From Microbacterium sp. CGR2 (lineage in GTDB: Bacteria > Actinomycetota > Actinomycetes > Actinomycetales > Microbacteriaceae): 64,000 bases of DNA. The stretch's first letter is position 1. Every line of letters starts with the position of its first letter. The stretch lies in NCBI RefSeq assembly GCF_003626735.1, contig NZ_RBHX01000001.1:682001-746000 (forward strand). Reading direction: 5' to 3'. This document shows, one piece after another, positions 1 to 64,000 of this stretch. Both the position numbers and the translations under genes were made by a program. The notes under the pieces are model-generated. The model ran no database searches. It was not told the origin of the DNA and saw only the letters and a list, made by a program, of their open reading frames with translations.

Positions 1-225
1 AACGGCTCATGGACGATGCTCGACGGCCCGGAGGCCGGAATCGAGCCCGACGAACTGGCCGCGGCCCTCGACGCTGTTCCCGCGGCACGCGCGAACTGGG
101 ACGCCTTCCCCAAGTCGGTCAAGAAGTTCGGACTCACTCACATCGTGACGGCGAAGAAGCCGGAGACCAGATCGGCCCGCATCGCGAAGATCGTCGCGGA
201 TGCCGCGGAAGGGAGACGCCCATGA
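1..225 (+). CDS. YdeI/OmpD-associated family protein, C-terminal part
   Basis: The frame is open from the first base and ends at 225, so only the last 74 residues are in the window; the true start lies upstream. The segment begins NGSWTMLDGPEAG and continues with a helical stretch rich in Ala, Glu and Lys (NWDAFPKSVKK). This matches the C-terminal part of small cytoplasmic YdeI-type proteins, which are annotated as bacteriocin-protection or OmpD-associated proteins, although the biochemical role is not settled. The stop overlaps the start of the next gene (ATGA), so the two are probably co-translated. The family call rests on memory of the conserved tail. Confidence 0.6.
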   Translation, partial: NGSWTMLDGPEAGIEPDELAAALDAVPAARANWDAFPKSVKKFGLTHIVTAKKPETRSARIAKIVADAAEGRRP

Positions 226-386
226 ATCAGAGCGACGTGCTCTTTCTCGTCATGTTCCTGATCCTGCTCAGCACGCTGGTGGTGTTCGTCGTGCAGTTCG
301 TGCGCTCGCGCCGCGGGCGCGGTTCCGACGACGGGCGCGGCGGATGGTGGGAAGGCCCGTGGGACGAAGACGACCAGAAGCGCTGA
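222..386 (+). CDS. small single-pass membrane protein (54 aa), unknown
   Basis: Start ATG overlaps the stop of the YdeI-like gene by 4 bases. Residues about 6-26 (VLFLVMFLILLSTLVVFVVQ) form one strong hydrophobic helix. A short Arg/Gly-rich basic stretch follows, then an acidic tail containing GGWWEGPWDEDD. The layout fits a small membrane protein with a cytoplasmic tail. No family is recognised. It converges with anmK, leaving about 9 bases between the stops. Confidence 0.6.
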   Translation: MNQSDVLFLVMFLILLSTLVVFVVQFVRSRRGRGSDDGRGGWWEGPWDEDDQKR

Positions 387-395
387 CGGCGCTCC

Positions 396-1544
396 TCAGT
401 CGAGGGCGAGGCTGCTCACCGCGGCCACCGGCTCGGGCAGGCGAAGCGGCCCTGCGCCGGGGGTGATCGTCCCGAGGATGCGGGGTGCGCGTGCGCCGGT
501 GGCGGATGGCAGTACGGCCGGGACACCGTGCAGGGTGCACCATCCGATCAGTGCGAAGAGAATCGCTTCCTTGCTGTCGACGGATGCGCCGAGCTCATCG
601 GCGAGGACCACCTCGACCTCGGGAAGGGCGGCTCGCAGGCCGTCCATGATCAGCGGGTTGTGGCATCCGCCGCCCGACACCGCGAGGTAGCCGACACCGG
701 CGGTGCGCACGTCGCGGGCCACGGCCTGCACCGTGAGTTCGGTGAGGGTGCGGACCAGGTCGGGCGTCGAGATCTCTCTACCTGCTGTGTGGGCACGGAC
801 ATAGTCGAGGTGGAAGTGCTCCTTGCCCGTGCTCTTCGGCGCGGGGAGGGCATAGTACGAGTCATCGAGAAGCGCCGCGAGCAGCGACTCGTCGATGGCG
901 CCGGTGCGGGCGATGGCAGCATCCGCGTCGTAGCTCCGCGCGTTGAGGGCCTCTGCGGTGACGACCGCGTCGACCAGCGCGTTCGCCGGACCGATGTCGT
1001 ACGCCGACACGGCTTCGCCCACGATGGTGATGTTGGCGATTCCGCCGAGGTTCACTGCCGCGGAGACACCTGCGCGTCCGCGTAACAGCAGCTCGTCGAG
1101 GAAAGACACCAGTGGGGCCCCGTGCCCTCCGGCGGCGATGTCGCGGATTCGCACATCGGACACGACCGGGGCACCGACTGCCTCGGCGATCCAGGCGGGC
1201 TGTCCGATCTGCAGGGTGCCGCGGGCGTGGTCGCCTTCGACCCAGTGAAAGACGGTCTGTCCGTGCGTGCACACCGCGTCGACGCCACCCACGGCCGCAG
1301 CGGCATCGGCGGCCACCTGTGCGAACGCCTGCCCGATCAGGGTGTCGAGTTCGCACACCTCCGCGAACGTGGTCGGGCTCGGAGGCAGAGCGGCGACCAG
1401 GCGAGTGCGCAGCTCGGGAGCGTACGGGTGGCTGCCCTCGTGCAGAACGGTGCCCCGCAATGCGCCATCGCTGACGGTGAAGTCGACCACGGCGACGTCG
1501 ATGCCGTCGTGAGAGGTGCCCGAGAGCAGTCCGAGTACACGCAT
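396..1544 (-). CDS. anmK: anhydro-N-acetylmuramic acid kinase
   Basis: AnmK phosphorylates 1,6-anhydro-N-acetylmuramic acid with ring opening, giving MurNAc-6-phosphate during cell-wall recycling in the cytoplasm. The 382-residue length is normal for the family. The N-terminal LLSGTSHDGIDVAVVDF is the ASKHA phosphate-binding loop typical of AnmK; later AVNLGGIANIT and AVSGGGCHNPLIM match the second phosphate and adenosine regions. The gene is last in a minus-strand run of pyrE, ROK kinase and anmK, about 40 bases after the ROK stop. The start is ATG with AAGGATCCTCC before it. Confidence 0.88.
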   Translation of the reverse strand: MRVLGLLSGTSHDGIDVAVVDFTVSDGALRGTVLHEGSHPYAPELRTRLVAALPPSPTTFAEVCELDTLIGQAFAQVAADAAAAVGGVDAVCTHGQTVFHWVEGDHARGTLQIGQPAWIAEAVGAPVVSDVRIRDIAAGGHGAPLVSFLDELLLRGRAGVSAAVNLGGIANITIVGEAVSAYDIGPANALVDAVVTAEALNARSYDADAAIARTGAIDESLLAALLDDSYYALPAPKSTGKEHFHLDYVRAHTAGREISTPDLVRTLTELTVQAVARDVRTAGVGYLAVSGGGCHNPLIMDGLRAALPEVEVVLADELGASVDSKEAILFALIGWCTLHGVPAVLPSATGARAPRILGTITPGAGPLRLPEPVAAVSSLALD

Positions 1545-1584
1545 GGAGGATCCTTACCGCGAGTGGCTGAGGAGGAGCGGCGCG

Positions 1585-2490
1585 CTACCGCAGCAGCACG
1601 AGGGCGGCGGCGCCGATGAGCGGTCCCTCGTCGCCCAGCCCGGAGCGGACGACGCGCGCCCGACGAGAGTATTCGTGGGCGGCGCTCGCGGTGAGCGCCT
1701 GCTGCACGAGGTCGATGTAGTCGGTCGAGACGCGCGAGAAGCCGCCGCCGATGGCAACGGTGTCGAGGTCGACGAGGGTCGCGGCATCCGCCAGCGCCTC
1801 CCCGACCGCCTTCGCCGATCGCTCGATCGCCGCGCGAGCGACGGCGACCCCGGCCGACGCGTCACGCGCGAGGTCTTCGCCGGTGGCACCGTTCCACCCC
1901 TGCTGCTGCGCCCACGCCGCGCTGGCTGGGCCGGAGGCGATCTCCTCGAGAGTCAGCCCGCCCTCGCGGCGCACCTGCCCGAGGTGGCCCGCGTTGCCTG
2001 TCGCGCCGGGGATGTACGCGCCGTTGACGACGAAACCGCCGCCGACGCCCGTCGAGACGACGATAGAGAGCGAGGCACCGGCATCCTGCGTCGCCCCCAG
2101 CCACGACTCGGCGAGGGCCAGCGCTCCACCATCGTGTCCGAGGACGGTCGGGACATCGCGACCCAGACCGGCGGATGCCGCGACGCGCACAGCATCCGCA
2201 AGGCCGAAGCCGTGCGCCAGCGGCATGTTCACGGGCATGATCGCCCCGGCGATGCGGTCGATGGGGCCGGCGCTTCCGGCACCCGCTCCGACGATCTCGC
2301 CGCCGTCGGGGAGTGCGGCGAGCGCGTGCGCGACGATGGCCTGGACGGCGGCGGTCAGCGACTCAAACGTCGCCTCGCGCCCTGTCGCCTGTCGGCTGCG
2401 GCTCCCCGCGACGAGGGCGCCATCCTCTCCGACGAGCGCAGCCTCCATCTTCGTGCCGCCGACGTCGACGGCCAGAGCGTAGCGAGTCAC
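1585..2490 (-). CDS. ROK family sugar kinase or regulator-like protein
   Basis: A 301-residue ROK protein. The start is GTG in a GTGA overlap with the pyrE stop, which gives VTRYALAVDVGGTKMEAALV with the DxGGTK phosphate-1 loop at the very N terminus, so longer reading frames upstream are not needed. STGVGGGFVVNG and VAIGGGFSR are further ATP-binding segments. It has no N-terminal helix-turn-helix, so it should be an enzyme. The Cys-rich zinc motif CxCGxxGCxE usual in ROK sugar kinases is absent; GNAGHLGQVRREGG stands in its place. The substrate is unknown. Position next to anmK suggests an amino sugar or cell-wall sugar, but that is inference. Confidence 0.78.
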   Translation of the reverse strand: MTRYALAVDVGGTKMEAALVGEDGALVAGSRSRQATGREATFESLTAAVQAIVAHALAALPDGGEIVGAGAGSAGPIDRIAGAIMPVNMPLAHGFGLADAVRVAASAGLGRDVPTVLGHDGGALALAESWLGATQDAGASLSIVVSTGVGGGFVVNGAYIPGATGNAGHLGQVRREGGLTLEEIASGPASAAWAQQQGWNGATGEDLARDASAGVAVARAAIERSAKAVGEALADAATLVDLDTVAIGGGFSRVSTDYIDLVQQALTASAAHEYSRRARVVRSGLGDEGPLIGAAALVLLR

Positions 2491-3047
2491 TGCGGGTCGA
2501 GTCCGAGGTCGTCGAGGTCGAAGGCGGCCCGCCATTCGAGCCCCTCGGCTTCGATCGCGGCCTGGGCTCCGGTCTTGCGGTCGACGATCACGGCGACGGC
2601 GACCACCTCAGCACCCTCTCGGCGCAGAGCCTCGACGGCTTTGAGCGCGGATTGCCCGGTCGTGGAGGTGTCTTCGAGTACGACGACGCGCTTGCCCTTG
2701 ACGTCGGCGCCCTCGATCTGACGCCCGCGTCCGTGATCCTTGGGCTCCTTGCGCACGACGAACGCATCCAGCGGGCGATCGGCGGCGACCGAGGCGTGGA
2801 GCACGGAGTTCGCGATCGGGTCGGCGCCGAGGGTGAGCCCGCCGACGGCGACGATGTCGAGGTCTCCGATGAGGTCGAGCATGATGCGCCCGATCGCGGG
2901 AGCCGCACGGTGGTCGAGGGTGAGCTTTCGCATGTCGACGTAGTACGTCGCCTTCTTGCCGCTGGAGAGGGTGAAGTCGCCGTGGAACACCGCCTCATCC
3001 TTGATCAGGTCGAGGAGGGACTGGCGGTCTGTGTCGAGTGCGGTCAC
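2487..3047 (-). CDS. pyrE: orotate phosphoribosyltransferase
   Basis: PyrE joins orotate to PRPP to give OMP in pyrimidine synthesis. FHGDFTLSSGKKATYYVDMRK is the orotate-binding N-terminal region, and VVVLEDTSTTGQSALKAVE is the PRPP-binding loop. I place the start at GTG 3047 (VTALDTDRQSLLDL) because TACACT at 3060-3055 on the minus strand sits 7 bases upstream, a leaderless arrangement seen repeatedly here; this gives 186 residues. An in-frame ATG at 3068 would add seven residues but lies upstream of the -10 box. A much longer frame upstream to 4448 is an artefact over xth and the HAD gene. Confidence 0.9.
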   Translation of the reverse strand: MTALDTDRQSLLDLIKDEAVFHGDFTLSSGKKATYYVDMRKLTLDHRAAPAIGRIMLDLIGDLDIVAVGGLTLGADPIANSVLHASVAADRPLDAFVVRKEPKDHGRGRQIEGADVKGKRVVVLEDTSTTGQSALKAVEALRREGAEVVAVAVIVDRKTGAQAAIEAEGLEWRAAFDLDDLGLDPQ

Positions 3048-3122
3048 GGCATCCAGTGTAGAAGGCATGGGGGCCGAATCACGCGGCGAGTCGGTGTCGG
3101 ACGCCGCAACTAGGCTGGGCAC

Positions 3123-3971
3123 ATGCGCTTGGCAACCTGGAACGTGAACTCCATCCGCACCCGCGTCACCCGCACCGTCGAATTCGCCGTCCGCGAAGAC
3201 ATCGACGTGCTGGCGATGCAGGAGATCAAGTGCAAACCCGAGCAGTTCCCCTACGGACCGTTCGAAGAGGCCGGCTATCACGTCGAGGTGCACGGGCTGA
3301 ATCAGTGGAATGGCGTCGCGATCGCGAGCCGCCTCCCGATCACCGATGTGCGCACGGCGTTCGACGGCATGCCGGGCTTCGCGAAGGGCCACGAGGGCCC
3401 GGATGCTCCGCTTGAGGCGCGCGCGCTCGGAGTGCTCGTCGACGGCGTGCGCGTATGGAGCCTGTACGTGCCCAACGGCCGTTCGCTCGACGACCCGCAC
3501 TACGTCTACAAGCTGCACTGGCTCGAAGAGCTGAAGAAGGCGACGGCCGCCGAGCTCGCGGCGAACCCCGACCTGCCGCTCGCACTGGTGGGCGATTTCA
3601 ACATCATCCCGTTCCCTCACGACAACGGCGACCCCGCCATCGTCGAAGGAGTGTCGACGCACGTGTCGCCGCTCGAGCGCGCGGCGTTCTTCGCCTTGGA
3701 ACAGGCCGGCGTGACCGACGTGGTGCGCCCGCTGCTTCCCGAGGGCTTCACCTACTGGGACTACCAGCGCCTCAAGTTCCCCCGCAACGAGGGCATCCGC
3801 ATCGACTTCGTGCTCGGCTCCCGCACGCTCGCCGACGCCGTGACCGGTGCGTCGATCCATCGGAACGAGCGCAAGGGCGGGCAGCCCAGCGACCATGTGC
3901 CGGTCGTCGTCGACCTCGACTTCGGCGGGAGCGTCGACGAAGACGACGACCTCCCGATGATCTTCTCCTGA
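3123..3971 (+). CDS. xth: exodeoxyribonuclease III
   Basis: A Mg-dependent AP endonuclease and 3'-5' exonuclease of base-excision repair. The 282-residue protein has MRLATWNVNSIRTRV at the start, the metal-binding Glu in AMQEIKC, the catalytic GDFNIIP, and C-terminal QPSDHVPVVVDL with the conserved Asp-His. TAGGCT at 3111-3116 lies six bases before the ATG, so the mRNA is probably leaderless. The gene is divergent from pyrE across a 75-base interval holding both -10 boxes, and the HAD phosphatase follows after three bases. Confidence 0.93.
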   Translation: MRLATWNVNSIRTRVTRTVEFAVREDIDVLAMQEIKCKPEQFPYGPFEEAGYHVEVHGLNQWNGVAIASRLPITDVRTAFDGMPGFAKGHEGPDAPLEARALGVLVDGVRVWSLYVPNGRSLDDPHYVYKLHWLEELKKATAAELAANPDLPLALVGDFNIIPFPHDNGDPAIVEGVSTHVSPLERAAFFALEQAGVTDVVRPLLPEGFTYWDYQRLKFPRNEGIRIDFVLGSRTLADAVTGASIHRNERKGGQPSDHVPVVVDLDFGGSVDEDDDLPMIFS

Positions 3972-3974
3972 CTC

Positions 3975-4784
3975 ATGCCCGTCCGGCTGATCGCCACCGA
4001 TCTCGACGGGACCCTGCTCGATTCGGCCTCCGCGGTGTCGGCTCGCACACGCCGCGCGTTGGATGCGGCGCGCGCACGCGGAATCCACGTCGTGCCGGTC
4101 ACCGCCCGCCAGCCGATCGGTCTGCGCGCGATCGCCGCTGATGCTGCTTTCGAGGGGTGGGCACTCTGCAGCAACGGCGCCTACGCCGTGCACCTGACCG
4201 ACGGGCGGATGCTGTTCGCCGAAGAACTTCCGGCCGAGACGATCCGCACGCTCGTCGAAGCGCTGCGCGCCAGCATCCCCGGGCTGTTGTTCGCCAGCGT
4301 GCGCGAGGGTGGTGAGACGTTCGTGGCGCAGCACGGCTACGCGGAGATCGCCGACCTGTCCGACCACAAGCGCGATCCGAAGACGATGGGCGGGGTGCCG
4401 CTGGAGAAGGTGCTCGCCGCTCCCAGCCTGAAGCTCGTGATCCGGCATCCGGAGCTCGCCCCGGCCGCGCTGTTCGACATCCTCCGCTCTCTCGGTCTGA
4501 CCGGATTCGAGGCCACGCTGTCAGGGGCTCCCTTCGTCGAGGTCATGGCCGAGGGCGTGACGAAGGCCACCGGGCTCGCACGACTGTGCGAGCACCTCGG
4601 CATCGACCGCGCCGACGTGGTCGCGTTCGGCGACGCGCTCAATGACGTCGAGATGCTGCGGTGGGCAGGTCGCGGCGTCGCGATGGCCGGCGCCGAGCCG
4701 CTGGTCAAGGACGCGGCCGACGAGACCACGACCTCGAATGACGAAGACGGGGTCGCACGCGTGGTCGAGCGGTTGCTCGGCTGA
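3975..4784 (+). CDS. HAD-superfamily hydrolase, Cof type
   Basis: A 269-residue haloacid-dehalogenase phosphatase of the Cof (IIB cap) subfamily. DLDGTLLDS near residue 9 carries the nucleophile Asp, VTARQPIGL the second motif, KLVIRH leads to the cap, and VVAFGDALNDVEMLRWAG the metal-binding Asp residues. These enzymes dephosphorylate sugar phosphates or cofactor precursors such as FMN and PLP; the substrate here is unknown. It starts three bases after xth and is probably co-transcribed. Confidence 0.85.
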   Translation: MPVRLIATDLDGTLLDSASAVSARTRRALDAARARGIHVVPVTARQPIGLRAIAADAAFEGWALCSNGAYAVHLTDGRMLFAEELPAETIRTLVEALRASIPGLLFASVREGGETFVAQHGYAEIADLSDHKRDPKTMGGVPLEKVLAAPSLKLVIRHPELAPAALFDILRSLGLTGFEATLSGAPFVEVMAEGVTKATGLARLCEHLGIDRADVVAFGDALNDVEMLRWAGRGVAMAGAEPLVKDAADETTTSNDEDGVARVVERLLG

Positions 4785-4850
4785 CGCCGGCACTCGCCGA
4801 TCCGCCGCGCGGGGGATGCCCCCGGCATCCGCTCCCCATACGGTGGGAGG

Positions 4851-6122
4851 ATGCCCGCCGCAGACTTCCACCGCGCCCCGACGGCCCGAGAGAGCCGCAG
4901 CGACATGACCCTCGCGGTCGTGCTCTTCGTCGGAGCGATCCTCAGCGCAGCGCTCTCCGCGATCTCCGAGATCTACGGCGACGAGCAGGCGGAACTCTGG
5001 ACCGCCCTCGTCTACGCCGGCTTCGCCACCCTCCCGCTGGCTTTCCGCCGACGCTGGCCCGGGCTGGTGGCGATCGTCATCGCTCTGGCGTACTTCACCG
5101 CGGTCACGATCCGGGTCCCGGAGATCTATGTCGGCAACATCGCCATGTTCATCAGCCTGTACTCCGTGGGCGCCTGGATGAACGACCGGCGGCGGGCACT
5201 GCTCGTCCGCGTCGGGATCATCGTCGGCATGTTCGTCTGGCTCCTCATCACCATGTACCGCGACGCGATCAGCGAGGCGGACAAGGCCGACGTGGTCGCC
5301 GGAGCGATGTCGCCGTACGTCGCCTTCATGCTCATCCAGATCCTGTTGAACCTGCTGTACTTCGGCGGCGCGTACTACTTCGGGGAGCGCTCATGGATCG
5401 CGGCCTCCGAACGCGCCGTGCTCGAGCAGCGCACCGTCGATCTGGAGCGCGAGCGCGAGGTCACCGCTGCCCAGGCGGTCGCGCTCGACCGGGTGCGCAT
5501 CGCCCGGGAGCTGCATGACGTCGTCGCCCATCACGTCTCCGTCATGGGCGTCCAGGCGGGAGCGGCACGCCTGGTGATCGAGCACGATCCCGAGCAGTCT
5601 GCACGCATCCTCGCCGGCATCGAGGCATCGGCGCGCGACGCCATCCACGAGTTGCGCCAGCTGCTCGAGACGCTGCGCACTCCCGGTGACGCGACGGCCG
5701 ACGGCCCCTCCACCCTCACCCTCGATGACATCGCCGAGCTGACCCGTGCGTCCACCGAAGCCGGACTCCCGACGGAGTATTCGGTCATCGGCGAGCCTCT
5801 GCCGGTCCCGTCGATCGTGGCCGTGAATCTGTACCGCATCGCGCAGGAGTCGCTCACGAACGCCCGCCGTCATGCCGGTGCCGGTGCGACGGCCGACGTC
5901 CGGGTGCGCTACGACGACGACGGGGTGGAGGTGGAGATCGTGAACACCGGACGAGCGGTCGGCGCGCTGCGCCCCGGCCTCGGTCAGCTCGGCATGCGTG
6001 AGCGGGCCGCAGCATCCGGGGGAACGCTCGAAGTGACTCCCCGCCCGCTCGGCGGCCTGCGGGTCCGCGCACGCGTCCCTCTGCCTGCCATGGCCTCGGC
6101 CTCGGCGAGGAGCATCTCATGA
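4851..6122 (+). CDS. sensor histidine kinase, DesK/NarX type
   Basis: A 423-residue membrane sensor kinase. Five or so hydrophobic segments cover residues about 20-175, with no large extracellular domain. A coiled linker rich in Glu and Arg follows. The HisKA_3 dimerisation box RIARELHDVVAHHVSVMG has the phospho-acceptor His near residue 222, and the HATPase_c domain shows AQESLTNARRHAGAG (N box) and LGQLGMRERAA (G box). TACGGT at 4839-4844 lies six bases before the ATG, so the start is set by a likely leaderless promoter. Its stop overlaps the next gene, the cognate response regulator. The signal is unknown. Confidence 0.88.
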   Translation: MPAADFHRAPTARESRSDMTLAVVLFVGAILSAALSAISEIYGDEQAELWTALVYAGFATLPLAFRRRWPGLVAIVIALAYFTAVTIRVPEIYVGNIAMFISLYSVGAWMNDRRRALLVRVGIIVGMFVWLLITMYRDAISEADKADVVAGAMSPYVAFMLIQILLNLLYFGGAYYFGERSWIAASERAVLEQRTVDLEREREVTAAQAVALDRVRIARELHDVVAHHVSVMGVQAGAARLVIEHDPEQSARILAGIEASARDAIHELRQLLETLRTPGDATADGPSTLTLDDIAELTRASTEAGLPTEYSVIGEPLPVPSIVAVNLYRIAQESLTNARRHAGAGATADVRVRYDDDGVEVEIVNTGRAVGALRPGLGQLGMRERAAASGGTLEVTPRPLGGLRVRARVPLPAMASASARSIS

Positions 6123-6880
6123 CGGACCAGCCGATCCGCGTGCTCCTGGTCGACGATCACTCGATGCTGCGTGCCGGGTTCCGCACCATCCTCGACATCC
6201 AGCCAGACATCACGGTGGTCGGCGAAGCCGCCACGGGAGCGGATGCCGTGGCGCAGGCATCCGCCCTTCAGCCCGACGTGATCACGATGGACGTGCAGAT
6301 GCCGGATATGGACGGCATCGAGGCGACCAGACGCATCGTGGCCGACCCGACCGTGAATGCCGCGATCGCGATCGTCACGACCTTCGACCAGGATGACTAC
6401 CTCTACCAAGCGCTGGATGCCGGCGCCAGCGGCTTCCTGCTCAAGAACGCGGGAGCCGAAGACCTGATCGCCGCCGTACGGGCGTTGGCCGCCGGCGACG
6501 GGATGCTCGCACCCGAGGTCACCCGCCGCGTGCTGGCACGGTTCGCCGCCGCATCCGCCCCCGCCCCCGCCCCCGCCTCGGCTTCTGCCGCAGCCTCGGC
6601 TTCGGCCCCTCCGGTCGCACCCGCCGCCGCCCGCCCCCGAACCGACCCGGCACGAGCTGTGACCGGACCGACCAGGACCCCGCTCCCCGAGCCGCTCACC
6701 GACCGGGAGGCTGAAGTGCTGACGCTCCTGGCTGACGCACGCAGCAACGCCGAGATCGCCGGCGCGCTGTTCATCGGCGAGGCGACCGTCAAGACCCACG
6801 TCTCGCGCATCCTGCAGAAGCTCGGCGCGCGCGACCGCGTGCAGGCGGTCGTGCTGGCCCACCGGATGGGCCTCGCCTAG
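6119..6880 (+). CDS. NarL/FixJ-type response regulator with long Ala/Pro linker
   Basis: Start ATG overlaps the kinase stop (ATGA). The receiver domain has LLVDDHSMLRAGF and the phospho-acceptor Asp in TMDVQMPDMDG near residue 58. The LuxR helix-turn-helix is C-terminal: LTDREAEVLTLLADARSNAEI and GEATVKTHVSRILQKL. Between them, residues about 140-190 form a low-complexity stretch of Ala, Pro and Ser, which makes the protein 253 residues long against about 210-220 for most relatives. It should bind DNA when phosphorylated by the upstream kinase. The target is unknown; a transporter gene follows on the same strand from its own promoter. Confidence 0.9.
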   Translation: MTDQPIRVLLVDDHSMLRAGFRTILDIQPDITVVGEAATGADAVAQASALQPDVITMDVQMPDMDGIEATRRIVADPTVNAAIAIVTTFDQDDYLYQALDAGASGFLLKNAGAEDLIAAVRALAAGDGMLAPEVTRRVLARFAAASAPAPAPASASAAASASAPPVAPAAARPRTDPARAVTGPTRTPLPEPLTDREAEVLTLLADARSNAEIAGALFIGEATVKTHVSRILQKLGARDRVQAVVLAHRMGLA

Positions 6881-6897
6881 CCGATACCCTCGGATCC

Positions 6898-8070
6898 ATG
6901 CCTGACCGCGTTCCCCTGTCCCGCCCGATCCTGGCGGGAGTCGTCACGGCGCTCGTCGGGTTCACCAGCTCCTTCGCCGTGGTGCTCACCGGGCTCGACG
7001 CCGTCGGGGCGAGCCACGCGCAGGCGGCGAGCGGACTCCTCGCCGCGAGCCTCACGATGGGGCTCGCCTGCGTGGTCCTGGCGTGGCGGTACCGGATGCC
7101 GATCACCGTCGCATGGTCGACGCCCGGCGCGGCACTCCTGGTCGCGACCGGCGCTGTGGAGGGTGGGTGGTCCGCCGCAGTCGGGGCTTTCCTCTTCGCG
7201 GCCGGCTTGATCCTGCTCACCGCGCTGTGGCCGACACTCGGCGCCCTCATCGCCCGCATCCCGCCGTCCATCGCGCAGGCGATGCTCGCCGGGGTTCTGC
7301 TGCCGCTGTGTCTCGCGCCGATCACCGGCATCGTCGCGAACCCGTGGGGCGTCATCCCCGTGGTGCTCACCTGGCTGCTCTTCGCCCGCCTCGCTCCTCG
7401 CTGGGCCGTGCCGCTCGCTTTCGTCGCGGCGACCATCGTCGTCTCCGTCGCGCTGATCGGCGAGGGAACACCGTTCGACCCGGCTCTCCTGCTCCCCCGG
7501 ATCGAGCTCACGGCACCGACCTTCACCCTCGGTGCACTCGTGGGACTGGCCCTGCCGCTGTTCATCGTGACCATGGCGTCGCAGAACGTCCCCGGCATCG
7601 CGATCATGCGCAGCTTCGGCTACGAAGTCCCGTGGCGGCCGGCGATGCTCGTCACCGGTGTCGGCACGGCTCTCGGCGCCCCCGCCGGAGGACACGCGAT
7701 CAACCTCGCCGCGATCAGTGCGGCACTCGCCGCTTCACCGGACGCCGATCCCGACCCGAAGCGCCGCTGGGTCGCGGGGGTCTCCACCGGCGGGTCATAC
7801 CTGGTGCTCGGCGGGTTCTCCGCCGCGTTCGCCGCACTCGTCACTCTCGCGCCGACGGCAGTGATCCCCGCCGTGGCCGGACTCGCCCTGTTCGCGGCGT
7901 TCGGGTCATCCGTGCAGCAGGCGATCGACGACCCCGGCGAACGCCTCTCCGCGGTCGTCACCTTCCTGGTCGCCGCATCCGGGATCGCGGTGCTCGGCGT
8001 GAGCGCCGCTTTCTGGGCCCTCGTCGCAGGCCTCGTCGTTCGCAGTGTGCTGCACGCCGGGCGACGCTGA
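6898..8070 (+). CDS. benE: benzoate/H+ symporter family membrane protein
   Basis: A 390-residue polytopic membrane protein with about 12 hydrophobic helices. Segments such as ITVAWSTPGAALL, ARIPPSIAQAMLAGVLLPLC and GAPAGGHAINLAAISAAL match BenE, the benzoate:proton symporter family related to nucleobase transporters. The actual substrate cannot be read from sequence and no benzoate-catabolic gene is nearby. TACCCT at 6885-6890 lies seven bases before the ATG, so transcription probably starts at the ATG, separately from the two-component pair that ends 17 bases upstream. Confidence 0.82.
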   Translation: MPDRVPLSRPILAGVVTALVGFTSSFAVVLTGLDAVGASHAQAASGLLAASLTMGLACVVLAWRYRMPITVAWSTPGAALLVATGAVEGGWSAAVGAFLFAAGLILLTALWPTLGALIARIPPSIAQAMLAGVLLPLCLAPITGIVANPWGVIPVVLTWLLFARLAPRWAVPLAFVAATIVVSVALIGEGTPFDPALLLPRIELTAPTFTLGALVGLALPLFIVTMASQNVPGIAIMRSFGYEVPWRPAMLVTGVGTALGAPAGGHAINLAAISAALAASPDADPDPKRRWVAGVSTGGSYLVLGGFSAAFAALVTLAPTAVIPAVAGLALFAAFGSSVQQAIDDPGERLSAVVTFLVAASGIAVLGVSAAFWALVAGLVVRSVLHAGRR

Positions 8071-8167
8071 GCCTCCGGCGGGCCCAGAGCCATCCCGCTC
8101 CGTCCGTCGTGGGGAGGACGGCCCAGGATCAGTCATAGGGGGGATGCCACCGGGTACGCCGCGTCCC

Positions 8168-8206
8168 TAGCCTGAGAACATGCGATGCACTGAGCGAACG
8201 GAGTGA
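8168..8206 (+). promoter_or_regulatory. promoter and leaderless 8-codon upstream ORF before ABC exporter
   Basis: TAGCCT at 8168-8173 is followed after six bases by ATG 8180, the same spacing as the other leaderless starts in this window. That ATG opens a short frame, MRCTERTE, ending with TGA at 8204-8206, seven bases before the GTG of the ABC ATPase gene and in the same frame. Visible directly: -10 box, short ORF and stop. That it is translated and controls the exporter is inference. Confidence 0.45.
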
Positions 8207-8212
8207 GCCGAA

Positions 8213-9109
8213 GTGACGACAGGAAAGCTCGAACTGACGGGCATCACCAAGAGCTACGGCTCGCGACGCGTGCTCGATGACGTGTCCTTCACGGTCGCCC
8301 CCGGGCGGCTGACGGGGTTCGTCGGCGGCAACGGTGCGGGCAAGACCACCACCATGCGGATCATCCTGGGGCTCCTCACCTCCGACGGCGGACGCGTCGA
8401 CCTCGACGGCACACCGATCACGACGGCCGACCGCCGGCGTTTCGGCTACATGCCCGAAGAGCGCGGCCTCTACCCGAAGATGAAGGTGCTCGAGCAGATC
8501 GTCTACCTCGCGCGCCTCCACGGGTTCAGCAAGACGGATGCCGCAGATCGGGCCACGGCGCTCCTCACCGAGCTGGGTCTCGGCGAGCGCTTGGACGACA
8601 CGATCGAGTCGCTCTCGCTGGGCAACCAGCAGCGCGCGCAGATCGCCGCCTCCCTCGTGCACGACCCTGAGGTGCTGATCCTCGACGAGCCGTTCTCCGG
8701 GCTCGACCCGCTCGCCGTCGATGTGGTCGCCGGCGTCCTGCAGTCGAGCGCGGCCAGGGGCGCCTCCATCCTCTTCTCCTCGCACCAGCTCGACGTCGTC
8801 GAGCGGCTCTGCGACGACCTGGTCATCCTCGCCGGCGGCACGATCCGCGCGGCGGGGCCCCGTGACGCGCTGCGCGCCGAACACGCCAGCGACCGGTACG
8901 AGCTCGTCTCGGCCGGCGACGCCGGATGGTTGCGCACCGAGCCCGGTGTCACCGTCATCGACTTCGAGGGCGGCTATGCACTGTTCGACGCGGACGGGGC
9001 GGAGACCGCGCAGCGCGTGCTGCGATCCGCCGTGGAGCGCGGCGACGTCGCCAGCTTCGCACCCAAGCATCCCTCGCTCGCCCAGATCTTCAAGGAGGTC
9101 ATCCAGTGA
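8213..9109 (+). CDS. ABC exporter ATP-binding protein
   Basis: A 298-residue ABC ATPase of the NatA/drug-efflux type. Walker A is GGNGAGKTTT, the signature region LSLGNQQRAQIAA, Walker B VLILDEPFSGLD, and the switch His lies in ILFSSHQLD. The C-terminal part (about residues 215-298) is the small extra domain common in this subfamily. The GTG start follows the 8-codon upstream ORF. The next gene, a NatB/YhaP-like permease, overlaps it by four bases, so the two form one transporter, probably exporting ions, a drug or a peptide. Confidence 0.9.
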   Translation: MTTGKLELTGITKSYGSRRVLDDVSFTVAPGRLTGFVGGNGAGKTTTMRIILGLLTSDGGRVDLDGTPITTADRRRFGYMPEERGLYPKMKVLEQIVYLARLHGFSKTDAADRATALLTELGLGERLDDTIESLSLGNQQRAQIAASLVHDPEVLILDEPFSGLDPLAVDVVAGVLQSSAARGASILFSSHQLDVVERLCDDLVILAGGTIRAAGPRDALRAEHASDRYELVSAGDAGWLRTEPGVTVIDFEGGYALFDADGAETAQRVLRSAVERGDVASFAPKHPSLAQIFKEVIQ

Positions 9110-10200
9110 ACGCATCGACGCCCGCACCTCTCCGTTCCTCCAACGGCATCTGGCTCGTCGCGGAGCGCGAGATCGGCTCCAAGCTGCGTAGCAAGACGTT
9201 CCTGATCTCCACCGGCGTCCTGCTGCTGCTCACCCTGGCCGGAATCGTGATCGGCGGTTTCGCGAGCAAGAACACCGATGCGATGCCCGTCGCCGCCACC
9301 TCGCAGACCGCGGGTGTGGTCTCGGCGTTGCCGAACACCGAGGTCATCGAGGTGTCCGACAAGGCAGAAGCCGAAGACCTGATCCGATCGGAAGAGGTCG
9401 AGGCGGCCGTGCTTCCCGGAGACGGAGCGACGGGCTTCACCATCGTCGCTCTGAAGGACGCGCCCACCGGTCTGGTGTCGGCGCTGTCGCAGGCACCGGC
9501 GATCGAGATCCTCGAGCCGGCGACGACGAATCCCGGGCTGAGGTACCTGATCGCCCTCGCTTTCGGCGTCGTGTTCATGGGGGCTGCGGCGACATTCGGC
9601 GGCACCATCGCCCAGAGCGTCGTCGAAGAGAAGCAGACGCGCGTGGTCGAGGTTCTGCTCTCCGCCATCCCCGCGCGCACGCTCCTCGCCGGCAAGGTCA
9701 TCGGCAACACGATCCTCGTGATGGGTCAGATCCTCGCCCTGGCTGCGATCGCGACGATAGGGCTGATCGTGACAGGTCAGCGGGAGGTGCTGTCGACTCT
9801 GGGGGCGCCGATCATCTGGTTCGCGGTGTTCTTCCTGTTCGGGTTCATCCTGCTCGCGGCACTGTTCGCCGCCGCGGCGTCCTTGGTCTCCCGGCAGGAG
9901 GACATCGGCGCGACCACGACCCCGATCACGATGCTGATCATGGCCCCGTACGTGCTCGTGATCCTCTTCAACGACAACCCGCTGGTGCTGACGATCATGT
10001 CGTACGTGCCCTTCTCGGCCCCGGTCGGGATGCCGATGCGGCTGTTCGTCGGCGAGGCGCAGTGGTGGGAGCCGCTGCTGAGCCTGGTGATCCTGCTTGC
10101 CAGCTGCGTGGCCGCGATCGTCATCGGCGCGAAGATCTACGAGAACTCGCTGCTGCGGATGGGTTCGCGCGTGAAGCTCCGTGAGGCGTTGCGCGCCTGA
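9106..10200 (+). CDS. ABC exporter permease, NatB/YhaP type
   Basis: Start GTG (VNASTPAPLRSSNGIW) lies in a GTGA overlap with the ATPase stop; a longer upstream frame is not needed. The 364-residue protein has one N-terminal helix (residues about 34-54), an extracellular domain of about 110 residues, and then five or six helices. VEEKQTRVVEVLLSAIPART is the conserved coupling segment of the ABC-2 family NatB/YhaP. The gene ends just before a strong terminator. Substrate is unknown. Confidence 0.87.
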   Translation: MNASTPAPLRSSNGIWLVAEREIGSKLRSKTFLISTGVLLLLTLAGIVIGGFASKNTDAMPVAATSQTAGVVSALPNTEVIEVSDKAEAEDLIRSEEVEAAVLPGDGATGFTIVALKDAPTGLVSALSQAPAIEILEPATTNPGLRYLIALAFGVVFMGAAATFGGTIAQSVVEEKQTRVVEVLLSAIPARTLLAGKVIGNTILVMGQILALAAIATIGLIVTGQREVLSTLGAPIIWFAVFFLFGFILLAALFAAAASLVSRQEDIGATTTPITMLIMAPYVLVILFNDNPLVLTIMSYVPFSAPVGMPMRLFVGEAQWWEPLLSLVILLASCVAAIVIGAKIYENSLLRMGSRVKLREALRA

Positions 10201-10218
10201 CACCGCGTCATCCGTCGC

Positions 10219-10252
10219 GTGAGGCCCCTGCCTTCCCAGGCAGGGGCCTCAC
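10219..10252 (+). terminator. intrinsic terminator after ABC exporter operon
   Basis: Arms GTGAGGCCCCTGCCT (10219-10233) and AGGCAGGGGCCTCAC (10238-10252) pair perfectly for 15 bases around a TCCC loop, starting 18 bases after the permease stop. The tail is CCTTTCG, only weakly T-rich, which is common in high-GC actinobacteria. Confidence 0.8.
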
Positions 10253-10367
10253 CCTTTCGCCCGCAGCCGAGCCCACGTCGCAGGGAATATGCATGCACAT
10301 ACATGCGTTCGAGCCCCCTGTACGCCGGACGAAGGAGTCCGATCCACTCCCTCCGAAAGGCACTTCT

Positions 10368-10955
10368 GTGAGCACGCCCGTGATCGACCGCACCGCCCCG
10401 ACCGAGCACCCTGTCCTCGACGTTCTCGCCGGCCGCTGGAGCCCCCGCGCCTACGATGCGCAGAACCCGATCGACGAGGCGAAGCTCGCCACCGCTCTCG
10501 AGGCCGCCCGCTGGGCACCGTCCGCCTACAACATGCAGCCCTGGCGCTTCATCGTCGCCCGTCGCGGCTCGGCGCTCCACGCTCAGGTCGTCGACGCGCT
10601 GGTGGGCTTCAACCAGGCGTGGGCCGACAAAGCCGCGGTCCTCGTCGTCGCGATCGCCGAGACCGCGAGGGAAGACGGCGCCCCGATCACGCACGCCGTG
10701 TACGACCTCGGTCAGGCCGTCGCGCACTTCTCGGTTCAGGCGCACCACGACGGTCTCGTCGTCCACCAGATGAGCGGCTTCGATCCCGAGGCGATCCGTG
10801 AGTTCGCCGACCTCGAGCCGCGCTTCGTCCCGACCACCGTCGTCGCCGTCGGCGAGTTCGGTGACGTGGAGACCCTGCCGGAAATGCTTCAGGAGCGCGA
10901 GGTCGCGCCGCGCGTACGCCGCCGCATCGACGAGACCGTGATCCTCAGCGCCTGA
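10368..10955 (+). CDS. nitroreductase family protein
   Basis: A 195-residue FMN-dependent nitroreductase-fold protein. RWSPRAYD near residue 25 and RWAPSAYNMQPWRFIVARR carry the FMN-binding Arg, Ser and Asn; AVYDLGQAVAHFSVQAHHDGL is the dimer-forming central helix. Start: GTG 10368 with CCGAAAGG eight bases upstream; an in-frame ATG at 10293 would add a poorly conserved 25 residues. The family reduces nitro compounds, quinones or flavins with NAD(P)H; the physiological substrate is unknown. It has its own promoter region after the upstream terminator. Confidence 0.86.
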   Translation: MSTPVIDRTAPTEHPVLDVLAGRWSPRAYDAQNPIDEAKLATALEAARWAPSAYNMQPWRFIVARRGSALHAQVVDALVGFNQAWADKAAVLVVAIAETAREDGAPITHAVYDLGQAVAHFSVQAHHDGLVVHQMSGFDPEAIREFADLEPRFVPTTVVAVGEFGDVETLPEMLQEREVAPRVRRRIDETVILSA

Positions 10956-10989
10956 GCCGCGCCGGCGCGCTACGCGGCGGCGCCGCGCC

Positions 10990-13149
10990 CTACGCGGCGC
11001 CGCCGGTCAGCACGAGCCCCGAGCCGTCGGCGGCGACATCGACCCGAACGGTGTCGCCGTCGTGAACCCCGCCGGAGAGCAGCGCCGTCGCCAGCTTGTT
11101 CTGCACTTCGGACTGGATGAGACGGCGCAGCGGGCGGGCTCCGAACATCGGGTCGTAGCCGCGTTCTGCCAGCCAGGAGCGGGCGCCAGGGGTGACCGCG
11201 AGCGTGAGCCGGCGATCGCGGAGGCGCTGGTGCAACTGGTCGACCGACAGCTCCACGATCTGAGCGAGGTCATCTTCGGTGAGCGCGGCGAACATGACGA
11301 TGTCGTCGAGGCGGTTGAGGAACTCGGGTCGGAAGGCCTGCCGGACGAGTGTCATGACCTGCTCGCGCTTCTCGTCGGGCGAGAGCACGGGGTCGATGAG
11401 AATCGGCGAGCCGAGGTTCGACGTGAGGATCAGGATCACATTGGTGAAGTCGACCGTGCGGCCCTGCCCGTCGGTCAGGCGCCCGTCGTCGAGCACCTGC
11501 AACAGGATGTCGAACACCTCGGGGTGCGCCTTCTCGACCTCGTCGAGCAGGATCACGCTGTACGGACGCCGCCGCACCGCCTCGGTCAACTGACCGCCCT
11601 GTTCGTAGCCGATGTAGCCGGGAGGGGCACCGACGAGCCGCGACACCGAGTGCTTCTCGCCGTACTCCGACATGTCGATGCGCACCATGGCGTGCTCGTC
11701 GTCGAACAGGAACTCGGCGAGCGCCTTCGCCAACTCGGTCTTGCCGACACCGGTCGGACCGAGGAAGAGGAACGAACCCGTCGGACGGCCCGGGTCGCTG
11801 ATGCCCGCGCGCGACCGCCGCACAGCATCCGACACCGCCTTCACGGCATCCTTCTGCCCGATCAATCGCTTGCCCAGCTCGTTCTCGAGGTGGAGCAGCT
11901 TCTCGCTCTCACCCTGCAGCAGACGACCGACGGGGATGCCGGTCCAGGCGGCGATCACAGCGGCGATGTCTTCTTCGGTGACCTGCTCGTTGACCATGCG
12001 ACCTTCGGACGAGGTCGTCGCCTCGGCCTGCTCGGCTTCGGCGATCTCGCTCTCGAGGCGCTTGATGGTCTCGTACTCGAGCTTGGATGCGCGGGTGTAG
12101 TCGGCCTCGCGCATGGCCAGGTCGCGCTGCGTGACCGCATCGTCGAGCTTCTTCTTGAGATCGCCCACGCGGTTCAGGCCCTGGCGCTCGCGCGCCCAGC
12201 GCTCCTCGAGGGCGGCCAGCTCGCGCTCCTGCTCCGCCAGCTGCTCACGCAGGGTGCCGAGACGCTCTTTCGAGGCGGCATCCTTCTCTTTCTTCAGAGC
12301 GAGCTCTTCCAGCTTCATGCGGTCGACCTGTCGCTTCAGCTGGTCGATCTCGACCGGGGACGAGTCGATCTCCATCTTCAGCCGCGACATCGCCTCGTCG
12401 ATGAGGTCGATGGCCTTGTCCGGCAGCTGGCGCGCAGGCAGGTACCGGCTCGAAAGTGCCGCCGCGGCGACCAGCGCACTGTCGGCGATCGTCACTCCGT
12501 GGTGGGCTTCGTAGCGACCCTTGAGACCACGGAGGATCGCGATGGTGTCCTCGACCGTCGGCTCACCGACGTACACCTGTTGGAAGCGTCGCTCGAGAGC
12601 GGCATCCTTCTCGATGAACTCGCGGTACTCATTCAGCGTGGTGGCGCCGATCAGGCGCAGCTCCCCGCGGGCGAGCATGGGCTTGAGCATGTTGGATGCC
12701 GCCACCGACCCTTCACCGCCGCCGGCGCCCATGAGCACGTGCAGCTCATCGATGAAGGTGATGACCCGGCCGTCGGACTCGGTGATCTCCTTGAGCACCT
12801 GCTTCAAGCGCTCTTCGAACTGCCCGCGGTACATGGCGCCCGCGACGAGGGCCGAGATGTCGAGGGTGACCAGTTCCTTGTCTTTGAGCGACTCGGCGAC
12901 GTCGCCGGCGACGATGCGCTGGGCGAGACCTTCGACGACGGCCGTCTTGCCGACGCCGGGCTCGCCGATCAGGACCGGGTTGTTCTTCGTGCGCCGGGTG
13001 AGCACTTGGCTGACCCGCCGGATCTCGCTGTCGCGCCCGATCACGGGGTCGAGCTTGCCCTGACGCGCGCGGTCGGTGAGGTTGATCCCGAACTGCTCGA
13101 GCGCGGACTGCTGGTCGCCGCCTGCGGCGCCGGTGTGCGGATTGCTCAT
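10990..13149 (-). CDS. clpB: ClpB-type disaggregase lacking the N domain
   Basis: A 719-residue AAA+ protein with two ATPase modules. Module 1 has Walker [14 protein letters not shown] near residue 65 and Walker [11 protein letters not shown] long charged coiled coil (about residues 270-390) is the ClpB M domain. Module 2 has [14 protein letters not shown] and [14 protein letters not shown]. ClpB is usually about 860 residues with a 145-residue N domain; here the protein starts directly at the linker before module 1 ([23 protein letters not shown]). The M domain argues for a disaggregase and not ClpC/ClpA. RBS AGGAGGG precedes the ATG, and a near-perfect HspR (HAIR) site lies at 13183-13203. 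Confidence 0.9.
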
Positions 13150-13182
13150 GCGTCCCTCCTGAGGAAGCTCCCTCTGAACAAA

Positions 13183-13203
13183 GTTGAGTGTTGTTGACTC
13201 AAG
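13183..13203 (-). promoter_or_regulatory. HAIR element (HspR operator) upstream of clpB
   Basis: Read on the minus strand the site is CTTGAGT, seven bases, ACTCAAC. The published HAIR consensus is CTTGAGT-N7-ACTCAAG, so 13 of 14 positions match. It sits about 34 bases upstream of the clpB ATG, where HspR represses heat-shock genes such as dnaK and clpB in actinobacteria. The hspR gene itself is not in this window. Confidence 0.85.
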
Positions 13204-13207
13204 TTTA

Positions 13208-14404
13208 TCATCGGTCTCGGATCATGTTCCAGATCGCCGCGGCGACGCGACGTTTCGAGCCGGATGCCGAACCCGCCACACGTCCGTCGGTGCCGAGGAT
13301 GTGCACGGCGTTCTCCGCGCTCTCGAAGCCGCGATCCCAACCCACCTCGTTCACCACGAGGAAGTCGACACCCTTCCGCTGCTGTTTGCGGCGAGCGCGG
13401 GTGAGCAGCTCGCTCTCGTCCCGCGGCGTCTCGGCGGCGAACCCGACCACCACCTGCCCGGGGCGACGCGCATCGACCAGGGCCGCCAGGATGTCCTCGT
13501 TCTCGACCAGTTCGATCGACGGGACCCCACCGGACTCCTTGGTGAGCTTGCGATCGGCCACGGTGACGGGGCGATAATCCGCCACGGCCGCAGCCATCAC
13601 GACGACATCGGCGGCGGAGGCCTCTTCCTTCATCGCCTGCGACAGCTCTGCGGCGGTCCCGACGCTGACGACCCGGACCGACGGATGCTGCGCCACGGCG
13701 AGCACATCGCCCGAGACGTTCGCGGTCACCAGGGTGACATCGGCGCCGCGGGCCGCCGCCTCCGCCGCGAGCTCGACGCCCTGCCGTCCGCTGGAGCGAT
13801 TGCCGAGGAAGCGCACCGGGTCGATGGGCTCGCGCGTCCCGCCGGCCGACACCACCACCTGGAGACCCGCGAGGTCTCCGGGCGACAGCAGGGCCTGTGC
13901 GGCATCCGCGATCTCTTCGGGCTCCGCCATCCGCCCCGGACCGCTGTCGCCGCCGGCGAGTTCGCCGTCTGCCGGACCGACGACGCGCACGCCGCGCTCA
14001 CGGAGGGTCGCGACGTTCGCGCGCGTGGCCGGATGCCGCCACATCTCGGCATGCATCGCCGGAGCGATCAGCACCGGCGATTCGGTCGCGAGAAGCGTCG
14101 TGCCCAGCAGGTTGTCGGCGAGGCCGGCTGCCATCTTCGCGATGGAGTTCGCGGTGGCCGGTGCGACGATGACGAGGTCGGCGGCCTGCCCCAGGGCGAC
14201 GTGGCGCACCTTCGCCACGTCATCGTGAACGCTCGTGGTGACCGGATGCCGGCTGATCGCCTCCCAGGTCGGCAGGCCGACGAAACGCAGGGCGTCCTCT
14301 GTGGGAACCACCGTCACATCGTGACCGGCCTTCGTGAGCAGGCGCACCAGGTGCACGGACTTGTAGGCGGCGATACCGCCAGTGACTCCGACGACGATGT
14401 TCAC
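13208..14404 (-). CDS. coaBC: phosphopantothenoylcysteine decarboxylase / phosphopantothenate-cysteine ligase
   Basis: A bifunctional coenzyme A synthesis enzyme. The N-terminal CoaC flavoprotein domain starts [16 protein letters not shown] and includes [34 protein letters not shown] and PAMHAEMW (the usual motif is PAMNxxMW, so Asn is His here). The C-terminal CoaB domain has [25 protein letters not shown] and LVVNEVG. I choose GTG 14404 as start (398 residues): CAGAAT on the minus strand lies seven bases upstream, and residues added by an earlier ATG at 14455 are not conserved. It ends close to the clpB promoter. Confidence 0.9.
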
Positions 14405-14490
14405 GGTTCTGATTCTGCCCCACCCTGCCCCGCCGAGGGCCATCACCTTCTCCACGACGGACGAGTTCTTCGCGACTTAGACTGGCGGAT

Positions 14491-15192
14491 GTGTGCACCG
14501 TGGTGATCGACGTCGATGATTCCGGTTCGGCCCGTCTGCTCGCCGTCCGCGACGAAGACCCGCTGCGGGAGTGGGATGCTCTCGGGGCCTGGTGGCCGGA
14601 ACGGTATCCGGGAGTGATCGGCATCCGTGACCGCCGAGCGGGCGGCGCCTGGCTCGCCGCGGACCCTGCGCAGGGACGTCTGGCCGTGCTGCTCAACCGC
14701 GCGGATGTCCGTGACCTGCCCGAGGCCCGCGCAGAATCCCGCGGCTCTCTCGCCCTCCAATCCGTCGCGGGGCGATCGCCGAAGGGCCCCGTGCCGATGC
14801 ACGGCTTCAACCTGCTCGAAGTGGGCCCGACCAGGGCGAGAGTGTTGTCGTGGGATGGCGTCGACCTCCGCGAGACGCCGGTCGGCTCGGGCACGCACAT
14901 GATCGCCCACGACGATCTCGATGACGCCGCGACCCCGCGCATCGCGACATGGCTGCCCAGATTCCGCGCGTTGGGCCCCGCGTCCGCCAGCGCGGACTGG
15001 AGCAGCGAGTGGGTGTCGCTGCTGGCGGAATCCGCCGCGCTCTCCCCCGAAGACGACCGCGCGATCATCCGCGACAACCGTCCGCACGGCTATCCCACCC
15101 AGTCACTGCTCTACTGCGTGGCGACCGTGACGGGGCACGGCGTCGAGGTTCGCGACGTCACGCTCCCCTCACCCGCGCACTGGCCCGCCTGA
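14491..15192 (+). CDS. NRDE family protein (TANGO2-like)
   Basis: A 233-residue protein of the NRDE family, named for conserved Asn-Arg-Asp-Glu residues; here AVRDEDPLREWDALGAWWPERYPGVIGIRD shows the core with RDE. It begins VCTVVIDVDD with the near-N-terminal Cys typical of the family, which supports the GTG start. TAGACT at 14478-14483 lies seven bases before it, so the mRNA is probably leaderless. The eukaryotic relative TANGO2 is linked to lipid or haem handling; the bacterial role is not established. It converges with the GlxA-type gene across a hairpin. Confidence 0.8.
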   Translation: MCTVVIDVDDSGSARLLAVRDEDPLREWDALGAWWPERYPGVIGIRDRRAGGAWLAADPAQGRLAVLLNRADVRDLPEARAESRGSLALQSVAGRSPKGPVPMHGFNLLEVGPTRARVLSWDGVDLRETPVGSGTHMIAHDDLDDAATPRIATWLPRFRALGPASASADWSSEWVSLLAESAALSPEDDRAIIRDNRPHGYPTQSLLYCVATVTGHGVEVRDVTLPSPAHWPA

Positions 15193-15197
15193 CACTC

Positions 15198-15217
15198 GCC
15201 CCTCCGGTTGGGGGGGC
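15198..15217. terminator. hairpin between convergent genes
   Basis: GCCCCTCC (15198-15205) and GGGGGGGC (15210-15217) can pair over eight positions with one T-G wobble around a GGTT loop, in the 26-base gap between two convergent stops. It is a plausible bidirectional terminator; there is no T tract. Confidence 0.45.
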
Positions 15218-15218
15218 A

Positions 15219-16199
15219 TCACGCCGCGGGAGCATCGGCCACGGGCTCGTCGATGCACGAGAAGCGCGTCCGGTACGCGGTCGGCGTGAGCCCGAGCACC
15301 CGCGCGAAGTTCTGGCGCAGCACGGCCGCTGAGCCGAAGCCGCACTCGTCGGCGATCTGCTCCAGGGGCAGGTCGGTGCGCTCCAGCATCCGCTGCGCAT
15401 GGATGATGCGCTGACGAGCGAGCCATGCGGCGGGTGTCGCGCCGTACTCGGCCTTGAACCGCCGCGCGAAAGTCCGTGGCGACATCAGCGCTCGCGCGGC
15501 GAGCTGGTCGACGCCGAGATCCTCACGAAGATGCTCGACCGCCCAGTCGGCCACTGCGGCCAGGGAATCGCTCGGGACCTGCGGGATGGGCCGGTCGATG
15601 AACTGGGCCTGCCCGCCGTCGCGTTGCGGGGGGACGACCATGCGCCGCGCGATGCGGTTGGTGAGCTCGGCCCCGACCTCCTGACGCAGCAGGTGCAGGC
15701 AGGCGTCGATGCCCGCCGCCGTACCCGCGCTGGTGATGATCTTTCCGTCCTGCACGAAGAGCACGTCGGCGTCGATCTCGATCTCCGGGTACATCCGCGC
15801 CATCAGATCCGAGTACATCCAGTGCGTGGTCGCGCGACGCCCGTCGAGCACGCCGGCGGCGGCCAAGATGAACGATCCGCTGCAGACGCTCATCACCCAT
15901 GCGCCGCGGGCGACGGCGTCGCGGGCGAGATCGAGCAGCAGCGGGTCTATCAGCGACCAGCTCTCGCGCGGGAGTGGGCAGAACACGACGAGGTCGGCCT
16001 CGTAGGCGAATGTCAGGTCGTGCTCGACATTGAGGGAGAACCCGATCTTGGACTGCACCACTCCGGGAACCGGAGCGACGATGCGGAAGTCGAAGTTCGG
16101 CACTCCATCCGCCGAGCGGTCGAGCCCGAACGCTTCGCAGGCGACGCCGAACTCGAACGGGGCGAACCCGTCCTGGATGACACAGGCGACCGTTTTCAT
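15219..16199 (-). CDS. GlxA family transcriptional regulator (DJ-1/PfpI + AraC)
   Basis: A 326-residue regulator. The N-terminal half is a DJ-1/PfpI-like domain (MKTVACVIQDGFAPFEFG to about residue 190) with the elbow Cys in WVMSVCSGSFILAAAGVLDG and the following THW. The C-terminal third is an AraC-type double helix-turn-helix: DQLAARALMSPRTFARRFK and LEQIADECGFGSAAVLRQNF. Start ATG 16199 has CGGGAGTTC upstream and begins at the domain; a longer frame to 16391 covers the divergent small gene's promoter. GlxA-type regulators control varied catabolic genes; no target is evident here. Confidence 0.88.
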   Translation of the reverse strand: MKTVACVIQDGFAPFEFGVACEAFGLDRSADGVPNFDFRIVAPVPGVVQSKIGFSLNVEHDLTFAYEADLVVFCPLPRESWSLIDPLLLDLARDAVARGAWVMSVCSGSFILAAAGVLDGRRATTHWMYSDLMARMYPEIEIDADVLFVQDGKIITSAGTAAGIDACLHLLRQEVGAELTNRIARRMVVPPQRDGGQAQFIDRPIPQVPSDSLAAVADWAVEHLREDLGVDQLAARALMSPRTFARRFKAEYGATPAAWLARQRIIHAQRMLERTDLPLEQIADECGFGSAAVLRQNFARVLGLTPTAYRTRFSCIDEPVADAPAA

Positions 16200-16287
16200 C
16201 AGAACTCCCGGGGTTTGGCAGATTTCCTTCGATTGGCGTCCATTCTGCCACTCGTGGCGGTTCGACGTCGACCGTAGCGTTTCTGCC

Positions 16288-16461
16288 ATGATACTCATCA
16301 TCGCTCTTCTGGCCCTCGCCGCGTGGGCCACCGTCGCCACCGTCGCCACCGTCGTCGAACTGCGCCGCGACGGGCTCCGCCGCACTCCCACGGATTGGAG
16401 CCGCGTCGCCGCCCGCGATGACGCGCTCCGGCGCGCAGAGTCGAGCCACGGCTACCGCTGA
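16288..16461 (+). CDS. small single-pass membrane protein (57 aa), unknown
   Basis: Starts MILIIALLALAAWATVATVATVVEL, one hydrophobic helix of about 22 residues, followed by a basic and polar tail (RRDGLRRTPTDWSRVAARDDALRR). TAGCGT at 16275-16280 lies seven bases before this ATG, the leaderless pattern, and fixes the start inside a longer open frame. Divergent from the GlxA-type gene. Function unknown; similar short proteins are common in Microbacteriaceae, as far as I recall. Confidence 0.6.
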   Translation: MILIIALLALAAWATVATVATVVELRRDGLRRTPTDWSRVAARDDALRRAESSHGYR

Positions 16462-16511
16462 GACGGAACAGGGACTCCCGAAGGTCACGCCACCCGGCTA
16501 CGCTCGGCGTC

Positions 16512-17030
16512 ATGAGCGAGCCCCAGCAGCCTCCCGTCCCGCCGCACCTGCCAGCGACGCCGCAGCATCCAACCGGGCAGCCGGGCGCGGGCCAGCAGCC
16601 AGGCGCAGGCCAGCAGCCGGGCGCAGGTCAGCAGCCCGGCCAGCATCCGCAGTACCCCGGCCAGATGCAGGGCCAGCATCCCGGATATCCCGTTCAGACC
16701 CCCGCACCGAGGTCGGGTCGCGAAGGGAGAGGGCTCGGCCTGATCGCCGTCCTGATCGCCGGGGCCACCTTCGCCCTCAACCTTCTGGTCTCGCTGCTGG
16801 CACCGCTGCTCTACTCGTCGGCCGGCGGATTCGAGACCTTCAACGCGGTGAGCGGCGTCGTCGCCGTCGTGAGCTTCCTGGCCTATGCGGCAGCGCTCGT
16901 CCTCGGACTGCTCGCCGTGAAGCGCGCCGGTTCCCCGCTGCTCGCAGGTGTCGCGATCGGTATCGCGGGCGCGGGCCTGCTGGGCCTCGTGGTGAACTTC
17001 GTGGCCTCGTTCTTCTACCGTTTCATGTGA
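16512..17030 (+). CDS. membrane protein with Pro/Gln-rich N-terminal repeats
   Basis: A 172-residue protein. Residues 1-70 are a disordered cytoplasmic-type region rich in Pro, Gln, Gly and His, with PGAGQQ repeated three times. Residues about 75-170 have three or four membrane helices (GLIAVLIAGATFALNLLVSL, VVAVVSFLAYAAALVLGLLAV, ending FVASFFYRFM). The plan resembles DUF4190-type actinobacterial membrane proteins. TACGCT at 16499-16504 lies seven bases before the ATG. The 3' end overlaps the convergent glycosyltransferase gene by eight bases. Function unknown. Confidence 0.72.
   Translation: MSEPQQPPVPPHLPATPQHPTGQPGAGQQPGAGQQPGAGQQPGQHPQYPGQMQGQHPGYPVQTPAPRSGREGRGLGLIAVLIAGATFALNLLVSLLAPLLYSSAGGFETFNAVSGVVAVVSFLAYAAALVLGLLAVKRAGSPLLAGVAIGIAGAGLLGLVVNFVASFFYRFM
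16581..16634 (+). repeat. 18-base in-frame tandem repeat, three copies
   Basis: Three consecutive 18-base units (16581, 16599, 16617) each encode Pro-Gly-Ala-Gly-Gln-Gln inside the membrane protein gene. Units differ only at third codon positions. Such repeats often vary in copy number between strains. Confidence 0.85.
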
Positions 17031-18264
17031 GCGAGCGGGCTCCGAGCACTCGCTCGTAGACCTCGATCATCGCGGCGGTGCGTGACGACTGCCGGAAAGC
17101 GGCTGCCACTTCGGGAACCGGCGCCGGTGCGACGCCGGCGGAGATGTCGGATGCCGCGCGCCGCAGCGTTGCCGCGAGCGCTGCCGTCCGCTGCGCTTCA
17201 CGCGTCTTACCGTTCACCGCATCCTCGGCATCCGGCACGCTCCACAGCCCGCCGCCGAGTTCCGCGGCGATGTCCGGGTCGCAGATCACGGCGGGTGTCC
17301 CGAGGGTCGCGGCTTCGAACGGGGTCATCCCCTGGGTCTCGAAGCCGATCGACGTCTGCACGAGCGCGTCGGCGGCGGCGATGCGTGCAAGCGTCTGCGG
17401 GTACGTCAGACGCCCCGCGAAGCGGACACCCGAGCGCCCGCCCACGATCTTCTCCGCCGCCGCGCGCTGTGCACCCCCGCCGATGATCTCGAGTTGCGCG
17501 TCGATGCCGGACGCGACGAACGCCTCGAGGAACGGGAGGAGTCGCTTCTCCGGACTCATCCGTCCCAGCCAGACGAAGCGCGGACGGCCGGGCTCGCGAT
17601 CAGTCGGTGCGTTCGCGACGGTGGCATCGCGGACGTCGTCATCGATGCCGTTCCAGATGACGTCGACCGGCACGAAGACCTCGTGCTGCTCCAACCGCCG
17701 GGCGAAGTGCGTCGACGGTGCGGTGACGGCCGAGGCGCCGACAGCGAGGCCGCGCAGGAACGCCCAGCCGTCAAGACCTCGCACCGGAGCGCCGATCCCG
17801 CGCATCGCAGCACGTCGCCACAGGTTGAGGACGGCGAGCACGGGGCGATGAAGCGGAGTGACTGCGGCGATCCCCACGTCCACGCGGTTGTGCATCGTGT
17901 GGACCACGGGGATGCCGTGGCGTCGGGCGAAGCGGTGGCCGATGAACGCCCCCCAGAAGTCGGCTTGCACGTGCACGAGGTCGACCGGCGGTCGGTGTGT
18001 CATCTCCCTGTCGAGGAAACGATCAGTGCGGCGTCCGGGCCAGCTCATCGAGTACTCGCGGTCGATGGTGATCGGGAGGGACGGCAGGTCGAGGTTCGCC
18101 GCCGACGGCGATGCGGGCATCGACGCGCGCGACCCGTGCATCTTCGGCGCCACGACGGTGACCGTGTGACCGGCGCGTTCGAGGAAGTCCCGCTGCAGCC
18201 GCATCGACACCTGCGCTCCGCCCAGGGAGTCGAGGTGCTGATCGCCGAAGAAGACGATGTGCAT
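17023..18264 (-). CDS. glycosyltransferase family 4 protein
   Basis: A 413-residue GT-B fold glycosyltransferase. MHIVFFGDQHLDSLGGAQVSMRL opens the acceptor-binding N-terminal domain with the Gly-rich loop. FVWLGRMSPEKRLLPFLEA starts the nucleotide-sugar-binding C-terminal domain, and FETQGMTPFEAATLGTP holds the EX7E motif of retaining GT4 enzymes. It lies 15 bases after another GT4 gene on the same strand; the pair probably acts on a glycolipid or wall polymer. Donor and acceptor are unknown. Confidence 0.85.
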   Translation of the reverse strand: MHIVFFGDQHLDSLGGAQVSMRLQRDFLERAGHTVTVVAPKMHGSRASMPASPSAANLDLPSLPITIDREYSMSWPGRRTDRFLDREMTHRPPVDLVHVQADFWGAFIGHRFARRHGIPVVHTMHNRVDVGIAAVTPLHRPVLAVLNLWRRAAMRGIGAPVRGLDGWAFLRGLAVGASAVTAPSTHFARRLEQHEVFVPVDVIWNGIDDDVRDATVANAPTDREPGRPRFVWLGRMSPEKRLLPFLEAFVASGIDAQLEIIGGGAQRAAAEKIVGGRSGVRFAGRLTYPQTLARIAAADALVQTSIGFETQGMTPFEAATLGTPAVICDPDIAAELGGGLWSVPDAEDAVNGKTREAQRTAALAATLRRAASDISAGVAPAPVPEVAAAFRQSSRTAAMIEVYERVLGARSLT

Positions 18265-18279
18265 GTCGGACTGCTCCGC

Positions 18280-19494
18280 CTACTCGGGAAGCGGCTCGCC
18301 GCGGTACAGCGCCTCGAAGGTGTCGAGGGTGCGGTTGATGTCGTGAATCGCCACGCCGTCGAGCGACGCCCGCTGCATCCGCTCGTATTCCCCGGGCGAT
18401 GCGGTGAGCACGTCCGTCAGGCGCGCGGCGAGCTCGTCGACGTTCCCCGGTTCGAACAGGTGGCCGTTCTCCCCGTCGTGCACCAGGTGCGGCAGGGCGA
18501 CGGCGTCGGCGGCCACGATCGGCAATGCCGAGGCCATGGCCTCCATGGTCGCGATGGACTGCAGTTCGGCGATCGACGCGATCACGAACAGGCTGGCGCG
18601 CGACAGCAGCGCCCGCAGGTCTTCGTCGCTCGTACGACCATGGAAGACGACGCGATCCGCGAGCCCGAGCTGCTCGGCGAGGTGCTCGAGCTGCTTGCGC
18701 TGATCGCCGCCGCCCACGATGTCGAAGGTCGTGTCGAGTGCCGGGTCGAGCTTCGTCATGGCCTTGAGGATGACCTCGACCTGCTTCTCGGCGGTGAGGC
18801 GACCGACGAAGATGATGCGGTTCTTGTCGCGCGGTGCGATCACCGGGGTGTACTGGGTACGGTCGATGCCGCAGCTGACGGGGATGACACCTTCGACTTC
18901 GACCGTCTTCTCGAGGAAGTCGGCTGCGCGGCGGGTGGGAGTGGTTATCTCGCGCACCATGTCGAAAGTGCGCTTGGCATCCGCCCAGGCGAACTTCAGG
19001 ATCAGGTTGTCGATGAAGTCGGGAAAGATCGAGTGGTCGAGGATGTTCTCGGCCATGACGTGGTTCGTGGCGATCACCGGGATGCCACGCTCGTGAGCGA
19101 TGTGGGCCAATCCTCGCCCGATCACGATGTGCGACTGGATGTGCACGATGTCGGGCTGCACCCTGTCGAGCACGATACGTGCGTAGTGCTTCGAACGCCA
19201 CGGCCAGACGAACCGGAGCCAGTCGTGCGGCGCCCAGCGCACCGACGGCAGACGGTGCAGGGTCATCGGTTCCTGCTCGATGACCTCGGTGCGCGGCTCA
19301 GCACGACGGTACGCCTGGTTGGGCGCGACGACGTGGACATCGTGACCACGCTGGACCAGACCGGCAGCGAGCCTCTCCGCGAAACGCGCGGCGCCGTTGA
19401 TGTCAGGGGCGAACGTGTCGCAGCCGAGCAGGACTTTCAACGGACGGGGCGCGGGTTCCGCAGAACTCGTCGGGTCGGAGGGAGAGGAAGACAT
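18280..19494 (-). CDS. glycosyltransferase family 4 protein, PimB-like
   Basis: A 404-residue GT4 enzyme. A short polar N-terminal tail rich in Ser and Pro is followed by LKVLLGCDTFAPDINGAARFAERLAAGL. The C-terminal domain has IIFVGRLTAEKQVEVILKA and the EX7E motif in IAELQSIATMEAMASALP. The overall pattern resembles actinobacterial mannosyltransferases such as PimB' and MgtA, which build phosphatidylinositol mannosides and lipoglycans, but the donor is not provable here. First gene of a two-gene minus-strand run. Confidence 0.83.
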   Translation of the reverse strand: MSSSPSDPTSSAEPAPRPLKVLLGCDTFAPDINGAARFAERLAAGLVQRGHDVHVVAPNQAYRRAEPRTEVIEQEPMTLHRLPSVRWAPHDWLRFVWPWRSKHYARIVLDRVQPDIVHIQSHIVIGRGLAHIAHERGIPVIATNHVMAENILDHSIFPDFIDNLILKFAWADAKRTFDMVREITTPTRRAADFLEKTVEVEGVIPVSCGIDRTQYTPVIAPRDKNRIIFVGRLTAEKQVEVILKAMTKLDPALDTTFDIVGGGDQRKQLEHLAEQLGLADRVVFHGRTSDEDLRALLSRASLFVIASIAELQSIATMEAMASALPIVAADAVALPHLVHDGENGHLFEPGNVDELAARLTDVLTASPGEYERMQRASLDGVAIHDINRTLDTFEALYRGEPLPE

Positions 19495-19615
19495 TCTGCC
19501 TTACGGTACGGCGGCCAAGGGAGCCCGGCGGGCGCTGGCCACTCTACCCGAGGGGCCTGCCGAGTCAGCCGAGGCGTACCGGCATCCCACAGGCTCACGG
19601 ATTAGCGTGGAGGAC

Positions 19616-20203
19616 ATGCGACTGACTGCCGACGCCGATCCGCGGCTGTGGATTCCCGTGACGGACTCGCTGGGCTGGCGGGGGCGACGGCACCGCAAAG
19701 CGGCTATCCGGATGCTGCTGGGGCAGGTCAACGCGGCCGTCGGTGCGACCGAGCGGCCGGGTTCGCGCTTCGGTGCGTGGGCGATGAGTCAGGCGGCGCC
19801 GATGCTCATGAAGCAGGCGAACGGTCGAGTGCTGGTGTGGACGTGGAAGGCGGAGCCCGAGCTGATCGTCGCCATGGCATCTGCACAGGCCCTCACGCCG
19901 GAGCTCCGCATAGCTCGCGCGTCGATGCCGATGGAGCACGACGACACCCAGTCGTTTCCGACCCGGCTCGGAGTGGGCGAGAAGCTGCTCGTCCCCCTGC
20001 CCACCTCCGAGAAGTCGCCCCCGTTCGCGACCTATACGTGGGACACCGGCACGCATCTGGTCACGCTCACGGCTGTCTGCAGCGACCGGGAACGATTCGG
20101 GACGGTGACCGCCGCCCTCGACGACCTCGCCCGCAGCATCCGCATCGCCGATGACCTCACAGGCGGGGAGTCACACGAGGTCTTGCGGCTCGACCCGGCC
20201 TGA
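19616..20203 (+). CDS. unknown cytoplasmic protein (195 aa)
   Basis: Begins MRLTADADPRLWIPVTDSLGWRGRR and contains RVLVWTWKAEPELIVAMASAQAL and FATYTWDTGTHLVTLTAVCSDRERFG. There is no signal peptide or clear membrane helix. TAGCGT at 19603-19608 lies seven bases before ATG 19616, which also has GGAGG, so the longer upstream frame is rejected. I do not recognise the family. It is divergent from the GT4 pair. Confidence 0.65.
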   Translation: MRLTADADPRLWIPVTDSLGWRGRRHRKAAIRMLLGQVNAAVGATERPGSRFGAWAMSQAAPMLMKQANGRVLVWTWKAEPELIVAMASAQALTPELRIARASMPMEHDDTQSFPTRLGVGEKLLVPLPTSEKSPPFATYTWDTGTHLVTLTAVCSDRERFGTVTAALDDLARSIRIADDLTGGESHEVLRLDPA

Positions 20204-20227
20204 GCCTGGCGCCTTCGCGTTGCTTCG

Positions 20228-20839
20228 TCATTCCGGCTCGGCATAGCGGGTGGCGATCGCAGCCGCTCGGTCTCGGAGAGTCGCGCGTAGTTCTGGCGGC
20301 TCGAGAGCCTCCGCGCTCATGCCGAGCTGCCAGACGGCCCATACCGCATGACGGAGGTCTTGGAAGGTCACATGCATTCGAAGCCAGCCGTCCGGGTCCC
20401 GGGTTTCTTCCAGGATGGCGACCGCCGTCTCGGCGATTTCGTCCCGTCGCAGCGGGTCGGCGCGAACCACGGCGGTGAGCGCGGCGTCGCCGGCACGGAA
20501 CCGCGTTCCTCGCGCCCGCCACAGCTCTTCGAGGTCGACGGAGAGGGTCCGTCGAGCCGGCTCGACGAGTTGCTCGGCGTCGAGGATGCGCGACAGTCGG
20601 TAGGTGCGGTCTTCTCCGTCGACGGTGGCGAGGAGGTAGCCCGTGTCGCGCACGGTGACGAGCCCGATCGGGTCGACCGTGCGCCGGATGGGCTCTCGAT
20701 CCGGCGCTGCGTAGCGGATCCGCAGCCGACGGCCGTCGAGGACTGCCCGACGGACCTCGCCCATGATCGGTTCAGGGATGACCTTCAACGCCGTCGGTAT
20801 CGGCTTCACTGCCGGCGTGCGGTACGCGGTGAGCGCCAA
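20228..20839 (-). pseudogene. WYL-domain regulator, N-terminal half missing
   Basis: The protein is a good match to the C-terminal two thirds of YafY-type WYL regulators: MGEVRRAVLDGRRLRIRYAA leads into the WYL domain (DPIGLVTVRDTGYLLATVDGE) and ends with the WCX extension (HAVWAVWQLGMSAEALEPPEL). Intact relatives are about 310-330 residues with an N-terminal winged helix. Here the frame starts only about 20 residues before the WYL domain, and the sequence beyond about 20820 belongs to an unrelated reading frame on the other strand. I infer a truncation by a recombination or deletion event. A short functional protein from the first Met is possible. Confidence 0.6.
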
Positions 20840-21029
20840 GTTCAGTTGGTCGAATTTCGGAGGAGGTGGGGGCAGCAGCAGCGGAAACTACTCCTCACAG
20901 ACAGCTAGCGCCGGCGGATTCGTCAGCACCCCGACGTACTATGGGGTCGATAGCACGAACCGCGAAACCTACACAGTCAAGGTCACTATTGGCGGCGTTA
21001 CCGGCACAGACAGCGCGAACTGCGACTAG
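20830..21029 (+). pseudogene. C-terminal fragment of an unidentified Gly/Ser-rich protein
   Basis: A frame ending at 21029 reads FGGGGGSSSGNYSSQ, then TPTYYGVDSTNRETYTVKV and a final TGTDSANCD. This looks like the last strand of a secreted or phage-structural beta-rich protein. The reading frame continues upstream to 20763 only across sequence antisense to the truncated WYL gene, so its own N-terminal part seems to be gone. Codon use is less GC-rich than in neighbours. Identity unknown. Confidence 0.4.
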
Positions 21030-21037
21030 GGGTTCTC

Positions 21038-21346
21038 ATGAAAGAATCTGATTGGACGGAATCTCCAAATGCTCGCCCCGGCGAGCCGCTTCGCTCGTGG
21101 CTCGTACCGACGGACGTCGTTGAGCATGATGCTCGCTCGGTCGTGGTCTTTTCAGATGCTCGGGGTCCGCTCGCTCGGATCATCGCGCGGGAACCGCTGT
21201 CTCTCGAAGATCAGGTGGCCCTCGGGCGGCTAAATTCCTTCTGCGTGGCGCAGTGGTACGAGCCCGTCGTGACCATGCTCAAGGAACCTCACATTGACCC
21301 CGCCGTTGCCGACTTCTTCGAACCGCTTCTGACGGGTCTTCGATAA
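21038..21346 (+). CDS. unknown small protein (102 aa)
   Basis: ATG with AGGGG nine bases upstream. The protein begins MKESDWTESPNARPGEPLRSW and ends with FFEPLLTGLR; it is soluble in appearance and mildly acidic. Codon use has more A and T at third positions than the surrounding genome, and two hairpins follow. It may be cargo of an acquired segment. No family recognised. Confidence 0.55.
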   Translation: MKESDWTESPNARPGEPLRSWLVPTDVVEHDARSVVVFSDARGPLARIIAREPLSLEDQVALGRLNSFCVAQWYEPVVTMLKEPHIDPAVADFFEPLLTGLR

Positions 21347-21365
21347 GGATCAGGATCACATAGCA

Positions 21366-21409
21366 CTGAACGGGAGTGCCGCGGGAAATCCCAGGGCACT
21401 CCCGTTCAG
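21366..21409 (+). terminator. strong inverted repeat, probable terminator
   Basis: CTGAACGGGAGTGCC (21366-21380) and GGCACTCCCGTTCAG (21395-21409) are perfect 15-base complements. The loop itself contains GGG AAAT CCC and can extend the stem. It starts 20 bases after the small unknown gene. Confidence 0.7.
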
Positions 21410-21432
21410 CCGTTCTCCGTTCAGCAGTCTTG

Positions 21433-21462
21433 GAAGGCCGAGACAGTTCTGTCCCGGCCTTC
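21433..21462. terminator. second hairpin
   Basis: GAAGGCCG-A-GACA (21433-21445) pairs with TGTC-C-CGGCCTTC (21450-21462) across a GTTC loop with one A-C mismatch. It lies 24 bases after the first hairpin. It may be a second terminator. Confidence 0.5.
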
Positions 21463-21765
21463 AGGCATCGACCTGTACGTCCATCGGGCGTGGCCCAAAC
21501 GGACAGCAACACGCGGCGATAAGGCCCGTCGATGACGACACCCGCGCCGGCGTCTCAGGAACGCATGCTCAGCGGCTGGAAATTCAACCCGGGGCCACCG
21601 ACATTCAGACCCGGTAATCCCCAGATCAAAGCAATATTTTGGTATTTCACAGTCCCACGCCAACAGTGGTCGCCTGACAGGCAGAAGACGCGCCGGGCGA
21701 CCACAGCAACCGAGACTCAGAGTCGGCCATGATCATCCGCGCTCTGCATTCCGTCAAACTAGTGA
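21463..21765. other. gene-poor interval of about 300 bases
   Basis: No convincing gene. A 66-codon frame at 21532-21732 has no recognisable domain or ribosome-binding site, and its tail uses rare codons. The stretch includes an A/T-richer patch (about 21615-21655) that stands out from the rest of the window. It is best read as remnant DNA of the same disturbed segment. Confidence 0.5.
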
Positions 21766-21789
21766 AGTTAGGTAACTATGTAGTATGAT
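21766..21789 (+). promoter_or_regulatory. marR promoter with palindromic operator
   Basis: AGTTA-GG-TAACT (21766-21777) is a perfect inverted repeat, followed by TATGAT at 21784-21789 as a -10 box. The ATG lies seven bases further on. A dimeric MarR protein bound here would cover the -35 to -10 spacer, so autorepression is likely. Confidence 0.65.
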
Positions 21790-21796
21790 CTCAATC

Positions 21797-22273
21797 ATGT
21801 ATTCGCTCCTCCTCGACCGCCTGCTGCAGATCGGCGACCTCTTCCAGCGCGACATGGCGCGGGCGTTCGAGGGAACCGGACTCACGACAGCTCGGGTTCA
21901 CTTGCTCTGGATGCTGCAGCACGCCGGCCCGTCGACGCAGCAGACCCTCGCCCGACTGTGCGAGGTCACTCCGCGCAACATCACCGGTCTCGTCGACGCT
22001 TTGGAGCAGTCGGGTCACGTGCGTCGGAATCCTCATCCGACCGACCGTCGTGCCGTGCTCGTCGAGTTGACCGACAGCGCCGCAGAAATCATGACTCGGA
22101 TGCAGCGCGAGCACGCCGAACTCAACGACACACTGCGGGCATCCGTCGATCCCGACGACCGCGCGGCGGTCGAACGCGGCATCACGGCCATCGCCACACA
22201 CCTCGAGGACCTGGTGACGGCGGCCGCTGATGAGAAGACGGCGGACGCAGCCGCGAAGAAGAGCGCCCCGTGA
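21797..22273 (+). CDS. MarR family transcriptional regulator
   Basis: A 158-residue winged-helix regulator. YSLLLDRLLQIGDLFQRDMARAF forms the dimerisation helix; TQQTLARLCEVTPRNITGLVDAL is the recognition helix-turn-helix, and VRRNPHPTDRRAVLVELT the wing. I choose ATG 21797 over the earlier ATG at 21785 because the latter overlaps the -10 box TATGAT. The downstream membrane-protein gene overlaps the stop by four bases, so both are probably under its control. Ligand unknown. Confidence 0.85.
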   Translation: MYSLLLDRLLQIGDLFQRDMARAFEGTGLTTARVHLLWMLQHAGPSTQQTLARLCEVTPRNITGLVDALEQSGHVRRNPHPTDRRAVLVELTDSAAEIMTRMQREHAELNDTLRASVDPDDRAAVERGITAIATHLEDLVTAAADEKTADAAAKKSAP

Positions 22274-22950
22274 GCACCGAGATGGAGACGCGGCGGGCGC
22301 AGCATCCCACTCGCACAGCGCGAGCTCTCAACTTCCTCCACCGCGCGTGGATCGCCGAACTCCGCGTCTACTCCAGCGTCGGTCGAGCGATCGCGCGCCG
22401 CCCCGCCGTCCCGGCTGGCGCCACCGGCATCGGCTACCACCAGCCGGTGCTGACCGTCCTCATCATCTTCATCGTGCTGTCCGCAGTCGAGATCCCGATC
22501 CTCGACCTCATCGTCCACCAGTGGCCCGCCGTTCGCATCCCCATCCTGATCCTCGGGATCTGGGGGCTCACCTGGATGATCGGGCTGCTCTGCGCCATGC
22601 TCATGCGTCCGCACGCCGTGGGGCCTGACGGCATCCGTGTCCGGAGCGGTCTGGAGATCGACGTCCCCGTGTCGTGGGACGACATCGCCTCGGTGGCGAT
22701 CGCGAAGCGCGTCGACGAGCCGAAGCAGCCGCGGATCACCGAGATCAGCCCCGAGGACGGTTTCGAGTATGCGGAGCGGATGCAGGACGAGACGAACATC
22801 GAGATCGAACTCGAACGCCCCGTCAGCATCCGACTGCCGGGACTGCACCCCCGCGGCGGCGCCCACCCGGTCACCCGGATCCGCCTCTGGGCCGACGACC
22901 CGCGCGCGTTCCTCGCTGCCGCCCGCCCCTTCCTGACCGCCCCTTCCTGA
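22270..22950 (+). CDS. unknown membrane protein (226 aa)
   Basis: GTG start in a GTGA overlap with marR. Two hydrophobic helices lie at residues about 58-78 (QPVLTVLIIFIVLSAVEIPIL) and 90-112 (PILILGIWGLTWMIGLLCAML). A cytoplasmic beta-rich domain follows, resembling a PH-like membrane-associated domain (VGPDGIRVRSGLEIDVPVSW). No family is firmly recognised. Coupling to a MarR regulator suggests that both respond to the same chemical signal, but this is inference. Confidence 0.68.
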   Translation: MSTEMETRRAQHPTRTARALNFLHRAWIAELRVYSSVGRAIARRPAVPAGATGIGYHQPVLTVLIIFIVLSAVEIPILDLIVHQWPAVRIPILILGIWGLTWMIGLLCAMLMRPHAVGPDGIRVRSGLEIDVPVSWDDIASVAIAKRVDEPKQPRITEISPEDGFEYAERMQDETNIEIELERPVSIRLPGLHPRGGAHPVTRIRLWADDPRAFLAAARPFLTAPS

Positions 22951-22985
22951 CCGCTGCCGCCTGAACCTACGCAACGACCCGACGG

Positions 22986-23396
22986 TCATTCCCAGCCGTG
23001 CGCGCTGAGCCACTCCTTCGCGACTCGCGCCGGCGCGCGCGTCAGCCACGCATCGGTGATGAGCTCGACCACGCGCTCCTGTGCCACCTTCTCGAGAGGC
23101 ACGAGCACTGCCGGATAGCCGTCGAAGTGCGGGATGGTGAAGACGATGTCGGGCTCGGCGGCGAGCAGGGCCTCTTTCTCCTCCACACTCGCCACCCGCA
23201 CGGCGAGCACGTCCCCTGCCGGCCACTCGCGCCCGAGCTCGTCGAGCTGCCGTCGATCCGTCGCGCTCGGACCGCGCAGCCAGGCGAACTGCCCGCTGCG
23301 CAGGCGCCAGGTCGCTTCCCCGGTGTGCCCGCCCGTGCTCTCGGTCACACCGGGGAGCGCCAGAGCGATCTCGCGCACGTCGTCGACGCTGACCAT
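22986..23396 (-). CDS. MmcQ/YjbR family DNA-binding-fold protein
   Basis: A 136-residue CyaY-like-fold protein of the MmcQ/YjbR family: SVDDVREIALALPGVTEST at the N terminus, then WRLRSGQFAWLRGP and DIVFTIPHFDGYPAVLVPLEKV, and AWLTRAPARVAKEWLSAHG at the end. Members are small cytoplasmic proteins of unknown function, sometimes proposed to bind DNA. The gene stands alone between a convergent membrane-protein gene and the large alpha-mannosidase. Confidence 0.82.
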   Translation of the reverse strand: MVSVDDVREIALALPGVTESTGGHTGEATWRLRSGQFAWLRGPSATDRRQLDELGREWPAGDVLAVRVASVEEKEALLAAEPDIVFTIPHFDGYPAVLVPLEKVAQERVVELITDAWLTRAPARVAKEWLSAHGWE

Positions 23397-23437
23397 CGGG
23401 CCATCGTCCCGCGAACGCCAGACGTCCGCAAGACGCG

Positions 23438-26431
23438 TCAGCGGGCGATGCGAACCGTCCTGACCTCGAACGGCCGCAGCCGCAGCTCGCCACCGCGACG
23501 AGGCTCGTCCAGCTCATCCTCGATGAGGCTCACCTCTCGCAGCTCGCGGTGTGGGAACCCGACCGTCAGGGCGCCGACCGTCCGCCTCCCGAGCGACTCG
23601 TAGACACGCACGATCACGTCGCCGGAGCCGTCATCGGCGAGCTTCACCGCGGACACGATGATCCCCTCGCCGTCGACGGACACCAGCGGCTCGACCTCGC
23701 GCGCGCCCCGGATGACGGTCGGCGTCGCATTCATCCGGATGCCTTCGGTCGTCGCAATCGCCGCATCCGCCCCGATCACGAAGCCGACCTCGATCTCGTG
23801 GTGCCCATGGTCGGTGTCCGGGTCGGGGAAGCGCGGTGCGCGCAGCAGCGACAGTCGCACCGTCGTGGTCACCGCCTCGCCCTCGACGTCACGCGTCGTG
23901 TCGTACCCGTAGATCGAGTCGTTCACCAGAGCGACACCGAAGTCCGCCTCGCGCACGAGCACGAAACGATGCATCGAGGTCTCGAACTTCGCCGCCTCCC
24001 AGCTCGTGTTGGTGTGCGTGACGCGCGCCTGGTAGCCGAACTGCGTCTCGGCTTCGGTGTGCGAGGCCTGGATGTCGAGCGGGAAGGCCAGCTTGAGCAG
24101 CTTCTCGGTCTCGTGCCAATCGATGTCGTTGCGCAACAGGACGGTGCGCCCGCCGGGCGTGAGCAGGATGGTCTGCTGAATGGTCGACTCCGAGAACACG
24201 CGGGTGACCACCACTGTCGCGACGCCGTCGACCACGGAAGCTTCGATCGACGACACCTCGGTGAGGTCTTCGACGCTGTTGCGGTAGTACTTGTCGATGT
24301 CCCATGCGTCCCACATGTTCGGGAAGTCCTGATGCAGCTGGAACAGGTTCGCGGCGCGACCTTCGGCGACGGCCTCACGCCCGCTCGCCCGATCGACAGC
24401 CGAGACGATCAGCCCCTCCGCCGAGATGAGGACCGACACGAGGTCGTTCTCGAGCCGCCATCCGCCCGCCTCTTCGGTGAGGGTCACCGGCGTCTCGGCG
24501 CGCTCCGGAACCCAGGAGGCACCCAGCGCACGTCCTCGGCCGACGGACGTGGGCTCGAAGAGCAGCTCCCGGTCGCCTTCGCCCGCGAGCGAGCGGCGCG
24601 CAGCCACGGCGATCTCCTCGGCATCCGACAGCACGTTCGTGAGAACCTCGACGGCCTCGCGATGCACCCAGGCGATGGACGTGCCGGGGAGGATGTCATG
24701 GAACTCATGCAGCAGCACGATCTGCCAGAGCCGATCGAACTCGCTCTGCGGGTAGGCGGCGCCGGTGCGCACGGTATCCGTCGCCGCCCACAGCTCGGCC
24801 TCGATGAGCGCATGCTCGGCCCAACGGTGCAGCGCCTTGGTCGCGTGCTGGCTGGTGAGCGTGCCGCGATGCAGCTCGAGGTAGAGCTCCCCGACCCAGA
24901 CAGCCGGGTGCGGCAGTTCGGCACGAGCGGCCTCGAAGAACGCGTCCGGATGCTCCCACACGACCTTCGCGCTGCCCTCGAGGTCCTGCAGTCGGCGAGC
25001 GCGACCGGTCATCTCGCGCGTGGTGCCACCGCCGCCGTCACCCCAGCCGACCGGGGCGATCGAGCGGGAGCTCAGCCGGTTCTCCTTGAACTGGCGCGAC
25101 GCCTTGGCGACCTCCATGCCACTCAGCTGCGAGTTGTAGGTGTCCATGGACGGGAAGTGCGTGAACACCTGCGAACCGTCGATGCCCTCCCAGAGGAAGC
25201 TGTGGTGCGGGAAGACGTTCTGCTGGTTCCAGGAGATCTTCTGCGTGAAGAACCACTCGAACCCCGCGCGGCGCATGAGCTGCGGGAGCGCGGGCGAGTA
25301 CCCGAAGCTGTCAGGCAGCCAGACGCCCTTCGAACGGATGCCGAACTCCCGCTCGAAGAACCGCTGCCCGTGCGAGAACTGACGCACCAGCGACTCCCCC
25401 GTCGGCATGACGGTGTCGGATTCGACCCACATGCCACCCAGCGGCAGGAACCGCCCGTCCGCGACGGCGGCCTTGACCCGCTCGAAGACCTCGGGGCGAT
25501 GCTCCTTCAGCCAGGCGTACTGCTGAGCACTGGACATTCCGTAGAGGAAATCGGGCTGCTCGTCGATCAGCGCGGTCATCGACGAGGAGGTGCGCGCCAC
25601 CTTGCGGATCGTCTCGCGCAGCGGCCACAGCCACGCCGAGTCGATGTGCGCGTGACCGATGGCCGAGATGCGGTGTGCGCTGGCCTCCGCGGGAGCCGCG
25701 AGGACATCTGCCAACTGCGCACGGGCGGCCCCGGCGGTCTCGGTGATCCGCTGCAGGTCGAGCGCGTCGAGCGCGTCGTCCATCGACTGCAGGATGCGCA
25801 TGCGGCGAGGAGAGGTGGCAGGCAGCTCGGCCTGGAGCCCGAACAGCACTTCGAGGTCGAGGGAGAGTTCGAAGACCTCCTCCTCGAACACCGCCAAGTC
25901 GATGCGACGCGTGCGGTACAGCGGCTCCGGGGAGGACGTCAGGATGTCGCCCTCCTGGGTGGGCAGGAAGGGGTGGTAGTCCAGCAGCACGGGGTTCGCC
26001 GCCGCCTCGAGATACAGCTCCACCGGCTCCTCGCCGTGCGCGCTGTCGGCGATCGGGACCCATTGGTTGCGCGGGTTGATGCTCTTCACCGGCGAGCCGT
26101 CTGGGCGGTAGGCGAGCGCCTCGCACTGGAAGCCGGGCATGTTGATGTCGAAGCCGAGGTCGATGACGGCTTCGACGGGGCGTCCTGCCCATTCCGCAGG
26201 GACGTGTCCGCTCAGGCGGAACCAGGTGGTCCCCCACGCCGGCCCCCACGGTTCGCCGACCCGGGCGGGCGAGTATTCGAGCGCGAGTCCCTCGGCGACC
26301 GGAATCGGTTCGCCGGGCAGCTGGTGCACCTCGACGGTCAGCGGAACGGAGTCCGAATGGATGGCCGGGCGGATCCGCTCATCGAGCACCCGCGTGACGC
26401 GGCCGACGGTGAGCGAGGTGTCATCATGCAT
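23438..26431 (-). CDS. alpha-mannosidase, glycoside hydrolase family 38
   Basis: A 997-residue GH38 enzyme without signal peptide, so cytoplasmic. The N-terminal beta-domain precedes the catalytic barrel; near residue 260 ISAIGHAHIDSAWLWPLRET carries zinc-binding His and Asp, and WLPDSFGYSPALPQLMRRAG carries the nucleophile Asp; LLHEFHDILPGTSI provides a further His. The C-terminal half is the family's beta-sandwich region. It should remove alpha-linked mannose from imported oligosaccharides. The minus-strand promoter -10 TTTAGT overlaps operator 26463-26476, and a LacI gene is divergent, so mannose-glycan induction is likely. RBS GGAGA precedes the ATG. Confidence 0.92.
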   Translation of the reverse strand: MHDDTSLTVGRVTRVLDERIRPAIHSDSVPLTVEVHQLPGEPIPVAEGLALEYSPARVGEPWGPAWGTTWFRLSGHVPAEWAGRPVEAVIDLGFDINMPGFQCEALAYRPDGSPVKSINPRNQWVPIADSAHGEEPVELYLEAAANPVLLDYHPFLPTQEGDILTSSPEPLYRTRRIDLAVFEEEVFELSLDLEVLFGLQAELPATSPRRMRILQSMDDALDALDLQRITETAGAARAQLADVLAAPAEASAHRISAIGHAHIDSAWLWPLRETIRKVARTSSSMTALIDEQPDFLYGMSSAQQYAWLKEHRPEVFERVKAAVADGRFLPLGGMWVESDTVMPTGESLVRQFSHGQRFFEREFGIRSKGVWLPDSFGYSPALPQLMRRAGFEWFFTQKISWNQQNVFPHHSFLWEGIDGSQVFTHFPSMDTYNSQLSGMEVAKASRQFKENRLSSRSIAPVGWGDGGGGTTREMTGRARRLQDLEGSAKVVWEHPDAFFEAARAELPHPAVWVGELYLELHRGTLTSQHATKALHRWAEHALIEAELWAATDTVRTGAAYPQSEFDRLWQIVLLHEFHDILPGTSIAWVHREAVEVLTNVLSDAEEIAVAARRSLAGEGDRELLFEPTSVGRGRALGASWVPERAETPVTLTEEAGGWRLENDLVSVLISAEGLIVSAVDRASGREAVAEGRAANLFQLHQDFPNMWDAWDIDKYYRNSVEDLTEVSSIEASVVDGVATVVVTRVFSESTIQQTILLTPGGRTVLLRNDIDWHETEKLLKLAFPLDIQASHTEAETQFGYQARVTHTNTSWEAAKFETSMHRFVLVREADFGVALVNDSIYGYDTTRDVEGEAVTTTVRLSLLRAPRFPDPDTDHGHHEIEVGFVIGADAAIATTEGIRMNATPTVIRGAREVEPLVSVDGEGIIVSAVKLADDGSGDVIVRVYESLGRRTVGALTVGFPHRELREVSLIEDELDEPRRGGELRLRPFEVRTVRIAR

Positions 26432-26462
26432 GGAAATCAGTCTCCGGCTCGACGGTGAGGCA

Positions 26463-26476
26463 CTAAAACGGTCTAG
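26463..26476. promoter_or_regulatory. LacI-type operator 1, mannosidase promoter
   Basis: CTAAAACGGTCTAG, a quasi-palindrome centred on CG and matching CTAWARCGNTNNAG. On the minus strand its edge forms TTTAGT, a -10 box for the alpha-mannosidase gene whose ATG is at 26431. Flanking bases extend the symmetry (ACTA and TAGT). Confidence 0.75.
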
Positions 26477-26515
26477 TGAGCGATTCTAAGGCACATGCAC
26501 GCGCCTCGACCCAGA

Positions 26516-26529
26516 CTAAAACGATCAAG
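26516..26529. promoter_or_regulatory. LacI-type operator 2, lacI promoter
   Basis: CTAAAACGATCAAG, 53 bases from operator 1 centre to centre (about five helical turns) and sharing ten of its first eleven bases. It directly abuts TATGGT (26530-26535), the -10 box of the lacI gene six bases before its ATG. The pair could be bridged by a tetramer or occupied independently. Confidence 0.75.
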
Positions 26530-26541
26530 TATGGTGATGCT

Positions 26542-27573
26542 ATGACTCCGGCGAAGCGCGTCACGATCGCGGACATCGCGCGCATGGCGGGCGTCTCTCC
26601 CGGCGCGGTCTCCTTCGCTCTCAACGGTCGGCCCGGGGTCAGCGACGACACGCGGCAGCGGATCCTGACGATCGTCCAGGAGAACAACTGGCAGCCGAGT
26701 TCCGCGGCCCGCGCTCTCGTGGGAGCCCGCGCGAACACGGTCGGGCTGGCCCTCGCCCGCCCGGCGCGCTCACTGGGATCCGAGGCGTTCTTCACGGACC
26801 TCATCGCCGGCATCGAGTCACGCCTGTCGGAGAGCAAGGTGAGTCTCCAGCTGCGGCTCGTGGCCGATCTCACCGAGGAGATCGACGTGCATCGGCAGTG
26901 GCGGTCGTCCAACCAGGTCGACGGGATCATCCTCATCGACCCGCGCGATGACGACCCTCGCGGGGCGCACATCGACGCACTCGACGCCCGTGCTGTCATG
27001 ATCGGCTCGAAACCGGCACCGGCCGGAGCCGTGCCCAGCGTCTGGATCGACGACGGAGACGTCGCCGAGACCCTCTTCTCGTATCTGGCCGCACTCGGAC
27101 ACACGCGGATCGCGTATGTCGCCGGCCCTGAGGATCTCGAGCACACGCGCCTCCGTGCCGATGTGCTCACCGGCATGACCGCCGACGGCGTCGAGGGCGA
27201 GGTCATCACCACCGACTTCTCGCCGGCGCGTGCGTCCGCCGTGACACGCACGCTGCTCAGCGGGCGCCGTCGACCGACCGCCATCGTCTACGACAACGAC
27301 GTGATGGCCGTGGCCGGGCTCCGCGTCACGCAGGAGATGGGTCGCGTGGTACCCCGCGACGCCTCGCTCGCCTCCTTCGACGACTCGGTCATCGCGGGGC
27401 TCATCAACCCGTCGATCACGGCGATGACTCGCGACACGTTCCAGCTCGGCGAGCAGGCGGCCACTCTGCTCCTGCAGCAGATCGACGCCGGCACGACTCT
27501 TCCGAGCATGGGGGGACCGACCCCCACGCTCAGCGTCCGGGAGAGCACGGCTCCGCCGCTGTCGGGGGCCTGA
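26542..27573 (+). CDS. LacI family regulator, likely master repressor of the glycan regulon
   Basis: A 343-residue LacI/GalR repressor. RVTIADIARMAGVSPGAVSFALNGRPGVSDDTRQRI is the DNA-binding headpiece with the hinge at about residue 55; the periplasmic-binding-like effector domain follows (VGLALARPARSLGSEAFFTD, PTAIVYDNDVMAVAG). ATG 26542 is chosen because TATGGT lies six bases upstream; a longer frame from 26476 runs through both operators. It is divergent from the GH38 gene. Sites with the same pattern precede the GH5, ABC and GH18 genes downstream, so I infer control of them all. The effector is unknown; a mannose-containing oligosaccharide is a reasonable guess. Confidence 0.88.
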   Translation: MTPAKRVTIADIARMAGVSPGAVSFALNGRPGVSDDTRQRILTIVQENNWQPSSAARALVGARANTVGLALARPARSLGSEAFFTDLIAGIESRLSESKVSLQLRLVADLTEEIDVHRQWRSSNQVDGIILIDPRDDDPRGAHIDALDARAVMIGSKPAPAGAVPSVWIDDGDVAETLFSYLAALGHTRIAYVAGPEDLEHTRLRADVLTGMTADGVEGEVITTDFSPARASAVTRTLLSGRRRPTAIVYDNDVMAVAGLRVTQEMGRVVPRDASLASFDDSVIAGLINPSITAMTRDTFQLGEQAATLLLQQIDAGTTLPSMGGPTPTLSVRESTAPPLSGA

Positions 27574-27795
27574 GGGGCCGCGCGTCGCGGGCGGCGCACG
27601 CGAACGCCGCTGTCGGCGATAAGCGCTTTTCCTAAGCGCGGGACTTGAAGATTGCGAAAGGCCGATCTTCTCTCATTCAGGCGCGTTCGTATCCTCATCC
27701 CGGCCCACCCGGGGACTAGCACTGTGCGGTGCACCAGCTGTCCGGCCGAGGCCCGCAGGCTTTCGGCTATGTCAAGCTTTTATGGGCCCCACGCC
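27574..27795. other. convergent intergenic region with orphan AAGCGCTT palindrome
   Basis: This gap lies between the ends of the lacI and GH5 genes. No gene is apparent. GATAAGCGCTTTTC at 27618-27631 is symmetric at 12 of 14 positions and shares the AGCGCT core with the operators at 29254 and 33818. TAAGCGC recurs at 27633. No clear terminator hairpin is seen. Confidence 0.4.
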
Positions 27796-29106
27796 TCAGG
27801 GCTGCACGACCGTGTTGACCGAGCCGTACCGCTCGACCCCCGACGCGGCGGCCTCAGGGCGCACGAGACGACGGATGCCGCGAGCGGCGAGAGCATCGGC
27901 ATCGTCCGCGGTCCGCGACGTGACGAACGCGGGGTCGAGACCCTCCGTGCACGCATCCACCCAGGCCTGGAACACAGCACCGCCGGGGCTCAGCGCGGTG
28001 CGGCTGGTCGGCAGATCGTGCTCATCCACGTCGATCACGATCGCGGTCTCTCGCGCCGGCGCGGCGACTCGCTCACGAAGCTCCGGGATGATCTCGGCAA
28101 GACGCCGTCCGATCGGTTTGGCCTCGCCCTCGCTGTCGATCAGACCGAGCGAGTACTCCAAGTCGGGGAAGTCGCCGAGGTCACGGCTGACGTCGTGCGA
28201 GCACCACCAGGTCACACCCCAGAGGTTCTGCGTACGCACCGTGGAGCGCACCGTCGCCTCGAGGAACCCGGGCATCTCCGCCGGCTCGAGACAGTTCGAC
28301 GGCGCACCGACCTCCTGCAGCCAGATCGGGCGGTCGGCATCCGTCGCGAAGGCACGTGACACCTCGATCAGGTACTCGGCGTGACGATCGGAGGCCATGG
28401 ATCGGCCGCCGTACCGCTGGGCTGTCCCGTTGAAGATCCAGGAGTGGATCGTCGTCATGGCCCCCAGGCGGGAGGCGTGCGCGGGTGTGAAGCCGTGCTG
28501 GTCCATGTACCAGACCGCGTCGTACTCGCTGTGGACGTGCGGGCGGCCCGGGGCTGCCACCGCGGCGGCGTCGAGCAGCGTCGTGATCCAGCGCTCCGCT
28601 TCGTCGGCCGTGACCGGCCAGGGCGACGGGTGCGTCTCGGCGGAGAACTGGTTCGTCTCGTTGCCGAGGGTCAGCCCGAGGAAGTTGGGGGCGTCGCGCA
28701 GCGTCTCGCCGAGTCGCCCGACGAGCGCGACCTGCCCCTCGAGGGCCTTCGGATCGGTGAACATGTTCCGGTCGTGCCAGGTGTGCAGCCAGGCGGGCAC
28801 GAAGTCGAAGCTGGACAGATGGCCTTGGATGACGTCGACGCTCGCGTCCATCCCGAACTCGCCCGCGATGTCGACCGCGGACCGGACGTCATCGAGCGCT
28901 TTGCCCCTGATCAGGGTGCGATTGGGCTGGAGGATCGTCCACAGCGGAAAGATCCGGACGTGGTCGAGACCGAGTTCTGCCAGTGCGGCGAAGTCCCGGC
29001 GCACGTCGTCAGGCGTGAAGTCGAGCCAGGAGTGCATCCAGTCCTTCGACGGCGTGTAGTTCGCCCCGAATCTCACCGGAGCTTCCAGTGCGCCGCGCTG
29101 CGTCAT
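27796..29106 (-). CDS. glycoside hydrolase family 5, subfamily 18-like beta-mannosidase
   Basis: A 436-residue TIM-barrel hydrolase with no signal peptide. [18 protein letters not shown] near residue 13 and [17 protein letters not shown] are hallmarks I recall from GH5_18 enzymes of bifidobacteria and streptomycetes. Glu150 in LGNETNQF is the likely acid/base and Glu265 in [10 protein letters not shown] the likely nucleophile. Characterised GH5_18 enzymes split Man-beta-1,4-GlcNAc, the disaccharide core left after N-glycan trimming. The promoter has TATAGT overlapping operator 29155-29168. Family GH5 is firm, while the subfamily call is from motif memory. Confidence 0.82.
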
Positions 29107-29154
29107 CCGTCCGACCTTTCCGAGGGGACCCCGTGCCGGGGTTGCGTCGGATCA

Positions 29155-29168
29155 CTATAACGCTTGAG
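29155..29168. promoter_or_regulatory. LacI-type operator 3, GH5 promoter
   Basis: CTATAACGCTTGAG matches CTAWARCGNTNNAG. On the minus strand its left edge plus one flanking base reads TATAGT (29159-29154), a good -10 box for the GH5 gene starting at 29106. The overlap of operator and -10 fits repression. Confidence 0.72.
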
Positions 29169-29253
29169 TTCCGTAGCTGCATCCGCACCGTCCTGGAGCG
29201 TGTCGATCGGCGACGGCCACCTTGACACGGGCACGCCAGGGTGCTTTCATCTG

Positions 29254-29267
29254 CTAAAGCGCTGTAG
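29254..29267. promoter_or_regulatory. LacI-type operator 4, ABC importer promoter
   Basis: CTAAAGCGCTGTAG is symmetric at 12 of 14 positions and matches CTAWARCGNTNNAG. Its right edge gives TGTAGT (29263-29268), a possible -10 for the solute-binding gene; alternatively TTGACA at 29222-29227 with TTTCAT 17 bases later is the promoter and the operator lies just downstream. It is 99 bases from operator 3. Confidence 0.72.
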
Positions 29268-29318
29268 TCCATGACGGACTCCCCTGCGCCGATTCGCCCG
29301 CCTCGAGGAAGAAGCACG

Positions 29319-30620
29319 ATGAAAGTTCCCACACGCATTGTCGCTCTGGCAGCATTCACGATCGGCGCCCTCGCGCTGACCAGTTGCACGGGAGGTGGGG
29401 AGACCACCGGCGCCGGCGGCCCCATCGACACCTCCGGGGAGTTGAGCGGAACCATTCAGTTCCAGACGTGGTCGCTGAAGAACGAGAAGTTCACGCCCTA
29501 CTTCGAATCCGTCATCGACGCCTTCGAAGAGGAGCACCCCGAGGTCACCGTGGAGTGGCTCGACCAGCCCGGAGACGGCTACCAGGAGAAGATCCTCAGC
29601 CAGGCGAACGCCAACACCCTCCCCGACGTGCTGAACCTGCCGCCGGACATCGCCTACCCGCTGGTGGCGGCCGGCAAGCTCGTCAACCTGGAGGAAGCGG
29701 ACCCCGACCTCAAGGCGCAGTACAACGCGGGCGCATGGGATTCCTACAGTCAGTACCCGGGCGTCGAAGGCACCTACGGCCTGCCGTGGTACCTCTCCAG
29801 CGACGCGTCGTGGTGGAACCTCGAGCAGCTCGCGCCCTTCGGTGTGACCGAGGAGAGCCTCCCGACGACCGTCGACGAGCTTCTCACCCTCGCGCAGGAC
29901 GTCGCACAGGAGTCCGACGGCAAGGTGCAGCTGCTGTCCTCCATCCCGGCGCTCGACACCTTCACGTCCGCAGGCATGGAGGTCATCGACGAGGAGGGTG
30001 AGTTCGTCTTCAACACCGACGAGGCCGCCGCGATCATCGAGAAGTTCGCCGATGCCTACGCCGCAGGGGCCATGCCCGCCGAAGCTCTCACGGGCGACTA
30101 CGGCGGAAACGCCGAGGCGTACATCCAGGAGAAGGTCGCATTCACCACCGGAGGCACCGGCTTCACGACCGACCTCGCGAAGGATGCTCCGGCACTGCTC
30201 GAGAACACCGTCGCGACGCAGCGACTGGGCATCCCGCCGCTCTACGTCCAGGGACTGAACGTCTCGGCGGAGTCGGACAACAAGGAGGCAGCCCTCGCGT
30301 TCGCGGAGTTCGTGACCAACGAGGAGAACCAGGTCGAGTTCTCCACCCTCGCCGTGGGCACCGCCCCGGGCACCGCCGGTGGCGGTGACGCGGTGGTCGA
30401 CAACATCGCCTCCTCGGTCACCGATGAGAAGCAGCTCGCCGCCATCGACACCGTGTTCACCGCGATGGAGGACGCCAAGGCCACCCCGTTCCAGTGGACC
30501 TCCGACATGGCGACCTACATGACGCAGCAGATCGCCCTCGCGATCAACGGCGAGGCGGACGCCAAGGGACAGCTCGACAAGATCGTCGAGTACGCCAACG
30601 CGAACCGCGTGGACCAGTAA
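29319..30620 (+). CDS. ABC sugar importer, solute-binding lipoprotein
   Basis: A 433-residue extracellular binding protein. The signal peptide MKVPTRIVALAAFTIGALAL ends in lipobox LTSC with lipidated Cys23. The mature part is a type-1 sugar-binding protein (FQTWSLKNEKFTPYFES, VEWLDQPGDGYQEKILSQ, PWYLSSDASWWN). Start ATG 29319 has GAGGAAG upstream; an earlier in-frame ATG at 29271 would hide the signal peptide. The ligand is probably an oligosaccharide released by the nearby endoglycosidase, inferred from shared operators. Two permease genes follow; no ATPase gene is present, so a shared MsiK-like ATPase elsewhere is likely. Confidence 0.9.
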   Translation: MKVPTRIVALAAFTIGALALTSCTGGGETTGAGGPIDTSGELSGTIQFQTWSLKNEKFTPYFESVIDAFEEEHPEVTVEWLDQPGDGYQEKILSQANANTLPDVLNLPPDIAYPLVAAGKLVNLEEADPDLKAQYNAGAWDSYSQYPGVEGTYGLPWYLSSDASWWNLEQLAPFGVTEESLPTTVDELLTLAQDVAQESDGKVQLLSSIPALDTFTSAGMEVIDEEGEFVFNTDEAAAIIEKFADAYAAGAMPAEALTGDYGGNAEAYIQEKVAFTTGGTGFTTDLAKDAPALLENTVATQRLGIPPLYVQGLNVSAESDNKEAALAFAEFVTNEENQVEFSTLAVGTAPGTAGGGDAVVDNIASSVTDEKQLAAIDTVFTAMEDAKATPFQWTSDMATYMTQQIALAINGEADAKGQLDKIVEYANANRVDQ

Positions 30621-30661
30621 GCCGTGCACGCGAACACCAGCACCCGGAGCGGGAGACGACG

Positions 30662-31549
30662 ATGAGATCGCATAAGTGGTTCACGCCCTGGCTTCTACTC
30701 GCTCCTGCGGTCATCTGGGTGCTGGTGTTCGCGCTCTGGCCGTTCCTGAACACGGTCATCCTGAGCTTCACCGACGCCCGCCCCCTGCGCACGCCTGCGT
30801 TCGTCGGCGGCTCGAACTACGAGCGCATGTTCGGCGACGAGATGTTCTGGAACGCGCTGACCACCTGCATCATCTACGTGGTCGTGTGCGTGCCGCTGCT
30901 CACGGTCCTTCCGCTGCTGCTGGCGCTGCTCGTGCAGAAGAACCTTCCAGGGATCTCGTTCTTCCGCACCACGTTCTACTTCCCGGTCATCGCGTCGGTC
31001 GTGGTCGTCGCTCTCATCTGGACCTGGCTGTTCGACAGCCGCGGCATCGTCAATCAGACCCTGGAGTTCCTGGGCATCGTCGACAAGCCGATGGCGTTCC
31101 TCGTGGATCGCTGGCTACTGCTGGGCTGCGCCATCCTGCTCACAGTGTGGAAGGGGCTCGGCTACTACATGGTCGTGTACCTCGCCGCCCTCGGCAACGT
31201 CGGCAAGGAGCTGCACGAGGCGGCGATGCTCGATGGCGCCGGCGCCTTCCGACGGTTCCTCTCGGTGACGATCCCGTCGGTCCGCGGCGCGATGCTCCTC
31301 ATCGCCATCCTCATCGCCGTCTCCGCGATGCGGGTGTTCGCCGAGCTCGATGTGCTCTCCAAGAGCACGGGAGGCCCCGGCGGCTACGACATGTCGCTGG
31401 TGATGCTGATCCGGCAGGTGGGCTCCGGGCTCAACGGGAACATCGGCTACGCCTCGGCCATCAGCGTGGCACTCTTCCTGCTCACCCTGATCCCCCTGGC
31501 TGCGATCGCGTTCATGAACCGCGAGAAGAAGGCGAAGGTTTCCGCATGA
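30662..31549 (+). CDS. ABC sugar importer permease, MalF type
   Basis: A 295-residue permease with six helices, starting MRSHKWFTPWLLLAPAVIWVLVF. The EAA loop contacting the ATPase is ELHEAAMLDGAGAFRRFLSVTIP near residue 185. ATG 30662 follows CGGGAG. It lies 41 bases after the binding-protein gene and overlaps the second permease by four bases. It forms the membrane channel together with that partner. Confidence 0.9.
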   Translation: MRSHKWFTPWLLLAPAVIWVLVFALWPFLNTVILSFTDARPLRTPAFVGGSNYERMFGDEMFWNALTTCIIYVVVCVPLLTVLPLLLALLVQKNLPGISFFRTTFYFPVIASVVVVALIWTWLFDSRGIVNQTLEFLGIVDKPMAFLVDRWLLLGCAILLTVWKGLGYYMVVYLAALGNVGKELHEAAMLDGAGAFRRFLSVTIPSVRGAMLLIAILIAVSAMRVFAELDVLSKSTGGPGGYDMSLVMLIRQVGSGLNGNIGYASAISVALFLLTLIPLAAIAFMNREKKAKVSA

Positions 31550-32475
31550 CCACGCTGACCAAGCCCCCAGCCGACAACGCGCAACGCTCGGAAGATTCCA
31601 AGGCCACCCGTGAGCGCGTGTTCCGTCGCCGCGGTTCCGGGGACTTCAGCAAGCCGACGCTCGGAGGCCTGATCGGCCGCTACGCCCTTCTGGTTTTCGT
31701 GCTGGTGCTGGTCATCGGCCCGTTCATCTGGCAGCTGTCGACCTCGTTCAAGGGGCCGCAGGAGAACATCTACTCTTTCCCGCCGAATCTGATCCCCACG
31801 GACCCGACTCTCGAGAACTACGCGACGGTCGCCGACATCGTGCCGGTCTACCTGTACGCGTGGCACTCCCTGCTGGTCTCGGTCGGAACCGTCATCAGCA
31901 ACGTCGTACTGGCCACGCTCGCCGGCTATGCGCTGGGGTGCATGAGGTTCCGCGGCAAGTGGATCGTGATGGCCATCCTGCTGTCCACGCTGCTGTTCCC
32001 CGGAGAGGTCACGGTCACGAGCAACTTCCTGACGATCCGCGCACTCGGCCTCGCCGACAACCTCTGGGGCGTGTTCCTCCCCGGGGCCATCAGCGCGATG
32101 AACGTGCTGCTCGTCGCCACGGCGTGCCGCATGATCCCCAAGGACGTGCTGGATGCCGCCACCGTCGACGGCGCGACCACCTGGCAGCGCATCCGCCACA
32201 TCGTCTGGCCGAACATCCGCGGCATGGTCTCCGTCGTCGCGATCTTCGCCTTCATCGGCGCCTGGGACGACTACCTCTGGCCGCTGATCGTCCTCTCGGA
32301 CCCCGCGAAGTACACCCTGACCGTCGGCATGGCCTACCTGAACAGCAGCTTCTCCGTCGACCCTCGGCTGATCGCTGCCGGCACGATGATCGCACTCGTC
32401 CCCATCGTCATCATGTTCTCGTTCACGCAGCGGTTCTTCTTCAAGGGCGTCCAGGAGGGCGCCGTGAAGGGATGA
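31546..32475 (+). CDS. ABC sugar importer permease, MalG type
   Basis: A 309-residue permease. The ATG overlaps the previous stop (ATGA). A polar N-terminal tail of about 45 residues precedes GRYALLVFVLVLVIGPFIWQL, the first of six helices. The EAA loop is VLDAATVDGATTWQRIRHIVWP. GVQEGAVKG ends the protein, as in many MalG-type permeases. A terminator follows. Confidence 0.9.
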   Translation: MTTLTKPPADNAQRSEDSKATRERVFRRRGSGDFSKPTLGGLIGRYALLVFVLVLVIGPFIWQLSTSFKGPQENIYSFPPNLIPTDPTLENYATVADIVPVYLYAWHSLLVSVGTVISNVVLATLAGYALGCMRFRGKWIVMAILLSTLLFPGEVTVTSNFLTIRALGLADNLWGVFLPGAISAMNVLLVATACRMIPKDVLDAATVDGATTWQRIRHIVWPNIRGMVSVVAIFAFIGAWDDYLWPLIVLSDPAKYTLTVGMAYLNSSFSVDPRLIAAGTMIALVPIVIMFSFTQRFFFKGVQEGAVKG

Positions 32476-32503
32476 CGCGAAACCGAGAGGGACAGCGAAA
32501 GAA

Positions 32504-32531
32504 GGGGGCGGATGCCGCAGCATCCGCCCCC
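32504..32531. terminator. bidirectional terminator
   Basis: GGGGGCGGATGC (32504-32515) and GCATCCGCCCCC (32520-32531) pair perfectly over 12 bases around CGCA, followed by TTCT. It sits in the 73-base gap between the convergent ABC and endoglycosidase genes and can serve both. Confidence 0.8.
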
Positions 32532-32548
32532 TTCTCCCTGCTCGGTGG

Positions 32549-33754
32549 CTACTTGCGCGAGAGTGTGAACACCACCTCGGTGACGTTGCCGGCGACATCG
32601 GCGACCTCGAGGGTGTTCTCGCCCAGGACGGCACCGAAAGCGCCCGGCTTCACGAAGTTCAGATCGCTCCACTCGTCGTCGGTCAGGTCCTTGGGCACTC
32701 CGTTGAGAGTCAGCCCGTCGATCTTGCCGGCGTCATGCAGAGCGAAGCTCACGCGGCGGTACTCGCCGTCTGCGCCCTTCGTGAACCGCGCCCCTTCCTT
32801 GACGGTCACCGTGGGCGGAGTGGTGTCGGCCGACGCCCGGTAGACGGTTGCCCGGCCGTTGAGCTCCTGCGTGATGCCGGACAGATACGCCGAGTGGTCG
32901 CCGCCCGTCAGGTTGTAGGCGACGTAGATCCCGTAACCGTCATCCACGGTCCGCGCCGCGAAGTTCGCGGCGGTCGCCGCATCGGTGTTGACGAGGTCGA
33001 TCGCCGCCGCTCCCAGGCGAGCAGTGTCCTCCAGGCCGGGCACAGTCGGGGCGTCGTACGTCGGGTAGTACGGGTTCCACGCGTAGTCGATCGTGCCGGA
33101 CGCGTCGAACCGCGCGAAGTCGGTCGTCGTGTACGACGGCCCGATCGCATACAGGCTGATGATCTTGTCCGGTCCCAAGCGGTCCCGGAGAGCGGTCGCC
33201 AACCATCCGAACGACCTGTCGTTGGGCTGTGGCGTACCGTTCGCGCCGTAGTTCGTCCACTCGTCGTCGAAGTCGATGCCGTCGAGACCGTACGTCGTGA
33301 CCGCGTCGGCCAGTTGCGCGGCGAACGCGTCGGCGGCCTCGAACGAGGTGAAGTTCGCGAAGCCCGCCCCCTGGTGGTTGCCGAGCACCGAGAGCAGAAC
33401 TTTCGTGCCCTGCGCCTGAACGGGACGAATCTGGTTCTCCGCGTCCTGCAGCGTCTCGGTGACCCGCTCGTTGAAGTGGAGGTAGGCGTTCTGGCCGTCG
33501 TAATTGATGTTGGCGGCGAAGATCATCGCCATGTCGATGGCTGCTTCGCCCGATCCCTCGAGCGTGTAGTCGGCCACGTTGGCTAAATCGTTCGAGTTGA
33601 CCTCGACGTAGACGGCGAGCTTCGGATCAGTCGGCTCTTCGTCGGCCACCGCCCCCGCCGACCCGGCGAGAATGCTTGCGGCGACCGTGGCGAGGGCAGC
33701 CGCTGATGCGAGCCCTCGTCGATACGGGCGGGGATGGGCGTTCCGTTGACTCAT
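32549..33754 (-). CDS. secreted endo-beta-N-acetylglucosaminidase, GH18 (Endo H-like)
   Basis: A 401-residue secreted protein. Residues 1-37 are a signal peptide (basic MSQRNAHPRPYRRG, hydrophobic core, AGA-V cleavage region). The catalytic domain has TYGLDGIDFDDEWTNYG, nearly the Endo H motif, with catalytic Asp163 and Glu165 by alignment to the DxDxE signature, then NGTPQPNDRSFGWL. Endo H cuts the chitobiose core of high-mannose N-glycans. A C-terminal domain of about 90 residues (DTTPPTVTVKEG to the end) looks Ig-like and is absent from the classic enzyme. RBS AAAGGAG; promoter TATAGT overlaps operator 33818-33831. Confidence 0.87.
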   Translation of the reverse strand: MSQRNAHPRPYRRGLASAAALATVAASILAGSAGAVADEEPTDPKLAVYVEVNSNDLANVADYTLEGSGEAAIDMAMIFAANINYDGQNAYLHFNERVTETLQDAENQIRPVQAQGTKVLLSVLGNHQGAGFANFTSFEAADAFAAQLADAVTTYGLDGIDFDDEWTNYGANGTPQPNDRSFGWLATALRDRLGPDKIISLYAIGPSYTTTDFARFDASGTIDYAWNPYYPTYDAPTVPGLEDTARLGAAAIDLVNTDAATAANFAARTVDDGYGIYVAYNLTGGDHSAYLSGITQELNGRATVYRASADTTPPTVTVKEGARFTKGADGEYRRVSFALHDAGKIDGLTLNGVPKDLTDDEWSDLNFVKPGAFGAVLGENTLEVADVAGNVTEVVFTLSRK

Positions 33755-33787
33755 GACAGATCGTCTCCTTTGGCGCTTCGATCACAA

Positions 33788-33811
33788 CCAGGCCGCAACA
33801 CCGCGGCCTGG
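33788..33811 (-). promoter_or_regulatory. hairpin at the 5' end of the endoglycosidase mRNA
   Basis: CCAGGCCGC (33788-33796) and GCGGCCTGG (33803-33811) pair perfectly across AACACC. The predicted transcription start, about seven bases after TATAGT (33822-33817), falls at the edge of this stem, so the mRNA would begin with the hairpin. It could stabilise the mRNA or act as a terminator for the upstream isomerase gene. Confidence 0.5.
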
Positions 33812-33817
33812 CTGCGA

Positions 33818-33831
33818 CTATAGCGCTTAAG
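33818..33831. promoter_or_regulatory. LacI-type operator 5, endoglycosidase promoter
   Basis: CTATAGCGCTTAAG matches CTAWARCGNTNNAG. On the minus strand TATAGT (33822-33817) is the likely -10 box. The site also contains the stop codon (TAA, 33829-33827) of the isomerase-like gene upstream. Confidence 0.72.
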
Positions 33832-35467
33832 CTCCGATCTCGACATCCCCTACGAGGTTCACCCTGATGCCCATGCCCGCGAACATCGCCGCCTTCGCGA
33901 TCAGCGCCTTGTCTGCAGTCTCGGCGTCGGGCGCGTAGACCAGTTGCGCGTGATTCGCCTTGTGACGGGCCATGAACTGGTCGCGCGAGATGCCGTGCAG
34001 CACGACATGCGCGATCGGCCACTCGGGGTTCGTGGCCTCCTTGCGACGCTGGGTCTCGTCGTCCGGCAGTTCCACGACGGTCGCCCGGAAGATGTCAGCC
34101 TGCAGGATGCCCTCGGCGATGAACACCCGAGACAGCACGATCTCACCCGGCTTCGACACCCCGTTGATGGTGGCACCGCCCGCCGGGAAGAACACGTGCC
34201 CCTGACGCCACCCCTCGGCGTTCTGCCATCCACCCAAGTGCGAGGCGGGGACCGATCCAGAGATCTCGTAGACCCAGACGAACTGTCCGTCGAAGTCTTC
34301 ACCCCAGCGGACGTCGTGCAGGGTGTTGTCGGGCACGAGCCCCATCGCGCGCCAGACCCGGTCGGTGACCAGCGCGTCGACGGCGACGCCCTCGTCGGCC
34401 TCGTTGAAGTGCGGGAAGGCCCGGCCTTCGTGCAGCACGCGCGATCCATCACGAGAGGTCACCGGCGGACGCTCCGTGGAGTTCAGGATGCCCTCGGCAA
34501 GGTCGGACGCCGGCACCAGATCCTTCAGCCCCTGCTGATATTGGATGCCCACGGCGTCGAGTCCGAAGTCATCGGCGATGCGGAGTGCGGCGATGTACAT
34601 CTTCAGCTGCCACTGCACCTGCTCCCGGGTGAGTTCCGTCGCGGCATCCTCGCCGTACCGGAAGGTCATGCCCTTCTCGATGAGCCAGTCGTAGGCGGCA
34701 TCCGCTTCTTCTTCGCCGACCTCGAGCATCTCGGCATAGAGCGCCGACTGCGAGAGGCGCTCTTTGTAGATGCCGGTCTCGTTGAGCAGCTCGTCGTCGA
34801 AGATCGCGTTGTACATGCCCATGCAGCCCTCGTCGAAGACGCCGATGATGGCCTTCTCCGCGAGCAGTTCCGCAGCGAGCGCCTCCCCCAGCTGTTTCTC
34901 GGGACTGTCGGGCAGTTCGGGGAGCGCGCGCACGTGGGAGGCGTCGTGCGTGATCGTGCCCTTCTCGGTCCATTCCTCGATGCCTGCCCGGAACCATTCG
35001 TCCCGGAAGTCGACCGACCAGATCGTCGCGTACGGCTTGTCCATCTTGGTGAGACCGGCGTTCAGGCCCAGGAGTCCGACGAGGCCCGGCCAATCGCCCG
35101 CGAAGTTCGCGACGGTGAGAATGGGGCCCTGGTGCGTGCGCAGGCCTGCGAGAACGTGATGCGAGTATTGCCAGACCGCTTCGGCGACGATGAGCGGAGC
35201 ATCCGTCGGGATGTTCTTGAAGACGTCCAGGCCCATGCGCTGACTCGAGATGAATCCGTGGCCGGTGGCAGGGTCGACGTCGTTGGCACGGATGACATTC
35301 CAGCCGAGATCGTTGAAGACGCCGATGACACCCGCTTCCAGCTCGACCTGGACGGGCCAGCCGCCCGTGTTGGCGGCCTCGCGCAGGTCGCCCGACGCGA
35401 TGAGATAGGCGGTCTTCGGGGCAGAAGCCGGACGGGATGCCGGAGCCGGCACGGTGTAGGTGGTCAT
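33827..35467 (-). CDS. L-fucose/L-arabinose isomerase-fold protein
   Basis: A 546-residue cytoplasmic protein resembling proteins annotated as fucose isomerases: TAYLIASGDLREAANTGGWPVQ, DEGCMGMYNAIFDDELLNE, and GLDAVGIQYQQGLKDLVPASDLAEG. These enzymes use a metal to convert aldoses to ketoses. Substrate is unproven. Start ATG 35467 is chosen since TACAGT (35480-35475, minus) lies seven bases upstream; the earlier ATG at 35497 is inside the palindromic operator. A LacI gene lies directly upstream on the same strand. It might handle fucose from core-fucosylated glycans, but this is inference. Confidence 0.72.
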   Translation of the reverse strand: MTTYTVPAPASRPASAPKTAYLIASGDLREAANTGGWPVQVELEAGVIGVFNDLGWNVIRANDVDPATGHGFISSQRMGLDVFKNIPTDAPLIVAEAVWQYSHHVLAGLRTHQGPILTVANFAGDWPGLVGLLGLNAGLTKMDKPYATIWSVDFRDEWFRAGIEEWTEKGTITHDASHVRALPELPDSPEKQLGEALAAELLAEKAIIGVFDEGCMGMYNAIFDDELLNETGIYKERLSQSALYAEMLEVGEEEADAAYDWLIEKGMTFRYGEDAATELTREQVQWQLKMYIAALRIADDFGLDAVGIQYQQGLKDLVPASDLAEGILNSTERPPVTSRDGSRVLHEGRAFPHFNEADEGVAVDALVTDRVWRAMGLVPDNTLHDVRWGEDFDGQFVWVYEISGSVPASHLGGWQNAEGWRQGHVFFPAGGATINGVSKPGEIVLSRVFIAEGILQADIFRATVVELPDDETQRRKEATNPEWPIAHVVLHGISRDQFMARHKANHAQLVYAPDAETADKALIAKAAMFAGMGIRVNLVGDVEIGA

Positions 35468-35483
35468 GAGCGACACTGTACGC

Positions 35484-35495
35484 GAAATCGATTTC
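35484..35495. promoter_or_regulatory. palindromic LacI-type operator of isomerase gene
   Basis: GAAATCGATTTC is a perfect 12-base palindrome with central CG, four bases upstream of the -10 TACAGT. Its sequence differs from the CTAWARCG sites, so a different LacI protein, most simply the adjacent one at 35539-36522, should bind it. Confidence 0.7.
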
Positions 35496-35538
35496 ATGGC
35501 ACAAGGAACTGACCACTCGACCTCCGCACAGCTCTGAT

Positions 35539-36522
35539 TCAGCGCCGCGTACTGGCCGGCCGCACCTCGTCGCGCAACACGATGGTTCGCGCCGGCTGGG
35601 TGTCACCCTTGATGCGTTCGAGCAGCATCTGAGCCGCGGTCACTCCCATGTGACGAGCCGGAAGTCGCACCACTGTCACCGCATTCGGGGACAGCGTCGT
35701 GAACGGCAATGAGCCGATCACAGCCACCCCCACCTGCGGCGGCGTGAGGCCATGCTCGCTGAGCACCTGGATCGCACCGACACCGATGAGATTGTTGCCG
35801 GCGACGACCGCGTCGGGTGGCTGGGGCAGCGCGAGGAGCTCCTCCATCGCGGCGCGACCCCCTTCGACGCGGAAGGTGGCGAAGCGCGCAAGCGCATCCA
35901 GCTCCTCGGAGGGAAGCGCACCGTCGAGCGTCGAACGCCATCCCGCCGCGCGCTCGGCGGCCGTGTCGATGTGCTCCGGACCACCGATGTAGGCGATGCG
36001 ACGATAGCCGGCATCGAGCAGTTCCTTCGTCGCCGACGCTCCGGCGACGCGGTTGGCCATCACGACACCGTCGATGTCATAGTTCGTGCGACGATCGACG
36101 GCGACCACCGGCCGCCCGGTCGCGAGGATGCCGTCAAGGCTGGACGTCTCGGATGCCGTGGCGATGATCACGCCGGACATGTTCTCCGCGACCGCGATCT
36201 GCAGGTACGTCGCCTCCTTCTCCGTCTGCGAATCGGAGTTGCAGAGCACGACCGAGTAGCCGGCCGCCGACGCCGCATCCTCGACGCCGCGGGCCATCTC
36301 GGTGAAGTACGGGTTCTCGATGTCGGGAATGACGAGAGCGATGACCTCCGAGCTCTGCCGCCGAAGCGTGCGCGCGGTGCGGTTGGGAGTGAAGTTCAGT
36401 CGCGCGGCTGCCGCTCGGACGGCGACGACCTTCTCTTTCGACACGGGCGTGCCGTTGAAGACGCGAGACACCGTTGCGGGCGAGACCCCCGCGAGCGCTG
36501 CGACGTCGTAGATCGTGGCCAT
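35539..36522 (-). CDS. LacI family regulator
   Basis: A 327-residue repressor: MATIYDVAALAGVSPATVSRVFNGTPVSKEKVVAVR is the headpiece, LNFTPNRTARTLRRQ the hinge, then the effector domain (VIALVIPDIENPYFTEMARGVE, DAVVAGNNLIGVGAIQVL). The stop is about 70 bases upstream of the isomerase gene start, and the palindrome GAAATCGATTTC lies between. It therefore likely controls the isomerase. RBS GAGGATGC precedes the ATG. Confidence 0.88.
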   Translation of the reverse strand: MATIYDVAALAGVSPATVSRVFNGTPVSKEKVVAVRAAAARLNFTPNRTARTLRRQSSEVIALVIPDIENPYFTEMARGVEDAASAAGYSVVLCNSDSQTEKEATYLQIAVAENMSGVIIATASETSSLDGILATGRPVVAVDRRTNYDIDGVVMANRVAGASATKELLDAGYRRIAYIGGPEHIDTAAERAAGWRSTLDGALPSEELDALARFATFRVEGGRAAMEELLALPQPPDAVVAGNNLIGVGAIQVLSEHGLTPPQVGVAVIGSLPFTTLSPNAVTVVRLPARHMGVTAAQMLLERIKGDTQPARTIVLRDEVRPASTRR

Positions 36523-36596
36523 GCATCCTCACTGCCTGTCCGACCGCGCCGAACGTGAGGCAACAGTATCGCGCGGGCCCGTACACACCATTGCGC

Positions 36597-36622
36597 CTCA
36601 CCGTACGGCGGCGTATGGTGAG
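36597..36622. promoter_or_regulatory. inverted repeat with -10 box, probable TetR site
   Basis: CTCACCGTAC (36597-36606) and GTATGGTGAG (36613-36622) are complementary at nine of ten positions around GGCGGC. TATGGT at 36614-36619 can serve as -10 for the gene at 36652. The half-site CCGTAC is shared with the palindrome before the tetR gene. Confidence 0.55.
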
Positions 36623-36651
36623 CACGTACGCGACCGTATGGAGGCAGAGCG

Positions 36652-37221
36652 ATGATCCGCAACCTCGCAGTGAACGCGACCCGCGCCCACGTCCGGCGGT
36701 GGGTCGGACGAGCCGAGGTGCCGCCTGCTCTGGCGTCCCTGGCCACCCTTCCGGGCTACCACTACGTCGACGCCTTCACCCTCGACTGGGAGGGCGCCGA
36801 CGAGTGGACTGCCGGAGAGTGGGCACGCGCCATGTTCGAGGACGATCGCCCCATCCTCGCGCGCGCTGCGACTCGGGGGCTGCTCGGCGTGATGCTGAAT
36901 CGGCCCGACCCGAGAGGACTGATCAATGGATTCACGATCGCATTGCCCGACCGTGCAACGCTGCGTGGAGATGTGCGGTCGAACCTCAGCGCCGATCAGA
37001 TCGTCGTCAGTGTGACGCCCGCACAGGTCTCCCTGGTCACGGCCGTCCGCCACAACACCCCGATCGCCAAGGCGATCTGGACGGTCGTCTCGAACCTGCA
37101 CCGGTCGTTCGCGCCACGAGTACTGCGGTACGCGGCCACAGAGCTTCGCGGCCTCAGCGGCTCCCGCGTCAGCGCGGGTCAGGGAAGAGGTCGTCGAGGA
37201 GGCCGATCGTCGATCGCATGA
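36652..37221 (+). CDS. unknown protein (189 aa), probable TetR target
   Basis: ATG with GGAGG seven bases upstream. The protein begins MIRNLAVNATRAHVRRWVGRAEV, contains GYHYVDAFTLDWEGADEWTAGEWARAMFE and LINGFTIALPDRATLRGDVRSNLSAD, and resembles a DUF2867-like polyketide-cyclase-type fold only vaguely. Its last 53 bases overlap the convergent tetR gene, so the Gly/Arg-rich tail may be spurious. The promoter carries an inverted repeat with the same half-site as the tetR operator. Function unknown. Confidence 0.62.
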   Translation: MIRNLAVNATRAHVRRWVGRAEVPPALASLATLPGYHYVDAFTLDWEGADEWTAGEWARAMFEDDRPILARAATRGLLGVMLNRPDPRGLINGFTIALPDRATLRGDVRSNLSADQIVVSVTPAQVSLVTAVRHNTPIAKAIWTVVSNLHRSFAPRVLRYAATELRGLSGSRVSAGQGRGRRGGRSSIA

Positions 37222-37753
37222 GGCGTCGGTGCTCATCCGGCGTCGAAGGCATCAGCGACGGAAGCGACGCCTGCAGCCGGATCAGCCCCAGCCACATCGC
37301 GTACATCTGAGTGGCACGGTCTCTCGCTGTTCGCTCAGGAAGACCCGTGGCGGCGAACGCCTCGGCCATGAACGCGACCCGTCGGGCACTGACCTTCTCG
37401 AGGACTTCTGCGACGACAGGGTCATCCGCTCGATGAAGGAGGTCGACCTCCGACCGGTCCTGCGATACGTTCGCGAACGCGCGTTCGAACAGGGCGCGGA
37501 GCTGCGCGCGAGGATCGTCGATCCGGGCGACGCCATCGATGATCTCTTCCGTCTCGATGAGCCAGAGGTCCAGGACCGCCGCGAGCAGTTCGCCCCGGTT
37601 CCGGAAATGCCAGTAGAAGCTTCCTTTGGTCGCACCGAGCCGCACGGCGATGCGTTCGATCACGACAGCATCCACCCCGGACTCGCCGAACATCTCGAAA
37701 CCGGTGCGCGCCCAGTCATCGCGTCCGAGCTTCGCCTTCCCCTCCTGCGCCAT
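37169..37753 (-). CDS. TetR family transcriptional regulator
   Basis: A 194-residue repressor starting MAQEGKAKLGRDDWARTGFEMFGESGVDAVVIERIA, with RLGATKGSFYWHFRNRGELLAAVL as recognition helix and following helix. ATG 37753 is chosen because TACCGT lies six bases upstream on the minus strand and the perfect palindrome GTACGGTACCGTAC covers it; residues encoded further upstream would run through the operator. Autoregulation is likely, as is control of the convergent gene at 36652. Ligand unknown. Confidence 0.87.
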   Translation of the reverse strand: MAQEGKAKLGRDDWARTGFEMFGESGVDAVVIERIAVRLGATKGSFYWHFRNRGELLAAVLDLWLIETEEIIDGVARIDDPRAQLRALFERAFANVSQDRSEVDLLHRADDPVVAEVLEKVSARRVAFMAEAFAATGLPERTARDRATQMYAMWLGLIRLQASLPSLMPSTPDEHRRLMRSTIGLLDDLFPDPR

Positions 37754-37757
37754 GTCA

Positions 37758-37771
37758 GTACGGTACCGTAC
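37758..37771. promoter_or_regulatory. tetR operator, perfect 14-base palindrome
   Basis: GTACGGTACCGTAC reads the same on both strands and contains the tetR -10 box TACCGT on the minus strand. It lies four bases upstream of the tetR start codon. Confidence 0.75.
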
Positions 37772-37851
37772 GGCCACGTCGTCCGGTTCGGTCCTCACGC
37801 CGCTCGGAATCGCTTGTGGCAACGATCCCACATCTGCGCCAGACTGAACGC

Positions 37852-39258
37852 ATGACTGCCTTTCCCGCCGACTTCCTCTGGGGTGCGGCCACCAGCGCCT
37901 ATCAGATCGAGGGGTCCCTCGACGTCGACGGTCGGGGACGCTCGATCTGGGACACCTTCGCCGAACAGCCCGGCGCGATCGAGGGCGGCGGCGACGCCCG
38001 CGTCGCCTGCGATTCCTACCGGCGCTGGAAGGACGACCTCGAAATCCTCAGCGAACTGGGCATGAAGGCCTACCGCTTCTCCCTCGCCTGGTCGCGGATC
38101 ATGCCCGACGGGCGCGGTCGCGTGAACTCCCGCGGGCTCGACCACTACGAGCGGATCATCGACGAACTGCGACGCCGGGAGATCGAGCCGATCGTCACAC
38201 TCAACCACTGGGATATGCCCGAGGCTCTGATGGCGGACGGCGGCTGGATGGGCCGCGGAACCGTCGACGCGTTCACGGAGTACGCCGTGGCGGCATCCGA
38301 ACGTCTCGGCGATCGCGTCGACTGGTGGGTCACGCAGAACGAGCCGTGGATCATCCAGCTGCTCGGGTACCAGCTCGGCCTTCACGCACCAGGGATCCAC
38401 GATCTGCGCGGCGCCGTCACCGCCGGTCACCACCTTCTCCTCGCCCACGGCAGAGCCGCTGATGCCATGCGAGCTTCCACGACCGGGAACATCGGTGTTG
38501 CCCTCAATCTGCTGCCCTGCGTGCCTGCCACGTCGAGCGCCGCCGACGCCGACGCCTCCTGGGGTTCGGACGGCTATGTCAACCGCTGGTTCCTCGACCC
38601 GCTGCTCCGGGAGGGCTACCCGGACGACATGCGCAGGCATTGGGAGCGAGCGATCGGCGGTTCCCTTGACGACGTCATCCTGGCCGGCGATGAGGCCGCG
38701 ATCGCCGGTCGCAGCGACTTCCTCGGCATCAACTTCTACACGCACCGGGTGATGGCAGCGGCAGAACCCGGTCCGCGGCATCCCTTCCCCTGGCAGGTCG
38801 TCGGCTCGACGGGTGAGGTCGAGCGTACCGACGAAGGAACCGAGATCGTGCCCGACGCCTTCCGCGACCTGCTCATCCGCGTGCACCACGACTACCCCGG
38901 CGTTCCGCTCATCGTGACGGAGAACGGTGCGATCTCGGGCGACTCCCCCACCCACGACGGCGAAGTCCACGATGTCCGGCGCACGCGGTACCTGCGGTCG
39001 CACGTCGCGGCGATGGCCGAGGCGATCGAGGCGGGCGCCCCGGTGGTCGGCTATACGCACTGGTCCTTGCTGGACAACTTCGAATGGGCGCTCGGCTACC
39101 GACCGCGCTTCGGCCTCGTCTACGTCGACTTCCGAACCGGCGAACGCATCGTCAAAGACAGCGCCCGCGAGTTCGCGCAGATCGTGCGCGACGTCGGGCT
39201 GACGCAGCAGGCCGCCGCACGAGGACCACAGGTGGACAGCCTGGGCGCCTTCGGCTGA
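37852..39258 (+). CDS. beta-glucosidase or related GH1 beta-glycosidase
   Basis: A 468-residue cytoplasmic GH1 enzyme. FPADFLWGAATSAYQIEG at the N terminus, acid/base Glu164 in VTQNEPW, and nucleophile Glu357 in IVTENGA are the family signatures; HWSLLDNFEWALGY binds the glycone. Preference for glucosides, galactosides or mannosides cannot be read. CAGACT at 37840-37845 lies six bases before ATG 37852 and sets the start. It is divergent from tetR and convergent with the second alpha-mannosidase. Confidence 0.9.
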   Translation: MTAFPADFLWGAATSAYQIEGSLDVDGRGRSIWDTFAEQPGAIEGGGDARVACDSYRRWKDDLEILSELGMKAYRFSLAWSRIMPDGRGRVNSRGLDHYERIIDELRRREIEPIVTLNHWDMPEALMADGGWMGRGTVDAFTEYAVAASERLGDRVDWWVTQNEPWIIQLLGYQLGLHAPGIHDLRGAVTAGHHLLLAHGRAADAMRASTTGNIGVALNLLPCVPATSSAADADASWGSDGYVNRWFLDPLLREGYPDDMRRHWERAIGGSLDDVILAGDEAAIAGRSDFLGINFYTHRVMAAAEPGPRHPFPWQVVGSTGEVERTDEGTEIVPDAFRDLLIRVHHDYPGVPLIVTENGAISGDSPTHDGEVHDVRRTRYLRSHVAAMAEAIEAGAPVVGYTHWSLLDNFEWALGYRPRFGLVYVDFRTGERIVKDSAREFAQIVRDVGLTQQAAARGPQVDSLGAFG

Positions 39259-39279
39259 CAGCTCCGGCCGTCGACGCCA

Positions 39280-41757
39280 TCACCGGCCGGGGATCACGAC
39301 ATCGGCGACGCCGAAGGCCGCGACCTCGACCGTGTGCGGACCGGCATCGCCGTCCACCCGGATCTCCGCCGTGACATCCGACTCCGAGATGTTGCGCACC
39401 CGCACGCAGACGTCTGCGCCGACCGGTCGGAGTTCGACGAGCAGAGCCTCGGCGGGCGAGACGCGGATCGGCGGCGCCGGCATCGCGGCCGGCGCGACAG
39501 GCAGGTGCCGGGCCTGCAGCGGCTCCAGCAGGTCGCGTCCGTACCGGCCCACATCCGCGGCAGTGACCTCGGCGACCGGGCGGAAGCGGTAGCGGAATCG
39601 ACGCGTGATCTCCTGGCGCGCCTGGAAGTTCGTGAAGTGCAGGTTGTTCATCAGCCAGCTCCCGATCTGACCGAACGACACGTCGAGCTGCTCCGCCCAC
39701 TTCCCGGTATGGAAACCGCCGACCTGCACGAGCGGCGCGTCCATCGAACCCCACAGCATCCCTCTGCCCGTGCCGGTGATGCCCACCGCATGCTGGATCG
39801 AATACCAGTCCTTGCTGGTGTCCGGCAGCTGTTCGCGATCGGCCTCGAACACCGCGCCCGCCGTCTCGAGCAGGAAGCGCGGGTGCCGGACCTCGAACGG
39901 GAACGCGACGAAGACGCTTTCCGGCTCGAAGCGCTCCGGCTTGGTGAGCCAGACGTCGAGTCCGATCTCCGCACTCTCCTCCGCAAGCACCAGGGTCGTG
40001 ACCACCTTCGGGATGCCGGCCGTCGCGGTCTCCCAACTCACCTCGGTGACGGATCCGAAGCGCTTCACGCGCACCTGCCCATCCCCGACCGCGATCTCGT
40101 GCCGGAAATCGGGCCCCGGATGCTCGGGATGGAACAGCTTCGGCGACTCGACGATCATCGGATGCACCGAGCCGTCGACGACCCGCTCGTCCACCAGCGC
40201 GCCGAGCGGACTCGAAGCGGTCGCATCCACCAGCTCCCGACCGTCGGTGCTGTCGATCAGTGAGACGATGCCACCGCGTGCGGGATCGACGATCACCCGG
40301 TAGCGTCCGACGGCGATCGGCCCCCGCACGACCTCTTCCACCGGCGCGTCGGGCGTCGGCGCGACGAGGATGCCGAACGGCCCCACGTCGGCGAGCAGAC
40401 GTGCCCGCCGGACACCCGACACCTCCACATCGACGACCTCCGTACGCCGCGACTCGGTCGGGTTCACGACGACGATCGCATCGGCGACGGCGGTGTCGGC
40501 GACGGCATCCACTCCACCATCGCCATCCGCCCCCACGTACCGGAACCACCCCTCGATGGCGAGGTCTCGTGCGTGATCGAAGGCGTCGTAGGCGAATCCT
40601 GCCTTGGCGTTGTGGTGCGAATGACTCAGGGTCGAGTGCGGCTTGGAGTACGTCTCCCAGCTCCCCCAGGTGTGCTCGCCGTAGAGGAGAAGCTGCTCGT
40701 CGATGTGGCCCATGGTCTGCGCCACCTCCTCCGAGGAGCGGTGACGCACGGGTCCGCGGCGGTAGCCGAGAACATCGAAGCCCGGGCGACTCCGGTCTCC
40801 GGCGAGCCGCGCCAGCGACAGGGAGGCCTGTGCCGCCCGCGCGAAGCTCCGGGCCTCGCGATACACCGCCACCTCGCGAGCCGTCGATCCGTGGCCGTGG
40901 GACCACCAGTCCGCCCATTCGCCGCGAACCGTCGGGACCGGCAGATCCGTCGCCTGCTCTTCGAGGTCGTCGAGCGCCTCATCGATCGTGGCTGTGCGCA
41001 TCAGCAGTTCCGGATGCCGGGCGTTCCACGTCCGCACCACCTCGAGGAAGAGCGCGGTCGGCCAGCGGTTGTCGTTCCCCGCGTGCACGACCGCCGTGGT
41101 CCACGGATAGTCGTCGCGGCTCTCCAGGTCGCGGACGAAGTCCTCGATGTGCTGCTCAGCTCTGTCCGCGTCGCCGTCGACGATCCCCCACTCCTCGCCG
41201 AAGCCGTAGTGCGTGGACAACCAGACGAACACGCGCCTGCCTGAGGGCGCCTCCCACCAGAACCCGCTGGGCTGGACGAAGGGAGCCCGGCCGTGATCCG
41301 GATTCAGCGCCATGACGAGTCGTCCGATGCCGGCATCCCGCATCTGGTCGACGGTGCCCCACGAGAGCCCGTTCACGTCACCGTGCTGCTGCGTGCGCAC
41401 CTCGATGCCGAGGTCGCGGATCTTCGCGAGCTGCGCATAGGCGGCGTCGAACTCGAACGTGCTCGGCAGCTGCGTCATGTTCAGGTACCCGCCGGTGACC
41501 GACACGGTGCCGGACTTCGCGAGCGCGGCCAGCCGTTCCTTCTGCGCCGGGCTCGCGGTGCGCAGGAAGTTCAGCACAGGTCGTGCGACTTCGAAGGTCC
41601 AGCGAAAGCCATCCGGTCCGTCCGCGGGCGATTCCGCCGCGAGCTCGAGCACGCGGTCGACGATGCGGGCGTGCTGCGCATCGATGATTCGCGGGCTGTT
41701 GGTGTAGCCGACGTCGTGGTGGGTATGTCCGATGAGAAGGATCTGTCGGATCGTCAT
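39280..41757 (-). CDS. GH38 alpha-mannosidase-like glycosidase, second copy
   Basis: An 825-residue cytoplasmic protein of the GH38 clan. IGHTHHDVGYT gives zinc ligands His11, His13 and Asp15; QHGDVNGLSWGTVDQM holds the nucleophile candidate Asp127; EHTWGSWETYS lies near residue 365. It is shorter and quite divergent from the 997-residue enzyme upstream, so linkage preference probably differs. It is the last gene of an ABC operon (two permeases, binding protein, GH38), 90 bases after the binding-protein gene. It probably trims the sugar imported by that system. Confidence 0.85.
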   Translation of the reverse strand: MTIRQILLIGHTHHDVGYTNSPRIIDAQHARIVDRVLELAAESPADGPDGFRWTFEVARPVLNFLRTASPAQKERLAALAKSGTVSVTGGYLNMTQLPSTFEFDAAYAQLAKIRDLGIEVRTQQHGDVNGLSWGTVDQMRDAGIGRLVMALNPDHGRAPFVQPSGFWWEAPSGRRVFVWLSTHYGFGEEWGIVDGDADRAEQHIEDFVRDLESRDDYPWTTAVVHAGNDNRWPTALFLEVVRTWNARHPELLMRTATIDEALDDLEEQATDLPVPTVRGEWADWWSHGHGSTAREVAVYREARSFARAAQASLSLARLAGDRSRPGFDVLGYRRGPVRHRSSEEVAQTMGHIDEQLLLYGEHTWGSWETYSKPHSTLSHSHHNAKAGFAYDAFDHARDLAIEGWFRYVGADGDGGVDAVADTAVADAIVVVNPTESRRTEVVDVEVSGVRRARLLADVGPFGILVAPTPDAPVEEVVRGPIAVGRYRVIVDPARGGIVSLIDSTDGRELVDATASSPLGALVDERVVDGSVHPMIVESPKLFHPEHPGPDFRHEIAVGDGQVRVKRFGSVTEVSWETATAGIPKVVTTLVLAEESAEIGLDVWLTKPERFEPESVFVAFPFEVRHPRFLLETAGAVFEADREQLPDTSKDWYSIQHAVGITGTGRGMLWGSMDAPLVQVGGFHTGKWAEQLDVSFGQIGSWLMNNLHFTNFQARQEITRRFRYRFRPVAEVTAADVGRYGRDLLEPLQARHLPVAPAAMPAPPIRVSPAEALLVELRPVGADVCVRVRNISESDVTAEIRVDGDAGPHTVEVAAFGVADVVIPGR

Positions 41758-41846
41758 CGTGTCTCTCGCCTGTTCTTGTCTGTGTGCGGTCCGTGCGCGG
41801 AAAGGGCGGGCCGACCGAAGTCGACCCGCCCCGGGGTGCGGGAGGA

Positions 41847-43211
41847 TCAGCCCGCGGTGGCGTTCTCGTATGCCCGCATCGCTGCCTGCTGCGCGTCGGC
41901 GAGCGCCTCTTCCGGTGTCTTGTCACCGAGCAGGGCTGCGGTGACGGCGTTGTTCAGCTCGTTCTGGATCTCCTGACCCGCGGGCGACGACCCGAACGAC
42001 TGTCCGTAGTCGACGACCTCGTAGAACGTGGAGATCACCTGGTCGAAGCCGGCGTTGCCGGTCTCGACGACGAACTGCTCGCGGATCGCCTGGTCGGCAG
42101 CGGGCGACCCGGTGAACAGACCGGTGTTCAGCCCGCCCTCGTCCTTCAGGGTCTGCGCACGCGCCTCACCGGCGGCCATCCAGGCGTCGTCCGAGGTCAG
42201 GTTCACCATCCAGGCGCACGCACCTGCCGGGTTCTCCGCCCCCATCGGTACGACGAACGCCGTGCCGGATGCCACGGAGAAAGGCTCGCCGTTCGAGTCG
42301 CGGAACGGCACCGCCTCGATGTCGATCTGGTCGGCGTACGGGCCGAGCACGTTCGGGTACCACTGCGCATTCACCTGTGCGCCGACCTGACCGGCGACGT
42401 ACTGGTTGTTGTCACCGAAGGTGTCGAACGAGTCGGTGAAGCTCTTCACCCCAGCGAAGCCGCCCTGGGCGTCGGTGATCTGCTTGAGGAGCTCGATGCC
42501 GGCGATGTTGCTCGGGTCGTCCAGTGTCGGAGCGCCCTTGTCGTCGTTGAGCTGGCCGCCGGTCGCGAGGAGCCACAGACCGCTCTGCCCGGTCGCGACC
42601 GGATCGAACCCGAGACGCGAGGGAACACCGCCGGACTCCTGATAGATCTTTCCGATCGCCTCGAGCAGCACGTCGGGCTTCGACGTGTCGAAGTCCTCGG
42701 GACTGACGCCGGCCTCGTCGAGGACCTTCTTGTTCACGATGATCGCCGGCGGCTGATAGAACTGCGGCACCGCCCAGATCTCGTCCTCGTAGGTGACGTC
42801 GTCCACGACCGAGGGGTACCAGTGCTCGTCAGGAGTGACGTCCTGCTCGGCGAAGCACTCGTCGAGGGGCATGATCAACCCTTGCGCGGCGTAGGTCGTG
42901 ACGTAGCGGCGGTCCATCTGCACCACGTCGGGGACGTCGCCGCTGGCGATGCGGGTGGTGAACTTCTGCGCGTCGAATGCCGTCGCGTCGAGATCGATCT
43001 CGAGGTCGCTCAGCTGCTCGGCGGCGTGGTCCATCCGGGAGGTTCCGACGTCGTCGGCGTTCTCGAACCCCCAGGCTTTCAGCGTGCCGGTGGGCTCGGC
43101 ACCGAAATCGGCATCGCCGCCGCCTTCGGCAGCCCCTCCACCGGAGCATCCGGCGAGCACGATTGCGGATGCCGCGGCCATCGCGGCGAATCCCAGAATG
43201 CGCGTGCGCAT
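41847..43211 (-). CDS. ABC sugar importer, solute-binding lipoprotein (second system)
   Basis: A 454-residue lipoprotein. Signal peptide MRTRILGFAAMAAASAIVLA ends with lipobox LAGC, Cys22; an acidic Gly-rich linker follows. The mature protein shows LKAWGFENADD, DVVQMDRRYVTTYAAQG and AVPQFYQPPAIIVNKK, typical of sugar-binding proteins. AAAGGGAAC precedes ATG 43211; an earlier in-frame ATG at 43280 lacks a signal-like start. It follows its two permeases, an order opposite to the first system. Ligand unknown, probably a mannoside given the GH38 gene downstream. Confidence 0.9.
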   Translation of the reverse strand: MRTRILGFAAMAAASAIVLAGCSGGGAAEGGGDADFGAEPTGTLKAWGFENADDVGTSRMDHAAEQLSDLEIDLDATAFDAQKFTTRIASGDVPDVVQMDRRYVTTYAAQGLIMPLDECFAEQDVTPDEHWYPSVVDDVTYEDEIWAVPQFYQPPAIIVNKKVLDEAGVSPEDFDTSKPDVLLEAIGKIYQESGGVPSRLGFDPVATGQSGLWLLATGGQLNDDKGAPTLDDPSNIAGIELLKQITDAQGGFAGVKSFTDSFDTFGDNNQYVAGQVGAQVNAQWYPNVLGPYADQIDIEAVPFRDSNGEPFSVASGTAFVVPMGAENPAGACAWMVNLTSDDAWMAAGEARAQTLKDEGGLNTGLFTGSPAADQAIREQFVVETGNAGFDQVISTFYEVVDYGQSFGSSPAGQEIQNELNNAVTAALLGDKTPEEALADAQQAAMRAYENATAG

Positions 43212-43284
43212 GTCGTTCCCTTTCGATTGGGGCGGGGCGATGCCGCCGCCGGGGTCTTGCTGGTTGGTGAGATGCGTCATGACT

Positions 43285-44238
43285 TCAGCCCTTCCGGCCC
43301 TGGGTCGCCACGCCCTCGATGAAGTAGCGCTGCCCGAAGGCGAACAGGATGAGCATGGGGAGTGTGACGATCAACGACGCCACCATCACGTACTGGTAGT
43401 CGCCGTGGCCGCCCGCGGTCGGGCTGTACTTGGTCATCGCGTAGGCGATGCCCAGCGGAGCCGTGAACTCGTCGACCGACCCGGCGTTGAGATAGATCAG
43501 GGCGGCCTGCAGGTTGTTCCAGCTCGCCTGGAACTCGAACAGGAAGACGATGATGAACGACGGGATCGACAGCGGCATCGCGATCCGCCAGAAGAGCCCC
43601 CAGTAGCTCGCACCGTCGAGACGCGCAGCCTCGAACAATTCCTTGGGAAGACCCAAGAAGAACTGTCTCTGCAGGAAGATGTAGAACGCCGAGCCGAAGA
43701 GGTTCATCCCCCACAGCGGCACCCAGGTGCCCAGCATCCCCGTCTCTTTCCAGATGAGGTAGATGGGGATCATGGTGACCGCGCCGGGCAGCATCATCGT
43801 GGCCAGCACGAGACCGAACAGCACGCCTCGCCCCGGGAACCGGAAGTACGCGAACCCGAACGCCACGATCGAACTCGAGATCGCCACGGCGCCCGCGGCC
43901 AGCAGCGCGATGGCGACGCTGTTCCACATCCAGCTCAGCAGCGGCAGCTGGTTCCACACCTCGACGTAGTTCTCGGGCATGAAGGTCTTCGGGATCAGCG
44001 AGTTGTCGAAGACCTCTCCGCGGGGCTTGAAGCTCGCCGCGAGGAGCCAGAGGAAGGGATAGAGGAACAGCAGCCCGAATCCGATGAGCACGATGGCCAG
44101 GACGATCCGACCGACCAGCGTCTTGGGCTGCGAGACGGCTCGTCGCCATCTCGAGCGCTTCGGCACGGTGATGTTCCTGGTCTCTGACTCCAGCCCCGGC
44201 ACCGCTGCGGGAGGCACCTGCCGCAATGAAGACGACAT
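43285..44238 (-). CDS. ABC sugar importer permease, MalG type (second system)
   Basis: A 317-residue permease; ATG 44238 overlaps the previous gene's stop by one base (TGATG). A polar N-terminal tail of about 40 residues precedes TLVGRIVLAIVLIGFGLLFLYPFLW. The EAA loop is PKELFEAARLDGASYWGLFWRIAMP. The protein ends YFIEGVATQGRKG. A longer frame to 45240 is an artefact through the partner gene. Confidence 0.9.
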   Translation of the reverse strand: MSSSLRQVPPAAVPGLESETRNITVPKRSRWRRAVSQPKTLVGRIVLAIVLIGFGLLFLYPFLWLLAASFKPRGEVFDNSLIPKTFMPENYVEVWNQLPLLSWMWNSVAIALLAAGAVAISSSIVAFGFAYFRFPGRGVLFGLVLATMMLPGAVTMIPIYLIWKETGMLGTWVPLWGMNLFGSAFYIFLQRQFFLGLPKELFEAARLDGASYWGLFWRIAMPLSIPSFIIVFLFEFQASWNNLQAALIYLNAGSVDEFTAPLGIAYAMTKYSPTAGGHGDYQYVMVASLIVTLPMLILFAFGQRYFIEGVATQGRKG

Positions 44239-45233
44239 CAACGGTCTCCCTCGTAGTAGACGAATCGGTTGCCGAACTTCACCTGGATGACGGTGATGAC
44301 CATGATGATGACGAAGAGCAGCCAGGCCATCGCCGCGGCGAAGCCGAAGTTGAACTGCCGGAAGGCCTGCTGGAACAGGTAGATCGCATAGAACAGCGAC
44401 GCCTCTGGCGAAGAGTTGCTCTGATCTCGCCAGAACAGCAGATACGCCTGGTCGAAGATCTGGAACGCCGCGATCGAGAGCACGATCACGTTGAAGAACA
44501 TCGCTCCGGAGATCATCGGAAGGGTGATCGAGAAGAACTTGCGGATGGGACCTGCGCCGTCGAGCGATGCCACTTCGTAGAGCTCTGTCGGCACGTTCTT
44601 CAGAGCTGCGAGGAAGATGACCATGGTTCCGGCGACCGTCCACAGCGTCATGATCACGATGCTCGGCTTCACCCAGTCGGGATCGACGAGCCACTGCGGT
44701 CCCTGGATGCCGAAGAGGCGGAGGAACTGGTTGATCGCACCGGAGTTGCCGTTGAGGAGGAGGAAGAAGACGGCGGCCGTCGCGACTGCCGGGGTCATCT
44801 TGGGGAGGTAGTACAGCGTGCGGAAGAACCCTGCACCCTTGCTCACCCGGTTGAGGAGCATCGCGAGGATCAGAGCGAAGATGATCTCCAGCGGCACCGC
44901 CATGACCACGTAGAAGAGGGTGTTGGCGAGCGAGACGCCCACGCGGGGATCCTCGAACAGCCGCGCATAGTTCTCGAGGCCGATCGGGCGCGCCGTGTTG
45001 GTCGCCAGGTTGTAGTTGCTGAACGAGATGTAGAGGCTGTAGACCATCGCGCCGGCCGTGAAGACCAGAAACCCGATGAGCCAGGGGGTGATGAACAGGT
45101 AGCCGGCCAGCGCTTCGCGCTTGTTGTAGTGCTGCTTGACCTTCGGCGCCTTCGCACGGCGTCGCCGCCGCCCGCTTTGATCCTTCTTGGCGACGGTCAG
45201 AGTACGAGTCTCCGAGTCGGATCCGAGGCTCAT
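44238..45233 (-). CDS. ABC sugar importer permease, MalF type (second system)
   Basis: A 331-residue permease, first gene of the operon. A basic tail (residues 1-40) precedes ALAGYLFITPWLIGFLVFTAG; the EAA loop is PTELYEVASLDGAGPIRKFFSITLP. The minus-strand upstream region carries a promoter (TTGCGA, 18 bases, TATAGT) about 90 bases before the ATG, with two candidate LacI-type sites. No ATPase gene is present in the operon. Confidence 0.9.
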   Translation of the reverse strand: MSLGSDSETRTLTVAKKDQSGRRRRRAKAPKVKQHYNKREALAGYLFITPWLIGFLVFTAGAMVYSLYISFSNYNLATNTARPIGLENYARLFEDPRVGVSLANTLFYVVMAVPLEIIFALILAMLLNRVSKGAGFFRTLYYLPKMTPAVATAAVFFLLLNGNSGAINQFLRLFGIQGPQWLVDPDWVKPSIVIMTLWTVAGTMVIFLAALKNVPTELYEVASLDGAGPIRKFFSITLPMISGAMFFNVIVLSIAAFQIFDQAYLLFWRDQSNSSPEASLFYAIYLFQQAFRQFNFGFAAAMAWLLFVIIMVITVIQVKFGNRFVYYEGDR

Positions 45234-45301
45234 CGCCCACCCTCTCTCACAGAGGGGCGCAAACGGTTCGTGTCTGCCATGTCGCTTCTCCTGTTGGCCT
45301 G

Positions 45302-45315
45302 TGGCATCGTTACCA
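45302..45315. promoter_or_regulatory. candidate LacI-type operator downstream of ABC promoter
   Basis: TGGCATCGTTACCA has central CG and ten of 14 symmetric positions. It lies 11-24 bases downstream of the -10 box of the second ABC operon, a usual place for a repressor. It does not fit the CTAWARCG pattern. Confidence 0.45.
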
Positions 45316-45325
45316 CATGGCTGTG

Positions 45326-45355
45326 ACTATACGGGTCGAGTTCCCCTCCTCGCAA
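45326..45355 (-). promoter_or_regulatory. promoter of second ABC/GH38 operon with degenerate CTATA site
   Basis: On the minus strand TTGCGA (45355-45350) and TATAGT (45331-45326) are 18 bases apart. On the plus strand 45327-45340 reads CTATACGGGTCGAG, which keeps CTATA, the T at position 10 and the final AG of operators 3 and 5 and overlaps the -10 box in the same way, but has changes at positions 6 and 7. Confidence 0.5.
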
Positions 45356-45497
45356 GCAATAGTGCTGTTTCATGCCGCGATGTTAGATGCCGGGCAGAAG
45401 TTACTGAGCACCCTTGCGCACGCCGACCGCGATGTGCTTCCCGGGAGCGGGCGGCGATGAGCGCGAGTACGGCCATGACCACGGGTACGGCGATCAC
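45327..45497 (-). pseudogene. short remnant frame after otnC, possible transporter relic
   Basis: A 56-codon frame starts GTG in a GTGA overlap with the class II aldolase stop, just as real genes in this operon do. It begins VIAVPVVMAVLALIAARSRE, a single hydrophobic helix in good codon usage, then turns into Arg- and Ser-rich sequence with poor codon usage from about 45430. It ends inside the promoter of the ABC operon. It looks like a lost transporter gene cut by rearrangement. A genuine small membrane protein remains possible. Confidence 0.35.
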
Positions 45498-46093
45498 TCC
45501 CAGGCGGTCGCGGGGTCGAGCGTCCTGGCCACATGGCCCTGCAGGGTGAGCGTGAGCTCAGCCGCAGCCTCGAGCTCTTCGCAGAGGTCCACAGCGCGGT
45601 CGATGTCGGTCGCGCAGACCAGGCTGCCGTGGTTGGCGAGCAGCAGGCAGTGGCTGCGCGATGCCGCCGCTTCGACACCTGCGGCGAGCGCCGCAGACCC
45701 CGGCGCCGCGTAGTCGACGAGCTCGACGCGTCCGAGCATCCGGATCCGGTAGGGCGTATACGCGGGGAGGGGGTCGTCGTCGCCCGCTCCCGCCAGGCAC
45801 GACACGGCCGTCGCGGCGCGGGAGTGCAGGTGAACCACGGCCTCGATGTCCGGACGTGCGCGATATGCGGACAGGTGCATCGCCCATTCCTTCGTGGGTG
45901 TGGGGCCGGCGAGACGCGCGCCCGCCACATCGAGCACGGCGATCTCGTCGACGGTGACGCGGCCCATGGCGGATCCGGTGGGTGTGATCAGGATTCGGTC
46001 GCCGACACGCACGCTCGCATTGCCGGAGCTGCCCGGAGAGAGTCCCGCCGCGGAGAGCGCGCGGCACGCGTCCACCAACCGCTCCGCACTCAT
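45494..46093 (-). CDS. otnC: class II aldolase family, OtnC-like 3-oxo-tetronate 4-phosphate decarboxylase
   Basis: A 199-residue zinc-dependent class II aldolase/adducin-fold enzyme. GLSPGSSGNASVRVGDRILITPTG binds phosphate; Glu in PTKEWAMHLSAYR and the zinc His residues in AVVHLHSRAATAVS are present, with LLLANHGSLV further on. Next to an OtnK-like kinase it is best read as OtnC, which decarboxylates 3-oxo-tetronate 4-phosphate to dihydroxyacetone phosphate. Start overlaps the otnK stop (ATGA). The related fuculose-phosphate aldolase is an alternative. Confidence 0.8.
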   Translation of the reverse strand: MSAERLVDACRALSAAGLSPGSSGNASVRVGDRILITPTGSAMGRVTVDEIAVLDVAGARLAGPTPTKEWAMHLSAYRARPDIEAVVHLHSRAATAVSCLAGAGDDDPLPAYTPYRIRMLGRVELVDYAAPGSAALAAGVEAAASRSHCLLLANHGSLVCATDIDRAVDLCEELEAAAELTLTLQGHVARTLDPATAWE

Positions 46094-47373
46094 GACTCGT
46101 CCTCCACCCAGGCGCCCCCGAAGAGGTGCTCGTCACCGAAGTTCCCCGATTTGAAGCAGAGGTCGAGCTCACGGCCATCGGCATCCGTCGCCGTGGTCCA
46201 CGCCACGCCGGGAGCGACGACCCTGCGCACCCGGAGGGTGGCGACACCGAGCGCTGCGGCGACAGCGCCGGATGTCTCGCCACCGGCCACGAGGATGCGG
46301 CGGACGCCGTGGCGTTCGACCGCGCGCACGGCGATCCGGGCGAGAGCGTCTTCGACGAGTTCGGCGGCGCGTTCGCGGCCCCAGTGCTGCTGCGCACGGC
46401 GGACCTCGCCGGGGTCGGCGGTCGCCGAGATCAGCGGGACACCGGATGCTGTGTCCGCGAGCGCTGTGTCGATGAAGGCGAGGGCAGCGGCGACGACGAC
46501 ATCCGCGTCGAGCGCGAGCGCGTCCACATCGAGGGTGAACGGCGGGCCGTCGTGGGCGGCGACCTGGGCCCGTGTTCGCTCGGAGCCGCTTCCGGACAGG
46601 ATGAGCGACTCACCGTGCGGTGGCCGGTGCGGCGCGGGTGAGGTCGCAGTGCCGATCTGCCGCGCGAGTGCCACGGCGAGCCCTGCCGCACCACCGAGGA
46701 GCACACCGTCGGTGGCGGACTCTTCCGCGAGAGTGCGCGCGACGGCGTCGAGGTCAGCATCTTCCACGGCGTCGAGCAGCACGTGGCGCACACCGTCGGC
46801 TCGGAGATCGGCAAGCCGACGGGAGACCTCCTCCGCCCCCCGATGCACCTCTTCGATGCCCACCGATGCGACGGTATGCGGTGTCTGCCGGCTCAGCACC
46901 CGGACGAGGTCCGGATCGCGCATGGGGGTGAGCGGATGCTCTGCGAGCGACGATTCGGACAGCAGCCGGTCGCCGACGAAGAGGTGACCGCGATGCATCG
47001 TTCGCCCGGCGGCGGGGGTGGCCGGTGTGCCGACCGAGATCGCGCCCTGAGGCAGTTGGGCGAGTAGTGCGTCGGCGACCGGGCCGATGTTGCCGGCATC
47101 CGTCGAATCGAAAGTCGAGCAGTACTTCTGATAGAGCCGGCGCGCTCCCCACCGGCGGAGCACATCTGCGGCGGCGATGCTCTCCGCCACCGCCGCCGCG
47201 ACCGGTGCGGTACGGGACTTCAGCGCCACGATCACGCAGGACGCGTCCGGAGCTTGCTGCGCATCCGGCACGCCGATCCGGATCACGACGTCGAGGCCGG
47301 CCGCTCCGACGCCTGCCGCGACATCGCACGCTCCGGTGATGTCGTCGGCGATGACACCGAGCTCGATGCTCAT
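46090..47373 (-). CDS. otnK: four-carbon acid sugar kinase, OtnK-like (DUF1537)
   Basis: A 427-residue kinase. IELGVIADDITGACDVAAGVG is the N-terminal substrate-binding signature of the DUF1537 family; ILVAGGETSGAVAAALGVATLRV and SGNFGDEHLF lie in the C-terminal nucleotide-binding domain. OtnK phosphorylates 3-oxo-tetronates formed from D-erythronate or L-threonate. Overlaps both the DeoR regulator (ATGA) and otnC. No dedicated dehydrogenase gene is adjacent, so the source of the 3-oxo acid is open. Confidence 0.83.
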   Translation of the reverse strand: MSIELGVIADDITGACDVAAGVGAAGLDVVIRIGVPDAQQAPDASCVIVALKSRTAPVAAAVAESIAAADVLRRWGARRLYQKYCSTFDSTDAGNIGPVADALLAQLPQGAISVGTPATPAAGRTMHRGHLFVGDRLLSESSLAEHPLTPMRDPDLVRVLSRQTPHTVASVGIEEVHRGAEEVSRRLADLRADGVRHVLLDAVEDADLDAVARTLAEESATDGVLLGGAAGLAVALARQIGTATSPAPHRPPHGESLILSGSGSERTRAQVAAHDGPPFTLDVDALALDADVVVAAALAFIDTALADTASGVPLISATADPGEVRRAQQHWGRERAAELVEDALARIAVRAVERHGVRRILVAGGETSGAVAAALGVATLRVRRVVAPGVAWTTATDADGRELDLCFKSGNFGDEHLFGGAWVEDES

Positions 47374-48122
47374 CCCGCGATCCTGATCTCGACCCCGGCG
47401 TCTTCGATGCGCGCCAGCGCTTCGGCGTCGGCGCTGGAGTCGGTGATCAGTGCGTCGATGAGGTCCAGGCCTGCGATGCGCACGGCCGCGCGCTGAGTGA
47501 GCTTCGTACCATCGGCGAGCAGAACGACCCTGGCGGACTGCTCCGCCAGCACGCGCTTGATTGCCGCGTCCAAGGCATTCGCCCCCCAGAGACCGTCGGC
47601 ACCGACCGCGGTGGCCGAGAGGAAAGCGACGTCGCAGCGCACTCCGCGCAGCAGCTCCTCGGTCAGGGGACCCGCGAAGCTGCGGGTGTCCGGCTGATAG
47701 TGCCCACCTGCAGCGATGAGACGCGGAGACCCCGCCCTGGTGAGCGCCTCGATGATCGGGAGGGAATGCGTCACGACGGTGCTTCGAGGGAGCAGCGGGA
47801 CGAGCGCGGCGACGGTCGTGCCGGCGTCCAGCGCGATCATCTCAGCGGTGGCCGCCTCCGCCGCGGCGAGCTCCGCGATGGCCTTCTTCTGCGCGGCACC
47901 CAGGGCGTCGCGGCCTTCGAACGGCACGCCTCCCGAGACGACGGTCGCCCCACCGGCCACCCGGCGCACGGTTCCCTGCTCTTCCAGCATCCGCAGATCA
48001 CGCCGCACGGTCATCTCGGAGACTCCGAGTTCCTGGGCAGCGGCGATCGAAGACAGATAGCCGTCGGCGGCGATCCGCTTCTCGAGGTGAGCGCGGCGTT
48101 CGGGGGCATCGGTGTAGCGCAT
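47370..48122 (-). CDS. DeoR/GlpR family transcriptional regulator
   Basis: A 250-residue regulator. LSSIAAAQELGVSEMTVRRDLRMLEEQGTVRRVAGGA is the N-terminal winged helix; the sugar-phosphate-binding domain follows with MIALDAGTTVAALVPLL and RVVLLADGTKLTQRAAVR. Ligands are usually phosphorylated sugars, fitting the kinases on both sides. First gene of the otnK-otnC run and divergent from the FGGY kinase gene, so it probably controls both directions. Confidence 0.87.
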   Translation of the reverse strand: MRYTDAPERRAHLEKRIAADGYLSSIAAAQELGVSEMTVRRDLRMLEEQGTVRRVAGGATVVSGGVPFEGRDALGAAQKKAIAELAAAEAATAEMIALDAGTTVAALVPLLPRSTVVTHSLPIIEALTRAGSPRLIAAGGHYQPDTRSFAGPLTEELLRGVRCDVAFLSATAVGADGLWGANALDAAIKRVLAEQSARVVLLADGTKLTQRAAVRIAGLDLIDALITDSSADAEALARIEDAGVEIRIAG

Positions 48123-48148
48123 GGCGTCCTTCCGTCATGGCAATTATC

Positions 48149-48171
48149 GAACACATTTGCCTTTTCTGTTC
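48149..48171. promoter_or_regulatory. candidate DeoR operator in the divergent spacer
   Basis: GAACA (48149-48153) and TGTTC (48167-48171) form an inverted repeat with a 13-base spacer, in an unusually A/T-rich 50-base interval between the two start codons. ACATTTG and CAAAATGT within it add partial symmetry. Confidence 0.4.
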
Positions 48172-48174
48172 AAA

Positions 48175-49623
48175 ATGTCACAAACTGGGCGGGTGACACT
48201 CGTCCTGGGATTGGACATCGGCAGCACGACGACGAAGGCTGCCCTCGTCGACGTGACCGATGCGGTGACCGTCGTGCGCGTCGCCCGTCGCCCGACCCCG
48301 ACGAGTGTGAACGAGCTCATCGAGACCGCCGCGGCGGTCTCGCGCGAGTGCCTCGCCGCCACGGGCGCGCCGGTCGCGGCTGTCGGCATCGCCTCGATGG
48401 CCGAGAGCGGCGCGGCCCTCGATGGCGAAGGTCGCCCCCTGACGACCTTGCTGCGGTGGAATCGCCCCGTCGACCGCGCCCACCTCGCCACCTTGCTGAC
48501 CGCGCACCCGTCGCTCCCGGTCGACACCGGAGTTCCCCCGACGACCAAGCCGGCCGCGGTCACCCTGATAGCCCTTCGTGACGAAGACCCCGAGATCCAC
48601 AACAGCATGCGCCACTGGGCAGGCGTCGCCGACCTCGTCGCTCATGCGCTCACGGGTGTGCGTGCGACCGATCACACCCTCGCAGCGCGGACCATGCTCG
48701 CCGGACGCGGAGACGCCTGGAACACCGAGATCGTCGAGAACCTGGGTCTGCGAGAGCACATGCTGCCGGCACTGCGCGCGCCGGGCGAACGCGTCGGCCA
48801 CACGTCGGCGGAGGCCACCACCTTCGGCCTCGGCCCGGGAACGCCCGTCTACGTCGCCGGCCACGACCACACGGTCGGAGCATGGGCGGCAGGCGCACGT
48901 GGTCCAGGAGACGCCGCGGATTCCCTCGGCACATCCGAGGCGATCGTGCGCATCACCGATGCCGTCGACATCGCGCGGGCGGTCGCGGAGGGCTACTCCG
49001 TCGGCAGCACCGTGGACGGGAGGGGCACGACCATCCTCGGGGGCTCCCCCGCGTGCGGCGCCCTGCTCGCCGAGTGGGACACCGAGCATCCCGCCGATCA
49101 CCTGACCCAGCGACTCGCGGCTCTCACACCCGAGTCGTGGTCGGCCTCGTCGATGATCGTGCTGCCGTACCCATCCGGGCGACAGTGCCCGGCGCCTCAG
49201 CCGCACGCGTGGCTACAGGTCTTCGGAACGGGCGACGCCGAGGAGCGGACCCGCGGGGTGCTGCAATCGCTCGTCGCACACGCCCGGTGGATGCGAGAGA
49301 CGGCGGATGCACTGGCCGGCTCACCCACTGCTTCACTCACCTTGATCGGTTCGCTCGCTCTGCACGTCCCGGTCTGGGCGCCGCTCGCTGCGGCATCCGT
49401 CCCCTCCGCGTTCCGGTGCACGACCGGCGAGCCCGTCGCTGCCGGCGCCGCCCTGCTCGCCGGGGTTCGGGAAGGCATCGCATCGCCCGACGCCTCGATC
49501 CTTCCGCGCGGCACGGTGCGCCCGCTCCACACGCCCGACGGCGATGGCGACCATCGACGGTTCCTCGCGGCCGTCACCAGCCAACTCGTCACGACACACG
49601 TCACGTCACAAGGAGAACCATGA
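48175..49623 (+). CDS. FGGY family carbohydrate kinase
   Basis: An ASKHA sugar kinase of about 480 residues. LVLGLDIGSTTTKAALVDV is the phosphate-1 loop; VYVAGHDHTVGAWAAG and SLGTSEAIVRITDA are the central sugar- and ATP-binding segments, and GEPVAAGAALLAGVREG the C-terminal adenosine region. Either ATG 48175 or GTG 48193 (VTLVLGLD) may be the start; the latter begins exactly at the conserved domain. The stop overlaps the aldolase gene. Substrate unknown; a ketose phosphorylated for the following aldolase is a reasonable inference. Confidence 0.8.
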   Translation: MSQTGRVTLVLGLDIGSTTTKAALVDVTDAVTVVRVARRPTPTSVNELIETAAAVSRECLAATGAPVAAVGIASMAESGAALDGEGRPLTTLLRWNRPVDRAHLATLLTAHPSLPVDTGVPPTTKPAAVTLIALRDEDPEIHNSMRHWAGVADLVAHALTGVRATDHTLAARTMLAGRGDAWNTEIVENLGLREHMLPALRAPGERVGHTSAEATTFGLGPGTPVYVAGHDHTVGAWAAGARGPGDAADSLGTSEAIVRITDAVDIARAVAEGYSVGSTVDGRGTTILGGSPACGALLAEWDTEHPADHLTQRLAALTPESWSASSMIVLPYPSGRQCPAPQPHAWLQVFGTGDAEERTRGVLQSLVAHARWMRETADALAGSPTASLTLIGSLALHVPVWAPLAAASVPSAFRCTTGEPVAAGAALLAGVREGIASPDASILPRGTVRPLHTPDGDGDHRRFLAAVTSQLVTTHVTSQGEP

Positions 49624-50483
49624 CAACGCTCGATGCCATCGCCCGCCCCTCCGGCGCCTTCGCCATGGTCGCCATGGACCAACGCGAGAGCCTCCGGCAC
49701 ATGTTCGACGTGGCGGGACACGGCCGCCCGGCTGACGAGGTGCTCATCGACTTCAAGGTGGCGGTCGCCGAGGAACTCGCGCCCCACGCGTCCGGCTTCC
49801 TCGCTGATCGACGGTTCGGTTTCGACCGTGTGCGCGCGGCAGTTCCCGACTCGACCGGTCTGATCCTGGCCGTCGACGCGCTGGAGCAGGCCGACGGCGG
49901 GCCCGTCGAAGACACCGGACTCGACTTCGACGCCCTGAGCGACCTTCCCGATCAGGTCGACGCCCTCAAACTCCTGCTCATCTGGCGGCGCGACGCACGG
50001 CGCGACGACCGCGTGGCTCTCGCTGCGCGATTCGTCGAGGCGGCGCGTGAGCGGGGAGTGCTCTCCGTGCTGGAGCCCGTCGTTCGCGCCGCCCCCGGCG
50101 AGACGGGCTTCGACCCGGATGCCGCGATCCGTGAGGCTGCGCGCGAGCTCTCGGCGCTGTATCCGGATCTCTACAAGGCGCAGGTCCCGTTGACGGGCAC
50201 CGGCGTCGAGGCCGAGCAGCGCGCCGCGAGCGCCGCGCTGAACGAATGCATGACCGGACCGTGGGTGGTGCTGTCGCAGGGCGTGGAGCGGGAGCGATTC
50301 GCGGATGCCGTGCGCGCCGCGTGCCTCGAGGGAGCGAGCGGCTTCCTCGCCGGACGAGCCTTGTGGAGCGATGTCGTCGGCAACTCCGACGTACGCGGCG
50401 AGTTGCGGGCGCGTTCGGTCGACCGGCTCACCGCGCTCGCGGAGATCGTCGACACCCACGCCCGTCCCTGGCAAGACGCATGA
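49620..50483 (+). CDS. YihT/LacD-like class I aldolase
   Basis: A 287-residue aldolase with clear resemblance to sulfofructose-1-phosphate aldolase YihT: SGAFAMVAMDQRESLRHMF, ALKLLLIWRRD, LEPVVRAAP, PWVVLSQGV and GASGFLAGRALW. Lys186 in YPDLYKAQVPL matches the Schiff-base lysine. YihT makes dihydroxyacetone phosphate and sulfolactaldehyde; LacD relatives cleave tagatose bisphosphate. No sulfoquinovosidase, sulfoquinovose isomerase or sulfolactaldehyde reductase is nearby, so the true substrate may be a different ketose phosphate. Overlaps both neighbours (ATGA). Confidence 0.78.
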   Translation: MTTLDAIARPSGAFAMVAMDQRESLRHMFDVAGHGRPADEVLIDFKVAVAEELAPHASGFLADRRFGFDRVRAAVPDSTGLILAVDALEQADGGPVEDTGLDFDALSDLPDQVDALKLLLIWRRDARRDDRVALAARFVEAARERGVLSVLEPVVRAAPGETGFDPDAAIREAARELSALYPDLYKAQVPLTGTGVEAEQRAASAALNECMTGPWVVLSQGVERERFADAVRAACLEGASGFLAGRALWSDVVGNSDVRGELRARSVDRLTALAEIVDTHARPWQDA

Positions 50484-51121
50484 GCACGCGCGTCGGCGTC
50501 CTGCACACCGTCCCTGCGCTCGTGCCCGTGTTCCACGGACTGCTGGCCTCGGAGCGGGAGGACACGGAGGTCGTTCACATCGCCGACCCGACGCTCCTGT
50601 CGCGGGCGGTCGCCGCCGGCATCACGGCAGACGTCGAGGCCGACCTTCGGGTGCACCTCGCCGCGCTGCGAGACGCCGGAGCAGCCGCGGTGCTCGTGAC
50701 CTGCTCGTCCATCGGCGAGGCGGCGGTGGATGCCGCGGCCGCGGTCGGGGTACGACTGGTGCGTGTCGACGCGGCGATGGCGCGCGCAGCCGTCGAGCGG
50801 GCCTCGGCCGGCTCTGGGCGCATCCTCGTGCTGGCCACCCTGCCGGCCACACTCGGTCCGACCGGCCGGCTGGTGCAGGCCGAGGCTGTCGCCGGAGAAG
50901 GCATCGAGGTCACCGCCGTGGTGGTCGAGGATGCTGCCGCCGCCCGCGCAGCGGGAGACCTCGCGCAGCACGATCGACTCATCGCCGAGGCCATCGAGAA
51001 GGCAGGTGACGTCGACGTGATCGTGCTCGCTCAGGCCTCCATGGCGACGGGCGCCGGGGGCGACGCCCGGGTGCTCACGTCTCCCGAGTCCGGCACCGCG
51101 GACTTCCTGCGAACGGTGTGA
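50480..51121 (+). CDS. Asp/Glu/hydantoin racemase superfamily protein
   Basis: A 213-residue protein; ATG 50480 overlaps the aldolase stop. VLVTCSSIGEAAVDAAAAVG holds the first catalytic-type Cys of the family and RILVLATLPATLGPTGRLVQ follows. The second Cys of true racemases is not evident (VIVLAQASMATGAG, then TSPESGTADF), so a classical two-base racemase is unlikely; such relatives often act as isomerases or lyases. Its place in the kinase-aldolase operon suggests a step in acid-sugar use. It converges with the GH84 gene with three bases between stops. Confidence 0.72.
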   Translation: MSTRVGVLHTVPALVPVFHGLLASEREDTEVVHIADPTLLSRAVAAGITADVEADLRVHLAALRDAGAAAVLVTCSSIGEAAVDAAAAVGVRLVRVDAAMARAAVERASAGSGRILVLATLPATLGPTGRLVQAEAVAGEGIEVTAVVVEDAAAARAAGDLAQHDRLIAEAIEKAGDVDVIVLAQASMATGAGGDARVLTSPESGTADFLRTV

Positions 51122-51124
51122 GCG

Positions 51125-52675
51125 TCAGCCGCGGTCGAGCACCGCACGCACGAAGGCGGGGATGACGTCTGTCGCGACTTTCGCGGCGTGCTCCTCGGCC
51201 CGGATGAGCGCCGCTTCCACGGCGGCAGCATCCGCCCCGGGCAGCCTCTCCCACAGGTCGAGTGCGCGGAGTCCGGCATCCGCCATGTCTTGCGCGGCTC
51301 GCAGCCACGGTGCGAGCGACCGTGCCGGCTCCTCCTCGGACAGGTGCGGATTCTGCCACTCGCCGAGCCGCCGCCGCAGCTCCACGGCCGCACCGGCAGA
51401 ACCCGCCAGAACTTCTTCCGTCGACGCGGCGAGCGCGGCATCCATCGGCGCAGACGGAGGCCACGACGACAGCGTTCGCACGAGCGGCGCGAGCTGCGCG
51501 GCCTGCGCGTCCGCGACCAGCGGCAGAGCTGACACCGCACTTCGCGACGGCGAGTACCCCTCGGGGTTCCAGGCCCAGTCCGCGAACGCGGCGATACCGA
51601 AGCCTCCGGGCGCGTACTCGACCATCGGGTTCGTCCATGCGCCGCGGAGCCCCGATCCGGCGACGTCCGCCGCCCGGCCGGTGAGCGGCCCGAGGAACGC
51701 GCGCCCGCGGTCGAAGTCGTTCACCGGGAAGTTGTCCCAGAGCACGATCCGATCGCCGAAGACCTCCGCCGCGGCGTCGATGTCGTCACGAGAGATGTCG
51801 CCGACCACGATGTCACGGCCCGTCCACCACACGAGCACCCCGTCCGGCAGGCCGGAGGCGAAGGCGGTGCGGTAGTCCGACGCCTGCACGCCCGCGTAGT
51901 CCATCGGAACCACCAGCAGATCGCCACCGAGACTCTGGCCCACCGACTCCGCGAACCGGCGGATCGTCAGCGCGTGAGCCTCCCCGAGTCCCGCACCGTG
52001 GTCGCCGAATCGGTCTCGATCGGCGGCGTTCGTCGGGGCGGGCGGGACGTCGTCGAACAGCAGGGCGACATCGGGAATCCCGGCATCGAGCAGCTGAGTC
52101 GCCTTGGCGGCGAGACGGTCGTGTTCGGCGTCGTCGGAGAACACCATCGACCCCGCCGGATGCAGCGCGATGACGACGTCGACCCCCTCATCCCGGCCGA
52201 CCCTGGCCAGCTCGACGAGCCGCGCCAGGTCGTCGTCCGGATACGGCTCCCGCCAGCGTTCGCGATGATACGGGTCGTCTTTGGGTGCGTAGACGTAGGA
52301 GTTGAGCTTCAGTCGCCCGGCGAGGCGCAGGGCAGCGAGTCGCTCGTCGTGCGACCACGGTTCACCGTAGAAGCCCTCGATGATGCCTCGACGCGGGAGC
52401 GTGGGCGAATCCTCGATCCGCACGGTCGGCACGCGCCCTTCGGCGTCGGCGAGCTGCGCGAGGGTGGCCCGCGCGTGCCGAAACCCGCGGTCGGCCGAGG
52501 CGTCGATGGCGACACCCGAAGCATCGACGTCGAGGCGGTACCCCTCGGGCGGGATCGTGTCATCCACGCGCTCGGTGATCGTGAGGTCGACGAGCGGGTG
52601 ACGCGCTTCACCTCCGGAGAGGAGACGGGGAAGCGGGAGCAGGGCGAGGTGATGGATCACGGCATCGGCGTGCAT
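51125..52675 (-). CDS. beta-N-acetylglucosaminidase, GH84
   Basis: A 516-residue protein without signal peptide. Residues 1-90 are the family's N-terminal beta-domain; PTLPRRGIIEGFYGEPWSHDER opens the catalytic barrel, and Asp208-Asp209 in LLFDDVPPAP match the pair used in substrate-assisted catalysis by O-GlcNAcase-type enzymes. It should remove terminal beta-GlcNAc in the cytoplasm. TAACGT on the minus strand (52687-52682) lies six bases before the ATG. The C-terminal region from about residue 390 is helical. Confidence 0.87.
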   Translation of the reverse strand: MHADAVIHHLALLPLPRLLSGGEARHPLVDLTITERVDDTIPPEGYRLDVDASGVAIDASADRGFRHARATLAQLADAEGRVPTVRIEDSPTLPRRGIIEGFYGEPWSHDERLAALRLAGRLKLNSYVYAPKDDPYHRERWREPYPDDDLARLVELARVGRDEGVDVVIALHPAGSMVFSDDAEHDRLAAKATQLLDAGIPDVALLFDDVPPAPTNAADRDRFGDHGAGLGEAHALTIRRFAESVGQSLGGDLLVVPMDYAGVQASDYRTAFASGLPDGVLVWWTGRDIVVGDISRDDIDAAAEVFGDRIVLWDNFPVNDFDRGRAFLGPLTGRAADVAGSGLRGAWTNPMVEYAPGGFGIAAFADWAWNPEGYSPSRSAVSALPLVADAQAAQLAPLVRTLSSWPPSAPMDAALAASTEEVLAGSAGAAVELRRRLGEWQNPHLSEEEPARSLAPWLRAAQDMADAGLRALDLWERLPGADAAAVEAALIRAEEHAAKVATDVIPAFVRAVLDRG

Positions 52676-52681
52676 GTGGGA

Positions 52682-52698
52682 ACGTTATCACATAGAAT
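52682..52698. promoter_or_regulatory. face-to-face -10 boxes of divergent leaderless genes
   Basis: TAACGT (minus, 52687-52682) is six bases before the GH84 ATG, and TAGAAT (plus, 52693-52698) is seven bases before the ATG at 52706. Only five bases separate the boxes, and the two start codons are 30 bases apart, so the two promoters cannot be fully occupied at once. Confidence 0.65.
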
Positions 52699-52705
52699 TC
52701 TGGAC

Positions 52706-54487
52706 ATGGAAGCCGCCCCCTCGATGACGAGTGACACCGACCGGCGAACGATTCGCGGAGCCGACTACACCCTCTCCTGGCGCATCGGCGCCCGCGGGCT
52801 GGTGCGCTCCCCGTACTTCGAGTTCGCAGACGGGCAGGGCGCGCGCTGGATGCGATTGAGCGCACTGTCCAGCATCCACACCCGCGCGGCCAGGGATGAG
52901 GCCATGCGGGTCTTCGAACCGGAAGTGCGCGAAGAACCCGACGCTGTCATCGTGACGGTCCGCACGGAGTCGAGCGCCTGGCGGGACCGGATCCTCGAGA
53001 TCCGCTGCACCCGCGAGGGCATCGAGGTGACGCTCGAGGCCGAGGGCGAGGGCGACCTCACCGATGTCACGCTGCTCGGCGGCGACGGCATCCTCCCCAC
53101 CGGCGCGAGCGGCACGTTCCGCTCCGGGTTCGATGCGCAGTCGCTGTCGGTGCCCAGCCCGACCGAGCCCGTCGCGTTCATCCGGCCGATCTGGTCGGCC
53201 GCGTCGGTCGGGGTCGTGGGGGACGCGGATCCCGGGCGGCTCAACGGCATCTTCTCACCGCCGCCGCTCGCTCTGGCCTTCGGCCGAAGCCCCGCCACCG
53301 ACCCGTTCACCCCGGGAGACGGTCCATGGCTGGCGAGTTGGCTGCGCGACGCGGTCCAGCGCCTCACGTTCACGATGATGCGTTTCGACCCGGTCGACGA
53401 CGGCGCCCTGCTGCGCCTGACCTACGACGGGCACACGACCGTCTCGGGCCGGTGGCGTTCGCCGACGGTGGTGATCCGCCCGACTGCCACGCCGACCGAC
53501 GCGCTTCTCGAATATCGCGCCGACCTCATCCGGCACGGATTCGCCCCGGAAGACCCCATCCATACCCAACGTTGGTGGCTGGAACCGATCTTCTGCGGCT
53601 GGGGAGCCCAGGTCGCGCGCGGCGGTGAACCGGCGCCGGAGCTCTGTCGTCAGGAGATCTACGACGAGTTCCTCGAAACGCTGGACGCCGCCGCGCTCGA
53701 CCCCGGAACCATCGTCATCGACGATCGCTGGCAGGCGGAGTACGGCACGGCCGAGCCCGACACCGAGGCATGGCCCGACATGCGGGGATGGATCGACCGC
53801 CAGCACGCCGCCGGGCGCAAGGTCCTGCTGTGGTGGAAGGCCTGGGACCCCGCCGGGCTCCCGCCAGAAGAATGCATCACGGATGCTGCGGGGCGACCGG
53901 TCGCCGTCGATCCCGGCAGCCCTGCGTACACGGCTCGCCTCGCGCGGATCGTGGAGCACCTCCTCTCGCCGGACGGGATGGACGCCGACGGGTTCAAGGT
54001 CGATTTCACCCAGCGCACCCCGAGCGGAATGACGATGAGGTCAGCGCCGGACAGCGACGGGCCGTGGGGCATCGCGGCCCTGCACCGACTCGTCGCACAC
54101 ATCCATGACACCGCGACCCGCATCAAGCCGGACGCCCTGGTCATCACGCACACCGTGCATCCGTCGTTCGGCGCCATCGCGGGCATGATCCGCACCAACG
54201 ACGTGCTCGAACATGACACCGCAGGCCGGCCGGTGTCCGTGGCAGCGCAGTTGCGCGCTCGGCACGAGATCGTCGCCGCGGTGCTGCCGCAGCATCCTGT
54301 CGACACCGACCAGTGGCCGATGCCGAGCCGCGACGAGTGGCTCGACTACGCGCGGGCTCAGGGTGGTTTCGGCGTCCCGGCTCTGTACTACCTGGAGCGG
54401 GTGGGCGAAACCGACGAGCCGATCGACATCGAGCATCTCGCCGAGATCGGACGCGTCTGGGAGCGCTATCGAGAGACCCTCGCGTGA
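52706..54487 (+). CDS. glycoside hydrolase with clan D-like barrel, family unassigned
   Basis: A 593-residue cytoplasmic protein. Residues 1-270 are beta-rich; the barrel shows IVIDDRWQAEYG, GRKVLLWWKAWDP and DGFKVDFTQRT, a pattern like the nucleophile strand of GH36/GH27 alpha-galactosidases (KxD), with RTNDVLEHD as possible acid/base region. I cannot assign a family; GH31 is a weaker alternative. TAGAAT lies seven bases before the ATG. First of four tightly linked genes (hydrolase, double metallo-beta-lactamase, LacI, kinase), the next starting in a GTGA overlap. Confidence 0.7.
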   Translation: MEAAPSMTSDTDRRTIRGADYTLSWRIGARGLVRSPYFEFADGQGARWMRLSALSSIHTRAARDEAMRVFEPEVREEPDAVIVTVRTESSAWRDRILEIRCTREGIEVTLEAEGEGDLTDVTLLGGDGILPTGASGTFRSGFDAQSLSVPSPTEPVAFIRPIWSAASVGVVGDADPGRLNGIFSPPPLALAFGRSPATDPFTPGDGPWLASWLRDAVQRLTFTMMRFDPVDDGALLRLTYDGHTTVSGRWRSPTVVIRPTATPTDALLEYRADLIRHGFAPEDPIHTQRWWLEPIFCGWGAQVARGGEPAPELCRQEIYDEFLETLDAAALDPGTIVIDDRWQAEYGTAEPDTEAWPDMRGWIDRQHAAGRKVLLWWKAWDPAGLPPEECITDAAGRPVAVDPGSPAYTARLARIVEHLLSPDGMDADGFKVDFTQRTPSGMTMRSAPDSDGPWGIAALHRLVAHIHDTATRIKPDALVITHTVHPSFGAIAGMIRTNDVLEHDTAGRPVSVAAQLRARHEIVAAVLPQHPVDTDQWPMPSRDEWLDYARAQGGFGVPALYYLERVGETDEPIDIEHLAEIGRVWERYRETLA

Positions 54488-56331
54488 CCGCGACACAGAT
54501 CGCCCGAGGTGTGTGGCGCATCGACGACACGTGCCACGTCTATCTGCTGACCGACCCGGATGAACCGTTCGGTGCGCGCGACGCCGTAGCCATCGACTTC
54601 GGCGCCGGACGGGCATTGGAAGACCTCGACGGACTCGGCATCCGTCGGGTCACCGACGTCCTGATGACGCACCACCACCGCGATCAGGGGCAGGGGCTCC
54701 CGCTCGCGGTCGAGCACGGGGCGCGCATCCACGTGCCGCCGGTGGAGCGCGAACTGTTCGACCGGGTGGAGGAGATGTGGGAGGGGCGCTCCCTCGACAA
54801 TGACTACAACCTGCGTCAGGACCGCTTCTCGCTGCTCGAGTCCGTGCCGGTCCATGCGACCGTCCCGGAGTATCGGGAGCTCCTGGTCGGGCCGGTGCGA
54901 GTGCGCGTGGTCCCGACACCCGGTCACACGATCGGATCCGTCAGCTATCTGCTCGAGCGCGACGGCGAGGTGATCGCCTTCTCCGGCGACCTGATCTACG
55001 CCCCGGGCAAGGTGTGGTCCCTCGCGGCGACCCAGTGGTCGTACACGCAGAACGAGGGACCGGCGATGACGGCCCTCAGCGCGCGGATGCTGGCACGGGA
55101 AGGCGTCACGCGGTTGGCCCCGTCGCACGGCGAGGTCATGGGCGACGCGGTTCGAGCGCTCGACCTGCTGGCCGACACGATGCAGGAGTATGTCGACTCA
55201 CGGCGCTCCTATCCCTGGGATCTGATGGCGCGCCTCGACGATCCCTTCGTGCCGCTCACCGAGCATCTGCTCATGAACCGCACGTCGATGTCGTGCTCCT
55301 ATGTCGTGCTGTCCGAGAACGGCGAAGCGCTCATCGTCGACTACGGGTACGACATGACGACCGGCCTCGTCCCGGGCCAGGAACGCGCGAGTCGGCGGCC
55401 GTGGCTCGCGTCGCTGCCGGCGCTTCGGCGCGACCACGGCGTCACCCGCATCACCGTCGCGCTGCCCACGCACTATCACGACGATCACATCGCGGGGATG
55501 CCGCTGCTGCGCGACGTGGAGGGCACCGAGCTGTGGATTCCGGAGAACGTCGCGCCGACCATGGCGGACCCCTGGTTCGAAGACCTGCCGTGCCAGTGGT
55601 ACGACCCGATCGTCGCCGACCGGGTGCTCGCACTCGATGAACCGTTCACATGGAACGAGTACACCTTCACCGCCCACGCCCAGCCCGGACACACGCTCTA
55701 CGCGGTCGCGTACTCCTTGGAGATCGACGGCATCACCGTCATGTTCACCGGCGACCAGCAGGAGGGACTCGGCGGACGCGACGGGCGTCGCGACATCATG
55801 AACTATCAGTACCGGAACCTGTTCCGGTTGGGTGACTACGCGCAGAGCGCGGCGCTCTATCGCAGGATCGGGCCGGGGCTGATGGCGAGCGGGCACTGGG
55901 AGCCACGCCGCGTCGATGACGAGTACCTCGACTACCTGGCCGACTCGGGACGGACGGTGGATGACCTGCACGAACGCCTGCTGCCGCTCGCCGACGTGGG
56001 GATCGGCCCGGACGGGCAGGCCGCACGGCTCCTCCCCTACCGGCGTGCCGCGGTCGTCGACGAGCCCGCCGTCTATTCGGTGCGGCTGCGCAATCCGCTC
56101 GCGGAACATGCCGAAGCCCGAGTGTCGCTGGTGTTGCCAGTAGGCTGGCGCTCGTCCCGGCGCGAGATCGATCTTGCGCTCGGACCCCATGAGGAGGCCG
56201 ACGTGCAAGTGACTGTGACACCGACTTCCGCCGGGCGGCGACACCGCCTCGCGATCGACGTGACGATCGGGCACCTGCGTCTCGGTCAGCATGCGGAGGC
56301 TCTGCTCGACGTCACGGAAGCGCACTCGTGA
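54484..56331 (+). CDS. protein with two tandem metallo-beta-lactamase domains
   Basis: A 615-residue protein starting GTG in a GTGA overlap. Domain 1 (about residues 1-240) has MTHHHRDQGQG near residue 60, PGHTIGSVSYLL and AFSGDLIY; the last metal-binding residue of HxHxDH is Gln here. Domain 2 (about 270-510) has the full PTHYHDDHIAGM near residue 329, PGHTLYAVAYSLE and MFTGDQQEG. A C-terminal Ig-like region follows (VYSVRLRNPLAEHAEARVSLVLP). There is no signal peptide. The two domains may act as a lactonase-like or esterase-like pair; the substrate is unknown. The fusion is unusual. Confidence 0.75.
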   Translation: MTATQIARGVWRIDDTCHVYLLTDPDEPFGARDAVAIDFGAGRALEDLDGLGIRRVTDVLMTHHHRDQGQGLPLAVEHGARIHVPPVERELFDRVEEMWEGRSLDNDYNLRQDRFSLLESVPVHATVPEYRELLVGPVRVRVVPTPGHTIGSVSYLLERDGEVIAFSGDLIYAPGKVWSLAATQWSYTQNEGPAMTALSARMLAREGVTRLAPSHGEVMGDAVRALDLLADTMQEYVDSRRSYPWDLMARLDDPFVPLTEHLLMNRTSMSCSYVVLSENGEALIVDYGYDMTTGLVPGQERASRRPWLASLPALRRDHGVTRITVALPTHYHDDHIAGMPLLRDVEGTELWIPENVAPTMADPWFEDLPCQWYDPIVADRVLALDEPFTWNEYTFTAHAQPGHTLYAVAYSLEIDGITVMFTGDQQEGLGGRDGRRDIMNYQYRNLFRLGDYAQSAALYRRIGPGLMASGHWEPRRVDDEYLDYLADSGRTVDDLHERLLPLADVGIGPDGQAARLLPYRRAAVVDEPAVYSVRLRNPLAEHAEARVSLVLPVGWRSSRREIDLALGPHEEADVQVTVTPTSAGRRHRLAIDVTIGHLRLGQHAEALLDVTEAHS

Positions 56332-57356
56332 GCGACCGGCCGCGCCCGCCGATCGAGCGACCGACCATTCGAGAAGTCGCGCTCGCCGCGGGGGTCTCCC
56401 GTTCGACCGCCTCCCGCGCGCTGTCCGGCAACGGGTATGCCGCGCCGGAGGTGCGCGAGCGCGTGCGCGCCGTGGCGAAGGAGATCGGCTACGTCGTCGA
56501 CGTCACGGCCCGCAGCCTCAAGCAGCGCACCAGCCGATCGGTCGGTCTGCTCGTCTCCGACCTCCGCAACGTCTTCTACGCGGAGCTGGCGTCCGGCATC
56601 GGCGAAGAGGCCCGCGCGCACGGCCGCACCGTGGTGCTCGTCGACCTGCGCGGCAACAGCCCCGACGAGCTCGAGGCGGCCGAGACCCTCGTGGGTTCCC
56701 GGGTATCGGGTGTGATCGCGACGCCCGTCTCGGGTGAATTGAGCGCGTATCTGAGCCGCATCGGCGTGCCGCTCATCGAAGTGGACCGCCGGTTCGATGC
56801 CGAGGGCACTGATGCGGTCGTGGTCGACAACCGGGCGGCGGCGCGCGACACGACCCTGCGACTGCTCGACGCGGGGCACCGCCGCATCGCCCTGCTCATC
56901 GACGAGACCGAGTGGACGACGGGTGACGAGCGTCAGCGCGGGTACCTCGACGCGCTCGAAGCCCGAAAGGTGCGGTCCGACGAGACGCTCATCGTGCAGG
57001 CGGGCTGGGATGCCGAGGAGGCGAAGGCTGCGGCCCTCGCGATGCTCTCGCGTCCCGATCGCCCCACGGCGGTCTTCGCGGCGAACAACGTGCTGACCGA
57101 GGGGACCTGGCGCGCAGCATCCGATCTGGGTCTTCGCGTACCCGACGATGTCAGTGTCGTGGGCTTCGACGATGCTCCGTGGATGAGCATGGTGCAGCCC
57201 GGCATCTCCACCCGGCTGCAGAATGCCGGGGCCTTGGGCGCCACCGCGCTGCGCGCTCTGCTGGAGCGGATCGAGACGCCGGATGCACCCGTGCGCACGA
57301 TCGTGATGCCGACGCTCTTCCTCGACCGCGGATCGGTCGCCGCGCCCGCGGAGTGA
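56328..57356 (+). CDS. LacI family regulator within hydrolase operon
   Basis: A 342-residue repressor starting GTG in a GTGA overlap. PTIREVALAAGVSRSTASRALSGNGYAAPEVRERV is the headpiece, VVDVTARSLKQRTSRSVGLLVSD the hinge and start of the effector domain, and PTAVFAANNVLTEGTWRAA a later signature. As an in-operon regulator it likely represses its own operon, whose promoter faces that of the GH84 gene. Effector unknown. Confidence 0.88.
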   Translation: MSDRPRPPIERPTIREVALAAGVSRSTASRALSGNGYAAPEVRERVRAVAKEIGYVVDVTARSLKQRTSRSVGLLVSDLRNVFYAELASGIGEEARAHGRTVVLVDLRGNSPDELEAAETLVGSRVSGVIATPVSGELSAYLSRIGVPLIEVDRRFDAEGTDAVVVDNRAAARDTTLRLLDAGHRRIALLIDETEWTTGDERQRGYLDALEARKVRSDETLIVQAGWDAEEAKAAALAMLSRPDRPTAVFAANNVLTEGTWRAASDLGLRVPDDVSVVGFDDAPWMSMVQPGISTRLQNAGALGATALRALLERIETPDAPVRTIVMPTLFLDRGSVAAPAE

Positions 57357-57360
57357 TCTC

Positions 57361-58020
57361 ATGCCCGCCGACCGGATCCTGCAGGGCGCCGTCGGCCAGG
57401 TGCGTCTCGTGGAACGGGACGGCCGCACGCTCCTGGAGAAGCGGATGCCGGATGCCCGGCGTCACGACACCGAGGTGCGAGCGCTGCAAGCGTTGCAGGG
57501 GTCCGGCCTTCCGGTACCGGAGTTGGTGTCCGTCGAACCGGGCGCCATTCTGATGACGCTGCTGCCCGGCGAACGACTGGACGCGGGCAGCGCCGGTGAG
57601 CGTCTCGCACGGCTTCGCGCGTCGGCGCCGGTGCTGCGCCGCCTGCACGAACTGCCACCGCCTCCCGGGTTGGCACCGGCACCCGACGACGAACTCATCG
57701 TGCGGCGGTATCGGGCCGCCGGTGGCCCACCGGTGCCGCTGACGATCCCGCCATCGCAGAGTCCGGCGTTCTGTCACGGCGACTGGACCGACGGGAACGT
57801 GCTGGCCGTCGGTCGCGAGATCACCGGGTTCATCGACTGGGAAGCAGCGCACGTCGGCGATCCTCTGCGCGAACTGTCGCGTGCCGCCTGGGGTGCATCA
57901 CGGAAGGATCCGCGCTCGTTCGATGCCCTGGTCGATGCGTATGGGGCCGACCGTGAGGCCGGGCCGCCGGAGTATCTGGAAGAGCTGACCGCTGATCTGG
58001 AGGGGTGGACGCAGGGCTGA
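57361..58020 (+). CDS. APH-type small-molecule phosphotransferase
   Basis: A 219-residue aminoglycoside-phosphotransferase-fold kinase. AFCHGDWTDGNVLAVG is the catalytic loop with Asp and Asn, and GFIDWEAAHVGDPLREL the metal-binding Asp. It is shorter than typical APH enzymes. Four bases follow the lacI stop, so it is the last gene of the hydrolase operon. It may phosphorylate a sugar or sugar-amine set free by the hydrolases; antibiotic resistance is not implied. Confidence 0.8.
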   Translation: MPADRILQGAVGQVRLVERDGRTLLEKRMPDARRHDTEVRALQALQGSGLPVPELVSVEPGAILMTLLPGERLDAGSAGERLARLRASAPVLRRLHELPPPPGLAPAPDDELIVRRYRAAGGPPVPLTIPPSQSPAFCHGDWTDGNVLAVGREITGFIDWEAAHVGDPLRELSRAAWGASRKDPRSFDALVDAYGADREAGPPEYLEELTADLEGWTQG

Positions 58021-58141
58021 CGCCGAGAGGGTTGTTCGCGCGTGCGGATCTCGGCGAAACCGGCCGAGTGACGAGCCCCCTCTGGGTCACGCCGATGAGC
58101 GAGCGGACTGACAGACTGACCACGCGGCGGGATTTCATCAC

Positions 58142-58546
58142 GTGGAGATTTGGGTCGACGATCTGTCGACCGCTCGCGCCGAGTGGGGCTGGCTGCTGCG
58201 GGCGCTCGACTTCACGCGCGAGACCGACTGGCCCGAGGGCGAGTCCTGGGCGGCCGGAGGCGCATATCTCACGTTCACCACGTCGCCGAACATGACGCCG
58301 ACGACGCACGATCGCAGGGCGCCCGGCGTGAACCACCTCGCGTTCACAGCGCCGTCTCGAGACCGGGTGGACGCGATCATGTCCGGCGCCGAGGAGCACG
58401 GTTGGCGACCTCTGTACCAGGACCGGTACCCGCATGCGGGCGGACCGGACCACTACGCCGGCTGGTTGGAGAACTCCACCGGCTTCAAGGCCGAGGTCGT
58501 CGCGGAGGACGCTTCGCCGCGAACGGAGAAGCCGAAGCATGTCTGA
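58142..58546 (+). CDS. VOC (glyoxalase-like) family protein
   Basis: A 134-residue protein. GTG 58142 begins VEIWVDDLSTARAEWGWLLRAL; relatives usually start three or four residues earlier (HHVEIWVDDL), and those residues are encoded here upstream but without a usual start codon. GVNHLAFTAPSRDRVDAIM is the second half, then GPDHYAGWLENSTGFKAEVV with the metal-binding Glu region. Substrate unknown. Its 3' end overlaps the next, apparently frameshifted, frame. Confidence 0.78.
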   Translation: MEIWVDDLSTARAEWGWLLRALDFTRETDWPEGESWAAGGAYLTFTTSPNMTPTTHDRRAPGVNHLAFTAPSRDRVDAIMSGAEEHGWRPLYQDRYPHAGGPDHYAGWLENSTGFKAEVVAEDASPRTEKPKHV

Positions 58547-58842
58547 GGGCGGATATTGCATCTTCGCGCGGCCTGCTCGGGACCACCACGACGAACTTCT
58601 TGCAGGCCGGCGCCGAGGTGCAACCGCTCGCCCTCGCGCCTGTCGGCTCCGTCGACCGCATCATCTTCACGCTGCTGGCAGGTTCCGGCGGAGCAGAAGA
58701 ACTGCAGCGGATCGAGAAGCAGCTGTCCGCCTGGTCCGAGCTACCCGATCCACCCCGAATCATCGATGCGTCGACGCCGCACGACGAAGTCGCACTGCGC
58801 GTTGACGGAAGATCAGAGCACTCGCGCCGCCCTGCGCCGTGA
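58539..58842 (+). pseudogene. small gene with apparent frameshift
   Basis: ATG 58539 overlaps the VOC stop and reads MSEGGYCIFAR, then loses coding character. From about 58570 the +1 frame has strong GC-rich third positions and reads GLLGTTTTNFLQAGAEV, then PVGSVDRIIFTLLAG and EELQRIEKQLSAWSELPD, to a stop at 58842 that overlaps a GTG of the next gene. Joined by one frameshift, the two parts give a protein of about 100 residues. It is either a pseudogene, a sequencing error or programmed shifting. Family unknown. Confidence 0.5.
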
Positions 58843-58853
58843 GGCAAGCTGGC

Positions 58854-59966
58854 ATGACCATGACCATCGCCGATGAGTTGCTGCGAGGACCGCGAGGACG
58901 TCGGCTGTGCCTCGCATACGCCACCAGGATGGACGAGCAGCTGCGTGTTGCCGTGTTCTGGCTCGGCCACGAACTCGATCCGCATCCGGGAACGATCATT
59001 CGCTTCAGAGGCGAAGACGACGCCGAAGAGGTCGAAGAGGTCCAAGACCCCGCTTTCACCGAAGCCGAGGTCGCTGAGTTCATCCGAGGGCTTGATCTGA
59101 CCTCGATCTCCGCGGATGCTGCCCGCGAGGCGATGTGCGAGACGGTGGACCACGCGCGGTACTGGCAGGAACCTGACGGCGACGATGCAGTGGCCGCGCT
59201 GCCGGCGGTACGCGACGCGCTGTCATCGATTGCCGCCCGACTGGTCACCGTCCTCCCCGACCTGACAGCGCCGTCTGCACCGGCTCAGTGGGCGGTCGAT
59301 TGGCGCGTCGCCTCGGACAGCGCACCCATCGAACGGTCCCCCGCTGCGCTTCTCGCCGCGTGGACCGTAGAGCAACGGGAGGACGAGGAGCGGGCCGCCT
59401 GGGAGCGTCCCAGAGACCCGCACGCCAACTTCTCAGGAACATGGTGGTCGGTGCCGTACCAGCTCCTCGCTACACGAACGAACGTGATGGATGCACTCCA
59501 GCTGGTCGAGGATTCTCTCGGCTGGGAGGTGGCGACCGTCATCCCGGTGCGCGGAACGGGGCGAATTCTCGAGCTCCGAACGGCCGACGACTGGGCGGGC
59601 CTGTGCCGCGAGTACCCCATGGAGGTGACAGCTTCTCGTCGCCACGACTGGTTCCGTGTCACGGGCCGCGACGGCACGTGGCTCATCCCTGATTGGGAAC
59701 GGGTCGCCCAGCAGTGGGATGCCGTCCACCTCACGACGCTGGCCTATCTTTCCGCGGCCACGAGGCTGATCGAGGTCGATACCGAACGCGCGACCGTCAT
59801 CGCCGGGTGGGGTCCGGACGCCACGGTCTGGTTGACCGACGTCGCACGCGAATGGCACGAACCACGTCAGCAGTGGAGACGAGTCGAGGGCGAGAACCTC
59901 TGGGCGCCGGAAGAGGTCGCCACCTCAGGACGCTCGGAGCGACCGATGCCTACGGCGCCGGCCTAG
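58854..59966 (+). CDS. unknown protein (370 aa)
   Basis: Starts MTMTIADELLRGPRGRRLCLAYA; ATG 58854 follows AGG, and an alternative GTG at 58839 overlaps the previous stop. Central part DPHANFSGTWWSVPYQLLATRTNVMDALQLVEDSLGWE and TADDWAGLCREYPMEVTASRRHDWFRVTGRDG looks like a conserved actinobacterial soluble protein. VDTERATVIAGWGPDATVWLTDV is near the C terminus. No catalytic motif is recognised. Confidence 0.68.
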   Translation: MTMTIADELLRGPRGRRLCLAYATRMDEQLRVAVFWLGHELDPHPGTIIRFRGEDDAEEVEEVQDPAFTEAEVAEFIRGLDLTSISADAAREAMCETVDHARYWQEPDGDDAVAALPAVRDALSSIAARLVTVLPDLTAPSAPAQWAVDWRVASDSAPIERSPAALLAAWTVEQREDEERAAWERPRDPHANFSGTWWSVPYQLLATRTNVMDALQLVEDSLGWEVATVIPVRGTGRILELRTADDWAGLCREYPMEVTASRRHDWFRVTGRDGTWLIPDWERVAQQWDAVHLTTLAYLSAATRLIEVDTERATVIAGWGPDATVWLTDVAREWHEPRQQWRRVEGENLWAPEEVATSGRSERPMPTAPA

Positions 59967-59984
59967 GGGCGACTCGAGCCTCCG

Positions 59985-60641
59985 TCATCCCGCCTCGACG
60001 AGGCCTGCGCGGTGCGCGAGGACGGCCGCTTCTACCCGGTTGCGAACGCGCAGCTTGATCAGGATGGCGCTCACATAGCCTTTGACCGTGCCTTCGACCA
60101 GGTGCAGACGGCGACCGATCTCGGCATTGGAGGCCCCAGCCCCGATGAGCGCGAGCACCTCGCGCTCACGATCGGACAGGACAGACGCTGCTTCGCGTGC
60201 CTCGGTGCTGCGGATCCGGTCCCCCTCGCGGTATGGGGCGATCACGTGACGCGCGATGACAGGCGAAAGGTACGCTCCGCCTGCCGCGACCGCACGAACC
60301 CCGGCGATGAGTTCTCGAGGATCTGCCGCCTTGAGGAGGAAGCCGAGCGCCCCGTCCTCGAGAGCGCGCTCGACGTAGTCGTCCTCGCCGAAGGTCGTCA
60401 ACATCACGACGCGCGTGGCCGGCGCAGTGGAGCCGATCTCGGCGGCGGCGCCAAGGCCGTCAAGGCCGGGCATGCGGATGTCGAGCACGGCGATGTCGGG
60501 ACGATACCTTTGCACGCCACTGATGGCCTCGTGCCCGTTCGTCGCCTCGAACACGACCTCGATATCTGGGTCAGATTCGAGAATCGCCCGCACACCGGCG
60601 CGCATCATGGCCTCGTCATCGGCGATCAGCACGCGAATCAT
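59985..60641 (-). CDS. NarL/FixJ-type response regulator
   Basis: A 218-residue regulator. Receiver: VLIADDEAMMRAGVRAIL with phospho-acceptor Asp in AVLDIRMPGLDG near residue 54. Output: LSDREREVLALIGAGASNAEIGRRL and EGTVKGYVSAILIKLRVRNRVEAAV, a LuxR helix-turn-helix. The ATG overlaps the stop of the kinase gene upstream (ATGA), its evident partner. Targets unknown. Confidence 0.9.
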   Translation of the reverse strand: MIRVLIADDEAMMRAGVRAILESDPDIEVVFEATNGHEAISGVQRYRPDIAVLDIRMPGLDGLGAAAEIGSTAPATRVVMLTTFGEDDYVERALEDGALGFLLKAADPRELIAGVRAVAAGGAYLSPVIARHVIAPYREGDRIRSTEAREAASVLSDREREVLALIGAGASNAEIGRRLHLVEGTVKGYVSAILIKLRVRNRVEAAVLAHRAGLVEAG

Positions 60642-62029
60642 GTCGCCCCCAACAGCATCTTCTCAACCAGCACACCATGGATGAAGCACAGCCGATATGT
60701 GGCGTCGGTGAAGTGCAGCCAGCCATCGCGCGCTGCGAAGTACTCGCACTGTGCGCCATCGGGAGCCGGGGGCTCGGTAACGACGGGGACGGGGCGGGGC
60801 GTACCGCCGGGGAGTACCGTCGCGAGCTCGTCGCGCGTCGCGCCCAAGTGGATCTCGTCGTACACGTCCGACGAGATCGCCGTCTGCGTGACCGTGATCG
60901 CTTGCACCACGATGAATCCGACGAGCGCGAGCGCGATGATCGCCGCGGGGAAGGCCGCGGTCTGCAGGAGACGGCGCCGCGCGGAGTGCGCGTTGGTTCG
61001 CACGCCGAGATCCGTCACGCCCGTGTCGGGGCGCCGTGGTTGGAGGGATGCGCGCAGTCGCAGCTCGAACCCGGTGTCGTCGGGGCCGGCGTCAATGGTC
61101 GCGCCGAGAAGTTCCGCGCGTCTCCGCAGGCTCGGGATACCGTGGCCCCCGCCCGGCGACTCAGTCCGCGTCAAGCGCGTCGAGCGCACGCGGACGATGA
61201 CTTCGTCCGGCTCGCCCGGCATCACGCTGATGCTGACAGCGGAGCCTGGCGCATGGCGTGCGGAGTTTGTGAGGCCTTCGCGAACTGTGCGCACGACGAG
61301 TTCTGCGACGAGCGGGTGCGCCATGGAAAGAGTGGACCGGTCGACGTCGGCGTTGATGGTGATGCCCGCCTCGCGCGCGCCCATCACCAGTGCGTCCAGC
61401 CCATCGGCGCCGATGGGGTCAAGCCGGCCTGGACCATCATCCGGTCTGGTCATCTCCACGACATCGCGAAGTCGGCCGCTTGCGCGCACCGCCGCTTCCC
61501 GCAGCTCGCGGAAGCGTTCGAGCTGCCGCGGACTCAGATCACGCTCCAGCTCGAGCGCTCCCGCCTGTACCGCGATGAGGGCAAGCTCATGGCCGATGGT
61601 GTCGTGGAGGTCGTCGGCGATTCGCGCGCGCTCCTCGGCCTGAGCACGGTCGGCCATGAGCGTCACATCCGCTGTGCGCTGTTCGGCCCGCAATAGACGG
61701 TATCGGCCGAACCACCACGGCGAGACGATGGTCAACAGCGCGATAGCCACACTCGTCATCCAGTCTCCGAGGGGCGCGCTACCGGGAACGACGAACGACA
61801 TAGGAAGAGAGAAGGCGAAGACCATCGAGAACGCCACGACTGCCGGAGCGAGTGCGGCCATGCGACGCCCGACGAGGTAGGCGGCGACGCCGGCCGGGAC
61901 GAGGATGAGGACGAGCGGCGAGTCGCCCCAGCGAGCCATGGGCAAAGCGGTGGACGTCGCGACGATCAGGAGCACGACGCCAAGGGGTGTCGGCCACGCC
62001 CATTCCTTCACACGATCTCGTCGAAGCAC
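60638..62029 (-). CDS. sensor histidine kinase with extra C-terminal membrane-anchored domain
   Basis: A 463-residue DesK-type kinase. Four or five N-terminal helices (residues about 15-125), H box RIADDLHDTIGHELALIAVQAG, and HATPase_c with REGLTNSARHAPGSAV and GGGHGIPSLRRRAELLGA. After the kinase core comes a basic RRR, a membrane helix (AAIIALALVGFIVVQAITV) and about 85 residues with two Cys (QCEYFA, YRLCFIHG) that should face outside. This is unusual for the family. Start is GTG 62029, with TAGGAT six bases upstream on the minus strand. Confidence 0.85.
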   Translation of the reverse strand: MLRRDRVKEWAWPTPLGVVLLIVATSTALPMARWGDSPLVLILVPAGVAAYLVGRRMAALAPAVVAFSMVFAFSLPMSFVVPGSAPLGDWMTSVAIALLTIVSPWWFGRYRLLRAEQRTADVTLMADRAQAEERARIADDLHDTIGHELALIAVQAGALELERDLSPRQLERFRELREAAVRASGRLRDVVEMTRPDDGPGRLDPIGADGLDALVMGAREAGITINADVDRSTLSMAHPLVAELVVRTVREGLTNSARHAPGSAVSISVMPGEPDEVIVRVRSTRLTRTESPGGGHGIPSLRRRAELLGATIDAGPDDTGFELRLRASLQPRRPDTGVTDLGVRTNAHSARRRLLQTAAFPAAIIALALVGFIVVQAITVTQTAISSDVYDEIHLGATRDELATVLPGGTPRPVPVVTEPPAPDGAQCEYFAARDGWLHFTDATYRLCFIHGVLVEKMLLGAT

Positions 62030-62137
62030 GCTCTCATCCTAGGAACCGCAGCACTGCGACATACCTGACGAAAGTAAGGCGCACACCTGCCTTCGGTGGG
62101 ATGCTCCGACCAACGGGCGGCCCGTACCGTCACAGGA

Positions 62138-62788
62138 ATGGACCTGATCGGACTGCTCACCACTATCGTGACCGACCTCGCGGCATCACCGTGGATCTAC
62201 CTCGTGGTGTTCGCCGTGTGCGTGATCGATGGGTTCTTCCCCCCGGTGCCCAGCGAGACCGTCGTCGTGGGAGCGGCGACCATCTCCGTGGCCACCAGCG
62301 AGCCTCACCTGCTCCTCCTCATCGGTGCCGCAGCGGCTGGAGCGATCGCCGGGGACAACATCGCCTACCAGCTCGGGAGGGCGCTCGGAACAGAACGCTT
62401 CACATGGATGCGCACGAATCGCGTCGTGTCGGTGGTCACGTGGGCCCGAAGAGGCCTCGATCAGCGCGGAGCCGTCCTCATCTTCGCCGCCCGCTACATC
62501 CCGGTCGGCCGCATCGCCGTCAACATGACAGCCGGAGCGACCGCCTATCCGATCCGGCGATTCCTGCCGCTCTCTGTGGCGGCGGGCATCACATGGGCCG
62601 CCTACTCAGCGATCTTCGGCATCTTCACCGGGCAATGGCTGCACGACCAGCCACTCCTAGCCATCGCGATAGCCATCGTTTTCGCGTTGCTTGTCGGCGC
62701 TGTCATCGACATCGTCATCCGCCGCTTCATCGGCCGCGGCGCGGTGACTTCAGAGCAGCATGAGATCTCCGGTGCACGTCTGCCCTGA
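62138..62788 (+). CDS. DedA family membrane protein
   Basis: A 216-residue protein of the DedA/SNARE-associated (VTT) family. DGFFPPVPSETVVVGAATIS is the re-entrant region and AARYIPVGRIAVNMTAGATAYP the second conserved segment; several membrane helices are evident. DedA proteins take part in envelope homeostasis, probably as lipid scramblases or proton-coupled transporters. TACCGT at 62125-62130 lies seven bases before ATG 62138. It converges with merR. Confidence 0.87.
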   Translation: MDLIGLLTTIVTDLAASPWIYLVVFAVCVIDGFFPPVPSETVVVGAATISVATSEPHLLLLIGAAAAGAIAGDNIAYQLGRALGTERFTWMRTNRVVSVVTWARRGLDQRGAVLIFAARYIPVGRIAVNMTAGATAYPIRRFLPLSVAAGITWAAYSAIFGIFTGQWLHDQPLLAIAIAIVFALLVGAVIDIVIRRFIGRGAVTSEQHEISGARLP

Positions 62789-62798
62789 GACGCATGGT

Positions 62799-63209
62799 CT
62801 ATCTTCGAGCCCGGCCAGGCTCGTGAGGTGACCACGCGGGCGAACGAAGCGCCGGGCAGTGCTCAGGCGTGGGGTGATGCGCGATGTGGATCATGCTGTC
62901 GAGCGCATCACGAGCGGCGGCGAGTTCTTCCATCGCCCTGCTGATCCGGAGCCGCTCGGATTCGAGCAGCTCGAAGATCTCCGGCGATGCGGTCGCGGTA
63001 TCGACGCACGGCAGGATCTGCAGGATCGTGCGGCTCGGCAACCCGGCGGTGAAGAACTGCTGGATCAGGCGCACGCGTTCCACAGCGGAGGCCGGATAGG
63101 TGCGCTGACCGGAGTCGCTGCGCTCGGACGTCAGCAGTCCCTGCTCTTCGTAGTAGCGGAGTGCTCTCGCGCTCACCCCGGCCTCTCGGGCCACATCGCC
63201 GATGCGCAT
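62799..63209 (-). CDS. MerR family transcriptional regulator
   Basis: A 136-residue regulator: MRIGDVAREAGVSARALRYYEEQGLLTSERSDSGQRTY is the canonical MerR headpiece, then a long dimerisation helix (LESERLRISRAMEELAAARDALDSMI). The single Cys in the middle and one in PEHCPALR do not form a known metal-binding loop, so the signal is unknown. A perfect inverted repeat lies between it and the divergent dehydrogenase gene, the usual target layout. RBS GAGGGGAAC. Confidence 0.87.
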   Translation of the reverse strand: MRIGDVAREAGVSARALRYYEEQGLLTSERSDSGQRTYPASAVERVRLIQQFFTAGLPSRTILQILPCVDTATASPEIFELLESERLRISRAMEELAAARDALDSMIHIAHHPTPEHCPALRSPAWSPHEPGRARR

Positions 63210-63253
63210 CCGTTCCCCTCCTCTGTCCGGTCACGACGTACACGCGGACTTGC

Positions 63254-63273
63254 CCTTGACGTCAACGTCAAGG
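63254..63273. promoter_or_regulatory. MerR-type operator in divergent promoter
   Basis: CCTTGACG (63254-63261) and CGTCAAGG (63266-63273) are perfect complements around TCAA. TTGACG within the left arm can be a -35 box; TAAGCG at 63281 gives a 19-base spacer as in MerR-activated promoters, although the -10 match is weak. Confidence 0.7.
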
Positions 63274-63344
63274 TTTAGCGTAAGCGATACCGGCGGCACA
63301 CAGGTCGTCGGATGCCGAATCGCTCGAATGGAACACGAACCCGC

Positions 63345-64000
63345 ATGCACATCACCGACCAGATCGCCCTCGTCACGGGAGCCAACCGCGGCATCGGCCG
63401 CCAGTTCGTCCTCGAACTCCTCGACCGCGGCGCGGCCAAGGTCTACGCGACCGCTCGGCGCCCCGAAACGCTCGATTTCAACGACGCCAGAGTGGTGCCG
63501 CTGCGCCTCGACCTGCTCGATCATGAGTCGGTCGTCGCTGCGGCTCGAGCAGCGCAGGACGTGACCATCGTCGTCAACAACGCCGGAATCTCCACCGGTG
63601 CCGAGCTCGTGACCGGCGATCTCCGCGACATCCGCCGAGAGATGGAAACGCACTTCTGGGGAACTCTGGATGTGATCCGCGAGTTCGCTCCCGTTCTCGG
63701 CGCACACGGCGGCGGGGCGATCGTGAACATCCTCTCCGCGCTGTCCTGGTTCGCAGCGCCCGGAACCGGGTCCTACGCCGCTGCCAAGGCAGCCGAATGG
63801 AACATGACCAACGGCGTGCGACTCGAGCTGGCTGCGCAGGGAACGCTCGTCCAGGGAGTCCTGCTCGGCGCCGCGGAGACCGACATCGCCGCCGGGTACG
63901 ACGGGCCGAAGATCGATCCGCGCGACGTGCCGCGCACCTCGCTCGATGGTCTCGAGGCCGGCTCGATCGAGATCATCGTCGACGGCTGGACGGCCATGGT
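63345..64000 (+). CDS. short-chain dehydrogenase/reductase, cut by window end
   Basis: Open from ATG 63345 to the last base, 218 residues, no stop. IALVTGANRGIGR is the NAD(P)-binding TGxxxGxG motif, VVNNAGIS the structural NNAG, and SALSWFAAPGTGSYAAAKAAEW holds the catalytic Ser, Tyr and Lys. About 20-30 residues at the C terminus are probably missing. Likely activated by the divergent MerR protein. Substrate unknown. Confidence 0.87.
   Translation, partial: MHITDQIALVTGANRGIGRQFVLELLDRGAAKVYATARRPETLDFNDARVVPLRLDLLDHESVVAAARAAQDVTIVVNNAGISTGAELVTGDLRDIRREMETHFWGTLDVIREFAPVLGAHGGGAIVNILSALSWFAAPGTGSYAAAKAAEWNMTNGVRLELAAQGTLVQGVLLGAAETDIAAGYDGPKIDPRDVPRTSLDGLEAGSIEIIVDGWTAM

Follow-up and report, generated by a model that had tools for sequence, protein, structure and literature searches.

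The DNA analysed here, a 64,000-nucleotide stretch of the Microbacterium sp. CGR2 genome (the window), carries genes for two mannosidases, an endoglycosidase and an ABC importer in separate transcription units around a lacI gene. This arrangement raises the question of whether these genes form a single regulon and, if so, which protein controls it.

Genes and predicted operators of the locus

An earlier note on this DNA had listed five 14-base sites before lacI, GH38, GH5, the importer and GH18. All five were found again in the sequence and fit the pattern CTAWARCGNTNNAG, and the gene coordinates bear out the targets assigned to them (Table 1). The pattern matches 5 times in the window, where 100 dinucleotide shuffles gave 0.01 matches on average, and these five are its only exact matches genome-wide (3,968,731 bases, 4 contigs); a control pattern read backwards gave 0 forward and 2 reverse matches in the whole genome. 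This exact-match count is partly circular, since the five sites served to define the pattern; the evidence that is independent of pattern fitting is the conservation of the sites and their co-occurrence with LacI. With one mismatch allowed, the genome yields 28 rows (21 forward, 7 reverse), made up of the five sites, the reverse readings of three of them, scattered others and a site in the window at 33583, itself one mismatch from CTAWARCGNTNNAG and absent from the earlier list. These genome-wide counts come from pattern searches rather than from a matrix scan. A palindrome search allowing up to 3 mismatches was dropped as uninformative (77 places vs 404 for the backwards control). In the cluster at 35400-46200, no operator was recognised among 20 of at least 60 direct-repeat families.

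Table 1. Genes and predicted operator sites of the locus, numbered by position in the window.
Feature	Position	Strand	Remarks
GH38 alpha-mannosidase	23438..26431	-	structure matches
Operator for GH38	26463..26476	-	gene-side edge and next base form TTTAGT (26467-26462)
Operator for lacI	26516..26529	+	abuts -10-like TATGGT (26530-26535)
LacI-family regulator, 343 aa	26542..27573	+	domain and structure matches
GH5_18 beta-mannosidase	27796..29106	-	structure matches
Operator for GH5_18	29155..29168	-	edge and next base form TATAGT (29159-29154)
Operator for ABC importer	29254..29267	+	edge and next base form TGTAGT (29263-29268)
ABC importer, whole span	29319..32475	+	SBP and two permeases
ABC importer substrate-binding lipoprotein (SBP)	29319..30620	+	start picked by eye at 29319
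ABC permease 1 (perm1)	30662..31549	+	
ABC permease 2 (perm2)	31546..32475	+	
GH18 endo-beta-N-acetylglucosaminidase, EndoH type	32549..33754	-	NCBIfam and structure match
Intragenic operator-like site in GH18	33583..33596	-	third base of codon 53 to first base of codon 58
Operator for GH18	33818..33831	-	edge and next base form TATAGT (33822-33817)

The structures nearest to GH38 are the alpha-mannosidases 7ufr, 7ufu, 7ufs and 7uft. A Pfam search with the GH5 protein gave no match, and structure matches placed it nearer to GH5_18 than to other GH5 enzymes, with 834 bits for 9y4v, 432-490 bits for five sequences named GH5_18 and only 56 bits for the endo-beta-mannanase 7bob. The matched GH38 and GH5_18 structures presumably come from Bifidobacterium longum. 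GH18 exceeds the NCBIfam EndoH cut-off (363.9 bits vs 300) and matches the EndoH structure 1edt at 297.6 bits. These enzyme families point to a high-mannose N-glycan as the predicted substrate, and they suggest an order of use in which a secreted EndoH acts before import, followed by GH38 and then GH5_18.

An N-terminal LacI helix-turn-helix (PF00356, residues 8-53) and a periplasmic-binding-protein-like sensor domain (PF13377, residues 180-336) both score above cut-off in the regulator encoded at 26542, which also matches structure 4o5a at 211.5 bits and so belongs to the LacI family. The tetramerisation tail of E. coli LacI sits at its C-terminus. The 26542 protein appears to be without such a tail, because it ends 7 residues past the sensor-domain match and, aligned with E. 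coli LacI, matches no further than residue 313 of the latter; the C-terminal tetramerisation helix of a looping repressor like E. coli LacI was thus not found in it. LacI homologues number at least 14 in the genome (14 matches were scored), and one of their genes, a second lacI (lacI2), neighbours the locus at 35539.

Conservation of the sites and co-occurrence with LacI

Conservation was assessed at the loci of the best 80 of 254 LacI relatives (L-numbered), which include a near clade of 22 loci plus L061 with LacI identities of 84-90%. A symmetric matrix built from the five sites was applied within 160 bases upstream of each gene, and rows were excluded when the gene match started after residue 20 or when fewer than 60 bases of upstream sequence were present. 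A threshold of 9 bits proved too lax, as mononucleotide shuffles passed it in 1.5-4.4% of cases (gene sets with n>=10), and 15 bits is therefore the threshold quoted. Among these best 80 of 254 relatives, sites of at least 15 bits lie upstream of GH38 in 44/57, lacI in 53/80, GH5 in 41/54, SBP in 30/32 and GH18 in 11/12 cases, counts that overlap because GH38 and lacI, like GH5 and SBP, often have common intergenic regions, and in which close relatives are redundant rather than independent. At the same threshold no sites were found upstream of the control genes perm1 (0/52), perm2 (0/36), fucI (0/10) and lacI2 (0/10), and mononucleotide shuffles of the target regions reached 15 bits in 5/4,700. 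A GH38b gene, represented by a single row (L047, 28% identity), also has a site.

In three near-clade alignments (22, 22 and 12 sequences, window included), 86, 89 and 93% of the site columns are invariant, against 22, 29 and 17% of the columns outside the sites. This conservation covers both half-sites and the centre, beyond the half that resembles a -10 box. The sites stay with their target genes where gene order or strand has changed (L029, L048, L063), as well as in L132, where about 5.8 kb lies between lacI and GH5. No site was seen for many of the LacI homologues at 45-50% identity.

The earlier note had further claimed that the edge of the site supplies a -10 box at four promoters and abuts one at lacI. 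The four hexamers and the adjoining TATGGT are indeed present, and this part of the claim holds; the importer -10 is ambiguous, because a conserved TTGACA-N17-TTTCAT just upstream of its operator would place the operator at the start point. The best -35 matches mostly agree in 2-4 of 6 bases. Among the relatives, the next base on the gene side is T in 41/44 sites at GH38, 39/41 at GH5, 30/30 at SBP, 11/11 at GH18 and 48/53 at lacI, whereas the symmetric base on the far side is A in only 33/44, 20/41, 7/30, 6/11 and 32/53, respectively. The gene-side half reads TATAGT in 39/41 sites at GH5 and 11/11 at GH18. Since the gene-side T and TATAGT are kept, more so than the far-side A, one half of the operator probably doubles as the -10 box. 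At lacI, the ATG follows TATGGT by six bases, and TA and GT of this hexamer are invariant in 22 near-clade sequences; given this distance, the lacI mRNA may be leaderless.

The link between motif and regulator was examined in 149 genomes of the genus (G-numbered), 34 of which have a LacI orthologue (>=383 bits). The palindrome, within one mismatch, occurs in 33/34 LacI-positive genomes and in 17/115 others (Fisher p 2e-19, odds 190, with kinship among genomes ignored). A control with the reversed pattern likewise favours LacI-positive genomes (27/34 vs 59/115, p 0.005, odds 3.7), so differences between genomes explain a small part of this link. Among LacI-negative genomes, lacI2 had no effect on the presence of the palindrome (6/29 vs 11/86). 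The one LacI-positive genome without the palindrome is G087. Of the 17 LacI-negative genomes with it, one (G029) encodes a truncated orthologue whose gene lies at the end of a contig. In six others (G050, G056, G073, G085, G099 and G141) the palindrome precedes a different LacI homologue, which means that the 26542 LacI is not the only family member associated with the motif; similar operators are probably used by related LacI proteins.

A site of at least 11 bits precedes the GH5_18 orthologue in 29/34 LacI-positive genomes and is missing in 5/34 (G063, G075, G110, G114, G128). Three genomes that keep GH5_18 at 72-77% identity and have no LacI (G032, G035, G070) have no GH5_18 site (0/3) and 0 palindromes genome-wide, and four further GH5_18 loci, more remote at 50-58% identity, likewise have no upstream site.

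Operators were also found away from lacI. GH85 endoglycosidases are encoded in 7/149 genomes, and in 6/7 a site of at least 21 bits lies upstream of the gene, always on a different contig from lacI in these draft assemblies. Five of the six operator-bearing genomes have the LacI orthologue and the sixth, G029, has the truncated one; in the seventh GH85 genome, G095, no LacI orthologue reaches the cut-off and no site lies near GH85. The site in L121 was first assigned to an SRP54 gene, an assignment that was rejected as a minus-strand GH85 begins on its other side. GH85 and EndoH-type GH18 are different families that do the same job, so a GH85 gene with this operator would represent a replacement or second enzyme that joined the same operator. 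The operator is likewise found in G060 before a GH5_18 gene whose contig is not the one with lacI. The EndoH genes over the cut-off (n=20) have a site of at least 15 bits in 13 cases, a site of 11.8 bits in one and none in 6. Four of these 6 correspond to L037, L042, L048 and L055. At these loci perm2 is followed by a long ORF and then by EndoH, which is transcribed in the same direction as the importer genes and may for this reason be controlled from the importer operator; L007 has a GH92 mannosidase as the ORF in this position.

The proposal that a common regulator, most simply the 26542 LacI, acts on these sites is supported by the co-occurrence counts, by the sites before GH85 and the relocated GH5_18, and by the LacI-less genomes that are free of the motif. 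As to how the protein might recognise its operator, LacI residue 20 is Lys in 12/80 loci (best 80 of 254), and ACCGGT occurs upstream of lacI in 7/12 of these (L062, L065, L066, L068, L070, L071, L079); the Pro-20 loci L035 and L060, which also have an ACCGGT-core site, are counter-cases. Co-variation between recognition helix and operator core is no more than a suggestion.

A conserved site within the GH18 gene

The additional site, CTAAATCGTTCGAG, covers codons 53-58 of GH18. Codon 57 is TTA; the 617 Leu codons counted over 15 window genes include no other TTA. Together with GAT at codon 56, this TTA is invariant in 13/13 EndoH genes that have a strong upstream operator; among 166 degenerate columns with an invariant amino acid, 37 are codon-invariant, and codons 56 and 57 are the only ones of these that end in A or T. 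The intragenic site scores 17.3-18.3 bits in all 13 genes and lies 232-236 bases from the upstream operator. GAT-TTA was found in 0/7 of the other EndoH genes, which have different codons there (best match 1.6 bits), and six of these 7 encode a near-identical peptide.

The intragenic copy probably blocks the elongating polymerase, acting as a roadblock, a reading favoured over looping because the 26542 LacI is without a tetramerisation tail. Most near relatives have conserved the operator spacings (52-54, 100-101 and 232-238 bp, compared with 53, 99 and 235 bp here), and helical phase is preserved across two indels of roughly 32 bp; looping was nevertheless rejected, given one 97-bp exception, the small number of independent events and the missing tail. 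It is rather unlikely that the site is not an operator at all and that TTA is kept for translational control via a rare leucine tRNA, of the kind exerted by bldA of Streptomyces through TTA codons. The extreme rarity of the codon and its position early in the gene of a secreted enzyme would fit such control, but it would leave unexplained why the adjoining GAT is equally invariant, why the matrix score is high in every one of the 13 genes and why the site is absent from the 7 EndoH genes without a strong upstream operator.

According to the main text of PMC4052901, fewer than 1% of LacI-family sites lie in coding regions, examples being LacI in lacZ and PurR in purB. The GH18 site resembles both E. 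coli examples in protein family, in operator type and in lying within the regulated coding sequence; E. coli LacI differs from the 26542 LacI in having the tetramerisation tail. At purB, PurR is a dimer that acts as a roadblock. By analogy, PurR/purB rather than E. coli LacI would be the nearer model for the putative roadblock in GH18.

Proposed regulation and related systems

Taken together, these comparisons make it very probable that the 26542 LacI acts as a local repressor of high-mannose N-glycan use and of its own gene, via a palindrome at five promoters. What the computations show directly is the presence and conservation of the sites, the link between sites and LacI orthologue, and the families of the enzymes; from this we infer binding by a LacI dimer, repression rather than activation, an inducer and a roadblock. 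The dimer would bind a palindrome of 14-16 bp (approximately ACTAWARCGYTWTAGT, with a central CG) at the promoters of GH38, lacI, GH5_18, the ABC importer and the EndoH-type GH18. In the GH38, GH5 and GH18 promoters, and perhaps in that of the importer, the -10 box would itself consist of the palindrome's gene-side half, so that bound repressor would cover the RNA polymerase site, and at lacI the palindrome would sit just upstream of the -10. The sixth copy, in GH18, would stop polymerase that is already elongating, and the inducer that frees the repressor would be an imported mannosyl oligosaccharide.

The large number of LacI homologues in the genome, and the palindromes before other LacI homologues in six genomes, could mean that another LacI-family protein, such as that encoded at 35539, binds the sites and that the 26542 LacI is a bystander. 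We regard this as improbable, as the motif tracks the 26542 orthologue and not lacI2, fucI and lacI2 are without upstream sites, and two of the sites flank lacI itself. The sign of control is not readable from sequence, and the 26542 LacI might bind the sites and mainly activate, or have a dual role; this is more improbable still, since the sites overlap -10 boxes, where a bound protein blocks RNA polymerase, and LacI-family members are mostly repressors. That the five sites reflect chance or mere resemblance among promoters is scarcely credible: the pattern was fitted to them and part of each coincides with a -10-like hexamer, but the conservation of both half-sites and the centre reaches beyond the -10 half, and the control promoters are without sites.

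Repression by the 26542 LacI remains our preferred reading, and we lean, with a confidence only slightly above even, towards a wider picture in which half-site and -10 box have merged, the intragenic roadblock operator has been selected on rare synonymous codons and GH85 has been recruited elsewhere, such that the regulon, not the gene family, is what is conserved. The model gives high-mannose N-glycan use in Microbacterium and its relatives a predicted regulator, operator motif and regulon, and the operator allows unlinked genes, e.g. GH85, to be recognised as pathway members. In addition, the conserved rare codon makes a putative intragenic repressor site visible, and so offers a clean case.

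The mechanism would be ordinary for the LacI family. The main text of Ravcheev et al. 2014 (PMC4052901) describes local LacI-family regulons with even palindromes that have a central CG and lie mostly 30-140 bp upstream of start codons, with autoregulation common and sugar genes as targets. The sites described here are likewise even palindromes with a central CG, found upstream of both sugar-related targets and lacI, as in those regulons. That main text names a mannoside group ManR, and the words glycan and Microbacteri are absent from it. Pathway and motif look newly described within the literature searched: no description of the regulon or motif was found in the texts covered, including parts of PMC4052901, PMC6160142 and PMC4746261. 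Neither of the two exact 14-mers was found in the literature text searched, in which a 12-mer occurs in one paper and a 10-mer in 13.

A Cutibacterium acnes locus, as described in the covered parts of PMC6160142, likewise combines GH38 and GH5_18 with ABC importer genes and a regulator gene; there GH38 and GH5_18 form one operon, whereas the present locus has them in separate units, together with a GH18 of EndoH type. LacI is mentioned 0 times in that paper, and no operator was found in the parts covered. LacI relatives at 46-48% identity belong to Streptomyces and to a record named Streptosporangium. In five such loci (L069, L074, L077, L082, L083), SBP, permease and GH5_18 genes are found upstream of lacI and on the other strand, with GH38 in four of them. 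Either CTAAAGCGCTTTAG (L077) or CTAATGCGCTTTAG (L069, L074, L082) stands before lacI; these relatives have one operator region before lacI, where the Microbacterium locus has five promoter sites.

Operator spacing and copies in relatives

Among loci of LacI relatives, the spacing between paired predicted operators shifts by about 32 bases, apparently with helical phase kept, from 53 to 21 and from 100 to 68-69, in a small number of events (L007, L019, L022, L025 and L061); a 97-base spacing in L007 is an exception. Immediately upstream of lacI in Arthrobacter sp. AQ5-06 (L034), two identical operator copies, CTAAAGCGATATAG, lie 16 bases apart.

Paralogous and neighbouring clusters

The genome of the window holds a paralogous cluster (G000:C2:158000-170000), where a GH5_18 gene at 55% identity adjoins a LacI gene at 35% identity; the LacI gene is preceded by a variant palindrome, GTAAAGCGGTATAC. 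Within the window, a second glycan cluster is separate from the main one (table below); the predicted 14-base operator palindrome of the main cluster was absent upstream of both its fucI and its lacI2, in 10 of 10 relatives for each gene.

Features of the window outside the main cluster genes
Feature	Position	Remark
494-aa ORF	22033-23517	overlaps end of GH38
Second glycan cluster	33827-46200	
fucI (fucose-isomerase-like)		within second cluster
lacI2 (second lacI)	35539-36522	second cluster
Second GH38	39280-41757	second cluster
ABC SBP	41847-43280	second cluster

Additional genes at the main cluster

The 494-aa ORF had no match in Pfam, NCBIfam or PDB, and several relatives carry partly similar ORFs close to GH38. 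In L007, the second permease gene is followed by a GH92 mannosidase gene (12641-15856); in other relatives a long ORF occupies the matching place. Neither is present at 32475-32549 of the window, and the sole GH92 found in its genome is at G000:C1:1012423.
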